This document shows positions 1 through 64,000 of a stretch of 64,000 bases of DNA, piece by piece (within the stretch, counting starts at the first letter, position 1; each line of letters opens with the position of its first letter). A program made the position numbers and the translations under genes. Below the pieces are notes generated by a model that saw only the letters and a list, made by a program, of their open reading frames with translations, was not told the origin of the DNA and did no database searches. This stretch comes from Oceaniglobus indicus (GTDB taxonomy: Bacteria; Pseudomonadota; Alphaproteobacteria; Rhodobacterales; Rhodobacteraceae): positions 186,001 through 250,000 of the forward strand of contig NZ_NMZM01000002.1 of NCBI RefSeq assembly GCF_002751875.1, given 5' to 3'.

Positions 1-356
1 AAATGCACGGTGTCGGGCAGATGCGGCGCGACGGCGGCAATCACCCCGGCCTTGACCGACCCCACGTCGGTCACCGTGGCACCGGGTGCCAGATGCGGCG
101 CCATTTCGGCCGCGACGGCGCCCATTGCCCCCACCGGCACGCACAACACCACCAGGTCGGCGTTCGCCACGGCCTCGGCCACGGTATCGACCACCCGGTC
201 GCACAGCCCGATTTCGGCGGCGATGGTGCGGGTTTCGGCCGAGCGGGCGGTGCCGACGATCTCGCCGGCCAGACCGGCGCGGCGCATGGCCAGCGCCATG
301 GAACCGGCAATCAAGCCAAGCCCGATCAGGGCCACCCGGTCATAGGTCACGCTCAT
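1..356 (-). CDS. tyrA: Prephenate/arogenate dehydrogenase family protein (3' end outside window)
   Basis: Partial gene; the N-terminal ~118 residues are visible and the rest lies beyond base 1. The protein opens with a Rossmann dinucleotide-binding fold ([12 protein letters not shown], a GxGxxA/G-type loop) followed by the alternating pattern typical of TyrA proteins, including the segment [11 protein letters not shown] and later VTDVGSVK, which is the TyrA-family DVGSxK signature. TyrA oxidatively decarboxylates prephenate or arogenate in tyrosine synthesis, using NAD(P)+. The ATG overlaps the hisC stop as ATGA, so the two are translationally coupled. HisC-type aminotransferases often also act on aromatic keto acids, which fits the pairing. 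Substrate preference (prephenate or arogenate) cannot be read from the fragment. Confidence 0.88.
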
Positions 357-1441
357 CCCTCGGGATCCTTGAAGCGGGAAATGGCGTGGACCACGCGGCG
401 GCACGACGCTTCGTCGCCCACGGTGATCCGCAGGCAGTTGGGCAGTTTGTAGCCGCCCATCTTGCGCACGATCAGACCGTCGCGGCGCAGGTGCGCCTCG
501 CAGGCGTCGGCTTGCGGCGCATCATCGAACCGCGCCAGCACGAAGTTGGCGCAGGATGTGTCCGACGGCACCCCCAGTTCGGCCAGCGCCTTGGCCATCC
601 AGCCGCGCATCCGGCTGTTTTCGGCGCGGCAGCGTTCGACATATTCGCGATCGCGCAAGGCCGCCTCGGCCGCCGCCATCTGCAACTCCGACAGGTTGAA
701 CGGCCCGCGCACCCGGTTCAGCGCGTCGATGACGTGGTCGGGCCCATAGCCCCAGCCGATGCGCAAGCCCCCCAGCCCGTAGAGCTTGGAAAACGTGCGT
801 GTCATGAAGACATTGTCGCGCTTGTCGACCAGTTTCGCGCCGCCATCGAAATCGGCGACGTATTCCGCATAGGCGCCATCCAGCACCAGCAGCACATGAT
901 CCGGCAGTTCGGCCGCCAGGCGCCCCACCTCGTTCGAACCGATCATCGTGCCCGTGGGGTTGCCGGGGTTGGTCACGAAGACCAGCCGCGTGCGGAAATT
1001 GCAGGCCTCGAGAATCGCGTCGACATCGACCTTGCGTTCGTGTTCGCGCACTTCGATCGGGGCGGCGCCCGCGGCCAGGGCGCTGATGCGATACATGCCG
1101 AAGCCGTGTTCGGTGTGGATCACCTCGACTCCCGGTCCGCCGTAGGCCTGGCACAGCAGGGTGATGATTTCGTCGCTGCCATTGCCGCAGATGATGCGCG
1201 CGGGATCCAGGCCGTGGACGTCGGCGATGGCATTGCGCAGCGAATCGTGGCTGGTGTTCGGATACCGGTGGATATTGTGCAGCGACCGGCGGATCGCCTC
1301 CTTGCTGGCCTCGGACGGGCCGAACGGGTTCTCGTTGCTCGACAGTTTCACGACATCGCGCGCGCCCGCGATACCGGCGTCACCGCCCACGTAGGGCGCA
1401 ATTTCCAGAACGCCGGGCTTCGGCTGAATGGCATGTGTCAT
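353..1441 (-). CDS. hisC: Histidinol-phosphate aminotransferase
   Basis: 362-residue class I/II PLP aminotransferase. It transaminates imidazole-acetol phosphate with glutamate in histidine synthesis, and homologues can also process aromatic keto acids. Visible family features are [11 protein letters not shown] near the N-terminus, [11 protein letters not shown] in the middle, the PLP-lysine segment [15 protein letters not shown], and a C-terminal LRITVGD stretch. I chose the ATG at 1441 ([11 protein letters not shown]) because it gives the normal family length; the longer open frame upstream shows no homology. It overlaps tyrA by four bases, and that coupling suggests a joint aromatic/histidine aminotransferase role. 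The upstream gene on the opposite strand is divergent, so the promoter probably lies in the 180-bp gap. Confidence 0.95.
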
Positions 1442-1625
1442 GGCGGCAATTCCCCTTCGGGGCGGTTCTAGCGACGGGCGTCGGCCAAGACCAGAAGCAT
1501 GTTGCCAATTCGGCACAGGCCGGAATTTCGTCGCGGGGTGCGGTTTTCGGGTCACGCGGCCGCGCATCTTGAAGCGGCCCCTCGCGATGACCACCTTGTT
1601 TGCAGGGCGAATCGGAGGTGTGGAC

Positions 1626-1895
1626 ATGGCCGGAGGCTGGAGCCGCGACGGCGCGGTGAACGAACAGATCGAAGCATCCATCGCGGATGAGTTGCAGCGC
1701 ATGCAGGCGCGGCGCGGTGTCGCACGCCCCTCGCGCACCCATTGCGCCGATTGCGAGGAACCGATTCCCGAAGCCCGCCGCATCGCCAGCCCCGGCGTGA
1801 CGCTGTGCATTGATTGCCAGACCGAACGCGACGGCCAGGCGGTCCGACGCGGCGGCATCAACCGGCGTGGATCGAAGGATTCGCAACTGAAGTAG
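1626..1895 (+). CDS. ybiI: YbiI-like DksA/TraR-type C4 zinc-finger protein
   Basis: 89-residue protein with a C4 zinc finger (CADC near residue 39 and CIDC near residue 61) and the diagnostic YbiI ends: an N-terminal GWxxDxAVNEQI stretch and a C-terminal [11 protein letters not shown]. DksA/TraR proteins bind the RNA polymerase secondary channel, but this small form lacks the long DksA coiled coil; YbiI itself has no firmly established function. The ATG at 1626 is preceded by a strong GGAGG ribosome-binding site. It is divergent from hisC and appears to be monocistronic. Identity to the family is clear from the termini; the molecular role is not known. Confidence 0.85.
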
Positions 1896-1992
1896 CGACC
1901 GAATGGCGGCGGGCCAGGGCAGTTGCAATTGGTGCGACAGAATCTGCGCGCGCGAAAAATTGCCGTTCGCCTTACCCTGGTTCAGTCCGGTC

Positions 1993-2010
1993 ACGACCGT
2001 TAGCGGTCGT
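1993..2010 (+). repeat. Short perfect inverted repeat downstream of ybiI
   Basis: ACGACCG and CGGTCGT arms of 7 bp flank a TTAG loop, in the 224-bp gap between ybiI and the next gene. There is no clear T-run after it, so it is at best a weak terminator. It may instead be part of a degenerate intergenic repeat. Confidence 0.3.
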
Positions 2011-2119
2011 TCATTCAAGTTGCGGCGAAGGGTCGGAACGAGCCGACTTCAATCACGATCAATGTCACGTCAAAGTGTCGCCTGCATGACCGGAAATTGC
2101 GATTTAAGGCAGGTGCGGT

Positions 2120-2422
2120 CTAGTGATTATGGTCGCATTTTGTATCAACCTTGGACATGCGCCAGGTGATCATGGAAAGCAGGCAAGCTCGACCTGGGTC
2201 TTGAGCATCGCGAATTCGGCTCATCATCGTTGCCCAGTCTTCTTCGGGTGCTCTGTTTGTAAAATCAGCGACAGCCATCCGGGCAAAGGCGGCATGATCC
2301 ATACCTTCGGCTTCGGCGGCTTTACCCAAGGCATCCCAAATCTCTGGCTCGGCGGGTGCCAGCCAGTCTTTAATCCCATCGCCGGATTTGCGCGCGGCGC
2401 TCAGAACTTCACCTAGCATCAT
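2120..2422 (-). CDS. Small conserved-looking hypothetical protein
   Basis: 100-residue acidic, soluble protein that I do not recognise as a named family, though proteins of this size and pattern seem common in Rhodobacterales. It has a leading amphipathic helix (GEVLSAARKSGDGIKDWL), a helix-rich middle, and a C-terminal tail DTKCDHNH that could bind a metal ion. The start is the first of two adjacent ATGs, with GGAG about ten bases upstream. Composition and codon use match the neighbours. It stands alone between two gene-poor stretches. No membrane segments or signal peptide are visible. Function unknown. Confidence 0.6.
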   Translation of the reverse strand: MMLGEVLSAARKSGDGIKDWLAPAEPEIWDALGKAAEAEGMDHAAFARMAVADFTNRAPEEDWATMMSRIRDAQDPGRACLLSMITWRMSKVDTKCDHNH

Positions 2423-2771
2423 GACTTTATCTCCACCCGACTGGCATGTTGGAATTAGAAAGACATGATGGCGTCAAGCAGCACTGTCAATTCCAAACGC
2501 GACCGCGTTGGTGTCGCAACCCTGACAGCAGTCTGGCGGTTCCGGACCTGTTCTGGCCTTTCGCTATCATTCACGAAGGTCTGCCTTGTCCGCGCAGCCG
2601 ACCTCGGCACCTGGTGCAGCGACGCGCGCTTCCCGCCGCTCCATGACATCGGATGGCGTTGTCCCATCGCTCCATCAGGGATGAGAGCCGTCATTCGCCC
2701 TATCACCCTGCCAACGAAAAAGGCCGCCGCATCCAACGATGCGACGGCCCTGATGCGACATTCCGGAACGA
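2423..2771. other. 349-bp gene-free stretch upstream of the small hypothetical gene
   Basis: No convincing coding frame, and short ORFs in both directions lack ribosome-binding sites. The segment holds the leader/promoter of the minus-strand small gene at its left end and the rpsD terminator hairpin (2716-2749) at its right end. Nothing else is recognisable. Confidence 0.6.
2716..2749 (-). terminator. Rho-independent terminator of rpsD
   Basis: On the minus strand a 12-bp stem with a single mismatch (GGCCGTCGCATC against GATGCGGCGGCC) closes a GTTG loop and is followed at once by TTTTT. It starts 22 bases after the rpsD stop codon, which is the classic intrinsic-terminator geometry. Confidence 0.88.
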
Positions 2772-3392
2772 TCAGTTCTGGGCGTAGTATTCGATGACCA
2801 GGTTCGGCTCCATCTGCACGGGATAGGGCACATCGCCCAGGGTCGGGGTGCGGGTGAAGGTGGCGGTCATCTTGTTGTGGTCGACCTCGACATAGTCGGG
2901 CACGTCACGTTCGGGAAGCTGCACGGCCTCCAGGACGCTGACCAGCTGCTTCGACTTCTGGCGCACCTCGACCACGTCGCCTTCCTTCACGCGGTAGGAC
3001 GGGATGTTGACGCGCTGGCCGTTCACCGTGACGTGGCCGTGGTTCACGAACTGGCGGGCGGCGAAAACGGTCGGCACGAACTTGGCGCGGTAGACGACGG
3101 CGTCCAGGCGGCGCTCGAGCAGGCCGATCAGGTTCTCGCCGGTGTCACCCTTCACGCGGGCGGCTTCGGCGAAGATGCGCTTGAACTGCTTTTCGGTCAG
3201 GTCGCCGTAATAGCCCTTGAGCTTCTGCTTGGCGCGCAGCTGCAGGCCGAAGTCCGAAACCTTGCCCTTGCGGCGCTGGCCGTGCTGGCCCGGGCCGTAT
3301 TCGCGGCGGTTGACCGGCGACTTGGGGCGGCCCCAGATGTTTTCGCCCATGCGGCGGTCGATCTTGTACTTGGCAGATGTGCGTTTCGTCAC
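2772..3392 (-). CDS. rpsD: 30S ribosomal protein S4
   Basis: 206 residues, the normal S4 length. S4 binds 16S rRNA early in 30S assembly and affects decoding fidelity. Visible family features include [20 protein letters not shown] at the N-terminus, the YGPGQHGQ segment, the helical part with [11 protein letters not shown], and the S4 RNA-binding domain [20 protein letters not shown]. The start is GTG at 3392 with AAGGA eight to ten bases upstream; in-frame codons before it lie in non-homologous leader. A promoter-like sequence sits about 170 bp upstream and a strong terminator follows, so the gene is probably transcribed alone. Confidence 0.97.
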
Positions 3393-3559
3393 GTCTGATA
3401 TCCTTCGTCTATGCGCCACCCGAAGCGGGCGACAGGGAAGGGCGTTGTCCTCTGAACCCCGATTCGACGAACCGGGCTCCGACAGGCGATCCCTTGCGGG
3501 AGCCACCAACACCAATGATCATCCGGATGCCACGCAGGCGCAGCACCAGACGAAGGCGC

Positions 3560-3587
3560 GTCTTATCCGCTGGGCGGGGGAAGTCAA
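3560..3587 (-). promoter_or_regulatory. rpsD: Candidate rpsD promoter
   Basis: On the minus strand, TTGACT (-35, 3582-3587) is separated by 16 bp from TAAGAC (-10, 3560-3565). The near-consensus -35 and weak -10 resemble many alphaproteobacterial housekeeping promoters. It would give an untranslated leader of roughly 160 nt. Confidence 0.45.
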
Positions 3588-3607
3588 GGGGTGGCGTCCG
3601 CAGCGGG

Positions 3608-4726
3608 TCACGACATGACATGGGCAACCTCACGGACGGCACCGGTGCGACGGTGCGCCATGCCGCGCGCTTCCGACAGCATGACCGCCGCTTCCGCCGC
3701 GCTGAGCAGGCGGCGGGCGGCGGCCCCGAAGACCGTCGGATCTTCCGCCAGTTCGGGATCGGTGGCGAACATCGCGGCGCGCTGGTCGTCGGGAATGCTG
3801 TCCAGCGCGGTGTGGGCCGGATGGAAGCTTTCGGAGGCAACGCCATTGGCCCACAGCACGTTATGGGCCGGCAACATCAGGTGATGATAGACGACTTCGC
3901 GCCGGCCGTGTTCCACGGTGACCGAACGGTCGTTGACCAGGTCGATGGCCGCCACCAGCACTTCGGGTTCGTTGAACAGCGCCTCGGCGGCCGCCCCGCG
4001 CACGAGGATGCGGTGTTGCGGCGACACGACCAGATCGGGCGTGGGCACGTTCAGACCCAGCGCATCGGTGCGGATCCGCACCGGACGCAGCGCCGGCAGC
4101 GCATGCAGGCGCGCCCCGGTCATCCGCCGATGGCCGGTCCATTGCAGGGGTTGCGCGCCGTTGTCACGGGTGCAGACGGTATCGCCCTGAGTCAGATCCT
4201 CGACCCGGCGATCGCCGTCGGGGGTGCGCACCAGGGTGCCCGCCGCGAAACAGATCACGCCCGGCGGCACCGCGGCCGTCCGGGGTGCCACCAGGACCCG
4301 TTCACCGGGACAGCGCACCACCCAGAGATCGCGATCGGCTGGCGGCATCTCGCCAAGGAACAACAGCAACGGACGCGCCGTTTCGGCCAGTTCGATAAGC
4401 GTTATCGCGTATTCGCGACGGCCTTCGGTCACCACGAAGTGGCGGTCGAACAGCGGCTCGTCCGCGAAACCGCGAACATCCGGCCGCAGGGGCTGTATCG
4501 CGTGCCCCACCATGCGCCGTGCGGCACGCGCTGCGCGCTGCCGCAATTCACCGTCACCCAAGGGCCCTTCCAGAATCAGAAGATCGTTCGCGCCATCGAC
4601 ACGCACCGGGCTGCCGCTCCAGCGCCAGCTGGCACCGACCTCGAGCGCGCCCACCGGCGCCCCCGGCAAACCATCCACTTCCGTCTGAGACCAAGGGACA
4701 ACGAACGTGCCTGAATAGCCCGCCAT
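3608..4726 (-). CDS. Hint-domain protein (Rhodobacterales type)
   Basis: 372-residue protein with a ~150-residue N-terminal part of unknown fold and a Hint (hedgehog/intein-like) domain beginning at Cys159 in the motif VICFAAGTLVRTPDGDRRVEDL. The domain continues with GDTVCTRDNG, PDLVVSPQHRILV and HNVLWANGVASESFHP, the usual order in the Hint_2-type family. A nucleophilic Cys at the domain start is the expected self-processing residue. The C-terminal ~70 residues are helical. No signal peptide is visible; relatives are often secreted by type I systems or found as large VCBS-like proteins, but no RTX repeats are present here. Cellular role unknown. A second, diverged Hint protein lies at 43581-44495. 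Confidence 0.8.
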   Translation of the reverse strand: MAGYSGTFVVPWSQTEVDGLPGAPVGALEVGASWRWSGSPVRVDGANDLLILEGPLGDGELRQRAARAARRMVGHAIQPLRPDVRGFADEPLFDRHFVVTEGRREYAITLIELAETARPLLLFLGEMPPADRDLWVVRCPGERVLVAPRTAAVPPGVICFAAGTLVRTPDGDRRVEDLTQGDTVCTRDNGAQPLQWTGHRRMTGARLHALPALRPVRIRTDALGLNVPTPDLVVSPQHRILVRGAAAEALFNEPEVLVAAIDLVNDRSVTVEHGRREVVYHHLMLPAHNVLWANGVASESFHPAHTALDSIPDDQRAAMFATDPELAEDPTVFGAAARRLLSAAEAAVMLSEARGMAHRRTGAVREVAHVMS

Positions 4727-4910
4727 CCTGCTTGTTCCTGCTCTCGTTTCTTATTGTTTTCAGGATACGCACAGCGTCCGCCCGATCCAAGTCATTGTCC
4801 GCAAAGGAACCGGGTTGCGCGCGGCAGGCGTTGCGTGGAACCCACAAAAGCGCGCGCGGGGGGCCTGCCGGCACCGTCGTCGCCACAGTTTCGCCACACT
4901 TGCACCCGAA

Positions 4911-5837
4911 TCAGATGCGCCGAGCGAATCCGTCCAACACCATGTCTGACAGCATCCGTGCCGCCGGGGTCAGATCGGTGTCGCGGCGTTCAAGATAGGA
5001 AAACGTCTCGACCGCGATCTTCAGGCGCAGATCAAGCGGCTCGAGCCCGATGCCCGGAAACGCCCGGCAGACCGCCGCGGCAATCGGGGCGATCGCGTCG
5101 CTGCGGGCCGTGGCCGCCAGCGTCATCACGAAGGACGAGGTCGACAGGACCCGTTCGGGCAACCCCAACCCCTGGGCCCGCAGTACCGAATCCAGCGTCG
5201 TGCGCAGGATCGCGCCCTCGGACGGCACAACCCAGTCGAACGGCATGAGGTCGGCCAACTCGAGATTGCGCCGTCCGACCAGCGGATGACCCGACCGCAC
5301 CGCGAAAACGACCGGCTCGTCAGCGATCGGAACCTCGCTCAGCAAGGCCGGGGCCACCGACCCGGGCCTGCGCGCAATGGCGAAATCCAGCGTGCCGTCC
5401 AGCAGGTCGGCCACCATCCGGTCGCTGGGGCCGACATCGATGCCGACGTCGACCCGCGGATACGCCGCGCGATAGGCGGTCACCGCCGACAGCACGGCCT
5501 CGACCGCCGGGCCGGTGACAGATCCCAGCCGGACACGGCCCGCCGCGCCCTGGCGCAACTCGTCGACCTCGCGGCCGCCCAGTTCGATCTCGTGCAGCAT
5601 CCGCGCCGCCCGACGGGCCATCGCCGCACCTTCGGGCGTCAGAACGACACCGCGCTGGGTCCGGGTATAGATCGCCACCCCCAGGATGCGCTCAAGCTCG
5701 GCCGCCAGCCGGGACGCCGCCGGTTGCGAAATCGCGATGCTGCGGGCGGCGGCGCCCAGGTTGCTCTGCGTCAGCAGAGCCGCCATCAGCCGCAGATGCG
5801 ACAACTTCAGCCCGCGGCGCAGAAGGTCCGGCGTCAT
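4911..5837 (-). CDS. LysR-family transcriptional regulator
   Basis: 308 residues. An N-terminal winged helix-turn-helix (residues ~8-65, [20 protein letters not shown] then [17 protein letters not shown]) is followed by a type 2 periplasmic-binding-like effector domain with a [20 protein letters not shown] segment. It is divergent from aroC with a 163-bp shared intergenic region, so by the usual LysR arrangement it may control itself and possibly the facing gene, though aroC is not a typical LysR target. The ATG at 5837 ([12 protein letters not shown]) places the HTH at the usual distance; a GTG 36 bases upstream in frame is the alternative start. Effector unknown. Confidence 0.87.
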
Positions 5838-6000
5838 GTCCTGTCCACTCAAAGGGTATCGGCCACAAACCACGCCGGGTGCATCCTGTCACCCCGGTTT
5901 CCTGAAAGACCCCGCCGGTGAAGGATGGTCCGGCACTGGTTTGGGCTGGGCATCCCATCGTCGCGGCCATAAACAGGACACCGACAAAACGGAGCGCGCC

Positions 6001-7104
6001 ATGAGCCTGAACACCTTCGGACATCTTTTCCGCGTGACCACCTGGGGCGAAAGCCATGGCCCCGCCCTGGGCTGCACCATCGACGGCTGCCCGCCGGGTG
6101 TGCCGGTGGCCGCCGAAGACCTTCAGATATGGCTGGATCGGCGCAAGCCGGGGCAGAACCGCTATACCACCCAGCGCCAGGAGCCGGACGCGGTGGAAAT
6201 CCTGTCGGGCACCTATGAAGGCGTCACCACCGGAACGCCGATCCAGCTGACGATCCGCAACACCGACCAGCGGTCGAAGGATTACGGCGACATCGCCGAG
6301 AAATTCCGCCCCGGCCATGCCGACATCACCTATTGGCAGAAATACGGCATCCGCGATCCGCGCGGCGGCGGCCGGTCCTCGGCCCGCGAAACGGCGGCGC
6401 GGGTGGCGGCGGGGGGCGTCGCGCGGGCGGTGCTGGCGCAACTGGTGCCGGACCTGCGGATCACCGGCTACATGGTGCAGATGGGACCGCACGCCATCGA
6501 CCGCGACCGGTTCGATTGGGACCGGATCGGCGAGAACCCGTTCTGGACGCCCGACGCGCAGGCCGCCGAGGACTGGGCCGGATATCTGGACGGGTTGCGC
6601 AAATCCGGCAATTCCTGCGGCGCCGTGATCGAGGTCGTCGCGCGCGGCACGCCGCCGGGCCTTGGCGCCCCGGTCTATGGCAAGCTCGACACCGATCTTG
6701 CCGCCGCGATGATGAGCATCAATGCCGTGAAGGGCGTCGAAATCGGTGAAGGGATGGCCGCGGCTGCCCTGACCGGCGAAGACAACGCCGACGAGATCTT
6801 CATGGGGAACGACGGTGTGCCGGTGTATTCATCGAACCACGCGGGCGGCATCCTAGGCGGCATTTCAACGGGGCAGGACGTGGTGGTGCGATTCGCGGTC
6901 AAGCCGACCTCGTCGATCCTGAAATCCCGCGCCACGATCACCAAATCGGGCAAGCCCGCCGACATCATCACCAAGGGCCGGCACGACCCCTGCGTCGGCA
7001 TCCGCGCCGTGCCAGTGGGCGAGGCGATGATGGCATGTGTCATCCTCGACCATCTGCTGTTGGATCGGGCGCAGACCGGCGGCGTGCGCGGACCCATCGG
7101 ATAG
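6001..7104 (+). CDS. aroC: Chorismate synthase
   Basis: 367-residue enzyme for the last step of the shikimate pathway: anti-1,4-elimination of phosphate from 5-enolpyruvylshikimate-3-phosphate, using reduced FMN that is not consumed overall. All three family signatures are present: [18 protein letters not shown] near the N-terminus, the [18 protein letters not shown] segment, and the C-terminal [18 protein letters not shown]. The length is normal for bacterial AroC. The ATG at 6001 gives the canonical [20 protein letters not shown] start. A GC-rich stem-loop follows directly. It is transcribed away from the LysR gene and towards the PRC-barrel gene. Confidence 0.98.
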
Positions 7105-7108
7105 GAAA

Positions 7109-7132
7109 CGGCCCCGGCGAACGCCGGGGCCG
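7109..7132 (+). terminator. GC-rich stem-loop after aroC, probably bidirectional
   Basis: A perfect 10-bp stem (CGGCCCCGGC / GCCGGGGCCG) closes a GAAC loop four bases after the aroC stop and 16 bases before the stop of the convergent PRC-barrel gene. The following T-rich stretch is short (CATCGTTTCGG), so termination may be partial. Confidence 0.65.
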
Positions 7133-7148
7133 CATCGTTTCGGTCAGG

Positions 7149-7529
7149 TCAGATCCAGTAATACGGCATCCCGAAGTGGCTGTAATACCGCTCTTCCCAC
7201 GCCCGGTCACGGGTCCAGTCGTCGTTGCGGGGGGGCATCCCCTCGAGCTGTTCCTTGGTGATATCGGTGACGAAACCACCTTTTGACGGGTCGTAATCCA
7301 GCTTGCCCCACGGTACCGGCACCTCTTCCGCACCAATTCCGAAAAAACCGCCAAAGTTCATGACGGCATAGCCGATGTTGCCCGACTTCTTGTCGATCAT
7401 CAGGTGGGCGATGTCGCCGACGTGATCGCCGGTCGGGCTATAGACCGCCGTTCCGGTGACGTCGTCGGACGACACCAGATGGCCGCCGGTTTCGGTTTGC
7501 GAGTGGTCTGTCTTCAATGCGTCAGTCAT
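7149..7529 (-). CDS. PRC-barrel domain protein
   Basis: 126-residue soluble protein with a single PRC-barrel domain (residues ~24-95): the pattern GTAVYSPTGDHVGDIAHLMIDKKSGNIGYAVMNF is typical. The C-terminus is rich in Trp and Tyr and ends FGMPYYWI. PRC-barrel domains occur in photosynthetic reaction-centre H subunits and RNA-processing proteins, but stand-alone versions like this are usually of unknown role, often linked to stress or membrane association. The ATG at 7529 was chosen because GGAGG lies nine bases upstream. It is convergent with aroC, and no partner gene is apparent. Confidence 0.82.
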   Translation of the reverse strand: MTDALKTDHSQTETGGHLVSSDDVTGTAVYSPTGDHVGDIAHLMIDKKSGNIGYAVMNFGGFFGIGAEEVPVPWGKLDYDPSKGGFVTDITKEQLEGMPPRNDDWTRDRAWEERYYSHFGMPYYWI

Positions 7530-7647
7530 CGGAAAACCTCCTCTTCTCGATGTCACCGAGTCAACGGGGATGGCGGCCGAACGTTCCCATCAGGCAGGTG
7601 CCATCGGCCGAAAGCGGCCGATCCGAAACGGCGCCGCGCGCGGTGGA

Positions 7648-8550
7648 TCAGCTCGCGCGGGGTGGGTGCGGCGGAACGGCGTTGATACGCCGCGCCTTGG
7701 ACACCTGCACGGCAAAGATACCGGCCGTGATGATCGCCACGCCGACGATATCCAGCACACCCAGCGCCTCGCCCAGCAGCAGGGCGGCAATGGCCACGCC
7801 AAGGAACGGGTTCAGGAAATGGAACGTCGATGCGCGCACCATGCCGATCCGCCCGACCAGCACGAACCACACCAGCGTCGCCGCCAGCCCCGGCACAAGG
7901 GTGGTATAGGCAAACGCCAGCACCAGCCGCCAGGACCACGCCACATCGAAGGTTTCCGTCGGGATCGCCACCACCGCCAGACAGACCGACCCCACCAGCA
8001 TCTGAAGCCCGACCACCATCAACAGGTTGCCCCCCGAAGACGCACCGCGCATCGACAAGGTGGCCACGGTCAGCGCGATGGCCCCGAGGATGCACAGGAT
8101 CAGGCCCGTCACATCCACGCCGCCGGAAATGCGCGACCCCATGATCAGCACGACGCCGAACATGCCGGCGGCCAACCCGGCCAGCCCCAGTGGCCGCGTC
8201 CGTTCGCCCATGAACAGCCAGCCGGCCAGCGCCACCAGCAATGGCAGGGACGACGCGATGATCGCGGCCAGCCCCGCCTCGATCTTCTGCATCGCGACAA
8301 AGTTCAGCCCCAGGTACAGCGCGTTCTGGCAGATGCCGAACACCGCCGTCGCCTTCCATTGCGCCCGGCTCAGCCGCCATGTCTGGCCCAGCGCCAGCGC
8401 GATGCCGACCCCCAGAAGGCCCGAGATCAGGAACCGCAGGCTGAGCGCCGTCAGGGGCGGCGCGTCCAGCACGATCATCCGTGCGCTGGTAAAGGCCGAC
8501 GACCACATGACGGCGAACGCCACGCCCAGCGCGATTGCCTTGATGTCCAT
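7648..8550 (-). CDS. EamA/DMT-family transporter
   Basis: 300 residues with about ten hydrophobic segments arranged as two EamA repeats, the drug/metabolite transporter layout; these are inner-membrane exporters or importers of small metabolites. The ATG at 8550 (MDIKAIALG) has GGAG upstream and leads straight into the first membrane helix. It lies 72 bases downstream of the MarR gene and is the last member of the minus-strand catabolic arm, so it may export a pathway intermediate or analogue. That link is inferred from position only. Confidence 0.85.
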   Translation of the reverse strand: MDIKAIALGVAFAVMWSSAFTSARMIVLDAPPLTALSLRFLISGLLGVGIALALGQTWRLSRAQWKATAVFGICQNALYLGLNFVAMQKIEAGLAAIIASSLPLLVALAGWLFMGERTRPLGLAGLAAGMFGVVLIMGSRISGGVDVTGLILCILGAIALTVATLSMRGASSGGNLLMVVGLQMLVGSVCLAVVAIPTETFDVAWSWRLVLAFAYTTLVPGLAATLVWFVLVGRIGMVRASTFHFLNPFLGVAIAALLLGEALGVLDIVGVAIITAGIFAVQVSKARRINAVPPHPPRAS

Positions 8551-8622
8551 GATATGGCTCCGCTTCGGGGGTGATGACGTGGCGCCCACACACCGCATTT
8601 TCAGGCGGCCGGCAAGGGCGCG

Positions 8623-9057
8623 TCAGGTCAGCTTGCGCAACAGGGCCAAAAGCTGTGTCCGCTCGGCGGCGTCCAGAGGTGACAGCGTCTCGTCGGTGAT
8701 GACGTGGCCGGCCTCGTGCAGTTCGGCGATCATTGCGACACTTTCGTCGGTCAGCGATATCAGCGTGCGCCGCCGGTCGCCCGGATAGGGTTTGACGGCG
8801 ACCAGCCCCTTGGCCTTCAGCCGGTCGATCACCCCCTTGATCGTCGCCACATCCATCGCCACCGCGCGGCCCAGTTCGTTCTGCGACGCGGGGCCGGCCT
8901 CGTGCAGGCGGATCAGGGTGGAAAACTGTGTCGGCGTCAGACCGCCGGGCGCCAGCCGCTGAAAGATCGCGGCGTGCCGCTGGCTGACCTGGCGCAGCAG
9001 ATAGCCGGCCTGATCGTCCAGGACATACCCGTCGCGCGGGGCGCTTTCATCGTTCAC
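8623..9057 (-). CDS. MarR-family transcriptional regulator
   Basis: 144 residues, the normal MarR length. It contains the winged helix-turn-helix (residues ~45-110: SQNELGRAVAMDVATIKGVIDRLKAKGLV) and the wing motif DRRRTLISLT. MarR proteins are usually repressors released by small aromatic ligands. It begins only 16 bases after the preceding catabolic gene, so it is probably co-transcribed and autoregulatory. NicR, the nicotinate-pathway repressor of Pseudomonas putida, is also a MarR protein responding to 6-hydroxynicotinate, so a similar ligand is a reasonable guess here. The inverted repeat at the 16.1-kb promoter is a candidate operator. Confidence 0.9.
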   Translation of the reverse strand: MNDESAPRDGYVLDDQAGYLLRQVSQRHAAIFQRLAPGGLTPTQFSTLIRLHEAGPASQNELGRAVAMDVATIKGVIDRLKAKGLVAVKPYPGDRRRTLISLTDESVAMIAELHEAGHVITDETLSPLDAAERTQLLALLRKLT

Positions 9058-9073
9058 GCGCCGGTCCTTGTGC

Positions 9074-9661
9074 TCATCGCAATCCGTCCCGGCCTTCGGC
9101 GTCTTCGTGACTCAGCCCGCCGACACGCGGCAGGGGGCGCCCGCTGTCGGTGACGGCCACCGCGACCATGATTTCATTCGCGCGGGGCGAATCGTTCAGC
9201 CGCACCTCGATCCCGTCGAAGTGGCTGCGCACATAGGCCGCGTCCTTGTGGCCCAAAGGCACATCCAGCACCTGGCCCGGTCCGCCCATCTTCTTGGACG
9301 ACGGCACGAGGGCCGCGCCCTTTTCCACCGCCGCGCGCAGGGGTGCGCCCAGTTTCGGATGCAGGATCGCGGCGGCGTGTTCCAACTCGCCGTTCTCGCC
9401 GACCATGGCGGCCTTGCCATAGCTTTGCGCCTGCGCGGGAGCGATGCCCAGCGCGCTCACGCACCGTTCACCCAGCAGCCCGCCCAGTTCGGCCCCGATG
9501 TCGATCAGGTCCGACAGGTCGTCGGCATAGGTGCCGGCGAAGGGGTTGGCGATGACGGCGACGGCCACCGCCTTGCGGGTCGGCGGCGCGATCTCGCGCC
9601 CCATCTCGATGCGGGTCTCCTCGACCCAGACGGCGATCTTGCGGATATTCGCCTTTGCCAT
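9074..9661 (-). CDS. AA_synth (DUF1185) family protein, copy 1
   Basis: 195 residues of the DUF1185 family, recognised by the block VAVAVIANPFAGTYADDLSDLIDIGAELG, the segment GKAAMVGENGELEHAAAILHPKLGAPLRAAV, the motif VPSSKKMGGPG, and HKDAAYVRSHFDGIEVRLNDSPRANE. The family takes its name from genome-context guesses; no enzymatic activity is established that I know of. It lies 35 bases after copy 2 (9697-10281), and the two are clear paralogues, so they may form a heteromer. Context places it in the reductive N-heterocycle cluster, where it could act on a ring-opened amide or aldehyde product. That role is inference. Confidence 0.85.
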   Translation of the reverse strand: MAKANIRKIAVWVEETRIEMGREIAPPTRKAVAVAVIANPFAGTYADDLSDLIDIGAELGGLLGERCVSALGIAPAQAQSYGKAAMVGENGELEHAAAILHPKLGAPLRAAVEKGAALVPSSKKMGGPGQVLDVPLGHKDAAYVRSHFDGIEVRLNDSPRANEIMVAVAVTDSGRPLPRVGGLSHEDAEGRDGLR

Positions 9662-9696
9662 GCTTGCGGCTCCTTCAGTGTTCCTGGCCTGCAACG

Positions 9697-10281
9697 TCAG
9701 CGCTGGCCGTCCTCGCCCTTGATGTCGCGTGCCTCCAGCCCGCCCGACCGGCTGTGCACCCGCGGCCCGGTCGTCATGACCAGGATGAAGGCCAGTTCAT
9801 CGGCCCGCGGCGCGTCGTTCACCCCCACCTCGATACTGTCGAAATGGCTGCGCACGTAAGAGGCGTTGACATGGGTCACCGGCACGTCCAGGCGCGCCCC
9901 GACCCCGCCCACCTTCTTGGTCGACGGCACGATCGCCTTGGTCCCGTCCAGCACCGCGCGCATGGAATATCCACCGGGCGCATGCCACAGCGCGCCATGC
10001 TCCAGCTCGCCCGCCGCGCCGACGATGGACCCCTTGCCATAACCTTCGATGGCCTTCGGATCGCCGCCCAGCGCGTTCAGCAGACGGGTCGCCATGTCGA
10101 CGCCCATGGGCTTGAGATCTTCCATGAACGGCTGAATGTCCGCGACATAGCCGCCGGCGAACGGATTGCGGATCACCGCCATGATCGCCCCGCGCTTCAG
10201 CGGCTGGGCCGGGGCGGGGCCGAATTCGTGAAACACCTCTTCGACACTCAGAACGGTCTTGCGGATGACGACCTCAGGCAT
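9697..10281 (-). CDS. AA_synth (DUF1185) family protein, copy 2
   Basis: 194 residues, paralogous to the next gene downstream. Shared blocks are AVIRNPFAGGYVADIQPFME, GKGSIVGAAGELEHGALWH, VPSTKKVGGVG and YVRSHFDSIEVGVNDAPRADE. Copy-specific differences lie in the N-terminal 30 residues and in the GGYSMRAVLDGTKAI segment. It overlaps the upstream UPF0280 gene by eight bases (ATG at 10281, upstream stop at 10274), so it is translationally coupled. Such retained tandem pairs suggest subunit specialisation rather than recent duplication, since the two are well diverged. Function unknown. Confidence 0.85.
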   Translation of the reverse strand: MPEVVIRKTVLSVEEVFHEFGPAPAQPLKRGAIMAVIRNPFAGGYVADIQPFMEDLKPMGVDMATRLLNALGGDPKAIEGYGKGSIVGAAGELEHGALWHAPGGYSMRAVLDGTKAIVPSTKKVGGVGARLDVPVTHVNASYVRSHFDSIEVGVNDAPRADELAFILVMTTGPRVHSRSGGLEARDIKGEDGQR

Positions 10282-11095
10282 GGGCGGGCTCCTTTGCTTC
10301 GATGTAATGGCTGGCGCCGATCACGCGGCGTTCGCCCTGAAGGCACAGTGCGGCGGCATGGATCAGCCCGGAGCGGCACATGGCGTCACCACGCGCCACG
10401 CCCCGCGCCAAAGCTTGCGAGATGTCATCCGGTGTCAGGCCGTGGACCCCGACAACCACGGGACGCGCGCCAAGATCGCTGTCGTCCTTCACGCGGTCGG
10501 CCGGGGCGCGCGCGATGCCCGGATGACCGGGCACGTCCACCGCATTGGCAATCAGCGTCGCGGCCACGTCGGCCGCCGACGCCGTCCGGGCCAGAACGGT
10601 AACCGAATCGGCGATGCCCATGGACAGGGACCGCCCGCCGCGCCCGCTGGTGGCAATGCCGCGCACCGGATCGGCGTGGCGCACGACGATCCGCCCCGCC
10701 GCCATGGCGACGCGAAACACCTCGCCTTCGGTCAGGTACAGCGCAATGTCGCCGCCGTTGTTCACATAGGCCCGCCGCACCCCCGGCACGGCCCGGATCG
10801 CGCCCAGCACCGCATCGGCCACCGCGCCCGCAACCGCGGCCATCGGCGTCGCCTGCCCCGGATGGGCCTGCACGGCGGCCCACATGGCGCGCGCCACCGG
10901 GCCGCCGGGACAGGGGCCATCCCACTGGCGCAACAGGGCGTAGTCGTCCATCAGACGTTCAAGGATCCCGTCGAAGCGCGCCCGCGCCGCCGCGAATCCC
11001 GCCCGGCGCGCCCCGTCGCAGCCGATCACCAGATCGATGGGACCGTGGTGCAGGTGCAGCCGGTCACCGGGCAGAAGGGCGGCCTGAACGCTCAC
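10274..11095 (-). CDS. UPF0280 family, ApbE-like (possible flavin transferase)
   Basis: 273 residues. Family features include MDDYALLRQWDG, YVNNGGDIALYL (residues ~110-121), GIATSGRGGRSLSMG (~147-160), ADSVTVLART (~162-171) and SAADVAATLIANA (~173-185). These line up in order with ApbE flavin transferases: the GGD loop, an ATSG turn, and SVTV followed by AD..AT near the metal/FAD site. ApbE enzymes transfer FMN from FAD onto Ser/Thr of target flavoproteins. The start is GTG and overlaps the stop of the reductase gene as GTGA, giving tight coupling. I infer a flavinylation role for that reductase; the family itself is formally uncharacterised. The downstream AA_synth gene overlaps it by eight bases. 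Confidence 0.82.
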   Translation of the reverse strand: MSVQAALLPGDRLHLHHGPIDLVIGCDGARRAGFAAARARFDGILERLMDDYALLRQWDGPCPGGPVARAMWAAVQAHPGQATPMAAVAGAVADAVLGAIRAVPGVRRAYVNNGGDIALYLTEGEVFRVAMAAGRIVVRHADPVRGIATSGRGGRSLSMGIADSVTVLARTASAADVAATLIANAVDVPGHPGIARAPADRVKDDSDLGARPVVVGVHGLTPDDISQALARGVARGDAMCRSGLIHAAALCLQGERRVIGASHYIEAKEPAHA

Positions 11096-12510
11096 GCGGC
11101 GCCGTCCCGGGGCACCCGGCGGATCCCGTCCTTCAGCACGGAATCGACGGGTTGGATCCGCTCCACGTGGCCGCCCATGGCCTTGTAATCCTCGCGCCGC
11201 AGGGTGAACTCGATCGGCGCGACAAGGGCCGGTGTCGGCACATAGCCGAAGGCGTTCGTCGGCATGTCCATCACATCGGCCATCACCGTGATCCCGCCGC
11301 CGGGCCAGACGTATCCGGCCGCCCCGCCCACGGTCACCTTCGTCAACGTATCCTTGACCGAGCGGGTCAGGCCGACGGGGTTTTCCGTGACCCCGGCGCG
11401 CAGCGATCCGCCCGCCCCGCCCATGAACAGCACCGAACACAGCGAGGGCTCGCAGTTGTCGGCGATCCGTTCGGCAATCGCGCGCAGCGCATCGGGGATG
11501 TAGGCCACCTGCGGCGCCAGATCATCGTCCAGCGTGAAATAGGCCCATTGTTCGCCGGTGGTCGAAATCATCAGAAGGCGCAGACCCGACCACGCCACCT
11601 TGGGATCCACCGCCTTGATGATCGTCAGCGGGTCTTCCACATCGGTGCCGCCCCAGCCGGTGCCGGGACGCGCCACCTGGAAATACCGCCCCGGGGTCGA
11701 ACGGCGCCCGGTCACCCGGATCCCCGCCGGTTTCATGCCCAACTGCTTGCCCGCCTCGTGTTCGGTCAGCACGCCGGTGATGTGGTCGTCCACCACGATC
11801 ACCTCGTCGACATGGGGCGCCCATTGCTGTGCGAACATCCCGATGGTGGCCGAACCGCATCCCACGCGCATGAGCTTTTCCGTCTCGCCGTTGATGACCG
11901 GCGGCTTTCCGGCCTGCACCACGATCGATGCGCCATCGTCGATCTGCATCTCGACGGGTTCGCGGTTGCACAGCGCCATCAGCGCATCGCAGGTCACGCG
12001 ACCTTCCTTTTTCGAGCCGCCGGTCAGGTGGTCCACCCCCCCGAGGCTGAGCATCTTGGACCCGTATTCCCCGGTCGTCACATGGCCGATGGGTTCGCCA
12101 TCGACCCGCACGACCGCGCATTCCTCGCCGATATGACGGTCGGTGTCGATCTTCACCTTGACCCCGCAATACGAGAATATCCCCTCGGTCACGATGGTGA
12201 TCATGTCCACGTCGTCGATCATCTGCGACACGATGAACGGCGCGGGCTTGTAGTCGGGATATGTCGTGCCCGCCCCGATGGCGGTGACAAAGGGGCGGTC
12301 GGCCTTCAGGATGTCGCCGTCCCATTCCTCGGGGCGCTCGGCCCGGTCCAGAAACGGCACGGCGGGCGCGCCGTTCTCGATCACCGTCAGCGGGTCCAGG
12401 CGCACCAACTCGCCGCCGTGGTTGGCATAGCGGTCGCAGGCCCCGGATTTCCCGTCCGAGATATAGCACATCACGGGGCAGGCATCGCAGCGGATCTTCT
12501 CGTCACTCAT
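11092..12510 (-). CDS. 6-hydroxynicotinate reductase-like Fe-S protein
   Basis: 472 residues. An N-terminal cluster motif (Cys8-x2-Cys11-x3-Cys15-x9-Cys25, RCDACPVMC then GACDRYANH) suggests a 4Fe-4S site. Further conserved-looking cysteines lie in FSYCGVKV, VTCDALMALC, VGCGSATIG and DNCEPSLC. This start and general layout match proteins annotated as 6-hydroxynicotinate reductase. The characterised Eubacterium barkeri Hnr reduces 6-hydroxynicotinate to 1,4,5,6-tetrahydro-6-oxonicotinate and contains Fe-S clusters and a covalently bound flavin. Here the gene overlaps the hydroxylase upstream by eight bases and the UPF0280 gene downstream by four. Substrate in this organism is unproven; related oxo-heterocycles are possible. 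Confidence 0.78.
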   Translation of the reverse strand: MSDEKIRCDACPVMCYISDGKSGACDRYANHGGELVRLDPLTVIENGAPAVPFLDRAERPEEWDGDILKADRPFVTAIGAGTTYPDYKPAPFIVSQMIDDVDMITIVTEGIFSYCGVKVKIDTDRHIGEECAVVRVDGEPIGHVTTGEYGSKMLSLGGVDHLTGGSKKEGRVTCDALMALCNREPVEMQIDDGASIVVQAGKPPVINGETEKLMRVGCGSATIGMFAQQWAPHVDEVIVVDDHITGVLTEHEAGKQLGMKPAGIRVTGRRSTPGRYFQVARPGTGWGGTDVEDPLTIIKAVDPKVAWSGLRLLMISTTGEQWAYFTLDDDLAPQVAYIPDALRAIAERIADNCEPSLCSVLFMGGAGGSLRAGVTENPVGLTRSVKDTLTKVTVGGAAGYVWPGGGITVMADVMDMPTNAFGYVPTPALVAPIEFTLRREDYKAMGGHVERIQPVDSVLKDGIRRVPRDGAA

Positions 12511-15235
12511 GGGTTTTCTCCAGCGCCGCCTTCATGCGCGACGGGGTGACAGGCACCTGCCGGATCCGCACGCCGGTGGCATTGCGGATCGCGTTCAGCA
12601 GGGCGGGCGCGGTCGGAATCAGGACATGTTCGCCCAGCCCCTTGGCGCCATATGGGCCGTGCGCATCCGGGTCTTCGACGATCAGGGTTTCGATGGGGGG
12701 GATGTCACCGATGGTGGGAATCAGGTAATCGTGCAGGTTTTCTGTCCGGCCGGGCAGATATTCCTCCATCAACGCCATGCCCAGACCCTGGGCGATGCCG
12801 CCCTGAACCTGGCCTTCGACCAGCAGCGGGTTGATCGCCTGACCCACGTCATGGGCGGCGGTAAAATGCAGCGGTTTCACGGTGCCAAGCCGCAAATCGA
12901 CCTCGACCACCGCCAGATGCGCGGCATAGCCGAACTGTGCGTAAGGCACACCCTGTCCGTTTTCATCCAGCGGTTTCGTCGGCGGATCATAGGTTTCGCA
13001 CGACCTGATGACGTAACCCTCGGCATCGGCCTCGATCCGGTCCAGCGCGATGTCGTGGGTCACGTCGCCCGACGTGACGTGCAGCCCGTCGCGATCCAGC
13101 GCGATCTGCGCCGTTTCGGGTGCATTGCACAGCTTCAGGATCGCGGCCCGCATCGCTTCGCCCGACAGTTTCGCGGCGGCCCCGGTGACGAAGGTCTGGC
13201 GGCTGGCGCTGGTCTTGCCCGCGTCGGGGGTGACGTCGGTATCGGCGCCGACCAGGTGCAGTTGCGTCACCGGCAACCCCACCGCCTGGGCGAAGATCTG
13301 GGCGATCACGGTGTTCGCGCCCTGCCCGATATCCATCGCCCCCTGGTGCAGGGTGATCGTGCCATCCGCTTTGATCCCTGCCTTGATGGTCGACGGGTTC
13401 GGCAGGGACGTGTTGCCGCAGCCATACCATCCCCCGGCCAATCCGACCCCGCGCCTGACGGTTTCAGACGCGGCATTGAACGCCGCGCATTCCGCCTTGG
13501 CCCTGTCCCACGCCGGACGCAGCGCGTCGAAGCAGGCACCAATACCGACGCCCTGATCGAACACCTGACCACAGACGGTGGGCTGCCCGTTCTGCAAGGC
13601 GTTCAGCGCGCGGAACTCCAGCGCATCCATGCCCAGCGCCTCGGCCAGATCGTCGAACAGGCATTCCTGCGCGATGGCCGATTGCGGCACGCCAAAGCCG
13701 CGAAACGCGCCCGAGGGCGGGTTGTGGGTGTGAATGCCGCGCGCCTCGGCCCGGTAATCCGCGATGCGGTAGGGACCGGATGCATGGACCGGCACGCGGT
13801 TGGCCACCGTCGGCCCCCAGGACGCATAGGCGCCGGTGTTGAAATCGCCATCGAACGCCATGCCGCACAGCGTGCCGTCGCTGGTCGCACCGATCCGCAC
13901 CCGCAGGTCGGACGGATGGCGCTTGGTCGTGGATTGCATCGATTCGGTGCGCGAATAGGTGATGCGCACGGCTTTGCCGGTCTTCAGCGCACCCAGTGCC
14001 AGAAAGGGCTGCACCGACAGATCCAGTTTCGATCCGAAACCGCCGCCCACCGCCGTCGGCACGATCCGCACCCGCGACTTGGGCCAGCCAAGGATGCCGG
14101 CAACCCCTTCCTGATCCATTACCGGGGCCTGGGTGCAGGCGTGGATCTCCACACGCTCGCCCACCATCCGCGCGAAGCCCGCTTCGGGCTCGATATAGGC
14201 GTGTTCGACGAAACCGCTCCGGAAATGCCCATCAACCACGATGTCGGCGCGCGCCAGCGCCGCTTCGGCGTCGCCGCAGGCCACGAAACCGCCGGTCATC
14301 AGGTTCCCATCGCGCCCGACGTGCAGAAGCGGCGCGCCATCGGCCTTGGCGTCGGTCACGTCCAGGACATGATCCAGCGGCGTCCAGGTCACCGGAAAAT
14401 CCGCCATGTCGAATGCGGCCATGGCGGCGGGCGATCCGATCACCGCCGCCACCGCCTCGCCGCGATAGCGCGTCTCGCGCTCGGCAAAGACGGGTTGATC
14501 GACAAAGGCGGGAATCACGCCGAACGCATTGCGCCCCGGCACATCAGCCGCCGTCAGCACGGCCTCGAGCCCCGGCGTATCGGCCACCAGCGCATCCAGA
14601 TCGCCAAAGGCGAAGGCCGCGCGGGGGTGCGGCGAGCGGACAATGCGCATCACCAGCGCATCCAACGGGGCCACATCGTCGCCGAAGGCCTCGCGCCCTT
14701 CGACCTTGGCGGCACCGTCCAGACGGCGGATCGTCTGGCCGACCTGTCCGGCACCCATGGGCCCGGCAGGCAACCCGCGCACCGCGTCGATGATCTTGCG
14801 ATAGCCGGTGCAGCGGCACAGCACACCGGCCAGCGCATCCGTCACCTGATCCTCGGACGGGCGCGGCACCTCGCGCAGCAGGGCGACGGCCGACACCATC
14901 ATGCCCGGCGTGCAGATCCCGCATTGCGCCGCCTGATGGTCCTGAAACGATTGGACCAGGGCACGGCCTTCGTCGGTGTCCAGCACCCCGGTCAGCGTAT
15001 CGACGGCACGCCCCGCCGCCTGTTGCGTCGGCATCAGGCAGGCGCAGACCGGCGCGCCGTCCACCAAAACGGTGCAGGCGCCGCAATCGCCGGCGTTGCA
15101 GCCGACCTTGACATCCCGGGCACCCAGCCGTTCGCGCAACGAATAGGACAGGCGTTCGCCCGGTGCCGCATCAACCTCGGCAATGCGCCCGTTCAGGCGC
15201 AGGGCGGTCATGGCGGTGTGGGCGGGCTTATCCAT
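12503..15235 (-). CDS. Xanthine dehydrogenase-family hydroxylase, fused 2Fe-2S and molybdopterin subunits
   Basis: 910-residue fusion. Residues ~10-155 are the two-cluster 2Fe-2S subunit (Cys46, Cys51, Cys54, Cys66 for the plant-type cluster, then QCGICTPGMM and LCRCTGYRKI for the second). Residues ~165-905 are the molybdopterin subunit, with VGGGFGSKLDLSV, SGAFRGFGVPQ, GAMDIGQGANTV and the C-terminal GAKGLGE carrying the presumed catalytic Glu. Such enzymes hydroxylate N-heterocycles with water-derived oxygen. The FAD subunit is separate and encoded just upstream (8-nt overlap). In E. barkeri nicotinate dehydrogenase the molybdenum chain is split; here the opposite, a fusion, is seen. The start is taken at MDKPAHTAM; the in-frame ATG at 15211 (MTALRL) is an alternative. 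Confidence 0.9.
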   Translation of the reverse strand: MDKPAHTAMTALRLNGRIAEVDAAPGERLSYSLRERLGARDVKVGCNAGDCGACTVLVDGAPVCACLMPTQQAAGRAVDTLTGVLDTDEGRALVQSFQDHQAAQCGICTPGMMVSAVALLREVPRPSEDQVTDALAGVLCRCTGYRKIIDAVRGLPAGPMGAGQVGQTIRRLDGAAKVEGREAFGDDVAPLDALVMRIVRSPHPRAAFAFGDLDALVADTPGLEAVLTAADVPGRNAFGVIPAFVDQPVFAERETRYRGEAVAAVIGSPAAMAAFDMADFPVTWTPLDHVLDVTDAKADGAPLLHVGRDGNLMTGGFVACGDAEAALARADIVVDGHFRSGFVEHAYIEPEAGFARMVGERVEIHACTQAPVMDQEGVAGILGWPKSRVRIVPTAVGGGFGSKLDLSVQPFLALGALKTGKAVRITYSRTESMQSTTKRHPSDLRVRIGATSDGTLCGMAFDGDFNTGAYASWGPTVANRVPVHASGPYRIADYRAEARGIHTHNPPSGAFRGFGVPQSAIAQECLFDDLAEALGMDALEFRALNALQNGQPTVCGQVFDQGVGIGACFDALRPAWDRAKAECAAFNAASETVRRGVGLAGGWYGCGNTSLPNPSTIKAGIKADGTITLHQGAMDIGQGANTVIAQIFAQAVGLPVTQLHLVGADTDVTPDAGKTSASRQTFVTGAAAKLSGEAMRAAILKLCNAPETAQIALDRDGLHVTSGDVTHDIALDRIEADAEGYVIRSCETYDPPTKPLDENGQGVPYAQFGYAAHLAVVEVDLRLGTVKPLHFTAAHDVGQAINPLLVEGQVQGGIAQGLGMALMEEYLPGRTENLHDYLIPTIGDIPPIETLIVEDPDAHGPYGAKGLGEHVLIPTAPALLNAIRNATGVRIRQVPVTPSRMKAALEKTHE

Positions 15236-16067
15236 GGGCGGCCTTCCGGATCGCGCGGTCGCACAGTTCGGCGACGGCCAGACGGCGGTAATCGGCGCTG
15301 CCCCGCACATCGGCGATGGGCGACAGGCCAGACAGGTGTTCGGGCCGGGTCAATGCGCCGTCCAACCCGCCGAGATCCAGACCGACCAACACCGCCTCAA
15401 GCTCCGGCAGGCGCTGTGCCACGGGCGAGGCGGCGCCGACGGCGATCCGCGCGCCCGCGATGCGCCCACCGTCGCGCCAGATCACCGTCGACACCATGAC
15501 GATCGAGATCACAAGGTATTTCCGGCTGCCCAGCTTCAGGAACGCCGATTGCGCGCTTTCGGGCTGCGGCGGAACATGGATCGCCGCGACGATTTCACCG
15601 GGACGCAGGGCGGTTCGCCGCACGCCGGTCAGGAATTCGCCCAGCGGCAAATGGCGCGTGCCCTCGCGCGCGGCCAGTTCAACGGTCGCATCCAGCGCCA
15701 TCAGCGCCGGCACGCCGTCGGCGGCGGGCGATGCGTTGCACAGATTGCCCGCCAGCGTGCCGGTGGTCTGGATCTGCACCGATCCGACCTCGCGCGCCGC
15801 CGCCTTCAACCCGTCGAAACAGGGCGGCAGGTCGGCGCGGATCGCCTCGCGCCATGTCACCGCCGCGCCGATCCGCCAGCCGCCATCGTCACGCCGCGTG
15901 ATGCCGCGCAACTCGGCCACGCGGGTCAGGTCGATGAAATCGGCCGGAGGCGGAGAATCGCCCAGCGCGGGAAACACATCGGTGCCACCGGCGACGATCC
16001 GCGCGCCGCCATGGGCCGCGATCGCGCCCAGCGCATCGTGCAAGGTTTGCGGCGCGTGATAGCTCAA
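15228..16067 (-). CDS. FAD-binding subunit of molybdenum hydroxylase
   Basis: 279 residues of the CoxM/NdhF-type FAD subunit, which passes electrons from the 2Fe-2S clusters to an acceptor. Visible motifs are ARIVAGGTDVFPALGD for the FAD pyrophosphate and QTTGTLAGNLCNASPAADG, both standard for the family. The start is a TTG at 16067, preceded by GGGAGG seven bases upstream; no ATG gives a full-length domain. This is the first gene of the minus-strand catabolic operon, with a good sigma-70-like promoter about 35-65 bases upstream. It overlaps the hydroxylase gene by eight bases. Confidence 0.9.
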   Translation of the reverse strand: MSYHAPQTLHDALGAIAAHGGARIVAGGTDVFPALGDSPPPADFIDLTRVAELRGITRRDDGGWRIGAAVTWREAIRADLPPCFDGLKAAAREVGSVQIQTTGTLAGNLCNASPAADGVPALMALDATVELAAREGTRHLPLGEFLTGVRRTALRPGEIVAAIHVPPQPESAQSAFLKLGSRKYLVISIVMVSTVIWRDGGRIAGARIAVGAASPVAQRLPELEAVLVGLDLGGLDGALTRPEHLSGLSPIADVRGSADYRRLAVAELCDRAIRKAAHG

Positions 16068-16100
16068 GATCGCCTCCCAGGATCATTCGCACACACACAA

Positions 16101-16129
16101 ACTAAAGGGCGTGACGTCCGGTGTGTCAA
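16101..16129 (-). promoter_or_regulatory. Promoter of the catabolic operon with a possible operator
   Basis: On the minus strand a consensus -35 TTGACA (16124-16129) is followed after exactly 17 bp by TTTAGT (-10, 16101-16106). An imperfect dyad, TGAC-N9-GTCA (16112-16128), overlaps the -35 and spacer, a typical repressor position. The MarR protein encoded in the operon is the natural candidate to bind it. A short CA/GT run lies in the leader. Confidence 0.6.
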
Positions 16130-16145
16130 TCTTTCTCTGCGTCCC

Positions 16146-16922
16146 TCAGCCGACGCGCAACGTGGCGGTCGCGCGCACCGGGGTGTCACCCACCACATAG
16201 GCACGGTGATCATTGGTGTTCAGCGTGACCGAGACGGCGTAATCGCCCGGCGCAAGCGCGCCGATTCGCGCGGTGTCGGAATACATCCGCTGCAATTTCA
16301 ACCCGTTGAGATAGAGGTGCCCGTGGCCATACCCCGGGATATGGCCCAGGTCCGGCGCCGGTTCGGAAAACGTGAAGTTCGACGATGCCACGTGCATCCG
16401 CCATCCACCGTCCACCGCCGTCAGGTTCAGCGCGACCTCTGGCGCAGGCTCGCCCGGCCCGGCGCGACAGATCCCGCCCAGCGACATCAGCCCGAACGCC
16501 GACGCATCGCCGGGTCGCAAGGCAGGCGCGACACGGGCGCGGGTGGCGACAGCGCCGGCGCCCGCGAAGGTCAGCGTCAGCGGCAGGATCGCGCCTTCGC
16601 CCGGGGGTGGCAGGCCGCGCACCAGCAGGTGCGCGCCGTCGGCGGCCAGGCTGGGGCTGGATCCGGCGGGCAGGATCAGATCGCCGTCCGATACGGTTTC
16701 CGCCGCGATCCCGTCCAGCGTCGCGCCGATCAGGCGATCCGCCGCGCCCGCGTTCCGCATGGTCACGAAAATGCGCAACTCGTCGGGCGCGCCGGCCACC
16801 GGCACCGCCTCGGCCCCGGTCAGGTCGACCGACGCGCGCGCACGGCCCAGGGTCCACAGGCCGACCGCGCCCGCCGCGCCGGCAAGTCCGGTCAGAATCA
16901 CGGCGCGGCGACGCGAGATCAT
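16146..16922 (-). CDS. Secreted PCuAC-like protein
   Basis: 258 residues. The N-terminus MISRRRAVILTGLAGAAGAVG is a signal peptide with three arginines before a hydrophobic core, perhaps Tat-like. The following ~120 residues resemble the periplasmic copper chaperone PCu(A)C fold: a strand pattern around FVTMRNAGAADRLIGA, then LAADGAHLLVRGLPPPGEGAILPLTLTF. The C-terminal part (GYGHGHLYLNGLKLQRMYSD) has three His/Met-rich positions that could bind copper. The canonical PCuAC H(M)X10MX21HXM copper motif is not obviously complete, so this is a relative rather than a proven chaperone. It is divergent from the membrane protein at 16957, with 34 bases between the starts. Confidence 0.6.
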   Translation of the reverse strand: MISRRRAVILTGLAGAAGAVGLWTLGRARASVDLTGAEAVPVAGAPDELRIFVTMRNAGAADRLIGATLDGIAAETVSDGDLILPAGSSPSLAADGAHLLVRGLPPPGEGAILPLTLTFAGAGAVATRARVAPALRPGDASAFGLMSLGGICRAGPGEPAPEVALNLTAVDGGWRMHVASSNFTFSEPAPDLGHIPGYGHGHLYLNGLKLQRMYSDTARIGALAPGDYAVSVTLNTNDHRAYVVGDTPVRATATLRVG

Positions 16923-16956
16923 TGGCAACCCTGCAAAGCTGTGTCTGATATGAAGG

Positions 16957-18384
16957 ATGACCAAACCTTCGCTTCCCGTCAATTCACCCCTGCGCCGCGG
17001 TTTTGCCGTCGCGATTGCCGCCGGCCTCGGGGTCGGGCCGGCATCGGCCCACACCGCCCAATCGGGGTTCGTGCTGTTGCTGCCGACCGATGTCTATCTG
17101 ATCGCCGGAAGCCTTGCGGTGGCGGCGACGGTGATCTTCGTGACGGTATTGCCGGGGGCAACCCTTGCACGGCTGTTCCGGCCAAGGCGGCTGGGATCAC
17201 TGCCCGATCTGTCGCAACTGCGCGCCGCCACCAGCCTGATCGCGCTGGGCTGTCTGGCGCTGCTGATCGTCGCGGGCCACCTCGGGCCCAGCGATCCGTT
17301 GTCAAACCTGCTGCCGCTGGCGATCTGGACGGTCTGGTGGATCTGCCTTGTCGCGGTGCAGGGCGTGTTCGGCGACGTCTGGGCCTGGGTCAATCCGTGG
17401 ACCGGGTTCCAGCGGCTGGCCAACGGCGGGGGGCAGCCGCCGCTGAAGCTGCCGGCGGCATTGGGCCAGTGGCCCGCCGTCGTCATCTTCGGGCTGGCCA
17501 TGGGATTCGCGCTGGCCGATCCCGCGCCCGATTCGCCACCCCGGCTTGCCGGGTTCGTTGCCGGCTATGCCCTGTTCACGCTGGCGGGGGTGACCGTGTT
17601 CGGGGCGCGCTGGCTGCGTCAGGTCGAGTGTTTCACGATCATGCTGCGCTGGTTCGCCACCCTTGCGCCGCTGCAACTGCGGCGCTGGGCCTCGATCGGC
17701 TTTCCCGGCTGGGCCAGCCTGCGCGCGCCGGTGCCGCCCGTCTCTGGCGCGGTGTTCATCATCGTCCTCCTGGCCACGGGCAGCTTTGACGGGCTGAACG
17801 AAACGTTCTGGTGGTTCGCGCGCATCGGCATCAACCCGCTGGCTTTTCCCGGCCGTTCCGAGATCATCTGGGACACCACGCTGGGCCTGATCGGCGCGAA
17901 CGTCCTGCTGGTGGCGGCCTTCTGGGGCTGTGCCGCGCTGGGCGTGCTGCTGGTGCGGGCTTTCGTGGCCGACACGGCGCCCTCCACCACGCTGGCATTC
18001 CGCCGCCTGTCGGTGTCGCTGTTGCCCATCGCGCTGGGCTATCACATCGCGCATTTCTTCACCGCGTTCCTGGTCAACGGCCAATATGCCCTGGTCGCGC
18101 TGAGCGATCCGCTGGCCAACGGCGCGGACCTGCTGAACCTGGGACAGTTCTATGTGACCACGGGGTTCTTCAACACCCGCGACACGGTGCAGACGATCTT
18201 TCGCGTTCAGGCGGGGGCCATCGTGATCGCCCATATTCTGGGCGTCCTGATGGCGCACCGGATCGCCGACGACCTGTTCACCACCCGCCGTGCGGCGCTG
18301 TTGGGGCAGATCCCGCTTGCCCTGTTCATGGTCCTCTATACGCTGCTGGGATTGTGGCTTCTGGCCGCGCCGAGGGGCGCATGA
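16957..18384 (+). CDS. Polytopic membrane protein with predicted mature N-terminal His
   Basis: 475 residues. A signal peptide (residues 1-31, ending VGPASA) is followed directly by His32, then about nine to eleven hydrophobic helices. A conserved-looking core contains AVQGVFGDVWAWVNPWTGFQRL and LLPIALGYHIAHFFTAFLVNGQY. Related proteins are sometimes labelled fenitrothion hydrolase in databases, a name I would not rely on. A free N-terminal His after processing is typical of copper-binding proteins of the CopC/YcnI kind, and the divergent neighbour is PCuAC-like, so a copper link is possible. It sits between the catabolic arm and the ABC importer; whether it belongs to either is unclear. Confidence 0.7.
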   Translation: MTKPSLPVNSPLRRGFAVAIAAGLGVGPASAHTAQSGFVLLLPTDVYLIAGSLAVAATVIFVTVLPGATLARLFRPRRLGSLPDLSQLRAATSLIALGCLALLIVAGHLGPSDPLSNLLPLAIWTVWWICLVAVQGVFGDVWAWVNPWTGFQRLANGGGQPPLKLPAALGQWPAVVIFGLAMGFALADPAPDSPPRLAGFVAGYALFTLAGVTVFGARWLRQVECFTIMLRWFATLAPLQLRRWASIGFPGWASLRAPVPPVSGAVFIIVLLATGSFDGLNETFWWFARIGINPLAFPGRSEIIWDTTLGLIGANVLLVAAFWGCAALGVLLVRAFVADTAPSTTLAFRRLSVSLLPIALGYHIAHFFTAFLVNGQYALVALSDPLANGADLLNLGQFYVTTGFFNTRDTVQTIFRVQAGAIVIAHILGVLMAHRIADDLFTTRRAALLGQIPLALFMVLYTLLGLWLLAAPRGA

Positions 18385-18485
18385 TCCGCCGGTCGCTGCA
18401 ACAAAATGCTGGACAGGTCGTTCGTGTGCATACAACCTTGATCCAGTGACAAACGGCCGCAGCGCCGCCACAGGGAGGTTCCACC

Positions 18486-19781
18486 ATGACCCGCAAGACG
18501 CTTCTGAAACCCGACTATTCCCGCCGCAAGGCAATCCGCACCATGGGCCTCGGGGCCGGGGCGCTGGCCGCGTCCACCGCGTTGCCGCGATTCGTGCAGG
18601 CCCAGAGCGCCGCGCCGATCAAGATCGGGTTCCAGGTGCACCGCACCGGCATTGGCGCCTCCTATGGCCGCTGGTATGACCGCACGACCACCGCCGTGGT
18701 CAAGCGGATCAACGACGCCGGCGGGATCAACGGCCGCCCGATCGAGATCATCGCCGAGGATGACGGCACCGACGCCAAGCGCGGCGCCGAGGTGATCGAG
18801 AAGTTCGCGACCCAGTCAAAATGCGACATCGCCTTCGGCACGCTGTTTTCCCATGTCGTGATCGGATCGGCCCCCCGCGCGGGCGAGCTGAAGCTGCCGT
18901 ATTTCGTGGTTTCCGAAGGGCACCACGTCGCGTCGGGCATGCTGAACCGATACACCCTGCAACCCGGCATCACCGACGTGAAAAGCCAGGTGCAGGCGAT
19001 GGCGCCCTATGTCGCCAACAACCTGGGCAAGAAGGTCACGATGATCTATGCGGACTTCGCGTTCGGCCATGATCACCGCGACTATTTCTCGGCCGCGGTC
19101 GAGGCGCAGGGCGGCGAAGTCGTGGCAAAGATCGCCATTCCGCCCACCGAGACGAGTTTCACCAAGTATTTCCCCCAGATCCCCCGCGAAACCGAGGTGG
19201 TGTATCACGTCATGGTCGGCCCCGCCGTTCTGACGTTCGTCAAGGAAATGGGTGAATTCTTCGGCCCCTCCAGCCCGGAAATCTTCGGCTTCATCGATTC
19301 GCTGGAAGCGGTGGACATCGCGTCGCCGGGGCTGGAATTTCTCGAAGGCAGCTATTTCTGGGAAGGCATGCCGCGCTATGCGCAGGCCGATCAGACGGAT
19401 TACGAAAAGGAATACCGTGACGCGGTCGGCGTCGATGCCAACGGGGCATCGGTCACCGATTCCAAGGACGTGTCGACCTATGCCCATATGTTCGGCTGCT
19501 GGGAGACGATGAACATCATCAAGGCGGGCATGGAAGCCTGCGATTACCAGGGGCCCGAGCAGCGGCAGGCGCTGATCGAGGCGGTCGAGGCGATGTCAGA
19601 CATGCCCGCGGGCATCGACCATCCCCAGGGACCGAAACGGTTCAACGGCAAGACACACCAGACATTCGGCGTGCAGTATATTTCCAAGGTCGAGGGCGGA
19701 AAGATGAACGTGGTCCACACCACGTCGATCGAAGACACCCTGTATCCCGACGAAGTCGACTATACGACGCAATCGTTCTGA
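18486..19781 (+). CDS. ABC transporter substrate-binding protein (urea/amide-branched-chain type)
   Basis: 431 residues with an N-terminal Tat signal (SRRKAIRTMG followed by a hydrophobic stretch ending FVQAQ). The mature protein is a type I periplasmic binding protein of the Peripla_BP_6 family: PIKIGFQVHRTGIGASYG, INDAGGINGRPIEIIAEDDGTD and ITDVKSQVQAM lie in the expected order, and the C-terminal region resembles amide/urea-type receptors. It captures the substrate for the four membrane and ATPase components that follow. GGGAGG precedes the ATG. Ligand is unknown; the genomic setting suggests a carboxylated N-heterocycle or amide. Confidence 0.92.
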   Translation: MTRKTLLKPDYSRRKAIRTMGLGAGALAASTALPRFVQAQSAAPIKIGFQVHRTGIGASYGRWYDRTTTAVVKRINDAGGINGRPIEIIAEDDGTDAKRGAEVIEKFATQSKCDIAFGTLFSHVVIGSAPRAGELKLPYFVVSEGHHVASGMLNRYTLQPGITDVKSQVQAMAPYVANNLGKKVTMIYADFAFGHDHRDYFSAAVEAQGGEVVAKIAIPPTETSFTKYFPQIPRETEVVYHVMVGPAVLTFVKEMGEFFGPSSPEIFGFIDSLEAVDIASPGLEFLEGSYFWEGMPRYAQADQTDYEKEYRDAVGVDANGASVTDSKDVSTYAHMFGCWETMNIIKAGMEACDYQGPEQRQALIEAVEAMSDMPAGIDHPQGPKRFNGKTHQTFGVQYISKVEGGKMNVVHTTSIEDTLYPDEVDYTTQSF

Positions 19782-19788
19782 CCCCCCT

Positions 19789-19815
19789 GCACCGCCGGGC
19801 CGGTTCCGGCGGTGC
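19789..19815 (+). other. Intercistronic stem-loop between binding protein and permease genes
   Basis: A perfect 10-bp stem (GCACCGCCGG / CCGGCGGTGC) with a 7-nt loop lies eight bases after the binding-protein stop. There is no T-run. Such hairpins often stabilise the upstream mRNA or partly attenuate read-through so that the binding protein is made in excess. Confidence 0.6.
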
Positions 19816-19842
19816 CTGTCCCATGACCTGAACGGATCCTTT

Positions 19843-20769
19843 ATGGAATTCGGCCCCCACCTGATGCTCGCCATGCTGGAAGGCGCGGTGACCGCCGCGA
19901 TCCTTGCGCTGACCGCCATGGGGCTGTCGGTCGTGTTCGGCGTGATGCGCGTGGTCAACGTCGCGCACGGCGAATTCTACATGCTGGGCGCGGTGATCGC
20001 GTGGTTCGTCGCCGCAACGCTGGGCACACACCCGGCGGTCGGTTTCGTCGCCGCGCTGGTGATCGCGCCGCTGCTGGTGGGCGCGCTGGCGTCGCTGGCC
20101 GACGTTCTGATCCTGCAACGCATAAACTATGACCCCGAACGCACGATCGTCGCCACCATCGGCCTGCTGTATATCCTGCAACAGGGCACGCTGATGACCT
20201 TCGGCCCCGATGCGCGCCCGGTCGAACCGCCGTTCAACCATCGTCTGGCCCTGCCCTGGGTGGAATGGGGCGAACAGGGGCTGGCGCTCTATTGGCCCTG
20301 GGGGCTGTCGATCACGTCCTACAAGCTGTTCGTGATCGTTGCCGCCGCCGCGATCCTGGGCGCGCTGTGGCTGTTCATGACCCGCACCAGGGCGGGGCTG
20401 GTGATGCGGGCCACGCAACAGGACAGCAATATGGCCCGGGCGTTCGGCATACCGGTCGCGCGGGTCTATGCCCTGGTCTTCGGGCTGGGGGCCGCGCTGG
20501 CGGCCATGGGGGCGGTCCTGATCGTGCCGATCCAGCAGGCGCATTACCTGATGGGGCACGATCCCTTGTTGCTGTCGTTCATCGTCGTCATCATCGGCGG
20601 CCTCGGGTCATTGCCGGGCACGATCATCGCCGCGATCCTGATCGGCATGTCCGACGGCATCATCTCGGTCTTCTTTTCACCGACGCTGGCCAAGATCCTG
20701 GCGACGCTGGCCGTTGCCATGGTCCTGGTGTTCCGCCCGCAGGGCTTGCTGGGAAAGAAAGCCGCATGA
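19843..20769 (+). CDS. Branched-chain-type ABC transporter permease (LivH-like)
   Basis: 308 residues, about eight membrane helices. LivH family features are ALTAMGLSVVFGVMRVVNVAHGEFYMLGA near the N-terminus, the EAA-like coupling helix MRATQQDSNMARAFGIPVARVYALVFG, and FIVVIIGGLGSLPGTIIAA in the C-terminal half. It forms the membrane channel with the next gene product. It ends in ATGA shared with the next start. It is the first permease after the intercistronic hairpin. Confidence 0.93.
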   Translation: MEFGPHLMLAMLEGAVTAAILALTAMGLSVVFGVMRVVNVAHGEFYMLGAVIAWFVAATLGTHPAVGFVAALVIAPLLVGALASLADVLILQRINYDPERTIVATIGLLYILQQGTLMTFGPDARPVEPPFNHRLALPWVEWGEQGLALYWPWGLSITSYKLFVIVAAAAILGALWLFMTRTRAGLVMRATQQDSNMARAFGIPVARVYALVFGLGAALAAMGAVLIVPIQQAHYLMGHDPLLLSFIVVIIGGLGSLPGTIIAAILIGMSDGIISVFFSPTLAKILATLAVAMVLVFRPQGLLGKKAA

Positions 20770-21704
20770 GCCACCGCGACACGTTCCTGCACCTGTCGGT
20801 GATTGCCGTGCTGTTCGCCGCGTTCTTCGTGCTGCCCGCCTATCATTCCGGCAGCCTTGCGCGGATCATGGTGCTGGCGATCTATGCCATGGGATACAAT
20901 CTGGCGTTCGGATACACCGGTCTGCTCAGCCTCGGGCATGCGTTGTTCTTCGCCGCCGGGATGTACGGGCTGGGGCTGACCATGCAACTGGGCGGCTGGG
21001 CGGCGATCCCGGCGTTCGCCCTCGCGCTGGTGGCGTCACTGGTGGTGGCGGGGGTGGTCGGGGTGCTGGCCCTGCGCACCAGGGGCGTCGGCTTCATGAT
21101 CGTGACACTGATGTTCGCGCAGGCCGGATACCTGACCGCGCTCTATTTCGTGCAATACACCCGGGGCGACGAAGGCTTCGTGATCGACCAGGCGGCGCGC
21201 GCCATCGGCCCGGCCGACCTGTCGTCCGAGGCCGGGCGGTATTTCGCGGCACTGTTCCTGTTCGCCGTCACCCTGCTGGTCATCGGTGCGCTGGTCCGCG
21301 CCCCGTTCGGACGCACCCTGATCGCGATCCGCGAAAACGAGGCCCGTGCGACCATGCTGGGATACGACGTGCAGCGCCTGAAATGGATCGCGCTGGTGGT
21401 GTCGGGCACCATTTCCGGCGCTGCGGGGGCCGCCTATGCCCTGTTGTTCGGCTATGCCGGGGCCAGCTTTGCGGGCGTGCAATACAGCATCTTCCCGCTG
21501 CTCTATGTCCTGTTGGGGGGCGCTGGCACCACCCTTGGGCCGCTGATCGGTGCCATCTTCATGTTCTACCTGATCGACCTGTCCAGCGGGATCACCAACG
21601 CCTACATGCTGATCGCGGGTGTCGTTCTGGTATTGCTGACGATGTTCCTGCCCCACGGCATCCTCGGAACCCTTCGCAAGAGGGCGCTGCCGTGGCTTCC
21701 ATGA
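20766..21704 (+). CDS. Branched-chain-type ABC transporter permease (LivM-like)
   Basis: 312 residues with about nine membrane helices. LivM features are YAMGYNLAFGYTGLLSLGHALFFAAGMYG, LRTRGVGFMIVTLMFAQ, the coupling segment IRENEARATMLGYDVQRLK, and LLGGAGTTLGPLIGA. It starts within the LivH-like stop (ATGA overlap), and the ATPase gene starts inside its 3' end, so expression of the subunits is strictly coupled. Confidence 0.93.
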   Translation: MSHRDTFLHLSVIAVLFAAFFVLPAYHSGSLARIMVLAIYAMGYNLAFGYTGLLSLGHALFFAAGMYGLGLTMQLGGWAAIPAFALALVASLVVAGVVGVLALRTRGVGFMIVTLMFAQAGYLTALYFVQYTRGDEGFVIDQAARAIGPADLSSEAGRYFAALFLFAVTLLVIGALVRAPFGRTLIAIRENEARATMLGYDVQRLKWIALVVSGTISGAAGAAYALLFGYAGASFAGVQYSIFPLLYVLLGGAGTTLGPLIGAIFMFYLIDLSSGITNAYMLIAGVVLVLLTMFLPHGILGTLRKRALPWLP

Positions 21705-22411
21705 TGCTGAGCACGCGTGGCCTGACCAAGACCTATGCCGGGGTGAAGGCGAACACCGATGTGGATTTCGATCTGCCCAAGGGCCAGATCCGCGCATTGA
21801 TCGGCCCGAACGGCGCGGGTAAATCCACCTTTGTGGGCATGCTGTGCGGCCGTATCCCCGCCACGCGCGGCACCGTCACCCTTGACGGGCAGGACATCAG
21901 CCGCCTGCCCGCCCACAAGCGGATCGCCATGGGCATCGCCTATACCTTCCAGATCACATCGGTCTTTGCGGGGCTGAGCGTGCGCGAGAACCTGGCCCTG
22001 GCGGCCCGCCGCCACCTGCATTCGGCGGCCGTGGTCACCGCCAAGGTCGATGATGTTCTCGACCGGGTGGACCTGGCCGGGCGCGCCGACCAGATCGCCG
22101 GCGATCTGAGCTACGGGCACCAGCGGATCCTGGAAATCGGCATGGGTCTGGCGCAGGATCCGCGCCTGTTCATCCTCGACGAACCGACGCAGGGTCTGGC
22201 CGAAACCGAAATCGCCGCGTTCAAGACGCTGATCCTGTCGCTGACCGACACCACGATCCTGCTGATCGAACACAACATGGGCGTCGTCATGGAAACCGCC
22301 GAATACATCACCGTCCTGAATTTCGGCCAGATCCTGGCCGAGGGCACGCCCGATCAGATCCGTGGCAACGCGGATGTGCAGGCCGCCTATCTGGGAACCG
22401 GCAATGCTTGA
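21692..22411 (+). CDS. ABC transporter ATP-binding protein (LivG-like)
   Basis: 239 residues. Walker A GPNGAGKST, the Q-loop in YTFQIT, a signature LSYGHQRILEIGMGLA in place of the usual LSGGQ (the YG variant is common in LivG/UrtD proteins), Walker B RLFILDEPTQGL and the H-loop LIEHNM are all present. I take GTG at 21692, which has AGAGGG seven bases upstream; the ATG at 21701 shares an ATGA with the LivM stop and is equally possible. It powers transport together with the next gene. Confidence 0.93.
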   Translation: MASMMLSTRGLTKTYAGVKANTDVDFDLPKGQIRALIGPNGAGKSTFVGMLCGRIPATRGTVTLDGQDISRLPAHKRIAMGIAYTFQITSVFAGLSVRENLALAARRHLHSAAVVTAKVDDVLDRVDLAGRADQIAGDLSYGHQRILEIGMGLAQDPRLFILDEPTQGLAETEIAAFKTLILSLTDTTILLIEHNMGVVMETAEYITVLNFGQILAEGTPDQIRGNADVQAAYLGTGNA

Positions 22412-23099
22412 GGTGGCGGACATCCACGCCGCCTATGGCCGGGTCAAGACGCTGTTTGGCGTGTCGCTGAGCGCGAAACCCGGCGAAATCACCTGTCTGC
22501 TGGGGCGCAACGGCGCGGGCAAGACCACCACCATGCGCGCGATCATGGGACTGTTGCCTGTGTCGCAGGGGTCGGTATCGCTGGACGGCACGCCCCTGCA
22601 CACCCTGCCGGCGCACATGATTCCACGCCAGCGGATCGGCTATATCCCGCAGGGGCGGCAGTTGTTCGCGGAACTGACCGTGGCCGAGAATATCGAGATC
22701 GGGTTGATGACCTGCGGCGAGGGGCCCGACACCCGCGACTGGGTGCTCGACATCTTTCCGCGCCTGCGCGAACGCCTGCGCCAGAGGGCCGAAACCCTGT
22801 CGGGGGGCGAACAGCAGATGCTGGCAACGGCCCGCGCGCTGTGCCTGCGGCCCCGCGTCCTGTTGCTGGACGAGCCGACCGAAGGATTGCAGCCTTCGAT
22901 GATCGAAGAAATCCGCCAGGTCGTTCTGCGGATGAAGGCCGAGGGGCTGATCGTGCTGCTGGTCGAACAGCGGATGGATGCGATCCTGTCCATGGCCGAC
23001 CAGGTGGTGTTCCTGGAGAACGGCCAGTCGCGCGAAAACATGTTCGGCGCCGCCCTGCGCGCCGACCCCGAAATCCTGACCCGCCGGTTGGGTGTCTGA
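22404..23099 (+). CDS. ABC transporter ATP-binding protein (LivF-like)
   Basis: 231 residues. Walker A GRNGAGKTT, the Q-loop YIPQGRQLF typical of LivF, signature LSGGEQQMLATARAL, Walker B VLLLDEPTEGL and the H-loop LLVEQRM. It overlaps the LivG-like gene by eight bases and completes a five-component importer. The next gene, the amidohydrolase, follows after 15 bases with its own GGAG and is almost certainly in the same transcript. Confidence 0.94.
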   Translation: MLEVADIHAAYGRVKTLFGVSLSAKPGEITCLLGRNGAGKTTTMRAIMGLLPVSQGSVSLDGTPLHTLPAHMIPRQRIGYIPQGRQLFAELTVAENIEIGLMTCGEGPDTRDWVLDIFPRLRERLRQRAETLSGGEQQMLATARALCLRPRVLLLDEPTEGLQPSMIEEIRQVVLRMKAEGLIVLLVEQRMDAILSMADQVVFLENGQSRENMFGAALRADPEILTRRLGV

Positions 23100-23114
23100 C
23101 AACGGAGAAACACG

Positions 23115-24311
23115 ATGGCCGATCCTGCCCCTGCCGCAAAGTCCGAAACCCCCGAAAAGCTGGTGATCCACAACATCGGGCTGATGTTGTCGGGCCGGAT
23201 CGAGGAGCCGATCCTGGACGCCGATTGCGTGATCTGCGTCGACGGCAAGATCGCCGAGATCGGCCGCGCCAAGGACATGGATCAGGAAGGGGCGACGACG
23301 GTGGTGGACGCCAACGGCATCACCCTGTGCCCCGGCCTGATCGACAGCCACGTGCACCCGGTGATCGGCGATTACACCTCGCGCCAGCAACAGTTGGGTT
23401 GGATCGATTCGACCCTGCACGGCGGCGTTACCACGATGATTTCCGCTGGCGAGGTGCATGTGCCGGGACGGCCCAAGGATGTCGTCGGGCTGAAGGCGAT
23501 GGCGATCGCCTATCAGCGGTTCTACAGCAATTTCCGCCCCTCGGGGGTCAAGCTGCACGCCGGGGCGCCGGTGATCGAACACGGCATGGAAGAACACGAT
23601 TTCAAGGAGTTGGCCGAGGCGGGCGTGACCCTGTTGGGCGAAATCGGGCTGGGATCGGTAAAGGACGGCAAGACCGCCGCCCAGATGGTCGGATGGGCGC
23701 GGAAATACGGCATCCAGAGCACGATCCACACCGGCGGCCCGTCGATTCCGGGGTCCGGCCTGATCGACGCCGACATGGTGCTGGAAACCGGAACCGACGT
23801 GGTGGGGCACATCAACGGCGGCCATTCCGCCCTGCCCGACGACCAGATCGTGTGCCTGTGCGAGAACTGCAAGCAAGCCCTTGAAATCGTGCACAACGGC
23901 AACGAACGCGCGGCGATCCTGACGCTGAACACCGCGCGCGAGCTGGGCAAGCTGGACCAGCTGATCCTGGGCACCGACGGACCTGCCGGATCGGGGGTGC
24001 AACCCCTTGGCATCCTGCGGATGATCGCCATGCTGTCGTCGCTGGGGAACGTCCCGGCCGAAGTCGCCTTCTGCTTCGGCACCGGCAACACCTCGCGCCG
24101 CCGCAAGCTGGACACCGGCACGATCGAGATCGGCCAATGCGCCGACTTCGTGCTGTTGGACCAGGCGCAGCACGCGCCGGGCAAGACGATCCTCGACTCG
24201 GTGCAACTGGGCAATCTGCCGGGGGTCGCCATGACGGTGATCGACGGCAGGATCACGTCCCAGCGGTCACGCAACACGCCCCCGGCGTGGCGCGTCCCCG
24301 AGATGCGCTGA
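23115..24311 (+). CDS. Enamidase-like amidohydrolase
   Basis: 398-residue amidohydrolase-superfamily enzyme. Metal-ligand candidates are His79 and His81 (LIDSHVHP), Glu176 (LLGEIGLG) where many relatives have a bridging lysine, His205 (TIHTGGPS), His232 (VGHINGGHS) and Asp288 (LGTDGPAG). The layout and the HINGG motif match E. barkeri enamidase, a binuclear metal enzyme that hydrolyses 1,4,5,6-tetrahydro-6-oxonicotinate to ammonia and 2-formylglutarate. Presence with an Hnr-like reductase and a molybdenum hydroxylase in the same island makes the assignment stronger than sequence alone. Exact substrate is unproven; other cyclic enamides or lactams are possible. It is the last gene of the importer operon. 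Confidence 0.82.
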   Translation: MADPAPAAKSETPEKLVIHNIGLMLSGRIEEPILDADCVICVDGKIAEIGRAKDMDQEGATTVVDANGITLCPGLIDSHVHPVIGDYTSRQQQLGWIDSTLHGGVTTMISAGEVHVPGRPKDVVGLKAMAIAYQRFYSNFRPSGVKLHAGAPVIEHGMEEHDFKELAEAGVTLLGEIGLGSVKDGKTAAQMVGWARKYGIQSTIHTGGPSIPGSGLIDADMVLETGTDVVGHINGGHSALPDDQIVCLCENCKQALEIVHNGNERAAILTLNTARELGKLDQLILGTDGPAGSGVQPLGILRMIAMLSSLGNVPAEVAFCFGTGNTSRRRKLDTGTIEIGQCADFVLLDQAQHAPGKTILDSVQLGNLPGVAMTVIDGRITSQRSRNTPPAWRVPEMR

Positions 24312-24399
24312 TCCCGGACGGGGCCTGTCACAACGCGTCTGACTGCCGTACACATCCCGGGCATAAGGAACGTGCGCCGCCAGCAAGGGAGCGAACGCC

Positions 24400-25326
24400 A
24401 TGACAACGGCCTGTTTCAGTCACGACGACGGGTTGAACCACGTCAACCCCGACGGCCACCCCGAACAGGTCGCGCGCCTGACGGCGGTGGCCGATGCGCT
24501 GCACGGCATGGACCTGGACCGGCGCGCCGCCCCCCTGTGCGACGATGCCGAAATCCTGCGCTGTCATCCGCAGCGATACCTTGATCGGGTCATCGCCAGC
24601 GTGCCGGACCGGGGGTTCACCCGGATGGACGGCGACACGACGGTGTCGCCCGGGACGCTGCGCGCCGCGCGCCGCGCCGTCGGTGGATGCTGTGCGGCGG
24701 TCGATGCGGTTCTGGCCGACGAGGTCGCGAACGCCTTTGTCGCCTGCCGCCCACCGGGGCACCATGCGGAAACGGAAACCGCCATGGGGTTCTGCCTGTT
24801 CGGCAACATCGCCATCGCCGCGCGCCGCGCGCTGGATCATCACGGGCTGTCGCGCGTGGCGGTTGTGGATTTCGACGTGCACCACGGCAACGGCACCCAG
24901 GATCTGTTGTGGGACGAGGCGCGCGCGCTTTTCGTATCGTCGCACCAGATGCCCCTGTATCCGGGCACCGGTGATCCGTCCGAGACCGGCGCCCATGGGC
25001 AGATCGTGAACATGGCGCTGCAACCCGGGTCGGGATCGGCCGAAATGCGCGCGATTTGGGAACGCCCGGGATTTCCCGCCATCGAAGCATTCCGTCCCGA
25101 ACTGATCCTGATTTCGGCCGGGTTCGATGCCCACACCCGCGATCCGCTGGCGAACCTGAACTGGACCACCGCCGATTTCGCCTGGATCACCGGCCGCCTG
25201 TGCGACCTTGCCGATGCCGCCTGCGGCGGGCGCATCGTCTCGACACTGGAGGGGGGATATGATTTGCAGGCGCTGGGCGACGCGGTGGCGGCCCATGTGG
25301 ATGTCTTGAGGGAGCGCGGCGCATGA
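24400..25326 (+). CDS. Histone-deacetylase family protein
   Basis: 308-residue class II-type deacetylase/amidohydrolase. Zinc and catalytic motifs are RPPGHHAE (tandem His), VVDFDVHHGNGTQD (Asp and His ligands) and ISAGFDAH (Asp ligand), with a C-terminal LEGGYDLQALG. Bacterial members deacetylate polyamines, acetoin-pathway proteins or small amides; the substrate here is unknown. It overlaps xseB by four bases, and a deacetylase-xseB-ispA-dxs order is, to my knowledge, common in Rhodobacteraceae, so it is grouped with housekeeping genes rather than with the catabolic island that ends 88 bases upstream. Confidence 0.92.
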   Translation: MTTACFSHDDGLNHVNPDGHPEQVARLTAVADALHGMDLDRRAAPLCDDAEILRCHPQRYLDRVIASVPDRGFTRMDGDTTVSPGTLRAARRAVGGCCAAVDAVLADEVANAFVACRPPGHHAETETAMGFCLFGNIAIAARRALDHHGLSRVAVVDFDVHHGNGTQDLLWDEARALFVSSHQMPLYPGTGDPSETGAHGQIVNMALQPGSGSAEMRAIWERPGFPAIEAFRPELILISAGFDAHTRDPLANLNWTTADFAWITGRLCDLADAACGGRIVSTLEGGYDLQALGDAVAAHVDVLRERGA

Positions 25327-25565
25327 GCGAGATACCGGTGGATCAGATGAGTTTCGAGCAGGCCATGGGCGAGCTGGAAAAGGTGGTCGGCAAGCTGGAT
25401 TCCGGTGACGTTCCGCTGGAGGAATCGATCCGGCTGTATGAACGCGGTGCTGCCCTGAAGGCGCGGTGCGAGGCCAAGCTGAAAGAAGCCGAGGAAAAGG
25501 TCGCCGCGATCACGCTGGACCGCGACGGACAGCCGACCGGCACCACCGCCTTTGACGGCGCCTGA
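25323..25565 (+). CDS. xseB: Exodeoxyribonuclease VII small subunit
   Basis: 80 residues, the usual XseB length. The characteristic segment MSFEQAMGELEKVVGKLDSG, then LEESIRLYERGAALKARCEAKLKEAEEKV, forms the two-helix fold that regulates the large subunit XseA in single-strand DNA degradation. The ATG overlaps the preceding stop (ATGA). xseA is not in the window. It is followed after 53 bases by ispA, with a copy of the 23-nt intergenic motif between. Confidence 0.95.
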   Translation: MSEIPVDQMSFEQAMGELEKVVGKLDSGDVPLEESIRLYERGAALKARCEAKLKEAEEKVAAITLDRDGQPTGTTAFDGA

Positions 25566-25582
25566 TATCGGCGTCGGATTTT

Positions 25583-25605
25583 GAGTATTTGGATCGGTAA
25601 GAAGC
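25583..25605 (+). repeat. 23-nt GAGTATTT...AAGAAGC intergenic motif, copy 1
   Basis: Begins GAGTATTT and ends GTAAGAAGC, in the xseB-ispA gap, sense orientation downstream of xseB. The most diverged of the four copies in this window, but exactly the same length. See copies at 30336, 33125 and 42005. Confidence 0.6.
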
Positions 25606-25618
25606 AGGGCGTTGCGGC

Positions 25619-26497
25619 ATGAGCGTTGGGTTCGCCTCTCGTCTGGACGAAAGCGCCGCGGCGGTGCGGGCGCGGCTGGATGCGGCCATGGCGCACCTCG
25701 GCGATCTGCCGGTTGTGCAGGGCATGCGCTGGGCCTGCGCCGGGGGCAAGGGTCTGCGCGGCTTCCTGGTGAGCGAAGGCGCATCGTTGCATGGTCTTCC
25801 GCTTGAGCGGTCGGTGACCGCGGCGGCGGCGATCGAGGCGCTGCATGCCTATTCCCTGGTACATGATGATCTGCCCTGCATGGACGACGACGATCTGCGG
25901 CGCGGCCGGGCCACGGTGCATGTGAAATGGGACGAGGCGACGGCGGTTCTGACCGGGGACGCCCTTCAGACGCTTGCGTTCGGTTTGCTGTCGGATCCCT
26001 CGTGCCATCCCGATCCCGGCGTGCGGGTGGCGCTGATCGCGTCGATGGCAGAGGCCGCCGGGGCGCAGGGCATGGTCCGGGGACAGGCATTGGACATCGC
26101 CGCCGAGGCGGCACCCGTGCCGCTGACCCTGGAGCAGATCACCGCGTTGCAAGCGGGCAAGACCGGCGCGTTGATCCGCTGGTCCGGTGCCGCCGGCGCG
26201 GTCATGGCCGGCGCGGATCCGGCGCCGTTGGACCGTTATGCCGCGGCCTTGGGGCTGGCGTTTCAGATTGCCGACGACCTGTTGGACGAAACCGGAGATC
26301 GTGTGGCCGTGGGCAAGGCCGTGGGCAAGGATGCGGCGGCCGGCAAGGCGACCTTCGTGTCGCTGCTGGGTGTGGCGGGCGCGCGCGACCGCGCCCAGGC
26401 TCTGGTCGAGGCGGCCTGTGACGCCCTTTCGCCCTATGGCGGGCGGGCCGACGCGTTGCGCGCCTGTGCGAAATACGTCATTTCGCGCGACCGCTGA
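25619..26497 (+). CDS. ispA: Farnesyl diphosphate synthase (geranyltranstransferase)
   Basis: 292-residue trans-prenyltransferase. The first aspartate-rich motif is [21 protein letters not shown] (DDxxxxD type) and the second is [15 protein letters not shown] synthase elongates DMAPP/GPP with IPP to C15 for quinones, hopanoids and undecaprenyl phosphate. It is placed between xseB and dxs, the first enzyme of the MEP pathway that supplies its substrates, a widespread arrangement. A geranylgeranyl synthase cannot be excluded from sequence alone, but the bacterial xseB-ispA-dxs order favours FPP. Confidence 0.93.
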
Positions 26498-26571
26498 GCG
26501 GGACGGCCCAAACGGGCCTTTTCCCCACCGCACAGATCCCTATGTTGCCTGCCACAATGTGGAGAGCGCCG

Positions 26572-28467
26572 ATGACCGATACCCCCCTTCTGGACCGTGT
26601 CCACAGCCCTGCCGACATGCGCGGCATGTCCGACGCGGATTTGAAACGGCTGGCGGGTGAACTGCGGGGCGAGGTGATCCGCGCCGTGTCGCAGACCGGC
26701 GGCCACCTTGGGGCCGGGTTGGGTGTGGTCGAGCTGACCGTTGCGCTGCACGCCGTGTTCGACACGCCGAAGGACCGGCTGATCTGGGACGTCTCGCACC
26801 AGTGTTATCCGCACAAGGTGCTGACCGGGCGGCGCGACCGCATGACGACCCTGCGCCAGAAGGACGGGTTATCGGGATTCACCAAACGGTCTGAATCCCC
26901 CTACGATCCGTTCGGGGCGGCACATTCGTCGACCTCGATTTCCGCTGCCCTGGGGTTTTCGGTGGCGCGCGATCTGGGCGGCGCGCCGGAACACGGGCTG
27001 GGTGACGCCATTGCCGTGATCGGCGACGGCGCGATGAGCGCGGGCATGGCGTTCGAGGCGATGAACAACGCGGGCCACCTGGGCAAGCGGTTGTTCGTGA
27101 TCCTGAACGACAACGAGATGTCCATCGCGCCGCCGGTCGGTGCCATGTCGTCCTATCTGACCCGCCTCTATACCGGCGCGCCCTTCCAGGAGTTCAGGGC
27201 CATCGCCAAGGGCGCCGTCGGGTTCCTCCCGCCGCCGTTCCAGGAGGGCGCGCGCCGCGCCAAGGAAATGCTGAAGGGCATGACCATCGGCGGCACCTTG
27301 TTCGAGGAACTGGGATTTTCCTATGTCGGGCCGATCGACGGACACGACCTGGACCAGGTGCTGGCGGTTCTGCGGACCGTGAAATCGCGGGCGACCGGGC
27401 CGGTGCTGATTCATGCGATCACGAAGAAGGGCAAGGGATACGCACCGGCGGAAAAGGCCCGCGACAAGGGCCACGGCGTCGGCAAGTTCGACATGGTCAC
27501 CGGCGAACAGGCCAAGGCGAAGGCGAACGCGCCCTCCTACACCTCGGTTTTCGCCAAGGCGCTGCTGGATCAGGCGTCGCGCGACGACAAGATCGTGGCG
27601 GTGACGGCGGCGATGCCGGACGGCACCGGATTGAACCTGTTTGCCGAACGATATCCGTCACGCTGTTTCGACGTCGGCATCGCCGAACAGCACGGCGTGA
27701 CTTTCTGTGCCGGGCTGGCCGCCGGCGGGCTGAAGCCGTTCTGCACGATGTATTCCACGTTCCTGCAACGGGGGTACGACCAGGTGGTGCATGACGTCGC
27801 GATTCAGCGCCTGCCGGTGCGCTTTGCCATCGACCGGGCCGGTCTGGTCGGGGCCGACGGCGCGACCCATGCGGGAGCGTTCGATATCGGCTTCCTGTCG
27901 AACCTGCCGGGGTTCACCGTCATGGCCGCCGCCGACGAGGCCGAGTTGGTGCACATGGTGGCCACCGCCGCGGCCCATGACGACGGACCGATCGCCTTCC
28001 GCTTTCCGCGCGGCGAAGGCGTGGGGGTGGACCTGCCGGAACGGGGCGTGCCCCTGGAAATCGGCAAGGGCCGGATCATCCGCGAAGGGCGTGACATCGC
28101 CATCCTGTCGTTCGGCACGCGGTTGGCCGAGGTGGAATCCGCCTGCGAATCGCTGGCGGCCCAGGGGATCACGCCGACGATCGCCGACGCGCGCTTTGCC
28201 AAGCCGCTGGACCGTGCATTGATCCTGGATCTAGCCGCGCGCCACGATGCGCTGATCACCATCGAGGAAGGTGCCATCGGCGGATTCGGATCCCATGTCG
28301 CACACCTTCTGGGCGAGGAGGGCGTGTTCGATACCGGGTTGAAGTTCCGCTCGATGGTCCTTCCTGATATCTTCATCGATCAGGCCAGTCCGGCGGATAT
28401 GTATGCCGTGGCGGGGCTGAACGCCGCAGATATCGAGGCAAAAGTCCTGAATCTGTTAGGCCATTGA
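26572..28467 (+). CDS. dxs: 1-deoxy-D-xylulose-5-phosphate synthase
   Basis: 631 residues, a typical Dxs length. The thiamine-diphosphate enzyme condenses pyruvate and glyceraldehyde 3-phosphate in the first MEP-pathway step. Visible motifs: [18 protein letters not shown], the ThDP/Mg motif [18 protein letters not shown], the transketolase segments [17 protein letters not shown] and [18 protein letters not shown], and the C-terminal [13 protein letters not shown]. The ATG at 26572 follows GGAG by six bases. It lies 74 bases after ispA and is probably co-transcribed with it. Confidence 0.97.
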
Positions 28468-28512
28468 CAGTTTCGCGAGCACGCAATCGGTTGTTTCGTC
28501 AAGTTTAAAATA

Positions 28513-28527
28513 TTAACCCTGCCTTAA
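28513..28527. promoter_or_regulatory. CtrA-type binding site upstream of the peroxiredoxin gene
   Basis: Exact TTAA-N7-TTAA (TTAACCCTGCCTTAA), the full CtrA half-site pair, about 87 bases upstream of the peroxiredoxin start in an otherwise AT-enriched 146-bp gap. In Rhodobacterales CtrA is a quorum-linked regulator of motility and gene-transfer agents rather than the cell cycle. Binding is predicted only. Confidence 0.5.
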
Positions 28528-28613
28528 TCCTGCCGGAATCAGATGCCTTCATACACGTATAGCGGGAAATCGTTTTTCATTCCGCTTTGTTCACCAGTGC
28601 AAGGGGCCAACCG

Positions 28614-29357
28614 ATGATGATGACGAAGGTGCAAGCGACCACGCTTTTTTCACAACGCCGTAAACCGAAAACAAAGGTCGAGATACCGCGTGGGTATTGC
28701 GTGACAAACACGTGGGTGCCGAAAATCGGCGACTATTTTCCGAACTTCTGGGCCGATTCGACCCAGGGCGACATCAGCTTTCACAAGTGGGCCGAGGGCA
28801 ACTGGACCGTCCTGTTTTCGCACCCCTGCGCCTTCACGCCGGTGTGCAGCTCGGAAATGGCGGAATTCGCCGCCCTGAAGGACGAGTTTCGGTCGCGCGA
28901 TGTCAAGGTTCTGGGCCTGACCAACAGCAGCCACGAAGACGAAAGCCGCTGGCTGGAGGACATCGAGCGGACCTTCGATGTCGATATCGACTTTCCGGTG
29001 ATCTCGGACCCGGATCACATGCTGAGCAAATCCTGCGGCATCTATGCCACCGAGAGCATGCCCGACTATCGCATTCGAAAGACGTTCATCATCGATCCAT
29101 CCCTGCGGATCCAGATGATTTTCGAGTATCCGGTGATGGTGGGGCGCAGCACGGAAGAGCTTTTGCGCGTGATCGATGCGCTGAAGATGTCGGCCAAACA
29201 CCAGGTCGCCATGCCCTGCGACTGGACCGCCGGCAAGCATTGCCTGGTGTCATCGAAGTTCGACGACATGCAGGCCACGGCGCTTTACGGCGACAACTGG
29301 TTCAAGGTCCGCGATTACCTGCGGGTCGTCGATGGACTTGAGGATTCGATACGGTAA
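28614..29357 (+). CDS. Peroxiredoxin, 1-Cys (Prx6-like)
   Basis: 247-residue peroxiredoxin. The peroxidatic Cys78 lies in the conserved P-x3-T-P-V-C context (SHPCAFTPVCSSEM), with an additional Cys72 two residues after the proline side. The AhpC/TSA fold continues with VKVLGLTNSSHEDE, DPDHMLSKSCGIY and RKTFIIDPSLRIQMIFEYPV, and the long C-terminal extension is typical of the Prx6/1-Cys group. The N-terminal ~28 residues are basic and atypical. Three tandem ATGs are available; I use the first (28614), seven bases after AAGGGG. It reduces peroxides in the cytosol. A CtrA-type site lies upstream. Confidence 0.9.
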   Translation: MMMTKVQATTLFSQRRKPKTKVEIPRGYCVTNTWVPKIGDYFPNFWADSTQGDISFHKWAEGNWTVLFSHPCAFTPVCSSEMAEFAALKDEFRSRDVKVLGLTNSSHEDESRWLEDIERTFDVDIDFPVISDPDHMLSKSCGIYATESMPDYRIRKTFIIDPSLRIQMIFEYPVMVGRSTEELLRVIDALKMSAKHQVAMPCDWTAGKHCLVSSKFDDMQATALYGDNWFKVRDYLRVVDGLEDSIR

Positions 29358-29409
29358 CGGGGCGACCCTTGCGGGGCGCGCGGACATCGGATCGCGCGCC
29401 TTGACCCTG

Positions 29410-30291
29410 TCACCCCGACATGGCGTCCTCGTCGCGCAGAAGCGCCGCAAGGCCGCTGCGATAATCGGGGTATTTCAGGGTCACGTTCAGGTCATCATGG
29501 ATCCGCCGGTTGCTCACCCGTTTGCTCTCGGCATAGAAGCTGCGCGCCATGGGTGACATTTCGGCGGTTTCGAAATTCACCCGTTCGGGCAACGGCAGGC
29601 CAAGCAGTTCCGCCGCATGGGCGATCACGTCCTGTGGCGGTGCGGGATCGTCATCGCAAACGTTGTAGATCGCGCCGGGATCGGGCTGCGCGATCGAGGC
29701 CGCCAGCACCCGGGCGATATCATCGACATGGATGCGCGAAAACACCTGGCCCGGCTTGATGATTCGCCGCGCCGTGCCGGCCCGGACCTTGGCAAAGGGG
29801 CCACGGCCCGGACCATAGATCCCTGCAAGCCGGAAAATATGAAGCGGCAAACCGATATCCGCCGCCATTTCCTGCCACTGTGATTCCGCCAGAACCCGGT
29901 GCGCGCCGCGCGTTGTCGACGGGGTCAGCGGGGTGCTTTCGTCGACCCAGCCGCCCCCGTGATCACCATAGACACCCGTGGTCGACAGATAGCCGACCCA
30001 ACAAAGGTGTCCCGCGGCCTGTTCGATCTGCCCGCGGGCGCTGTTCAGCACCGGGTCGCCGGTTTCATCCGGTGCCGCGGAAATCAACAGGTGGGTCACA
30101 CCGGCCAGATCGGGCAACGACCCGTCCCCCGGCCACACCAGCGGCTGGATTCCCGTTGCCGCCAAGGCGTCCAGCTTGTCGGCGCTGCGGGTCGTGCCGG
30201 TCACCTGCCAGCCTTGCGGCAGCAGGATCTTCGCAAGGGCACGGGCCGAATACCCATGGCCGAAGCTGAAGAGATGGGACTGCGTCATCAT
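29410..30291 (-). CDS. NAD(P)-binding SDR-like protein (YeeZ type)
   Basis: 293 residues. N-terminal Rossmann fold with LFSFGHGYSARALAKILLPQGWQVTGTTRS, then VGYLSTTGVYGDHGGGWVDE and FRLAGIYGPGRGPFAKVRAG, the pattern of extended SDR/epimerase-like proteins of the YeeZ subgroup. The catalytic YxxxK is not clearly present, so it may not be an active dehydrogenase. The substrate is unknown. The start is ambiguous between 30291 and an ATG three bases later. The gene stands 79 bases downstream of the aminotransferase, separated by motif copy 2. Confidence 0.78.
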   Translation of the reverse strand: MMTQSHLFSFGHGYSARALAKILLPQGWQVTGTTRSADKLDALAATGIQPLVWPGDGSLPDLAGVTHLLISAAPDETGDPVLNSARGQIEQAAGHLCWVGYLSTTGVYGDHGGGWVDESTPLTPSTTRGAHRVLAESQWQEMAADIGLPLHIFRLAGIYGPGRGPFAKVRAGTARRIIKPGQVFSRIHVDDIARVLAASIAQPDPGAIYNVCDDDPAPPQDVIAHAAELLGLPLPERVNFETAEMSPMARSFYAESKRVSNRRIHDDLNVTLKYPDYRSGLAALLRDEDAMSG

Positions 30292-30335
30292 CGCGCCCCA
30301 AGGCGCCCGCCGCTGCCTGAGGGAGCCTCCGGCGG

Positions 30336-30358
30336 GAGTATTTGCAGCAAGAAAAAGC
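30336..30358 (+). repeat. 23-nt GAGTATTT...GCAAGAAAAAGC motif, copy 2
   Basis: GAGTATTT, three variable bases, then GCAAGAAAAAGC, preceded by the GC-rich CCTCCGGCGG. It lies in the gap after the aminotransferase gene. Orientation is plus although both flanking genes are minus, unlike the other three copies. Confidence 0.7.
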
Positions 30359-30370
30359 CGTGCGTCAGCG

Positions 30371-31561
30371 TCATGCCCCGGCGTCGAGGATGGCCTGGGC
30401 CAGGATCGGCACCGTGCGCGCGTTCAACCCCGCGATGTTCATCCGGCTGTCGCCCACCATGTAGATGCCGTTGGTCTTGCGCATCTGCTCGACCTGTTCG
30501 GGTGTTGCGCCGATGCGCGAGAACATGCCGCGATGGTGCGCGATGAAATCGAACCGGTCCGAGTTCGACCGCTGGCGCAATTCATCGGCAAGCTGTGTGC
30601 GCAGACGCAGCATCCCGGCGCGCACCTCCTCAAGCTCGGCCTGCCAGTCGGCGCGCAGGTCGGGGTCGGTCAGGATCGTCGTGACCAGCCGCGCGCCATG
30701 GTCGGGCGGAAACGAGAAGTTCTGACGGTTGAGAAAGGCCAGCGTGCCTTGGGCGACGGTTTTCAGCTTGGCATCATGGGTGATCGCCATGAGAAGCCCG
30801 GTCCGTTCACGGTAGATGCCGAAGTTCTTCGAGCAGCTTGCCGCGATCAGCGTCTGCGGCATCCGCGATGCGATCAGACGTGTTCCGGCGGCGTCGGCGT
30901 CCAGGCCGTCACCGAAACCCTGATAGGCGATGTCGATGAACGGGATCGCACCGCGGTCCGTCAGGATATCCGCTACCTCGCCCCATTGCGCCAAGGTCAG
31001 GTTGGCGCCGGTCGGGTTGTGGCAACATCCGTGCAGCACGACCACGTCACCTGCGGCAACGGCGTTCAGGTCTTCTTTCATGCCCTCGAAATCGACGGTG
31101 CAGGTGGCATTGTCGAAATAACGGTATTCGCCCATCTCGATCCCGAGATAGCGGATGATCGACGGATGGTTCGGCCAGGTCGGATCGGAAAGCCAGATTT
31201 TGGCGTCGGGCGCGGCAAGGCGGATCAGCTCGAACCCCTGGCGCAGCGCACCGGTGCCGCCCGGCGTTGCGGCGGCCGACACCTGACCGGGATCGACACT
31301 GTCCCCCAAAATCAGGTCGCGCAGGGCGTCGCCATAAGCCGGATCGCCCAGCAGGCCGACATAGCTTTTGGTCTGCTCCGTTTCCCACAACCGTTTGCCG
31401 GCGGTGCGGACGGCACGCATCACCGGCGTGCGGCCTTCGGCATCCTTGTAGACGCCGACACCCAGATCGATCTTGTCCGCGCGCGGGTCGTCGCGGAAGG
31501 ATTGCATCAGCGCCAGGATCTTGTCGGCGGGTTGCGGTTTGAGGTTGTCGAGCATGGTCAT
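30371..31561 (-). CDS. tyrB: Aromatic-amino-acid/aspartate aminotransferase
   Basis: 396-residue class I PLP aminotransferase of the aspartate/aromatic subgroup I-alpha. Motifs: DLGVGVYKDAEGRTPV, HGCCHNPTGANLT, the PLP-lysine segment SCSKNFGIYRERTGLL and the C-terminal arginine region DSRMNIAGLN. It interconverts aspartate or aromatic amino acids with their keto acids using 2-oxoglutarate. The ATG at 31561 overlaps the upstream sulfurtransferase stop (ATGA); an in-frame ATG six bases later is possible. Aspartate and tyrosine specificities cannot be separated by eye; AspC is the alternative name. Confidence 0.9.
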   Translation of the reverse strand: MTMLDNLKPQPADKILALMQSFRDDPRADKIDLGVGVYKDAEGRTPVMRAVRTAGKRLWETEQTKSYVGLLGDPAYGDALRDLILGDSVDPGQVSAAATPGGTGALRQGFELIRLAAPDAKIWLSDPTWPNHPSIIRYLGIEMGEYRYFDNATCTVDFEGMKEDLNAVAAGDVVVLHGCCHNPTGANLTLAQWGEVADILTDRGAIPFIDIAYQGFGDGLDADAAGTRLIASRMPQTLIAASCSKNFGIYRERTGLLMAITHDAKLKTVAQGTLAFLNRQNFSFPPDHGARLVTTILTDPDLRADWQAELEEVRAGMLRLRTQLADELRQRSNSDRFDFIAHHRGMFSRIGATPEQVEQMRKTNGIYMVGDSRMNIAGLNARTVPILAQAILDAGA

Positions 31562-32415
31562 GCGTCTCCGGTGGCGATGGACAGATCATCGAACATGCCC
31601 CATTCGGACCAGGATCCGTCATAGAGCGCGTGATCGCGATGGCCCATGATCTCGAGGGCCAGCGACAATATGGCCGCCGTGACGCCCGACCCGCAGGTCG
31701 TGATCGCCGGTCGCGACAGATCCACCCCCGCCGCAGCAAAGACCGCGCGCAGATCGTCAATGGATTTCATGGTGTGATCGGGGTTCAGGATGTCGCGATA
31801 GGGGACATTCCGCGATCCCGGAATGTGGCCCGACCGCAGGCCCGGGCGCGGCTCGGGGGCCTCGCCGCGAAACCGCTCGGCCGACCGCGCGTCGATGATG
31901 GCATGGTCGCCCAGCTTGGTGGCCGCGGCGACCTCGGTGACGTTGCGGACCAGGTCATTGCGCCGGCTGGTGGTGAAGTGGCGATCCTGCACCATCGGCG
32001 CCATGTCCTCGACCGGACGCGCCTCGGCTTGCCATTTCGGAAACCCGCCATCCAGAACGGCCACATCGGTCTTGCCCATGAGACGGAACAGCCACCACAG
32101 ACGCGCTGCGGAAAACAGCCCGGCGCCGTCATAGACCACCACCTGATGCCCATCGCCGATGCCGAGCGCCCGCATCCGCGACGCGAATTGTTCCGGTGGC
32201 GGCGCCGTGTGCGGCAGGTCGGACCGGGCATCGGACACGGCATCCAGCGCCACAAAACGCGCGCCCGGAATATGGGCGGCCTCGTATTCGGCGCGGGGAT
32301 CGCGTGGCACATCCGACATGTGCCAGCTTGCGTCGAGCACTCGCAGGTCAGGGTCGTTCAGGTGACGGGCCAGCCAATCAGTGGACACCAGCGTCTTGGG
32401 ATCGTTGTAAGCCAT
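31558..32415 (-). CDS. sseA: 3-mercaptopyruvate sulfurtransferase
   Basis: 285-residue tandem rhodanese protein. The active-site loop in the C-terminal domain is TTCGSGVTAAIL, the CGSGVTA form typical of mercaptopyruvate rather than thiosulfate sulfurtransferases. Other markers: DASWHMSDVPRDPRAEYEAAHIPGA in the inactive N-terminal domain and SGHIPGSRNVPYRDIL in the second. It transfers sulfur from 3-mercaptopyruvate to thiol acceptors. Coupling to the aminotransferase (4-nt overlap) makes biochemical sense, because aspartate-type aminotransferases convert cysteine to 3-mercaptopyruvate. Confidence 0.92.
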   Translation of the reverse strand: MAYNDPKTLVSTDWLARHLNDPDLRVLDASWHMSDVPRDPRAEYEAAHIPGARFVALDAVSDARSDLPHTAPPPEQFASRMRALGIGDGHQVVVYDGAGLFSAARLWWLFRLMGKTDVAVLDGGFPKWQAEARPVEDMAPMVQDRHFTTSRRNDLVRNVTEVAAATKLGDHAIIDARSAERFRGEAPEPRPGLRSGHIPGSRNVPYRDILNPDHTMKSIDDLRAVFAAAGVDLSRPAITTCGSGVTAAILSLALEIMGHRDHALYDGSWSEWGMFDDLSIATGDA

Positions 32416-32485
32416 GTGGTCAGCCCCGTATGGTCCTGAAACATGCGTAAACGCGCGGCGCCCGCAAGACAAGACCGCCCCGACC

Positions 32486-32962
32486 TCAGACGTTGTTGCG
32501 CAGCAGGCGGGCCTTCTGGCGTTGCCAGTCGCGCTTGGCCGAATCGGCGCGCTTGTCGTGGTTCTGCTTGCCCTTGGCGACGCCGATCTTCAGCTTCACC
32601 AGGCCCTTGTGGTTGAAATACATCACCAGCGGCACGATGGTCATGCCCTTGCGCTGGGTGTCGTTCCAAAGCTGTGACATCTGCTTTTTCGAGACCAGCA
32701 GCTTGCGACGGCGACGGTCCTCGTGGCCCCAGGTCTTGGCCGGAAGGTAGGGGGCGATATAGCTGTTCACCAGCCACAGTTCCGACTGCTCGACCGCCGC
32801 ATAACTTTCGGCGATGTTCGCCGAATTCACACGCAGCGATTTCACCTCGGAGCCCATCAGGACGATGCCGCATTCGATGTCGTAATCGATAGCATAATCG
32901 TACCGGGCCCGCCGGTTCTCGGCGATTACCTTGTAGTTCTTGTTGTCATCTTTTGTGGCCAT
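32486..32962 (-). CDS. smpB: SsrA-binding protein
   Basis: 158 residues, normal length. Family segments [41 protein letters not shown] and the basic C-terminal tail [16 protein letters not shown] are all present. SmpB delivers tmRNA to stalled ribosomes for trans-translation. It follows dapA in the same direction after a 196-bp gap that contains a hairpin and motif copy 3, so the two need not share a transcript. The tmRNA gene ssrA is not in this window. Confidence 0.96.
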
Positions 32963-33055
32963 GGGAACCAGATAGCGGGCCGCGCGCGCCGTATCAACCT
33001 GTGGCGCGCGCGGAACGGACGGGATGCCTCCGGCGGCGGGGTGAGCGGCGGTTCG

Positions 33056-33078
33056 GAAACGCTCTGGGAAAGCGTTTC
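33056..33078 (-). other. 8-bp hairpin in the dapA-smpB gap
   Basis: GAAACGCT and AGCGTTTC arms flank a 7-nt loop in the region between dapA and smpB, downstream of motif copy 3. A weak terminator or an mRNA structural element; there is no T-run. Confidence 0.4.
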
Positions 33079-33124
33079 AGCCGTGAACAGGCGGAGCTCT
33101 GAGGCAGGAAAAAGACCGGACATG

Positions 33125-33147
33125 GCTTTTTCTTGCTCCAAATACTC
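33125..33147 (-). repeat. 23-nt GAGTATTT...GCAAGAAAAAGC motif, copy 3
   Basis: On the minus strand: GAGTATTT, GGA, then GCAAGAAAAAGC. It begins 12 bases after the dapA stop, in sense orientation with respect to dapA. Confidence 0.75.
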
Positions 33148-33158
33148 AAATTCGATGG

Positions 33159-34034
33159 TCAATCCAGCAGGCCAGCGTGATCCATTGCAGCGCGGACCGC
33201 TTCCTTGGCGCCGTCCGACAGTCCGATCAGGGGCAGACGCACGTCGGGCGCGCAAAGATTCAGCAGCGACATCGCGTATTTCGCACTGACCAGGCCGGGT
33301 TCGATGAACAGGGCGGCGTGCAGCGGCATCAGCCGATCCTGATACTCGAGCGCCTTGGCATAATCGCCGGCCAGGGTCGCCTCCTGGAAGGCGGCGCAGA
33401 GGCGCGGGGCCACGTTGGCCGTGACCGAGATCGCCCCGACGCCGCCATGGGCGTTATAACCCAGGGCCGAGGCGTCTTCGCCGGACAGTTGAATGAAATC
33501 GGGACCGCAGGTGATACGCTGTGCCGAGACGCGGGTGATGTCGCCCGTCGCGTCCTTGACGCCGACGATACGCGGCAGCTTGGCCAGCTCTCCCATGGTG
33601 GCGGGCGACATGTCGACGACCGACCGACCAGGGATGTTGTAGATCACGATCGGGATATCGGCCGCATCGTGCAGGGCGGTGTAATGCGCGATCAGCCCCG
33701 CCTGGGTCGGCTTGTTGTAATACGGCGTGACGACCAATGCCGCCGCGGCGCCGACCGATGCCGCGTGCTTTAGCAGGCGGATGCCTTCGACCGTGCTGTT
33801 CGATCCCGCCCCCGCGATCACCGGCACCCGGCCGGCGGCATGTTCCACCACCACTTCGATCACGCGTTCGTGTTCGGCGTGGGTTAGGGTCGGGCTTTCG
33901 CCCGTCGTGCCGACCGGAACGATCCCGTGGGTGCCTTCGGCGATGTGCCAGTCGACCAGTTTTCGCAGGGTATCCAGATCCAGCTGGCCGTCCTTGAACG
34001 GCGTAACCAGAGCGACATAGGACCCTTTGAACAT
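33159..34034 (-). CDS. dapA: 4-hydroxy-tetrahydrodipicolinate synthase
   Basis: 291-residue TIM-barrel lyase. Condenses pyruvate with aspartate semialdehyde in lysine/diaminopimelate synthesis. Key features: [16 protein letters not shown], the pyruvate-binding [17 protein letters not shown], the catalytic Tyr in VIYNIPGRS, and the Schiff-base Lys in [10 protein letters not shown]. The length and start ([13 protein letters not shown]) are canonical. It is divergent from the lytic transglycosylase at 34161; both serve cell-wall metabolism. Confidence 0.96.
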
Positions 34035-34160
34035 GACACGTTTCCTTCAGGTTGGTCGGGCGGGATCGCCCAGACGTTTTCGCGCGGACCCTAACGCCGG
34101 TTGGCGGGATTGCCAAGTTTGTGTCTTGCCCGAAGCGGGCGGCGCTTTAGGGTGCGGACC

Positions 34161-36134
34161 ATGAGATATTTCCGCATCCTCGCGCTGCTTCTGGCGGCGC
34201 TCTGCCTTGTCGCTCCGGCATCGGCCCAGCAGGTGAAACCGCGCCCCCGTCCGGCGCACGATCTGACCAACGGCATGGCCGCCGCCATGGACGCGGTGCG
34301 GCGGGGCAGCTGGACCAGCGCCCTTGTCGCCGGTTCGCGCGCCGGCCCGGTGGGGCGCGACGTGATCGAATGGCACCGCCTGCGTGCCGGGTTGGGCACG
34401 TTCGAGGAAACGCTTGCGTTCCTGCGCCGCCGCCCCGATTGGCCCGGCCTGCCCTATCTCAAGCAGCGGGCCGAGAAAACGCTGCCCCATGCCGGGCAGG
34501 CACCCGATGTCATTGCCTTCTTTGCCGACACGACACCCACCACCGGGCATGGGGTCGTGTCGCTGGTCAATGCGTTCCGCGCCATCGGCGCCGAAGGGGA
34601 TGCCCAGGCCGAGGCCGCGCTGGCCTGGCTGAATCTGTCGATGACGGCCGAGGCGGAAGCGGTGCTGTTGGCCTATTACGGCGATCTGCTGGCCCCGCTG
34701 CATGGCGCGCGGCTGGATGCGATGCTGTGGCAGGACGCCGAGAGCGCGGCGCGCCGCATGCTGCCCCGTCTGGACGACGCGGGGCAGACCGCGCTGGCCG
34801 AGGCACGGCTGGCCTTGCGCAACGACCGGCGCGACGCCGATGCGCTGCTGCAAAAGGTGCCCGATGAACTGCGCGCCGATTCGGGGCTGGCATTCGAGGT
34901 GTTCCGCCGCCATCACGCCAACAACCGCGACGATGCCGCGACCGACCTGATCGTGCAGCGCAGCGTCAGCGCCGATCTGTTGGGCCAGCCCGAGGTCTGG
35001 GCCCGCCGGCGCCGCGAGCTGGCGCGCACCCTGATGCGGGCCGGCCGCACCGAAGATGCCTATGCCGTCGCGTCGGTGCATTGGCTGGCGCCCGGTTCGG
35101 ATTATGCCGAGCTGGAATGGCTGTCGGGCTATCTGGCGCTGCGGTTCCTTGACAACCCCGAGGCGGCACAGGCACATTTCGCCCGTTTCCGCAGTGCGGT
35201 GGAAACTCCGATCAGTCTGGGACGGGCCGGGTATTGGGAAGGCCGCGCCCACGAGGCGGCCGGAAACGCCGAGGCCGCCGCCAACGCCTATGCTTTCGGT
35301 GCGGAATACCAGACCAGCTTCTATGGCCTTCTCGCGGCCGAGCGGGCGGGCCTGCCGATGGACCCGGAATTGACCGGCACGCAGGTCTATCCCCCCCTCA
35401 CCGGCGCTGCATTCCGCACCTCGGACATCCTCGAGGCGGCGCTAATCCTGCAGGCCGCGGGTGAACGGGACCTGGCCGAACGGTTCATGGTGCATCTGGC
35501 CGAAACCCTGACCGGCCCCGAGCTGGGCACGCTGGCCGACCTGGCCCAGGCCCTGGGCGAGCCGCACATCGCCCTGATGATCGGCAAGCAGGCGGCGTCG
35601 GTCGGTCTGACCCTGCCGCGGCCCTATTATCCGGTGGTCGAGCTGGGGGTCGAAAACAACCCTGTGTCGCGCGAACTGGCGCTGTCCATCGCGCGGCGCG
35701 AAAGCGAGTTCAATCCCGGCGTGTCGTCCGGCGTCGGCGCGCGGGGATTGATGCAGCTGATGCCGGGCACCGCCAAGGACATGGCGCGCAAGCTGGACCT
35801 GCCGTTTTCGCGCGAGCGGCTGTTCACCGATCCGACCTATAACGCGACACTGGGCACGGCATACCTTGCGGAACTGACCGAAAGGTTCGGCAACAACGTG
35901 GTGCTGGTATCGGCCGGATACAACGCGGGGCCGGGACGCCCGCTGCGCTGGATGGAGGAACGGGGCGATCCGCGGGCCGAGGGTGTCGATGTGATCGACT
36001 GGATCGAACACATTCCATTCGACGAAACGCGCAATTACGTCATGCGGGTGGCCGAAAGCCTGCCGGTGTATCGCGCGCGCCTGTCGGGCCAGGTCGAACC
36101 GATCCGCCTGAGCGAGGAGTTGAAGGCGCGCTAG
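34161..36134 (+). CDS. slt: Soluble lytic murein transglycosylase
   Basis: 657 residues with a Sec signal (MRYFRILALLLAALCLVAPASAQQ), a long helical superhelix-like middle (~30-500, a Slt70-type U/L domain) and a C-terminal lysozyme-like catalytic domain (~520-645) containing the catalytic Glu in ALSIARRESEFNPG and the motif GARGLMQLMPGTAKDMA. It cleaves peptidoglycan between MurNAc and GlcNAc, leaving 1,6-anhydro ends, in the periplasm. The ATG at 34161 places the signal peptide correctly. Convergent with the DUF1501 gene. Confidence 0.93.
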   Translation: MRYFRILALLLAALCLVAPASAQQVKPRPRPAHDLTNGMAAAMDAVRRGSWTSALVAGSRAGPVGRDVIEWHRLRAGLGTFEETLAFLRRRPDWPGLPYLKQRAEKTLPHAGQAPDVIAFFADTTPTTGHGVVSLVNAFRAIGAEGDAQAEAALAWLNLSMTAEAEAVLLAYYGDLLAPLHGARLDAMLWQDAESAARRMLPRLDDAGQTALAEARLALRNDRRDADALLQKVPDELRADSGLAFEVFRRHHANNRDDAATDLIVQRSVSADLLGQPEVWARRRRELARTLMRAGRTEDAYAVASVHWLAPGSDYAELEWLSGYLALRFLDNPEAAQAHFARFRSAVETPISLGRAGYWEGRAHEAAGNAEAAANAYAFGAEYQTSFYGLLAAERAGLPMDPELTGTQVYPPLTGAAFRTSDILEAALILQAAGERDLAERFMVHLAETLTGPELGTLADLAQALGEPHIALMIGKQAASVGLTLPRPYYPVVELGVENNPVSRELALSIARRESEFNPGVSSGVGARGLMQLMPGTAKDMARKLDLPFSRERLFTDPTYNATLGTAYLAELTERFGNNVVLVSAGYNAGPGRPLRWMEERGDPRAEGVDVIDWIEHIPFDETRNYVMRVAESLPVYRARLSGQVEPIRLSEELKAR

Positions 36135-36189
36135 GTTGTGACCCCATAACGCTCGGCCCAGGCATCCGGAAGATTCCCGGGGTCACGAC
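36135..36189. terminator. Inverted repeat filling a convergent gap
   Basis: GTTGTGACCCC and GGGGTCACGAC (10 of 11 bases complementary) occupy the two ends of the 55-bp gap between the lytic transglycosylase and DUF1501 stops, 33 bases apart. A bidirectional terminator is likely, though it has no T-run. Confidence 0.45.
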
Positions 36190-37410
36190 CTAGAGGATCA
36201 GACCCGGGTTCGTTCCCATGTCGAGGCCGGGAAAGACGTCGCGTTCAAGACTGGCCGAAGGAAGGCCGAACAATCCGCGCATGGCCCAGGCCGCATGTTG
36301 GCGAACGTCCGATGTCGGCATCAGATCGCGGCGCTGATACAGGGCCGCCTCGTCCAGGCCGGGCCATGTACCCATGACGCGACCGCCCCGGATCGCGCCC
36401 CCGGCGAACAACATCGCCCCGCCGGTGCCGTGATCGGTGCCGCCCGATCCGTTTTCGCGCACCGTGCGCCCGAATTCCGTCATCGCCACCACGCAGGTCT
36501 TGTCCCACACCGGGCCAAGCCCCTGCTTGAGCAGAAGGATCGCATCGGACAGGCGCGCCAGCGATCCGCCGATGGCCTGGGGCTGCCGGCGGTGGGTGTC
36601 CCAGCCCGGCATCGAGAACGCGGCGATCCGCGTCTCTTCGCGCAGGCGCTGGGCCGAGAATGCGGCCAAAGCCTCGATCGCGGTGCCGCCCCCGCGTTTC
36701 ATCGCGTCGGCCATCGCCGCACCGCGCGGCGTGCTTTCGTCGGGCGCCACCAGTTCGGCCAGTTCCACCGCCTCGTCCGCGGCGTCGCGAAACAGCGGAT
36801 CCTCGTGATAGACTTCCTGCAACAGAAGCCTGGCCTGCGGCGACATGTTCAGGGCGGCATCGGGCGACCAGTTCATCACCGGCGCCGGTCCGTTCAACAC
36901 CTTCAATTCATCGCGGCCAACGGCAAAGGCGGTCTGGGCATTCATGCCGGGCACCGTGGCCAGCATCCGGTTCAACCATCCATCGCGCCGCGCGGAGGCC
37001 GGAACATCCATGCCGGTGCCTGCCTCGAGGATATCCTGTCCGTCGAAATGGCTGCGCTTGTCGCGGTAGGGGGTCGAAACCGCGTGGGCAAAGGCAAGTT
37101 GCCCGGCCGACCACAGGGGCATCAACGGCGCCAGCGCGGGATGCATCGCGAAATAACCGTCCAGCGGCAGGCTGTCGTCGCGGCCGCGCAAAAGGCCGCC
37201 GCGCATGGCCATGAACGCCGGGTCGCCCAGCGGGCGCACCACGTCCAGACCATCCATGGCACCGCGCAGGATGATGACCACCAGGCGGTTTTCCCAAGGC
37301 GCCGAGGCGAAGGTGACCGTGGTCATCAGCGGATGCGCGGCGGCGGAACAGGCGATCAGCGCGCCACCGCGTTGCAGAAGTCCGCGTCGTGTGAGGCGTG
37401 TCGTTGCCAT
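36190..37410 (-). CDS. DUF1501 domain protein (Tat-exported)
   Basis: 406 residues. An N-terminal Tat-like signal (TRRGLLQRGGALIACSAAAHPLM) is followed by the DUF1501 domain, an alkaline-phosphatase-superfamily fold, with LVVIILRGAMDGLDVVRPLGDP, SPDAALNMSPQ, WDTHRRQ and TEFGRTVRENGSGGTDHGTGG. The His/Asp residues in the latter two suggest metal binding. The ATG at 37410 has GGAGG upstream. The partner DUF1800 gene lies directly upstream, 18 bases away; this pair is very widespread in bacteria but without a proven role. Secretion or envelope function is inferred. Confidence 0.88.
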   Translation of the reverse strand: MATTRLTRRGLLQRGGALIACSAAAHPLMTTVTFASAPWENRLVVIILRGAMDGLDVVRPLGDPAFMAMRGGLLRGRDDSLPLDGYFAMHPALAPLMPLWSAGQLAFAHAVSTPYRDKRSHFDGQDILEAGTGMDVPASARRDGWLNRMLATVPGMNAQTAFAVGRDELKVLNGPAPVMNWSPDAALNMSPQARLLLQEVYHEDPLFRDAADEAVELAELVAPDESTPRGAAMADAMKRGGGTAIEALAAFSAQRLREETRIAAFSMPGWDTHRRQPQAIGGSLARLSDAILLLKQGLGPVWDKTCVVAMTEFGRTVRENGSGGTDHGTGGAMLFAGGAIRGGRVMGTWPGLDEAALYQRRDLMPTSDVRQHAAWAMRGLFGLPSASLERDVFPGLDMGTNPGLIL

Positions 37411-37428
37411 GTCGTCGTCCTCCACCGG

Positions 37429-38793
37429 TCAGCGGCGATTGAATTGCGGGGAATAAAGAACCAGCGCGACGCCCTGTGGCACAGTTTCGCTGGCGCCGAC
37501 GGCCCAGCTCAGCCGCTCTCCGGCGGCATCGGCAAGCACCGCATCCAGAAATTCGCGCGGGTCCGGCAGCGGGCCGGCCACCAGACGGCGGGGCATCTGT
37601 TCGCCCCAGCGGATCCGCTGTGCCAGACCCAGGGGCGTGATCCAGGCCTCGGCCTCCTCGGGCCAGCCGTCGGGGCCGGCGGGTCGCAGGAACCGCTGCC
37701 CCATCAGGCGCATCGGGCGCATGACGGATTGCCGCAGCAGTTTGCGATCCAGCGCCATGACATCCTGTCCGCTCAGCCCCAGCGCGACCAGAGACGAGGC
37801 GATGAAATCCAGCGGCTGCTTGGCCTTGCCGCCCACCGGCCCCCACCCTTCGGGGTGGTCCAGCATGGATTCGTAAACCGCCATCAGATCACCGCCGGTC
37901 GCCATCCAGGCCGACGTCATCCGGTCGACCAAGGCATCGGACGGCGTGTCGGCCACGAAATGAACGGCCAGCTTGCGCGACACATGGCGCGCGGTATCGG
38001 GGTGCACGGACAGATCATCGAGCGCGGCGTGAATGTCGGCAACACGCGCCGGGTCGTCCGACCCATAGGTCCGGCCCAGCACGGTTTCGCCGCCGGGCTC
38101 GGCCCATCCGGGGCGAAACGGGATGTGCCGGTCGGGACCGAACCAAAGCCCTGTCAAAAGCTCAGCGAACTGGCGCACATCATCCTGCGTATAGGCCGCC
38201 CCGACCCCCAGCGTGTGCAACTCCAGCACCTCGCGGGCCAGGTTCTCGTTCAGGCCCGCCTTGCGCTTGCGGCCCACCCGCGATCCCGGCCCGATGGACC
38301 CGACCTGATCCAGATAGACCAACATGGCGGGATGGGTCACGGCAGCGCGCAGCAGGTCGGCAAAACGGCCGGTCAGATTGGGACGGATCGCATCGTCGAT
38401 GAACGAGCCGATCAATGCCGCCGCCGCGTCCGAGGTCAGCGCGACGGTGAAATGATCGACCCAGAACCGCGTCAGCCGCTCGCGCATCGGTGCGTCGGCG
38501 TCGCAGATCCGCGCCAGTGTCGCGCGCAGGACTTCACGCGGCAAGGCCCGGATCGCATCGCGCGCGGCGTCGCTGGCCTTTTGCGCATCGGGATCGCCGT
38601 CGCGGGCTGCGATCCTTGCCTCCTTGGCGCGAAGCAGCATCTGTCGCGCCTGGTCCAGATCGGTGGTCGGATAGGCCTGCACGACGCGGTCCGCATCCAT
38701 CAGCGACTTGAGAACGGCCGTGGGCGAGGCAGGTTGCGGGCTGGCCCGCAGGCCAAAGCCATATCGGATCGCGGCGATCGTGGCGTCCTGCAT
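37429..38793 (-). CDS. DUF1800 domain protein
   Basis: 454 residues, mostly helical. Family features include AAIRYGFGLRASPQ at the N-terminus, FWVDHFTVAL, MLVYLDQVGS, NENLAREVLELHTLGVGAAYTQDDVRQFAELLTG and the C-terminal SAWMATGGDLMAVYESML. I prefer the ATG at 38793 because GGAGG is nine bases upstream; a longer in-frame start with a basic N-terminus exists. No signal peptide is obvious at this start. It precedes the DUF1501 gene by 18 bases and is certainly co-transcribed. Role unknown. Confidence 0.87.
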   Translation of the reverse strand: MQDATIAAIRYGFGLRASPQPASPTAVLKSLMDADRVVQAYPTTDLDQARQMLLRAKEARIAARDGDPDAQKASDAARDAIRALPREVLRATLARICDADAPMRERLTRFWVDHFTVALTSDAAAALIGSFIDDAIRPNLTGRFADLLRAAVTHPAMLVYLDQVGSIGPGSRVGRKRKAGLNENLAREVLELHTLGVGAAYTQDDVRQFAELLTGLWFGPDRHIPFRPGWAEPGGETVLGRTYGSDDPARVADIHAALDDLSVHPDTARHVSRKLAVHFVADTPSDALVDRMTSAWMATGGDLMAVYESMLDHPEGWGPVGGKAKQPLDFIASSLVALGLSGQDVMALDRKLLRQSVMRPMRLMGQRFLRPAGPDGWPEEAEAWITPLGLAQRIRWGEQMPRRLVAGPLPDPREFLDAVLADAAGERLSWAVGASETVPQGVALVLYSPQFNRR

Positions 38794-38897
38794 CAACCCC
38801 TCCGGCGCGACTCTGCCGTTCCTGATATAGCAGACCGGCAGCCGGCGCAAAGCCATGCCCGATGCCGTTCGGCCATTCCCGGCCGATACGCAGCCCG

Positions 38898-39821
38898 TCA
38901 GCCCTGGGGCGTCATCACCCGCCGGCCGCGCGCGCGTTCCAGGCCCAATGCACGCTCGCGCCAGATGATCAGGATACCGGCGGCGATCACAACCGCGACG
39001 CCGGCCAGCATGATCAATGTCGGCACCTCGCCAAAGGCGACATAGCCGATGAACAGGGACAGCAGGATCGAGACGTATTCGAACGGCGCCACAACCGACA
39101 CGTCGGCCCAGCGATAGGACGTGGTCAACAGGATCTGACCGAACCCGCCCAGCAGCCCCGCCCCCACCAGCATCGCCGCAACCGGCGCACTGGGCACGAC
39201 CCAGCCGAACGGGACCGTGCACAGCGCCAGCGCCGACGCCGTGATCGAGAACCAGAACACGATGGCCGATGTCTGTTCGGTGGTGACCAGTTTGCGCACG
39301 AACACCTGCGCCAAGGCCGCACAGACCGCCGACATCAGCACCAGCACCGCGCCCAACGCCTCAAGCGGGTCGATCTCGCCACCGGACAGGGCCGTCAGGC
39401 GGGGCGACAGAACGATCAGCACGCCGACGATGCCCATGAAAACGGCCGTCAGGCGAAACAGGCGCACCTGTTCGCCCAGGAACATCGCCGCAAAGATGAC
39501 CACCAGAAGGGGGGCGGCATATTGAATCGACTGCACCTCGGCCAGCGGCAGAAATCCAAGCCCCGCAAAGCCCAACCCCATGGCCGCGGTGCCAACCACC
39601 CCGCGCCAGACATGCCCCATGGGGTTCACGGTCACCAGCCCCGTGCGCAATTGCTGCCGCCAGACCAGCCACCCCAGAATGACCGGAACCGCAAAGATCG
39701 AGCGGAAGAACACCGCCTGCCCCGGCGGCACCTCGTCCGATGCCCCCTTGATCAGCGCCGACATCAGAACGAACAGCGTGACGGATCCTATCTTGAACAG
39801 AATCGCGCGGTAAGGTGACAT
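38898..39821 (-). CDS. EamA/DMT-family transporter
   Basis: 307 residues, two EamA repeats with about ten membrane helices. Conserved-type segments are FFRSIFAVPVILGWLVWRQQ, PLAEVQSIQYAAPLLVVIFAAMFLGEQV and the matching C-terminal repeat PFEYVSILLSLFIGYVAFGEVPT. Likely an inner-membrane metabolite exporter; substrate unknown. Only distantly similar to the EamA protein of the catabolic arm. The ATG at 39821 gives the usual start immediately before the first helix; a start 42 bases further out is possible. Confidence 0.87.
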   Translation of the reverse strand: MSPYRAILFKIGSVTLFVLMSALIKGASDEVPPGQAVFFRSIFAVPVILGWLVWRQQLRTGLVTVNPMGHVWRGVVGTAAMGLGFAGLGFLPLAEVQSIQYAAPLLVVIFAAMFLGEQVRLFRLTAVFMGIVGVLIVLSPRLTALSGGEIDPLEALGAVLVLMSAVCAALAQVFVRKLVTTEQTSAIVFWFSITASALALCTVPFGWVVPSAPVAAMLVGAGLLGGFGQILLTTSYRWADVSVVAPFEYVSILLSLFIGYVAFGEVPTLIMLAGVAVVIAAGILIIWRERALGLERARGRRVMTPQG

Positions 39822-39929
39822 GGCGGCGGGACTTTCCACAGGAATACCCGAGCCATAGACCATGGCGCGACGTCAGGGAAACAGATTTCACGTGCCCGCC
39901 GGGGGCACAATCCGCGCCGATGTGCCCGG

Positions 39930-40946
39930 TCAGCGCTGAACATCGACTCCGGCGTGGTCCAGTGCATCCGCCGCGCCAGTGAAATCGCGACCGGTGTGCA
40001 CGGTGACACCCATGATCCGCATCGCCGCGATGGCATGGCGTGCCGCATCGCCGGGTCCGTTGCGCGTCGCTTCGCGCAGGATCACGGCGCGCACCTGCCC
40101 TCCGGCACGTTCGCATATGCCGTGATAGATCTCGGCGTCGTGCTGGCCGGTGTCCCCCATCAGGATGAACGGCAGATCCGGGTTCGCCGCGAGGATCTGC
40201 AGGATGGCGTCGCCCTTGTGATCGCCATGGGCGTTCGCTCCGCCCTGCGCGGTGCCGACACCAAAATCGCGCAAGAACATCGGCCCCGCCACCAGGCCCG
40301 CCCGGGCAAACACCTTGTCCAGGAAATAATGCAGGTTCCAGGGGCTGGAACTGACGTAATAGACCGGGTTGAGACCGTGGGCGTGCAGGTGATCCATCAG
40401 AACGACTGCATCGGGAAACACCTTGCGCGTCAGCGCCGATCCCGTGAACGTGGTCCACAGGTTGCGCGCCAGCGAATAGGCGCCGGTCTTCATCATCGTG
40501 TCGTCGATGTCGGAAATGATCCCGATGCGCGCCTGCCGCTCGGGCACCATCACCGGGAACGGCACGGCCGGCCCATCATCGCCGACGATCCCCACCTCGA
40601 CGTCATGCCAGCCCGGCCCCTCGCCCTCGCGCGGCACCTCGAGCCAGACATAGCCCTCGCCGTCACTGCGCGTGGTCACGCCCCGCGCCTCGACGGCGAC
40701 ATCGGCAACCTCGTCGGTCAGGAACAACGACAGCATCTGGCGCAGGTTCGCCCAGCGCCCCTGGTCCGGCAGGGGGGCGGTGCGCCGCGACGCGCTCAGG
40801 ACGCGACCGCGCAGGATCAGCCGGTCGGGCGTCGCAAAACCGCGATACCCGTCCAGAACCGGCGCCGCATCGCGATCACGCAGGGCGCGGTCCATGACCC
40901 GTTCCGCCCCGGTCGCCAGCTTCAGAAATAGACTACGCCCCAGCAC
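39930..40946 (-). CDS. App1-like phosphatidate phosphatase (DUF2183)
   Basis: 338 residues. The HAD-type DxDxT motif is [11 protein letters not shown], with supporting [28 protein letters not shown] and [15 protein letters not shown], all diagnostic of the App1/DUF2183 family. Yeast App1 is a Mg-dependent phosphatidate phosphatase; bacterial members are assumed similar. N-terminal ~150 residues form a beta-rich accessory region. The start appears to be GTG at 40946, overlapping the queG stop by 14 bases, so the gene is coupled to queG although no functional link is evident. Confidence 0.87.
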
Positions 40947-41997
40947 CGTCCGCCGCCACTCCTCTGGTCAACCGCTCCCTGGCCCACAAGGCGGCGTCGG
41001 CCACCACCGGATCGGGATCCGCCAGCAGTGGCACCAATACCGCCGCAAGCTCGGGACGTCCCGAATTGCCGATGGCATAGCATACATTGCGCACAAAGCG
41101 ATCCCGCCCCAACCGCTTGACCGGACTGCCCGAAAACATCGCGCGAAACGCCGCATCGTCCAGAACCGCCAATTCGGCCAGTGGCGGCGCATCCAATGCG
41201 CCGGTGCCGTGATACCGCATCTCCTGCGCGGCGACGGCGAACTTGTTCCACGGGCATGCGGCCAGGCAATCGTCGCAGCCATAGATCCGGTTGCCAAGGG
41301 CGGCGCGGAACTCGGCCGGCACCGGCCCCTTGTGTTCGATCGTCAGATAGGAAATGCAGCGCCGCGCATCCAGCTGGAACGGCGCGGGAAAAGCATCGGT
41401 CGGACAGGCATCCAGGCACTTGCGGCAGCTTCCGCAATGATCGACCTCGGGTGCATCCACCGGCAGATCGATCGTCGTGAAGATCGCCCCCAGGAAGACC
41501 CAGTTGCCGATGTCACGGCCCAGCAGGTTGGTGTGCTTGCCTTGCCAACCCAGTCCGGCCGCCTGTGCCAAGGGCTTTTCCATCACCGGGGCGGTATCGA
41601 CGAACACCTTGATTTCTTCGCCCGGACATTGCTCAAGCAGCCACCGCCCGACCCGCTTCAGCCGTTTCTTCACGATATCATGGTAATCGCGGCCGCGCGC
41701 ATAGACGCTGATCGCGCCCAGATCGCGCTGGCCGACCACCTCCATCGGATCGACGTCGGGTGTATAACTCTCGGCCAGCATCACCACCGACCGCGCGGCC
41801 GGCCACAGGGCCGTGGGATCGCCGCGCCATCCCATCCGCTCGGCCATCCACCCCATCTGGCCATGCCGCCCGGCGGCCACGAAGGCGTCAAGCCGGCCGG
41901 CGGTCTGGGGCGCTGCATCGGGGCGACACACGCCCACCTTGGCAAAGCCGGCAGCGCGCGCTTCCTCGATCAGCCTTGATTTCAGATCTCCAGCCAT
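40933..41997 (-). CDS. queG: Epoxyqueuosine reductase
   Basis: 354 residues. Two 4Fe-4S motifs are present: [17 protein letters not shown] and [13 protein letters not shown]. Flanking conserved segments are [26 protein letters not shown] and the C-terminal HEAT-like repeats ([18 protein letters not shown]). QueG is cobalamin-dependent and reduces epoxyqueuosine to queuosine in tRNA. The start follows motif copy 4 and the GST gene, with the ATG at 41997 ([13 protein letters not shown]). Confidence 0.95.
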
Positions 41998-42004
41998 GGC
42001 CCAA

Positions 42005-42027
42005 GCTTTTTCTTGCTCAAAATACTC
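42005..42027 (-). repeat. 23-nt GAGTATTT...GCAAGAAAAAGC motif, copy 4
   Basis: On the minus strand: GAGTATTT, TGA, then GCAAGAAAAAGC, in the 78-bp gap between the GST stop and the queG start, sense orientation downstream of the GST gene. It ends eight bases before the queG ATG. Confidence 0.75.
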
Positions 42028-42075
42028 TGGGGGAGCGCGCAGCGCGGGGGCAAGGCCCCAAACCCGGACGAAGGA

Positions 42076-42741
42076 TCAGAAATCCAGATCGGCGTAATGC
42101 TGGGGCGGCAGAAATCCCGAAATCTGGTCCGCCAAGATCGAGCGGAACGCCGGGCGCGACTTGATCTTGGCATACCAGTCCTTGACCGTCTCGCTGCGGT
42201 TCCAGTCGACGTCGGAAATGTAATCGAGGCACGACAGATGCGCCGCGGCGGCGAAATCGGCCAGGGTCATCTTGTCGCCCGCCAGCCACCGGCGCTGATC
42301 CAGCAGCCATGCCATGTAATCCAGGTGGAACTTGATCGCCTTGGCGCCCTGCTTGATCTTGGTGCTGTCGGGATAGCCCTGGCCCATGATCTTCTTGTTG
42401 ACCCGCTCATACAACAGCTTGCTGGTGACTTCGCTGTGGAACTTGTCGTCGAACCAGCCGACCAGCCGGCGCACTTCATAACGTCCCTCGGGATCGGACG
42501 GCAGAAGCGGCGGTTCGGGATGCACTTCTTCCAGGTACTCGCAGATCGCCACGCTTTCGCTGAACGTCTGCGATCCCATCTTCAGCACCGGAACCTTGCC
42601 CGCCGGGTTGCGGCGCAGGAAATCGGTGCTCTGCTCCCAATACCTTTCCTCGACCAATTCGACCTCGATCTTCTTTTCCGCAAGCGACAGGCGAACCTTG
42701 CGGGCAAAGGGAGACAGCGGAACGTGAAACAGACGATTCAT
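42076..42741 (-). CDS. Glutathione S-transferase family protein
   Basis: 221 residues. The N-terminal thioredoxin-like domain (LFHVPLSPFARKVRLSLAEKKIEVELVEERYW) includes a cis-Pro in GKVPVLKMG and the glutathione-contacting SESVAICEYLEE. The C-terminal domain is all-helical and ends near residue 215. The active Ser/Tyr position appears to be Ser8 or Ser in LSPFA. Substrate not deducible. Upstream of queG in the same direction. Confidence 0.9.
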   Translation of the reverse strand: MNRLFHVPLSPFARKVRLSLAEKKIEVELVEERYWEQSTDFLRRNPAGKVPVLKMGSQTFSESVAICEYLEEVHPEPPLLPSDPEGRYEVRRLVGWFDDKFHSEVTSKLLYERVNKKIMGQGYPDSTKIKQGAKAIKFHLDYMAWLLDQRRWLAGDKMTLADFAAAAHLSCLDYISDVDWNRSETVKDWYAKIKSRPAFRSILADQISGFLPPQHYADLDF

Positions 42742-42796
42742 CTCAAAACCAACAAAAATGGGGGCCGTCCCTCAATGGACCCTATCGGCGCGGTTA

Positions 42797-43513
42797 TCAA
42801 CTCTCGAAACAGGCGGCCCGTCCGTCCCTGCGGATCGTCGCCGCTCCGTCGCGGATCCCGTTGGCGCGACGGCGCACGAAATCGCTGGGCTTGCTGGCCG
42901 ACCGCCCCTTGGGGTCGGGCAGGATCGCGGCAAGCCTTGCGGCCTGGGTCGCCGTCAGATCGGCGGGCAGGACCCCGAAATAATGCTGTGATGCCGCGTC
43001 GATACCGAACACTCCTTCGTCGAATTCGGCCACGTTCAGATAAACCTCGAGGATGCGCCGCTTGCTCCAGACCATTTCCATGACGGGGGTGATCATCGCT
43101 TCCAGCGCCTTGCGGATCCACGACCGGCCCTGCCAGAGATAGACGTTCTTGACGACCTGCTGGCTGATCGTCGATGCGCCGCGCGCGCCGCCCGCTTCCA
43201 GGGCAAGGCGAATCGCGGCCATGTCGAAGCCGAAGTGTTCGCAGAAATTCGCATCCTCCGCCGCCACGGCCGAACGGGCCATGACCGGCGCGATATCTTC
43301 CATCGGCACGAAGGCGTAATCCACCGCGCCCAGCCGCATGCGTTCGCTTCGGATGTAGAAGGTCGTCGGCGGGTCGAAGACGGCAAAGCACGAGATCGCC
43401 AGCAGCATCACCGCCGCGGCCAGCACCGCAAGGCGCATGACCCAAAGGGCCAGCCACCGCCCGGGCCGGAACTTCTTCTTGCCACTTGGTTTGAATGTCT
43501 TCGACTTTGCCAC
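42797..43513 (-). CDS. mtgA: Monofunctional biosynthetic peptidoglycan transglycosylase
   Basis: 238-residue inner-membrane GT51 enzyme. One N-terminal transmembrane helix (LWVMRLAVLAAAVMLLAISCFAV) anchors a periplasmic domain with the catalytic Glu in SAVAAEDANFCEHFGFD, GASTISQQVVKNVYLW and VYLNVAEFDEGVFGI. It polymerises lipid II into glycan strands. I take GTG at 43513 (VAKSKTFKPSGKKK) because it gives a short basic cytosolic tail, as is usual; its ribosome-binding site is weak and other GTG starts further out cannot be excluded. Confidence 0.9.
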   Translation of the reverse strand: MAKSKTFKPSGKKKFRPGRWLALWVMRLAVLAAAVMLLAISCFAVFDPPTTFYIRSERMRLGAVDYAFVPMEDIAPVMARSAVAAEDANFCEHFGFDMAAIRLALEAGGARGASTISQQVVKNVYLWQGRSWIRKALEAMITPVMEMVWSKRRILEVYLNVAEFDEGVFGIDAASQHYFGVLPADLTATQAARLAAILPDPKGRSASKPSDFVRRRANGIRDGAATIRRDGRAACFES

Positions 43514-43580
43514 GGCGCAGGGTATCCATGGCGACGTCGACACGGTCAAGCCCCGATCCCGGGGCCGCGCGGAACGCCAC

Positions 43581-44495
43581 CTAGGCCAGGACGGCCGCCT
43601 CGGCAGCACGCACGACCGGCCGCGCCACGGCCCGCATGGTCAGCTGGCGCGCGCTGGTTTCCGACAGCGCGTTGGTGACGTCGGCGGCCAGGGCCGGGTC
43701 GGCGTCAAGAACGGCATCGCCTGGATTGAAGCTCTCGACGGGCAGGCCTTCGGCAAAGACCACCTGGTGCGCGTCGAACAGCAGGTGGCGATAGACGATG
43801 GACCGGCACGGCGCCAACGCGATGCCCGGGCGCCCCACCATGTGCTTGGCGGCGATCAGAACCTCGGACGCCCCCAGGAACAACTCGGCCCGCCAGCCCC
43901 CCTGAAGCACGCGATGCTGCTGCGACAGGCGCAGCGTGCCGTGATCGCCCAGGGCGCCGCCCAGGATTTCGACCGGAGCACAGCGCCCGACGCCCGTTTC
44001 CGCGCGCGAGATCACGAGGCGCACGGGTTGCAGACCGTTGTCGGCCGTCTGCACCAGAGTTCCTTCGCGGATCTCCTCGATCGCCATGGCGCCCCATACG
44101 GTCGCGATCTTCGTGCCGGGGCCGAAACAGGTCGGGCCGAACTGGTTCACGCTGATCTGGGTGCTGTAGTTGACATAGGTCGAGCGGACGAACGTCCCTT
44201 CTTCCAGAACCGCGTTGCCGCGCGGCGTGAAGGCACGCGCGCCGTTGGCGGTATAGAAGGTCGTCCCGGTATAGGTGATGTCGGGGCCGCCATCGCTGGG
44301 CCGGATGGTGACGGTATCGTTCACATAGACCGCGGTGATCCGCGATCCGTCGAAGGTATCGCCGGTATTGCCACGGATCACGCCATTGTCGTTCACGTCG
44401 GTGAAAACCAACCGCTCGACCGACAGGGTCGTGCCGAAGGCGGGCGGATTGCCTGGATCCATGCGATAGAATTGGTCGACGTATTCTTGCGGCAT
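43581..44495 (-). CDS. Hint-domain protein, second copy
   Basis: 304 residues. The N-terminal ~115 residues are beta-rich (DVNDNGVIRGNTGDTFDGSRITAVYVNDTVTI), resembling a Ca-binding or VCBS-like region. A Hint domain follows, starting at Cys123 in PTCFGPGTKIATVWGAMAIEEIREG and continuing with RLSQQHRVL and FDAHQVVFAEGLPVESFNPG. It shares domain order and the HQVVFAEGLPVESF-type block with the protein at 3608-4726 but otherwise differs. No signal peptide. Function unknown; likely self-processing by analogy with hedgehog/intein proteins. Confidence 0.8.
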   Translation of the reverse strand: MPQEYVDQFYRMDPGNPPAFGTTLSVERLVFTDVNDNGVIRGNTGDTFDGSRITAVYVNDTVTIRPSDGGPDITYTGTTFYTANGARAFTPRGNAVLEEGTFVRSTYVNYSTQISVNQFGPTCFGPGTKIATVWGAMAIEEIREGTLVQTADNGLQPVRLVISRAETGVGRCAPVEILGGALGDHGTLRLSQQHRVLQGGWRAELFLGASEVLIAAKHMVGRPGIALAPCRSIVYRHLLFDAHQVVFAEGLPVESFNPGDAVLDADPALAADVTNALSETSARQLTMRAVARPVVRAAEAAVLA

Positions 44496-44642
44496 CAGCT
44501 CCCCCCTCGTTGGACGACAGGGCTAGTTCGCAATTTAGACATAATCGTGGCAAATTGGCCGGATTGGTTCCGGTGAGGCCCGATGTGGCAAAAACGCATC
44601 GCTATGCGGCATCGGCGGGACGGGCCCGCCGGTGCCGCGCGA

Positions 44643-49177
<4,535 letters not shown>

Positions 49178-49181
<4 letters not shown>

Positions 49182-49618
49182 GTCTGATCTCCCTGAACGG
49201 ATTTCTCGTCCGCTTCGTAATCGGCTTCGGTTGTTCTGGCGTGATCGCCCGCCAGCGCCAGATAGGCGGGGGCGCGATCGGCATAGATCTCGGACCTCAG
49301 CGGCCAGGTCTCGGTCGCATCGAATAGCCCCGGCATCAGATCATATTCGGCCGCCGGATCGTCGGTGTTGCGCATCCACAGATGCGATCCGCAGATCGGG
49401 CAGAACGCCCGCTCGGCGAACCCCGACGACGCGTATAGCGCCACCTTGCCCGCGACCGTCACATCCGACGCCGGAGCGGTGAACGCGGCAAAGACGGCGC
49501 CGGACCAGCGGCGGCACATCCGACAATGGCAGACGCCGACCCGGGCATCGTGGGATGCCACGCGGATCGTCACCGCACCGCACAGGCACCGGCCGTTCAG
49601 ACTGTCTGCCATCGCCAT
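49178..49618 (-). CDS. GFA-family zinc protein
   Basis: 146 residues with the Gfa/CENP-V fold and both cysteine sites: GRCLCGAVTIRV, VCHCRMCRRWSG and FCPICGSHLWMR. The family includes glutathione-dependent formaldehyde-activating enzyme, but the name is used broadly and the true activity is usually unknown. The ATG at 49618 has GAAAGG upstream; an ATG six bases later is an alternative. It sits between gltD (123 bases upstream) and gltB (4-nt overlap), an unusual position for it. Confidence 0.9.
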
Positions 49619-49741
49619 CACCTTTCCTTCACAGACCAGGTCAGCCCCGCTGCCCCATCGAGTTTGGCCGGCTTCGCTCGGCACCGGCCGCGATGCGAAT
49701 TGCGGAGACGCGGATCATACGGATGTCCGCCGAGGAACCGG

Positions 49742-51175
49742 TCACTCGGCCGCGATGCTGGTGGCGGCGTCGATATAGGCCAGCATCGCCTCGGCAGCCT
49801 CGCGCCCGTCGCGGATCGCCCAGACGACCAGGGACGCGCCGCGCTGGATATCGCCGCAGGCATAGACGCCTTCGATGCTGGTCTCATGGGTGCGGAAATC
49901 TGCGATCACGGTGCCCCAGCGCGACACTTCCAGCCCTTCGACCCCCCAGAGTTTCGGCAGATCCTCTGGCTCGAACCCCAGGGCCTTGATCACCAGATCG
50001 GCGTCTTCGACATAGTCCGACCCCTCGATCAGTTCGGGCATCTGCCGCCCGGTGACATCGGGTTCACCCAGCCGCATCTTCTGAACCATGACACCGGTCA
50101 CGGCATCGCCCGCAAACCCTTGGGGCGCGGAAAGCCACGCGAATTCGACACCTTCCTCTTCGGCGTTGGCGACCTCGCGCTGTGATCCGGGCATGTTGGT
50201 GCGATCCCGGCGATACAGGCATTTCACCGAATCCGCGCCCTGGCGCACCGCCGTGCGAACGCAATCCATGGCCGTATCGCCACCGCCGATCACGACCACC
50301 CTCTTGCCCTTGGCGTTCAGCGCGCCGCTTTCGAAATCGGGCACGTCGTCGCCAAAGTTCTGGCGGTTGGATGCGGTCAGATAATCGATGGCACGCACGA
50401 TTCCGTCGGCCCCGGCACCGGGCGCGGTCAATTCGCGCGATTTATAGACACCGGTGGCAATCAGCACGGCGTCGTGCTGTCCACGGATCGCATCGAAGCT
50501 GATATCTTCGCCGACGTTGCAGTTCAGAACGAAGGTGACGCCGCCCTCCTCAAGCTGGCGGATGCGCCGCATCACCACGTCCTTTTCCAGCTTGAACCCC
50601 GGGATGCCATAGGTCATCAAACCGCCCGCCCGGTCGTGACGATCATAGACCGTCACCTGGATGCCATGCCGGCGCAGCATGTCCGCCGCGGCCAGACCGC
50701 CGGGGCCGGCGCCGACGATGCCGACCGACTCGGCCCGTTCACCGCCGTTCGTGATCGGCTTGACCCAGCCCTGATCGAACGCCGCGTCGGTGATGTATTT
50801 CTCGACCGATCCGATGGTAACGGTGCCATGGCCCGCCTGTTCGATCACGCAGTTGCCTTCGCACAGCCGATCCTGCGGGCAGATCCGGCCGCAGATCTCG
50901 GGGAAGGTATTGGTCGCCTGGGCCAGGTCATAGGCCTCGCGCAACCGCCCCTCGGCCGTCAGACGCAGCCAGTCGGGGATGTTGTTGTGCAGGGGGCAAT
51001 GGCTCTGACAATAGGGCACGCCGCATTGGCTGCACCGGGCCGCCTGCTCTGCCGCCTTCTCGCGGGCGAATTCGCTGTAGATTTCATCGAAATCCTGTCG
51101 CCGCAGGTCTGGTGCGCGCTTTTCGGGCATGTCCCGCTGCACATCCACGAATCTCAACATGACGTTCTTGGCCAT
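49742..51175 (-). CDS. gltD: Glutamate synthase (NADPH), small subunit
   Basis: 477 residues. N-terminal 4Fe-4S cysteines lie in ARCSQCGVPYCQSHCPLHNN and ICGRICPQDRLCEGNC; the FAD site is VGIVGAGPGGLAAADMLRR; the NADPH site is RVVVIGGGDTAMDC. It passes electrons from NADPH to GltB. The gene is divergent from uppP across a 204-bp AT-rich intergenic region and probably leads the gltD-GFA-gltB transcript. A small hairpin (GGGTGC-GCG-GCACCC) lies in its leader. Confidence 0.97.
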   Translation of the reverse strand: MAKNVMLRFVDVQRDMPEKRAPDLRRQDFDEIYSEFAREKAAEQAARCSQCGVPYCQSHCPLHNNIPDWLRLTAEGRLREAYDLAQATNTFPEICGRICPQDRLCEGNCVIEQAGHGTVTIGSVEKYITDAAFDQGWVKPITNGGERAESVGIVGAGPGGLAAADMLRRHGIQVTVYDRHDRAGGLMTYGIPGFKLEKDVVMRRIRQLEEGGVTFVLNCNVGEDISFDAIRGQHDAVLIATGVYKSRELTAPGAGADGIVRAIDYLTASNRQNFGDDVPDFESGALNAKGKRVVVIGGGDTAMDCVRTAVRQGADSVKCLYRRDRTNMPGSQREVANAEEEGVEFAWLSAPQGFAGDAVTGVMVQKMRLGEPDVTGRQMPELIEGSDYVEDADLVIKALGFEPEDLPKLWGVEGLEVSRWGTVIADFRTHETSIEGVYACGDIQRGASLVVWAIRDGREAAEAMLAYIDAATSIAAE

Positions 51176-51379
51176 TGCTCCAACCTCGGCTAAGGGTGCG
51201 CGGCACCCGGCTAATCAGACATCGCTCATTTAAAAGGCAACATGACTTACCTATAAAACGATAGAACCGGAAATCGCATCAAAAAATGTGCTGATTCTTA
51301 ATTTTTTAGGGCCGAATCGTAACTATCAACCTGAAACACGCGTCGGATCAAAGCCTTAACCGCCGCTGACTGGAACCCC
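51176..51379. promoter_or_regulatory. AT-rich divergent promoter region, gltD/uppP
   Basis: One of the AT-richest stretches in the window. On the plus strand TTTAAA (51229-51234), a 17-bp spacer and TATAAA (51252-51257) form a candidate uppP promoter. The gltD leader contains the hairpin GGGTGC/GCACCC at 51194-51208. No NtrC-like or other operator is clear to me. Confidence 0.5.
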
Positions 51380-52183
51380 ATGACATTGTTCAATCTGCTT
51401 CTCGTTGCCATCATCCAGGGTCTGACGGAATTTCTGCCGGTGTCGTCCTCGGGCCATCTGATTCTGCTGCCCGCCATCACGGGCCTTGCCGACCAAGGGC
51501 AAGCCATCGATGTCGCGGTGCATGTCGGCACCTTGGGCGCTGTCGTGCTGTATTTCTGGGCGGATGTTCGCGACGGCCTGATCGGGCTGACGCGCCTGGC
51601 ACGCGGGCGCGCCGACACCCCGGGGGCGCGGCTGGCATTGTGCCTGATCGTGGCGACCGTACCCGTGATCGTCGCTGGCCTGATCCTGAAGCTGACGGGG
51701 CTGGATCACCTCATGCGATCAACCGCCGTCATCGGCTGGACGATGCTGATTTTCGGGCTCGTGCTGTATTGGACCGACCGGAAAGGTGCGACGACGCGCA
51801 CCACTGGGGACTGGTCGTTGCGACATGCATGGATCATGGGGCTGTGGCAGGCGATCGCATTGATCCCCGGCACGTCACGATCCGGCATCACGGTTTCGGC
51901 GGCGCGCTGGCTGGGTTACGCGCGCGAGGATGCCGCGCGCATTGCCATGCTGATGTCGATCCCGACGATACTGGCGTCGGGCATCCTGCTTGGCGCGGAA
52001 GTCGTCGGATCGGCCGACATGGCATTGGCGCGGGACGCGGCCATCGGCGCCGCCTTTGCCTTTGTCTCGGCGCTGTTGGCGCTCAGCCTGATGATGCGGC
52101 TTCTGAAAACCGTCAGCTTCACGCCCTATGTCATCTATCGGATGATCCTGGGCGTCGCGCTGTTGGTCTGGGCCTATTCCTGA
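51380..52183 (+). CDS. uppP: Undecaprenyl-diphosphatase (BacA type)
   Basis: 267-residue integral membrane enzyme that dephosphorylates undecaprenyl diphosphate to recycle the wall-synthesis lipid carrier; also confers bacitracin tolerance. Signature motifs are GLTEFLPVSSSGHLIL and the second LIPGTSRSGITVSAARWLG. About eight membrane helices. Its 3' end overlaps by ten bases the convergent NDUFA9-like gene. The ATG at 51380 is the family start. Confidence 0.96.
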   Translation: MTLFNLLLVAIIQGLTEFLPVSSSGHLILLPAITGLADQGQAIDVAVHVGTLGAVVLYFWADVRDGLIGLTRLARGRADTPGARLALCLIVATVPVIVAGLILKLTGLDHLMRSTAVIGWTMLIFGLVLYWTDRKGATTRTTGDWSLRHAWIMGLWQAIALIPGTSRSGITVSAARWLGYAREDAARIAMLMSIPTILASGILLGAEVVGSADMALARDAAIGAAFAFVSALLALSLMMRLLKTVSFTPYVIYRMILGVALLVWAYS

Positions 52184-53163
52184 GGCTGGCGCAGGTTCTT
52201 GGCCGAATTCTTGATCGCGGCATATTGCCCCGACGGCCGGAACCGCCACAGGTATTCCGGCAGCACTGCCTCGGTCGATACGGGATCTATTCCAAGCGCC
52301 GCAAACCCCTTGGCGTCCGGTGACACGACATTGTCACGGGCCAGGTTTTCGACCTGATCCCGCGTGACGGGCCCTTTGATCAAACCGCCGCTGAACTTGT
52401 TCAGCACGTCGAAGGTCGACCCCATCAGCCGCGCCAGCCACCAGGGCGTGTTCAGGATCAGGCGACGCCGCTGAATGACGCCCAGCATTTCCTGCATCAA
52501 CGTGCGGAAGCTCTGAACGTCCGGGCCGCCCAGCTCGTAAACGCCGGCGGGTGCCAGGCCCTGAACGCCCAACACCGCCGCACGCGCCACGTCATCGACA
52601 TAGACCGGCTGAAACAGGGTTTCCGCGCCGATGACGGGAAGCACCGGACCGAACCGCGTCATGCCGGCAAACCGATTGAAGAACTCGTCCTCGGGACCGA
52701 AGATGATCGACGGGCGCAGGATCACCGCGCCGGGGAACGCCTGCCGCACGGCCGCCTCGCCCTTGGCCTTGGTCCGGGCATAGGCGCTTTCGCTGTCCTC
52801 GTCGGCACCGATGGCCGAGATCTGGACCAGGGTCGCGGCACCCTGTTCGGCCGCAAGCCGCGCGATGCGTGCCGCACCCTCGACCTGCACGGCCTCGAAG
52901 CTTTGCTTGCCCGCTTCCGCAAGGATCCCGACACAGTTCACGACCGCGTCCGCGCCCCGCAAGACCGCGCGCACCGAGTCGTCGTCACGGATGTTGCACA
53001 TCACCGGCTCGACCTGGCCCACGACACCGTAGGTGCGCACGAACATCGCGTCGTTCGGGCGGCGCACGGCCACCCGCACCCGCCAGCCTTCCTTGGCCAT
53101 GCGCCGCGCGATATAACGGCCGACAAAACCGGAACCGCCAAAGATCGTGACAAGGTTGGTCAT
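52174..53163 (-). CDS. Complex I NDUFA9-like NAD(P)-binding protein
   Basis: 329 residues. N-terminal Rossmann fold NLVTIFGGSGFVGRYIARRMAKEGWRVRVAVR, then VVNCVGILAEAGKQSFEAV, VQISAIGADEDSESAYARTKAKGE and ILRPSIIFGPEDEFFNRFAGM, the atypical-SDR pattern shared with mitochondrial NDUFA9. In alphaproteobacteria such proteins are complex I-associated or NmrA-like; the nuo genes are not in this window. The ATG at 53163 opens the Rossmann strand directly. Convergent with uppP. Confidence 0.9.
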   Translation of the reverse strand: MTNLVTIFGGSGFVGRYIARRMAKEGWRVRVAVRRPNDAMFVRTYGVVGQVEPVMCNIRDDDSVRAVLRGADAVVNCVGILAEAGKQSFEAVQVEGAARIARLAAEQGAATLVQISAIGADEDSESAYARTKAKGEAAVRQAFPGAVILRPSIIFGPEDEFFNRFAGMTRFGPVLPVIGAETLFQPVYVDDVARAAVLGVQGLAPAGVYELGGPDVQSFRTLMQEMLGVIQRRRLILNTPWWLARLMGSTFDVLNKFSGGLIKGPVTRDQVENLARDNVVSPDAKGFAALGIDPVSTEAVLPEYLWRFRPSGQYAAIKNSAKNLRQPQE

Positions 53164-53348
53164 GGAATCCGCCCCGTTTTGTTGGATCGCCCTTGGTTTA
53201 CTTGTCCCCCCAAGACCACACAAGGTGCAATTCGCCCCACCCCCCGGGGCACGAGGTCGGGGATTTCCCGACGGGCGCAAATTCACCGCGCAAAACCCGT
53301 TGACAGCCCCGGCGCACTGCCGTAATCCGCCCCCACGACACGATACGT

Positions 53349-53434
53349 GCCCAGGTGGCGGAATGGTAGACGCGCTAGCTTCAGGTGCTAGTACTGGCAA
53401 CGGTGTGGAGGTTCGAGTCCTCTCCTGGGCACCA
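53349..53434 (+). tRNA. tRNA-Leu (anticodon CAG)
   Basis: 86 nt including an encoded CCA. The acceptor stem GCCCAGG/CCTGGGC, a T arm with the TTCGAGT loop, and the anticodon stem CTAGC/GCTAG with loop TTCAGGT (CAG at 53382-53384) all pair. The long variable arm is expected of a class II leucine tRNA. Confidence 0.96.
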
Positions 53435-53627
53435 CTTAATCCAATATTACCTTTTGATTACAGAAGCTGCGGATTATCCTGCGGCTCCAGTTCCCCTCCT
53501 CACCCCCCCTTTCATCGTCTTTTGCCACTGCTTCCGGTCGGGAGTGCGGATTCGGTATTCTTGCAAGTCCGCAAGCTCTTTTGCGCAAATCGGCTGAAGG
53601 CCGAGGATCCCCTTTGCCTGGACGGAC

Positions 53628-53765
53628 TCATCCCACGGGTTCCGTTACGGGTATACCGAGCGCGGTGTGGCCGTTCAGGACGACGATGCGGACCTGGAGT
53701 TCGGCGACCCGACGGTCGAAGTCCCGTGTCATGAGCCGCTGGGCCAGCAGTTTCACACAATGCAT
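53628..53765 (-). pseudogene. Transposase C-terminal remnant
   Basis: An in-frame stretch of 45 residues ending LNGHTALGIPVTEPVG, preceded by VKLLAQRLMTRDFDRRVAEL, has the look of a transposase C-terminal tail. It lacks any start or catalytic DDE core. I tentatively place it with IS5-type or similar elements; family assignment is uncertain. Confidence 0.5.
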
Positions 53766-53955
53766 CTCGTCTCGTCTCGACGCGGCTCCGGCGGTGGTCT
53801 CCGCTCCATCGTCGCCAGATTGCACGTCCAAGGTGTTTGGCCGCGCGCAGGCCGTCGTTTCCCGGCGAGCCTTGGCCGCCATTGGTCTGAGGACGATGGC
53901 GGGCGCTCCGGCGGTGATAGTCTTCCAGGGCTTCGCGTTCCTGCGGGGCGGGATG

Positions 53956-54130
53956 AACCTCGCGTCGCCCGTCGGTGTTCACGCCGACCGCAAGGGCAAC
54001 GGCGACGGCGACAGTTACGATCCGGCCGCCATGGCGAACCTTGGGGTCGATCGCATCGATCCAGAGGCAGGTCATTCGCCGTTAATCAGTCGGGTCAGGA
54101 AGGCATCGACCCGTTCATCAACTTGGCATC
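53956..54130 (-). pseudogene. IS256-type (mutator) transposase fragment, frameshifted
   Basis: Two frames join to give QVDERVDAFLTRLINGE and then LWIDAIDPKVRHGGRIV followed by AVGVNTDGRREV, the mutator-transposase block that normally reads as one continuous stretch including the first catalytic Asp. A TGA stands where the conserved Trp codon (TGG) is expected, and a one-base shift follows. Degenerate and clearly inactive. Confidence 0.7.
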
Positions 54131-54565
54131 GATGAGCTGGTATCTTGCCATATCCAGCCCCTCCAGAGGGAGCTTTTGAGGGTGCACGATCCGTTTGATA
54201 CATATTCGTCGAGGGCGCATAGTAGCTTAAGCATCTGAACTTTTTATAAGTTAAATCTCTGCCAGATCGCTGCAAGGCTCAAACTTGGCGTCTCTTCCGA
54301 CCGCCATATCAAGCTTGAAATGCCGACACGATCCGGCTTTCCGCCGATTTCGCATCTTCGCTTGCGAACCGCGACAAGGCTTGTCGCACAACACCCACCC
54401 TATCGAGAGCCGATGACAGCGCGCGGATACTGCGCGTTGCATCGTGGACGCGACACCGGGCATATATCGGCCGCCCGGCAAGTCCGGGTGATTTCATGGG
54501 GCTTCGTTGCCTGTCTGGCTCGGTCGCCCTATGTTGCGCCCAAGCAGGCGAAAGGACAAAATGCG

Positions 54566-54961
54566 ATGCGCCCCGGCCTTCCGAGCAGTCCGCTTCGGGT
54601 CATCTGGTTCCTGATCGGCGCGATCGCCTTGGTCTTGGGCCTGATCGGTGCCGTGCTGCCGCTGTTGCCGACGACGCCCTTCGTCATCCTTGCCGCCTTC
54701 GCATTCGGCAAAAGCGTCCCTGCGTTTCAAACCCGGCTGGAGCAAAACCGCATTTTCGGGCCGATCATCGCCGATTGGCGGGCATCGGGCGCCATTGCCC
54801 CGCGCTACAAGGTGCTGTCGGTGGCGATGATGGCCGTGACCTTGGCGTTCGGTCTGGCGTCGGGCATGCCGCTTGCCGTGAAAGTGGCCCAGGTGGTGGC
54901 CATCGCAGCGGCCGCGACCTTCGTGCTCAGCCGACCAAGCTCGGCCAAGCCTACCCCGTGA
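54566..54961 (+). CDS. YbaN/DUF454-family inner-membrane protein
   Basis: 131 residues with about three to four membrane helices. The DUF454 signature GLIGAVLPLLPTTPFVILAAFAFGKSVP lies in the first 60 residues, followed by FGPIIADWRASGAIAPRYK. The family has no firmly assigned function. Preceded by AAAGGA ten bases before the ATG at 54566. It stands next to the iron-related cluster, but neighbour logic is weak. Confidence 0.85.
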   Translation: MRPGLPSSPLRVIWFLIGAIALVLGLIGAVLPLLPTTPFVILAAFAFGKSVPAFQTRLEQNRIFGPIIADWRASGAIAPRYKVLSVAMMAVTLAFGLASGMPLAVKVAQVVAIAAAATFVLSRPSSAKPTP

Positions 54962-55024
54962 CGGACCGTCCAGCGCAATAGCGGGTTTCGGCCAAGCTGC
55001 CTACCCCATTCGCCATGGCGTCGC

Positions 55025-56419
55025 CTACCAGTGCCAGAACAACAACCACCACGCACACAGCGGTGCCCCGAAGGCGCAGGCCGCCGCCCCGCTTGCAAGG
55101 GCCAGTCGCACGCCGTGGGCCTGGCGGGCCAGGATCCGCACCAGAAGATACCCCGAGGCTGCGACGGCGGCGGCAAGCGCCCAGAACCGGACGGCACCGA
55201 TCCATTCCAGCGCAAAACCGTCCGCGCGCAGTTGCGTCACCGTCATCGACGACAGCCCCAGGATCACACCGACCGCCGCCAGCGGAATCAGGCCGTGGCT
55301 GACGTGATGGAACCGCCGCCAGTTCCACGTGCCGGAAATCCGCACGGCCAAGGCCAGCGGCAGGCCGACCGCGGCGCTGATCACCACCGCGGCGACGGTG
55401 ATGTACAGCATCAGCACCGCCCCATCGAGAAGCGTCAGCACGTCGTTGCGGGCGGGGTAATTCGTCAGCAGATACCAGGGCAGGCTTTGCTCAAGCGGCC
55501 AATAGACGTCATGCTGCACCAGCCAGGTCGCCAAGGCCTGCTTGGCGCCGACGAACCAGGGGCTTGCCGACCATTGGAAGGCGCCGATGGCGACCCCCAT
55601 CAGCCCGGTGATGATCAGCAGGCTGTCCCAGATGCTGGCCGTTTCGGCCGCGAGGTTGACCACCTCGTGATCGGGACGGCGCGACTTCAATTCCACCGCA
55701 TCGCGATACCCGGCGCAGCGCCCGCACATATGGCACGCACTTGTCCCCTGCATGGTCTTCACCGCCACCAGCGGCGCGCAGGTAAAGGGTTGCATCGCTT
55801 GCGGGCGCTGCTGCGGTGCGCTCCACTGTGTCCGGTCGACGCCGTAATGCACCGGCGCCAGCTTTGCCAGCAGGCCGAACACCCCGTTGACCGGGCAGAG
55901 GTAGCGGCACCAGACCCGCTTGTTGCGCCCATACATCCAGCCAACGGCCATGGCGGCAAGGGTCGAACCTCCGAGGATCAGCAACACCGCCAGCGGATAT
56001 TGATAGACGCTGATCATCTGACCATAGACGGTCGTCAGCACGAAGGCGGTGAAGGGCCAGCCTTTCCAGCGGATCCAGCGGGGGGTTGCGCGGCCCCGGC
56101 CATGGCGCGCGGCAAACTCGGACAGCGCCCCTTCGGGGCAGAAGAGGCCGCACCACAACCGGCCAAAAACCAGCATCGACAACAGCACCCCCGGCCACCA
56201 CACGCCCCAGAACAGGAATTGCGCCAATAATGTCAGGTTGTCCCAGACATGGGCCCCCGCAGGCGGCAAGGGCAGGATCGCGGGGCCGATCAGCAGCACG
56301 GCATAGACGACAACCACACCCCATTGCAGCGCCATAACCGCCCCGCGATGGTCCCGCAACCACAGGCCGAATCGCATCAGGCGCGCCCGGTGGTCACCGT
56401 GGTATTCAACCGCGCTCAT
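55025..56419 (-). CDS. Polyferredoxin-type membrane protein (FtrD/NosR-like)
   Basis: 464 residues. Several transmembrane helices flank cysteine-rich motifs: LWCGLFCPEGALSEF, WCRYLCPVNGVFG, and a soluble ACHMCGRCAGYRD. These match 4Fe-4S polyferredoxins such as FtrD, which in FtrABCD systems feeds electrons to ferrous-iron uptake. The next gene on this strand is a P19-like protein, and a 40-residue ORF overlaps this start by four bases (ATGA). The permease and cupredoxin members (FTR1, FtrB) are absent from the visible region. The ATG at 56419 gives MSAVEYHGDHRARL. Confidence 0.82.
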   Translation of the reverse strand: MSAVEYHGDHRARLMRFGLWLRDHRGAVMALQWGVVVVYAVLLIGPAILPLPPAGAHVWDNLTLLAQFLFWGVWWPGVLLSMLVFGRLWCGLFCPEGALSEFAARHGRGRATPRWIRWKGWPFTAFVLTTVYGQMISVYQYPLAVLLILGGSTLAAMAVGWMYGRNKRVWCRYLCPVNGVFGLLAKLAPVHYGVDRTQWSAPQQRPQAMQPFTCAPLVAVKTMQGTSACHMCGRCAGYRDAVELKSRRPDHEVVNLAAETASIWDSLLIITGLMGVAIGAFQWSASPWFVGAKQALATWLVQHDVYWPLEQSLPWYLLTNYPARNDVLTLLDGAVLMLYITVAAVVISAAVGLPLALAVRISGTWNWRRFHHVSHGLIPLAAVGVILGLSSMTVTQLRADGFALEWIGAVRFWALAAAVAASGYLLVRILARQAHGVRLALASGAAACAFGAPLCAWWLLFWHW

Positions 56420-56538
56420 GCGAGGCCTTCCCCGCGCCGACCGCTTTTCCCTGCAAAGCCGTGGAATTCGATCGCGCCATGCGGAGGCACGACGATTCCG
56501 TCGTTCAGTGTGATGGTCATAATCAGTAGGTGTTTCAT
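56416..56538 (-). CDS. Tiny coupled ORF between iron-protein genes
   Basis: 40 residues starting MKHLLIMTITLNDGIVVPPHGAIEFHGFAG. Its stop overlaps the polyferredoxin start as ATGA, and GGGGA precedes its start by about nine bases. It has no recognised homologue, signal or membrane helix. It could be a short regulatory peptide driving translation of the next gene or a remnant of a lost cupredoxin. Real expression is unproven. Confidence 0.4.
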   Translation of the reverse strand: MKHLLIMTITLNDGIVVPPHGAIEFHGFAGKSGRRGEGLA

Positions 56539-56593
56539 TGCGCAGGTTCCCCAACGTGCGCGGCCGACCACGGCAGCCGACCGCGCATCGGCG

Positions 56594-57127
56594 TCAATAG
56601 GCGCCCTTCTTGCCGGTGCCGGCAAAAACGAAATCGTAGTCCCTGGTGAACGGTTCAAACCACGGCGCCACGCCGGTTTCGGGGTCGGTATGGCGGCCGA
56701 ATCCCATGCCATCGGGGGGCGAAACAGTCAGCGTCAGCCGATACGCACCCACACCGTCCAGCTTGACGTTGTCGCCATAATGGGGGCCATCGCTGGCGAC
56801 CATCGGCATCATGTCGCCCGATGCGGTCCAGTCGCTGTTTTCCTTCGCCAACGCGAACCAGACTTGAAGGTAAGGCACCCATTCGCCTTCGTTCAGGCCG
56901 TTCGGATTGCCCGCCAGCGCGTGAATATCGGCCTCCAGGTGGATGTCCGCCTCCACCGCGGGGGTCATCATGCCTGCGGGCTGCATCACGATGGGCTGAA
57001 GATAAACGGCCGCGACCTCCAGGCCGGCGCCCGTCTGCGGCACCCCGATGGGATACTCGGCCGCACCCGCAGGAAACGCGAGAGTCACGGCAAGCAACGA
57101 CAAGGCGGCGTGGTGGGGGCGTATCAT
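56594..57127 (-). CDS. P19/FtrA-type periplasmic iron-binding protein
   Basis: 177 residues with a Sec signal (HHAALSLLAVTLAFPAGAAE) and the P19/Tp34 iron-transport fold: VYLQPIVMQPAGMM, ADIHLEADIHALAGN, and DGPHYGDNVKL, with His and Met ligands for Cu/Fe as in Campylobacter P19. It would help uptake of ferric or ferrous iron with the polyferredoxin downstream. Start at 57127 with AAGGAG upstream. The upstream gap is AT-rich. Confidence 0.87.
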   Translation of the reverse strand: MIRPHHAALSLLAVTLAFPAGAAEYPIGVPQTGAGLEVAAVYLQPIVMQPAGMMTPAVEADIHLEADIHALAGNPNGLNEGEWVPYLQVWFALAKENSDWTASGDMMPMVASDGPHYGDNVKLDGVGAYRLTLTVSPPDGMGFGRHTDPETGVAPWFEPFTRDYDFVFAGTGKKGAY

Positions 57128-57437
57128 TCCTGGATCTCCTTTTCCATCCATGGCGTTGCGATACTCGACTTTTTTTGTCAGGTAAATATTTCGGAAAACC
57201 GCATCCGACCGGGTGCCCTCCGTCACGGCCCGGCGAGCACGAACAAAACGGCTGGATTGATGCGGCCGGACCTTGAAACGTTGGAAAATTGCAAGCGTCA
57301 CGCGTCGCACGCGGGCGGCGGTCTGCGCGCAAACGTCGCACGCATCCAGCCGTCGCGTTCAGCGAACCGAAGGCGCGGTCACGCTGGCTGTTTCATATTG
57401 ACCGAATCCGGCGGACGCTGCGCGATCGCGGCAGGCG
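57128..57437. other. 310-bp gene-free stretch upstream of the P19-like gene
   Basis: No coding frame found. The part next to the P19 gene (57150-57200) is AT-rich and must hold its promoter; I could not identify a clear iron box. The remaining bases up to the NifU-like stop show nothing recognisable. Confidence 0.6.
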
Positions 57438-58667
57438 TCAACGCGCCTTGATGCTTTCACGCAGAAGCCTTTGGTGGAAAGCCTGCCGTGTTTCGCCCGC
57501 TTGCGGCGATTGCCCCAGTTTTTCCGCGAGTTCGAAGAACCCGTTACCGGGCAGTTTCCCAGATCCGCGGCCGACGACACGCGCCGCGATGAATGGCCGG
57601 CCCGCGTCGGCGTCCTGGCGCATCGTCGTCTCCAGCGCTTCGGTCACCCGCCGGATCGAACCCGGCGCGAACATCCGCAACCCGCGCGCCAGCCGCCCAT
57701 AGGTCACGGGCAGATCGCCGGCCGGAAGCTTTTCAAGATAGACGCGGATCTTCGCGGCAAGACTGGGTGCGTAATTGTTGGTCCGCGCCGACCGCGGCGG
57801 CGGAATCTCATAGGCCGAGCCATCCGGCCCGACATCGGCGGCCCAGGCCCGCTGCGGACTGCGCACGATCACCCGCATGCCGCCGATTGCAGCGTTCGGT
57901 TCGCTTTCGATGGTGATGTCGCCGCCCGCCAGGCCGGCCTGCAGGACCTCTGGCGTCAGCCCCATGCGCGGCGCAAGGTAATCGGGATCGATGACCAGTT
58001 GTTCATCCTCCCATCCGACGGAACCGGGGGGCAGCGGGCGCGCGAAGGCCGGGCTTTGGCCCGCCTCGTCCTGATAGAACGGCTTGTCGCCGCTGGCATG
58101 GTCGGTCACGTCGATGATGTCACGGATCATCGGCAAGGCGGCGCGCAGGGTCGTCTCGACACCGCGTCGCAACGTGATGGCCGAGGCGGCGCACCCCTGA
58201 CAGCCCCCCGACATCCGCAGATAGACGTTGCCGTTGTCGACGCGTTCGGCACTGATGTGTCCGCCGTGGCTGGCGATGGCCGGATTGGCCCGCGTATCCA
58301 GAATCTTGGTGACGGCGGCCAGAAGCGTTTCGTCCACGTCCAATTCGGGCGATGGCGGCGCGTCGGGTCCAAGCGGGCTGTCGGTGCTGTCCAGAACATG
58401 GCGGATCGCCGCCGCGATGGCCGGCTTGAGCGTGTCCCAATCGTGGCTGGCGTGGCGCGTCACAAGGATCGTCTCGCCGCTCACCTGTATGCGGTTCACG
58501 CCGTCCACCGCGAACAGCGCCCGCGCCAGAGGGGCGGCGTCGGCCGGCGAATCGAAGCTGGCCGCGCGCCCGTTTTGAACCGGCTCATCAAGGATGAAGC
58601 GCATGGTGGCGGGATCGCGCGGCGAGGCTTGGGCCCGGATGCGGCGACGGGATCGGGTTTCAGACAT
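57438..58667 (-). CDS. Multidomain NifU/Nfu-like Fe-S scaffold protein
   Basis: 409 residues. Domain order: an Nfu N-terminal domain (~20-100), the NifU-type scaffold (~112-185) with Cys156 and Cys159 in SGGCQGCAAS, a DUF6522-like segment (~215-290, LVIDPDYLAPRMGLTPEV), and a C-terminal ~100-residue domain with YGRLARGLRM and PGNGFFELAEKLG of unknown fold. Ordinary Nfu proteins are half this length. Nfu binds and passes 4Fe-4S clusters to client proteins. The ATG at 58667 overlaps the stop of the Mrp-like gene by eight bases, so the two Fe-S carriers are coupled. Confidence 0.82.
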   Translation of the reverse strand: MSETRSRRRIRAQASPRDPATMRFILDEPVQNGRAASFDSPADAAPLARALFAVDGVNRIQVSGETILVTRHASHDWDTLKPAIAAAIRHVLDSTDSPLGPDAPPSPELDVDETLLAAVTKILDTRANPAIASHGGHISAERVDNGNVYLRMSGGCQGCAASAITLRRGVETTLRAALPMIRDIIDVTDHASGDKPFYQDEAGQSPAFARPLPPGSVGWEDEQLVIDPDYLAPRMGLTPEVLQAGLAGGDITIESEPNAAIGGMRVIVRSPQRAWAADVGPDGSAYEIPPPRSARTNNYAPSLAAKIRVYLEKLPAGDLPVTYGRLARGLRMFAPGSIRRVTEALETTMRQDADAGRPFIAARVVGRGSGKLPGNGFFELAEKLGQSPQAGETRQAFHQRLLRESIKAR

Positions 58668-59847
58668 CTTCGGTCTCGGCTCCCTCGATCTCGCGCAGCG
58701 CGCGATAGGTGAAGATGCCCGAGTCGTGGCCATCGCTGAAGGCCACGCCCAGCGCATAGTTTCCCACGCTCCAGATCCGGGTCGGGACCACGTCCAGCGG
58801 CACGGCCACAGGATCGAGCAACGGCCGGCCGGTCATTTCATCCCGGCACGCGGCACAGCGACACGACAGGCGCAGATCGCGCGGGTCGATCTTCTGCACG
58901 TGATCGGACCAGCGGATCGTCAGGCCAGCGGCGTCGTGGTCCAGGGCCAGGGGTCGATCCGTCGCGCCATCCGCGGCCGGCGCGGGCTTTCCGGCCCCTG
59001 TCGTCACGTCCCAGTCGAACGGCACCCGCACTCCGCCGGCGGACGCCGTGCCGCCGGTCAGGACATCCGCAATCGCCGCATAGGCCCGCGCCGCCGGACT
59101 GTCGGGGGCGGTCATCACCAGCGGCACACCGCTGTCGCCGCCATCCACGATCGCCGGGTCCAGCGGTATGGTGCCCAGAAGCGGAACATCCAGGCTGGCC
59201 GCGATACGTTCGCCGCCACCACGATGGAAGATCTGCGTGACCTCGCCACAGGACGGGCAGGTAAAGCCGCTCATGTTTTCGACGATGCCCAGGATCGGCA
59301 CGTTGACCTGTTGCAGCATCCGCACGCCGCGCTGCGCGATCTTCAGGCTGACATCCTGCGGCGTCGACACGATGACGGCGCCGGTCAAGGGAAACGACTG
59401 TGCCAGCGTCAATTGCGTATCACCGGTGCCCGGCGGCAGGTCCAGCAGCAGCACATCCAGCGTGCCCCAGTCGACCTGCGTCACGAACATGCGCAGGTAT
59501 TTCGTCACCATCGGGCCGCGCAGGACGGCGGGCTTGTCGTCGCCGGTCAGCATGCCCATCGAGATGACCTTGGCGCCATGCGCCTCGGCCGGGATCACCT
59601 TGTTGGCGGGCGACATGGCGGGGGGCTGGCCGCCGGGGATGCCCAGCATGCCGGGAATCGACGGCCCGTAGAGATCGGCATCCACCAGCCCCACGCGCAG
59701 CCCGCGCTGGGCCAGCATCACCGCAAGGTTGGCCGATACGGTCGATTTGCCGACGCCGCCCTTGCCGCTGGCAATGGCGATCATGCGCCCCAGGTGCGCC
59801 AGCGGGTCGGTGGCCGGCGTGTCCGCGGGGGATTCGGGAATGATCAA
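58660..59847 (-). CDS. Mrp/ApbC-type Fe-S carrier ATPase with C-terminal DUF971
   Basis: 395 residues. The P-loop IAIASGKGGVGKST (residues ~23-36) comes almost at once, so the usual N-terminal DUF59/MIP18 domain is missing. Later: DADLYGPSIPGMLG, DVLLLDLPPGTGDTQLT and the Fe-S binding FTCPSCGEV. C-terminal residues ~300-390 form a DUF971 (GBBH-like) domain with LSCRCAACRDEMTG. Start TTG at 59847 with AGGAG upstream; no ATG before the P-loop otherwise. It hands clusters to target proteins and is coupled to the NifU-like gene. Confidence 0.85.
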   Translation of the reverse strand: MIIPESPADTPATDPLAHLGRMIAIASGKGGVGKSTVSANLAVMLAQRGLRVGLVDADLYGPSIPGMLGIPGGQPPAMSPANKVIPAEAHGAKVISMGMLTGDDKPAVLRGPMVTKYLRMFVTQVDWGTLDVLLLDLPPGTGDTQLTLAQSFPLTGAVIVSTPQDVSLKIAQRGVRMLQQVNVPILGIVENMSGFTCPSCGEVTQIFHRGGGERIAASLDVPLLGTIPLDPAIVDGGDSGVPLVMTAPDSPAARAYAAIADVLTGGTASAGGVRVPFDWDVTTGAGKPAPAADGATDRPLALDHDAAGLTIRWSDHVQKIDPRDLRLSCRCAACRDEMTGRPLLDPVAVPLDVVPTRIWSVGNYALGVAFSDGHDSGIFTYRALREIEGAETEDV

Positions 59848-59992
59848 GGCGTGTCGCTCCTGTTGTTCGAGGTCGGATGCCGGTCGATTGCGGCCCGGCA
59901 GAACCCCCGTGGCATCCGGGTTCCGGCCGCGTCTTGCGACCTTGCACGACGGCGCCGTCAAGATCCATCGCGCGGGTCATGATTTTCGCGCT

Positions 59993-60026
59993 CTCGCCGC
60001 CGCTGGACGCAGCCAGCGGCGGCGAG
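59993..60026 (-). other. 14-bp perfect GC-rich hairpin after the secreted-protein gene
   Basis: CTCGCCGCCGCTGG pairs perfectly with CCAGCGGCGGCGAG across a 6-nt loop, 20 bases after the stop at 60047. Without a T-run it is either a Rho-dependent stall site or an mRNA end stabiliser. Confidence 0.55.
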
Positions 60027-60046
60027 ATCCCTGATACGCATCTGGG

Positions 60047-60682
60047 TCAGTCGGCGGCAGGATCAAGCGTCCCGCAGGCAATCGGCAGCGTGACATGGGC
60101 CGGAACGTCGCCCAGCGACTGGACGCTGTTGGGCAGATCCGTGTCGGCGGGCACGCCATGCAGAAAGATCACCCGACGGTCGAAATCCAGGTTCTGACCC
60201 GGGAATGCATCGCCAAAGGCATCCTCGAGCGCCGCCAGCGACACGCTCTGCTCGTACGCATAGGTGCCATCGGCTCCGGCGGTGGGATAGCTGTCGGCCA
60301 CGATCGCCAGGCTGACGGGATTGGCGTGGAACGGGACCATGGTGATCCCTGCGCCCGGCTCGGTCTCGATCAGGTCGATGATCCCGTCGCCATTGGTGTC
60401 GGCGGCGCCGGTCGGACAGGCGGATGTCCCATCGCCCGTGGTAAAGCCGTGAAAGTGCTGAAGATGCATGACGCCCGGCGCCGTGCCCGACGCCTCGATC
60501 CGGATCGTCAGCGTATCGCCCGACACCCCGAGCGTGGCGGTCGCGCTGGCTTCGCTGCCGGCGGTCGCGGCATTCAGCGGTTTCAGTTCTGCCCGCCATT
60601 GCGTGTCAGCCGCCTGTGCAGCTGCTCCCGTCAATGCGATCAGTGCGAGCGCGGATGTCACAGCCGTCATTCTGATGGTCAT
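60047..60682 (-). CDS. Secreted protein with EF-hand-like calcium loop
   Basis: 211 residues. Sec signal (MTAVTSALALIALTGAAAQA) then a beta-rich domain with MHLQHFHGFTTGDG and an EF-hand-like loop DTNGDGIIDLIE, and a conserved VIFLHGVPADTDLP near the C-terminus. It resembles CHRD-like or related periplasmic proteins but I cannot name a family confidently. ATG at 60682 with AGGAG upstream. Function unknown. Confidence 0.65.
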   Translation of the reverse strand: MTIRMTAVTSALALIALTGAAAQAADTQWRAELKPLNAATAGSEASATATLGVSGDTLTIRIEASGTAPGVMHLQHFHGFTTGDGTSACPTGAADTNGDGIIDLIETEPGAGITMVPFHANPVSLAIVADSYPTAGADGTYAYEQSVSLAALEDAFGDAFPGQNLDFDRRVIFLHGVPADTDLPNSVQSLGDVPAHVTLPIACGTLDPAAD

Positions 60683-60755
60683 CACGGTTCTCCTTCTTCT
60701 CAGATTGCGCCGGACGCAGGGCCCGACGCTTCACGAATATGGTGAACAGGGTCCG

Positions 60756-61247
60756 TCACACATGCCGCTGGATGCCGCCGGACGTGGGCATGGCCGCGAC
60801 GGTCGGATGCGACCATTCGACGTTCACGGCAATCGGATCACTGGCCGGAAAGCTCTGGTCCAGCGCCGCATCAAGCAACGCTTCCAGGCGATCGGGGTCG
60901 GGGCCGTCAACAACGCGGAACGACACAGGCGGTTGCGTGGCATCGGCGCCATGATCGGCTTTGCCCCGGCCCGCGCCATGCCGCTTCGGCGTGGCGTTTA
61001 CCGGTCCGTAATCCGCAACCGCATGGACATCGCCATGCTCATCCACATCGATACGCCGGCCAAGTCGGTCGGACGCAAAGATCCAGTGGGGTTTGTTATC
61101 CGCGTTGCCGGTGCCCAGCTCAGTCCATCGGCTGATCGCACCGATGCGCAAGCCATCCATCAATTCCGTCGGGCTGATGCCGAACGCCCTGGCAACGGCA
61201 GCCATATCAGGCGCGGCCCGGTCAGCGGGAAGCATAACTCTGAACAT
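60756..61247 (-). CDS. Hypothetical protein with DUF6522-like N-terminus
   Basis: 163 residues. N-terminal ~75 residues (MAAVARAFGISPTELMDGLRIGAISRWTEL, then IFASDRLGRRIDVDEHGDV) resemble the third domain of the NifU-like protein at 57438. The C-terminus contains ALDQSFPASDPIAV, a short motif seen in many small alphaproteobacterial proteins. No signal or membrane helix. Function unknown. Confidence 0.65.
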   Translation of the reverse strand: MFRVMLPADRAAPDMAAVARAFGISPTELMDGLRIGAISRWTELGTGNADNKPHWIFASDRLGRRIDVDEHGDVHAVADYGPVNATPKRHGAGRGKADHGADATQPPVSFRVVDGPDPDRLEALLDAALDQSFPASDPIAVNVEWSHPTVAAMPTSGGIQRHV

Positions 61248-61370
61248 CGACCCCTCCTTGGGTTTATTGGCCTTTTCAATCTTCTGTCACTCTGCCGCGG
61301 CAGCCCCGGCGTCGGGGCGCAGGGCGGCAAGAAACACGTCTGTCGCAGCGGCAAGTTATGGCCGCAGGTA

Positions 61371-61613
61371 CTACGTCAACCGGCGCGTCCGGCGATCGGC
61401 ACGCGGGCATTCGACGATGGCAAAGCGCCGCTCAGGATGGCGCACGACCTGGGCCACCGCGATTTCGCTGGCCGGCCGCTCCACCTTGGCCGGGTGATGT
61501 TGCGGGTTTGCGAACGCATCGGCGATTTGCCGTGTCGAGACCGCTTCCGTCGGCGCCCCCGCAAGCCGCATCCGATCTCGCACTTCATCGTCGGTGTATG
61601 CCGCACGTCGCAT
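61371..61613 (-). CDS. Small hypothetical protein behind a consensus promoter
   Basis: 80-residue basic protein (AAYTDDEVRDRMRLAGAP, then VSTRQIADAFANPQHHP). No recognised family. AAGG lies six bases before the ATG, and a near-perfect promoter (TTTACA-N18-TATAAT) is positioned 26-60 bases upstream on the same strand, which raises the odds that it is real. A non-coding transcript from that promoter is the alternative. Confidence 0.45.
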   Translation of the reverse strand: MRRAAYTDDEVRDRMRLAGAPTEAVSTRQIADAFANPQHHPAKVERPASEIAVAQVVRHPERRFAIVECPRADRRTRRLT

Positions 61614-61918
61614 ATCGACCTTGGTAACCGGTATCCTTGGCGCTGATTATAGCGCACTTTAATAAGCATTGTAAATACCGATTAAAGGCGGCGTCGGCCG
61701 GTTTGGGGATAAAGACAGGGGCCCGGGTGATGATCTGACCTTGCCCCGAACCCCTGCCACCTTTGGAACGGCAAACTTGCCAAGCCCGTCAAATTGCACA
61801 TACTCGCCCCGTGTCGGGACGGTTCATGCCCCCGGGGTTTCCGTCCGTCCACCGATCGTTCCGCAATCACAGCCCGCCGTGACGCGCCGGGCGGTGCAAT
61901 GGTGTCAGGCAACGCCCC
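61614..61918. other. 305-bp divergent intergenic stretch
   Basis: Contains the strong minus-strand promoter at 61646-61675 in an AT-rich island. The remainder, up to the DhaK-type kinase start, shows no further clear element. Confidence 0.6.
61646..61675 (-). promoter_or_regulatory. Near-consensus sigma-70 promoter
   Basis: On the minus strand TTTACA (61670-61675), an 18-bp spacer and a perfect TATAAT (61646-61651). It is the best -10 match noticed in the window. It drives transcription leftwards into the 80-residue ORF starting at 61613. Confidence 0.7.
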
Positions 61919-63667
61919 ATGTCCAGGAAACTGATAAACGACCCCGAGCATCTGATCGCCGAGCTGATCGAGGGGATGTTGTCGGCGCACCCCGATCGTC
62001 TGACCACCCAAGGCACGACGGGCCGGGCCATCGTCGCCCGCCACGGACCGCGCCCCGGCAAGGTGGGCATCGTGGTCGGCGGTGGATCGGGGCACGAGCC
62101 GGCATTTGCGGGGTATGTCGGCAAGGGCCTGGCCGACGCCGCGCCGCTTGGCAACATATTCGCCTCTCCGTCACCGCCACAGATCCTGGATGCCGGGTTT
62201 GCCGCCGATGGCGGTGCCGGGGTGCTGTTCCTGTTCGGCAATTACACCGGCGACGTGATGAACTTTTCCATGGCCGAAGAGGCCATGGTGAAACAGGGAG
62301 TCACCGCCCGTTCATTCGTCACCACGGACGATATCGCCTCGGCGCCGCCGGATCACGCCCATGAACGGCGCGGGATCGCCGGCAATTTCTTTGTTTTCAA
62401 GGTGGCCGGTGCCGCCGCCGACCTTGGCGCCCCGCTGCACGCGGTCGAAGCCGCGGCGCGCCGGGCCAATGCGGCCACCCGCACCATGGGCGTGGCCCTG
62501 TCGGCCTGTTCCATGCCGCAAACCGGGAAAGCCAATTTCGACATTCCCGAGGGCGAGATGGAAATCGGCATGGGCATCCACGGTGAACCCGGCATCGCGC
62601 GCATTCCGGCCGAAACGGCCGATGCCGTCACCGACCGGTTGCTGGGGCCGATCATCGAAGAACTCGGATTGGTCGCGGGCGACACCGTGGCGGTGCTTGT
62701 CAACGGGCTGGGCTCGACGACCCTGCTCGAGCTTTACCTGCTGCACCGCCGCGTGGCCGCGGTGTTGGCCGACCGGCAGGTCGGTATCCACCACAGCTGG
62801 GTCGGAGAATACTGCACCTCTCTCGAGATGGGCGGGGCATCGGTTTCACTGATGAAGCTGGACGATGATCTGCAACGCTGGCTGGATCATCCCTGTGACA
62901 CCCCCGCGCTTCAGGTCGGCGCGACATCCGCGCCCGTGGCCACACCTGCCCCCGCCGCCACCCGCCCGGTTGCGCGGACAGCACCGTCCAGCAACCCCGC
63001 CGTCCCGCGCGCAGAACTCGCAACGTCCGGGCCCGTGACGCCCGCGGTGTTCCGCCACATGATGGCGGCTTCCGCCCAAGCGATCTTCGACGCGCGCGAC
63101 AGGCTGTGCGAACTTGACGGTGCCATCGGTGACGGCGATCACGGCATCACGATGGAAATCGGCTGGAAGGCAGCGGTCGCCGCCCTGGACGACGCGGCCC
63201 CCGACGCCACCATTGCACAGCTGAGCGATACGATTGCCGCGGCCTTCCTCGACGCTGTCGGCGCATCGGCCGGTCCGCTGTATGCGACCGGCTTTCGAAC
63301 CGCCGGGGCGGCCGTTTCGGATCGGCTGAATTTGGACAGTGCCGCACTGGTCGCCTGGTTGCGGGGCATCGGCGACGGGATCGCGGCCCGGGGCGGGGCG
63401 GCAATCGGCGACAAGACCATGCTCGACGCCTGGCTGCCTGCAATCGATGCGGCGACGGCCGCGCTTGCGCGAGGGGGCGATGTCGCGGCCTGCCTCGCCG
63501 CGGCGGCCGAGGGGGCGGCGGCCGGCGCCGGGGACACCACCGGGATGCAAAGCAGGCGCGGCCGGTCAAAGAAGCTCGGCGCGCGCTCGGTCGGCCATCA
63601 GGATCCGGGCGCGGCGTCGAGCGCCATCATCCTCGCCGCCTGGTCCGGGGCCGTTCGCGACCTTTGA
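61919..63667 (+). CDS. Dihydroxyacetone/tetrulose kinase, fused DhaK and DhaL domains
   Basis: 582 residues. DhaK-type N-terminal half: KLINDPEHLIAELIEGMLSAHP, GGGSGHEPAFAGYVG, the substrate-His region GMGIHGEPGIARIP. An Ala/Pro-rich linker (~340-365) leads to the DhaL ATP domain with DGAIGDGDHGITME and the end block GARSVGHQDPGAASSAI. ATP-dependent kinase for dihydroxyacetone or erythrulose. Convergent with an RpiB-type isomerase gene (6-bp gap), a combination seen in tetrulose catabolism. Substrate undetermined. Confidence 0.92.
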   Translation: MSRKLINDPEHLIAELIEGMLSAHPDRLTTQGTTGRAIVARHGPRPGKVGIVVGGGSGHEPAFAGYVGKGLADAAPLGNIFASPSPPQILDAGFAADGGAGVLFLFGNYTGDVMNFSMAEEAMVKQGVTARSFVTTDDIASAPPDHAHERRGIAGNFFVFKVAGAAADLGAPLHAVEAAARRANAATRTMGVALSACSMPQTGKANFDIPEGEMEIGMGIHGEPGIARIPAETADAVTDRLLGPIIEELGLVAGDTVAVLVNGLGSTTLLELYLLHRRVAAVLADRQVGIHHSWVGEYCTSLEMGGASVSLMKLDDDLQRWLDHPCDTPALQVGATSAPVATPAPAATRPVARTAPSSNPAVPRAELATSGPVTPAVFRHMMAASAQAIFDARDRLCELDGAIGDGDHGITMEIGWKAAVAALDDAAPDATIAQLSDTIAAAFLDAVGASAGPLYATGFRTAGAAVSDRLNLDSAALVAWLRGIGDGIAARGGAAIGDKTMLDAWLPAIDAATAALARGGDVAACLAAAAEGAAAGAGDTTGMQSRRGRSKKLGARSVGHQDPGAASSAIILAAWSGAVRDL

Positions 63668-63672
63668 CGCGC

Positions 63673-64000
63673 TCAGCCCCGGTGGTACTTGGCGTCCACC
63701 GCGTCGATCGCGCGGACATTCCCGGCCGAGCGTCCATCGGGATCGAAATGGCTGGACAGGAACGCGTCTGCGATGTCCTTGGCCAGTTCGGTGCCGATCA
63801 CCCGTGCGCCCATGGTGATGATCTGGGCATTGTTCGACGTCGCGGCCTTGCCCGCGGAATAGGTGTCGTGGCATTGCGCCGCACGGATTCCCGCCACCTT
63901 GTTGGCCGACAGGCAGACTCCGATGCCGGTGCCGCAGACCAAGATGGCACGCTCGACCTTTCCGGCGATCACGGCGCTTGCGACCCGATCGGCCAGATCG
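63673..64000 (-). CDS. RpiB-family sugar-phosphate isomerase (5' end outside window)
   Basis: Partial; the visible C-terminal ~108 residues include [24 protein letters not shown] and [25 protein letters not shown], the RpiB/LacAB fold with its catalytic Cys. RpiB interconverts ribose and ribulose 5-phosphates, but relatives beside DhaK-type kinases (for example DerI, EryI) act on tetrulose phosphates. Convergent with the kinase gene. The start lies beyond base 64000. Confidence 0.88.

Follow-up and report, generated by a model that had tools for sequence, protein, structure and literature searches.

A UPF0280 (COG2122) protein with a predicted ApbE fold accompanies the 6-hydroxynicotinate reductase-like protein of proteobacterial nicotinate gene clusters

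Gene organization of the nicotinate cluster

The window, a stretch of 64,000 nucleotides from Oceaniglobus indicus, contains a gene for a UPF0280 protein next to one for a 6-hydroxynicotinate reductase-like protein (Hnr), within a cluster that is an E. barkeri-type nicotinate pathway (Table 1). The UPF0280 open reading frame (ORF) runs on the minus strand from a GTG start at 11095-11093 to a stop at 10274, and its start sits inside the TGA stop of the Hnr-like ORF (11094-11092). The GTGA overlap described in the sequence-only reading is therefore borne out by the ORF coordinates (11095-11092), and the outer limits that it gave for the gene pair, 10274-12510, are correct. In three annotated plasmid clusters, the same junction is a 4-base overlap in two and a 3-base gap in one.

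Table 1. Features of the nicotinate cluster and its surroundings in the window
Feature	Coordinates	Strand	Remarks
MarR-family regulator	8623..9057	-	
AA_synth (PF06684) protein, second copy	9074..9694	-	closely matches structure 2qtp, E 1.1e-106
AA_synth (PF06684, DUF1185) protein, first copy	9697..10281	-	overlaps UPF0280 end by 8 bases
UPF0280 (COG2122, NF003322) protein, 273 aa	10274..11095	-	ApbE fold (predicted)
GTGA, common to Hnr stop and UPF0280 start	11092..11095	-	
6-Hydroxynicotinate reductase-like protein (Hnr), 472 aa	11092..12510	-	N-terminal CxxCxxxC...C
Molybdenum hydroxylase with fused [2Fe-2S] domain, likely nicotinate dehydrogenase	12503..15310	-	3hrd matches
FAD subunit of molybdenum hydroxylase	15228..16067	-	PF00941 and PF03450
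ABC transporter substrate-binding protein (Peripla_BP_6)	18486..19781	+	
Two BPD_transp_2 permeases and two ABC ATPases, same transporter as Peripla_BP_6 protein	19843..23099	+	
Enamidase-like amidohydrolase	23115..24311	+	best PDB match 2vun, enamidase

Both a likely nicotinate hydroxylase and an enamidase-like protein accompany Hnr. Chains A, B, and D of nicotinate dehydrogenase (3hrd) are among the 56 PDB matches of the molybdenum hydroxylase, the start of which is probably a later ATG because the first one overlaps the FAD-subunit gene. The amidohydrolase matches 2vun at an E value of 1.1e-105 across query residues 15 to 395, and the ABC transporter (18486..19781 and 19843..23099) probably handles nicotinate uptake. 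The name 6-hydroxynicotinate reductase is attached to 17 of the 26 plasmid homologs of the Hnr-like protein, and the proteobacterial Hnr of strain SG-6C has 42% identity to that of E. barkeri, according to the part of PMC3511419 consulted.

The UPF0280 protein scored 324.8 bits against NCBIfam model NF003322 (cut-off, 290), which places it in this family. All four motifs that had been picked out from the sequence were found in the order given, namely, GGD (NNGGD, residues 112 to 116), ATSG (148 to 151), SVTV (164 to 167), and AD..AT (175 to 180). Among 86 UPF0280 proteins, N112, D116, S150, and D176 are invariant (86/86), as is R155 (86/86), and T149 and T180 are each present in 84. Given this conservation and the family score above the cut-off, the motifs are not chance occurrences. 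No signal peptide was seen upon inspection by eye, no cysteine is conserved among the 86 proteins (best column, 27/86), and tblastn found no viral-contig relatives among the pattern matches.

Co-occurrence of UPF0280 and Hnr

Presence/absence profiling of UPF0280 against Hnr-like genes, a check proposed together with the initial claim, revealed strict co-occurrence. Across 398 Pseudomonadota genomes, Hnr and UPF0280 exceeded their cut-offs in an identical set of 32, and UPF0280 did so in none of the 366 genomes without Hnr. In the 32 genomes the two genes adjoin on one strand, less than 0.6 kb apart by coordinates, and this adjacency was verified in all 30 retrieved loci. A survey of 179 host-family genomes gave 75 with both genes, 1 with Hnr only, 1 with UPF0280 only, and 102 with neither; the lone Hnr is cut by a contig end, and the lone UPF0280 begins at base 1 of its contig. 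UPF0280 is also found at 76 of 80 Hnr loci of named genomes, and the genomes of the 4 loci without it, as well as those of 3 with changed gene order, each hold exactly one UPF0280. All 26 Hnr plasmids surveyed carry UPF0280, and a single plasmid holds UPF0280 without Hnr. One genome (G418) has stop codons in both genes. Granulosicoccus-like genomes have UPF0280 flanked by two AA_synth genes, at a distance of about 9 to 10 kb from Hnr when UPF0280 and Hnr share a contig, as they do in 2 of 4. As UPF0280 in proteobacteria thus occurs almost only beside this nicotinate enzyme, it probably helps that enzyme to work.

Placement between AA_synth genes, seen at loci L116, L117, L118, L121, and L122, together with the presence of AA_synth in 31 of the 32 Hnr genomes, would suit an enzyme with a small-molecule substrate (a nicotinate pathway intermediate) that may work alongside AA_synth and only travels with Hnr. 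However, AA_synth served as a control here: it also occurs in 28 of the 366 genomes without Hnr, where no UPF0280 exceeds the cut-off, and it is absent from a genome (G139) that has both Hnr and UPF0280. To our knowledge, moreover, the E. barkeri route leads from Hnr to enamidase without need of an additional step. We therefore regard a small-molecule enzyme as quite improbable.

A mirror-tree comparison used the 53 of 80 loci at which all five genes were present at near-full length, leaving out 27. It gave no excess covariation of UPF0280 and Hnr tree distances (partial r of 0.095, against 0.41 with the FAD subunit), so that rates of change do not mark Hnr in particular as the partner. A literature search, with most subscription journals outside its scope, found nothing tying UPF0280 to Hnr.

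A predicted ApbE fold with partial retention of the ApbE site

The predicted UPF0280 model (pLDDT 95.4) has the ApbE fold (T-fold). Its best Foldseek match in the PDB was the UPF0280 protein 2o34, followed by ApbE, FmnB, and Ftp, and all 26 chains at E values of ≤0.001 were UPF0280 or ApbE-like. ApbE, FmnB, and Ftp chains matched at E values of 5.9e-5 to 2.5e-2, with TM-scores to ApbE structures of only 0.30 to 0.51 by query length. Profile alignment to ApbE (hhalign) gave an E value of 3.3e-5; the ApbE model PF02424 scored 13.7 bits, below the Pfam cut-off of 25.6, and matched 28 of 48 UPF0280 members at E values of ≤10 (best, 2.2e-5).

The Asn, Thr-Ser, Asp, and Thr that serve the Mg/diphosphate site in ApbE, Ftp, and FmnB are also present in UPF0280 (N112, T149, S150, D176, and T180); the FmnB counterparts, N216, T256, S257, D301, and T305, are as given in the part of PMC8906456 consulted and were mapped by alignment and motif rather than by superposition. 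In contrast, the loop that bears the general-base His of ApbE in HxxDP (Vc His257, FmnB His273) is missing from UPF0280 in the profile alignment, whereas the His and Asp of HxxDPxxG are invariant in eight true ApbE proteins. UPF0280 has Ala (A89, 86/86) where ApbE has its isoalloxazine-contacting Lys, and Thr (T83, 86/86) where ApbE has its adenosine-contacting Asp, with positions counted from the shared GAVAD/GYAVD and the FmnB residues again following the portion of PMC8906456 consulted. UPF0280 thus lacks that half of the ApbE site which is specific to FAD. No classical ApbE exceeded the cut-off in 12 of the 32 Hnr genomes.

The Hnr-like protein as a putative target

In 2006, Alhapel et al. 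reportedly found a covalent flavin in the Hnr of E. barkeri. ApbE target proteins bear the motif DxxS/TGAS/T, whereas the canonical form D-x-x-[S/T]-G-A-[S/T] was found in 0 of 102 Hnr proteins. Two other attachment sites were considered. T222, the Thr of GCGSAT, was rejected, being Ala in 28 of the 102 proteins. The near-invariant D242-H-I-T-G-V block was not accepted as a degenerate site, because the pattern D..[ST]G[AV] arose in 397 of 5,000 shuffles of the protein and because the block comes after a GCGSATIG helix rich in glycine and a strand, an arrangement that resembles the terminus of a Rossmann strand. As the predicted Hnr model (pLDDT 76) had no PDB match at an E value of ≤0.001, no argument here rests on its fold.

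The missing general base and target motif would fit a UPF0280 that binds tightly to Hnr as a subunit or activator, one that takes up a nucleotide and transfers nothing, while the covalent Hnr flavin forms by itself, for example, as an 8-alpha-His or -Cys linkage. FAD linked to His, Cys, or Tyr is known to be attached by self-catalysis (PMC12052999, in the part consulted), and the translational overlap of the two genes fits a complex. However, mere binding would not obviously require the transferase-type Ser and Asp that are invariant in 86 of 86 UPF0280 proteins, and we consider such a subunit unlikely.

A published role in homocysteine synthesis and the possible cargo

The suggestion that Hnr would provide the first role for UPF0280 does not hold, because genetics has already linked COG2122 to the synthesis of homocysteine in Desulfovibrio and to the use of sulfide in Methanosarcina (PMC5764234). 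In the same source, as far as consulted, COG2122 and DUF39 have nearly identical fitness (r = 0.98), and a function involving persulfide was suggested by Rauch and colleagues; MA1715 is termed a sulfur trafficking protein in the part of PMC12068725 consulted. The consulted portions of these two papers report no flavin on the homocysteine pathway partner. DUF39/HcyBio (PF01837) was found in 0 of the 398 Pseudomonadota genomes, the host genome included, with M. jannaschii, M. acetivorans, and S. elongatus all matching as positive controls. Homology of Hnr to DUF39 is likewise not supported, as HcyBio matched none of 46 Hnr proteins at E values of ≤10.

These precedents raise the possibility that UPF0280 matures Hnr with something other than flavin, either another nucleotide-borne group or, as proposed for COG2122 and DUF39, sulfur or Fe-S delivery. 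The Hnr cysteines (7 invariant in 102 sequences, an eighth in 99) and the loss of the FAD-specific half of the site point in this direction. However, what UPF0280 retains is the Mg/diphosphate site, and persulfide carriage through its own cysteine is unlikely for the Hnr class because it lacks a conserved one. Overall, we judge a non-flavin cargo rather unlikely.

Proposed role and comparison with known systems

As the best explanation, we tentatively favor UPF0280 as a dedicated maturation partner of Hnr, most likely equipping it with its covalent flavin through an altered version of the ApbE mechanism. The original claim of a flavin transferase for Hnr thus survives in part: the fold, the strict co-occurrence, the lack of a classical ApbE above the cut-off in some Hnr genomes, and the absence of DUF39 speak for it, and the lost HxxDPxxG loop, the Lys-to-Ala replacement, the missing recognition motif, and the lack of excess rate covariation speak against it, as do the gene order of the Granulosicoccus-like genomes, the plasmid with UPF0280 only, the homocysteine role in other phyla, and the TM-scores of only 0.30 to 0.51. 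We hypothesize that UPF0280 acts in the cytosol within the nicotinate catabolic cluster and would bind a flavin dinucleotide at its ApbE-type Mg/diphosphate site (N112, T149-S150, D176, and T180), with a rebuilt pocket formed by the loop G154-R155-S156-x-S158-x-G160-I161-A162 in place of the ApbE HxxDPxxG loop. It may then move flavin mononucleotide onto a Ser or Thr of Hnr, recognizing a site other than the classical DxxSGAT motif.

A broader and somewhat doubtful possibility is that UPF0280 represents a second class of transferases that modify proteins with flavin (or a nucleotide cofactor), which would keep the metal/diphosphate half of ApbE, use a new donor pocket and general base at a non-DxxSGAT site, and activate by one chemistry two redox enzymes between which no relation was detected, Hnr (nicotinate breakdown) and DUF39 (homocysteine synthesis). 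For UPF0280/COG2122, structure 2o34 has been available since 2006, and genetics connects the family with methionine synthesis in anaerobes. With a strict second partner in culturable aerobic bacteria, in a pathway that is probably dispensable, the chemistry of the family becomes directly testable. Flavin attachment by UPF0280, if real, would supply the enzyme behind the covalent Hnr flavin and would call for a check of the homocysteine enzyme for the same modification.

The COG2122 proteins of the homocysteine pathway (DVU1097, which is 2o34, DvMF_0044, and MA1715) belong to the same family and fold as UPF0280. As the best PDB match (sequence profile E value, 1.8e-11; structure E value, 2.5e-9), 2o34 has GGD, the S-x-S-x-G loop, and AD..AT in common with UPF0280 but has His in place of R155. 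The partners differ, being DUF39/COG1900 and NIL-ferredoxin in the homocysteine pathway and Hnr in the cluster described here. That cluster resembles the nicotinate fermentation cluster of E. barkeri, which comprises Hnr, enamidase, and nicotinate dehydrogenase and whose enamidase, 2vun, is the top match of the amidohydrolase in the window.

Co-occurrence of UPF0280 and the Hnr-like reductase

Hnr, the 6-hydroxynicotinate reductase-like protein, very probably requires UPF0280 (COG2122), whether as a maturase, a subunit or an activator. The presence/absence profiling that the sequence-only reading had suggested was run on 398 Pseudomonadota genomes. Hnr was found at E <= 0.001 in 33 of them, and UPF0280 matched in 34 (32 above cut-off); with one 35-residue Hnr match (genome G270, E 9.4e-4) and two short UPF0280 matches (G293 and G373, E 8.2e-5 and 3.7e-4) left out, the two sets consist of the same 32 genomes. 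By match coordinates the two genes adjoin (<0.6 kb) on one strand in 32/32, and all 30 fetched loci show this adjacency on one strand. At G016:C1:2969823-2971198, Hnr appears as two overlapping match pieces, as after a frameshift, and the UPF0280 match there is without a stop.

UPF0280 was above cut-off in none of the 366 genomes without Hnr, whereas AA_synth (PF06684), the operon's other small family, present in 59/398, was found in 31/32 genomes with Hnr and 28/366 without it; therefore, UPF0280 follows Hnr more strictly than AA_synth does. DUF39/HcyBio, the homocysteine-pathway partner of the UPF0280 family, was found in none of the 398 genomes. Of the 32 Hnr genomes, 20 had a classical ApbE flavin transferase (PF02424) above cut-off and 12 did not; a sub-cut-off PF02424 match in genome G159 falls within its UPF0280 gene. 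The genome from which the window comes has a single ApbE, ~44 kb away from the window.

The host family was represented by 179 genomes, one per genus. At E <= 0.001, Hnr and UPF0280 were each found in 76 genomes and together in 75, with UPF0280 above cut-off in 70. Among the six sub-cut-off UPF0280 genes, contig ends truncate four (those of G501, G530, G553 and G560), one (G433) is split in two pieces over two contigs, and one (G418) carries stops. In the genome with Hnr and no UPF0280 (G412), Hnr is truncated where its contig of 13081 bases ends; in the one with UPF0280 and no Hnr (G553), the UPF0280 match begins at contig base 1. At G418:C28:4394-6521, an Hnr gene (51% identity) with five in-frame stops adjoins a UPF0280 gene with three, one of which may be the natural end, as proved to be the case for the stop counted in G386. 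Because both genes contain in-frame stops, they have probably decayed together.

Gene organization

The coordinates bear out the overlap of the UPF0280 start with the Hnr-like gene described in the sequence-only reading. An identical overlap of 4 bases appears in the annotation of plasmids from Sulfitobacter pontiacus and Fuscovulum ytuae, and a Comamonadaceae plasmid has a 3-base gap instead.

Positions of the window features, with minus-strand genes in their order
Feature	Position	Strand	Remark
FAD subunit		-
Molybdenum hydroxylase		-
Hnr-like gene	11092-12510	-	Shares GTGA with UPF0280 start
UPF0280	10274-11095	-	GTG start at 11095
Two AA_synth genes		-
MarR regulator		-
ABC transporter	18486-23099		Divergent from minus-strand genes
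Amidohydrolase			Divergent, with ABC transporter
tRNA gene	53349-53431	+	RF00005; sole Rfam match in window at gathering threshold

Among the best 80 of 590 confirmed named-genome loci, which are thus near relatives, UPF0280 lies within the locus in 76, downstream of Hnr in 73 (matches 12 to 832 bases apart) and ~6.4-6.8 kb upstream in 3. One of the four loci without UPF0280 inside has only 432 bases of room. A whole-genome search of these four and of three changed-order loci found exactly one UPF0280 per genome. In two of the four, it shares contig and strand with Hnr and lies ~9-10 kb upstream; in the third, the UPF0280 contig ends, and the Hnr contig begins, inside the FAD-subunit gene; the fourth has its Hnr on a contig of 3055 bases, too short to show linkage. 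In all four, UPF0280 is flanked by two AA_synth genes. That UPF0280 is a subunit of Hnr is an unlikely reading, marginally less so now that unlinked genes no longer speak against it.

In Granulosicoccus-like and some other genomes (loci L155, L156, L157, L072, L085 and L099), UPF0280 and AA_synth stand upstream, not downstream, of the FAD subunit, the molybdenum protein and Hnr. All 26 plasmids with Hnr also carry UPF0280. The plasmid of Hydrogenophaga sp. BPS33 (NZ_CP044550.1), searched alone, has UPF0280 and no Hnr match. UPF0280 occurs in four places of this record, two within the stretch read; at 7096-8028 and 17905-18837 it sits in repeated cassettes that are bounded by IS1071 and also contain genes for Rieske and PDR/VanB oxidoreductases.

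Fold, active site and possible function of UPF0280

The window protein passes NF003322 (NCBIfam; 324.8 bits against a cut-off of 290) and carries GGD, ATSG, SVTV and AD..AT in that order, as had been read from the sequence. For its AlphaFold model (48 sequences, pLDDT 95.4), Foldseek ranked first 2o34, a Desulfovibrio vulgaris UPF0280 protein (TM by query 0.57), ahead of structures of ApbE, FmnB and Ftp (TM 0.30-0.51), and hhalign of 48 UPF0280 against 8 true ApbE sequences gave E 3.3e-5 and probability 72 over 104 columns.

With residue roles from the available text on FmnB (PMC8906456), the hhalign alignment and motifs place FmnB N216, T256, S257, D301 and T305 at UPF0280 N112, T149, S150, D176 and T180, conserved in 86, 84, 86, 86 and 84 of 86 UPF0280 proteins, respectively. 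In the same alignment, the loop carrying the FmnB general base His273 is absent from UPF0280; its place is taken by G154-R155-S156-x-S158-x-G160-I161-A162, with R155 and S156 in 86/86, and 2o34 has His where R155 stands. Counting from the shared GAVAD/GYAVD, FmnB Lys190 (flavin-ring contact) and Asp184 (adenosine contact) correspond to A89 and T83, both 86/86.

Among 102 Hnr proteins, seven Cys (8, 11, 15, 25, 115, 218 and 353) are invariant and C174 is kept in 99; none has the canonical ApbE motif. The window Hnr has no Pfam family above cut-off; GCV_T_C matches it weakly and, at E <= 10, also matches 35 of 46 relatives. A structure search with its predicted model (pLDDT 76) gave no PDB match at E <= 0.001. 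Hnr is a reductase family without known structure in the Pfam and PDB libraries searched.

The Hnr of E. barkeri has a covalent flavin. This, together with the ApbE fold and the kept diphosphate chemistry, favors covalent flavin attachment as the act of UPF0280 on Hnr, as the sequence-only reading proposed; the lost flavin and adenosine contacts and His, the motif missing from Hnr and the family's other life in sulfur metabolism argue against it, and we hold this function to be possible, at somewhat less than even chances. Rate covariation of tree distances over 53 loci gave a partial r of 0.095 for UPF0280 with Hnr, 0.41 for UPF0280 with the molybdenum hydroxylase FAD subunit, which may be a client of UPF0280, and 0.61 for Hnr with the molybdenum subunit. 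We give this little weight as evidence against a special UPF0280-Hnr tie, since the genes are co-inherited.

Relation to known systems

We found no link between UPF0280 and Hnr in the literature searched. Contrary to the sequence-only reading, a role next to Hnr would not be the first for UPF0280, because roles for COG2122 in homocysteine synthesis and for MA1715 in sulfur trafficking are already published. According to the available text of PMC5764234, D. vulgaris homocysteine synthesis needs COG2122 with DUF39 and a NIL/ferredoxin protein (COG2122-DUF39 fitness correlation 0.98), extra sulfide, cysteine or homocysteine rescues the Methanosarcina acetivorans mutant, and Rauch et al. proposed an involvement in forming persulfide; the corresponding text of PMC12068725 terms MA1715 a sulfur trafficking protein for L-ASST.

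In the window cluster, the top PDB match of the amidohydrolase is the enamidase 2vun (E 1.1e-105, residues 15-395), and nicotinate dehydrogenase 3hrd chains are among the 56 matches of the molybdenum protein. An Hnr with 42% identity to that of E. barkeri is reported in the available text of PMC3511419. The gene set fits the tetrahydro-oxonicotinate route known from E. barkeri and Azorhizobium.
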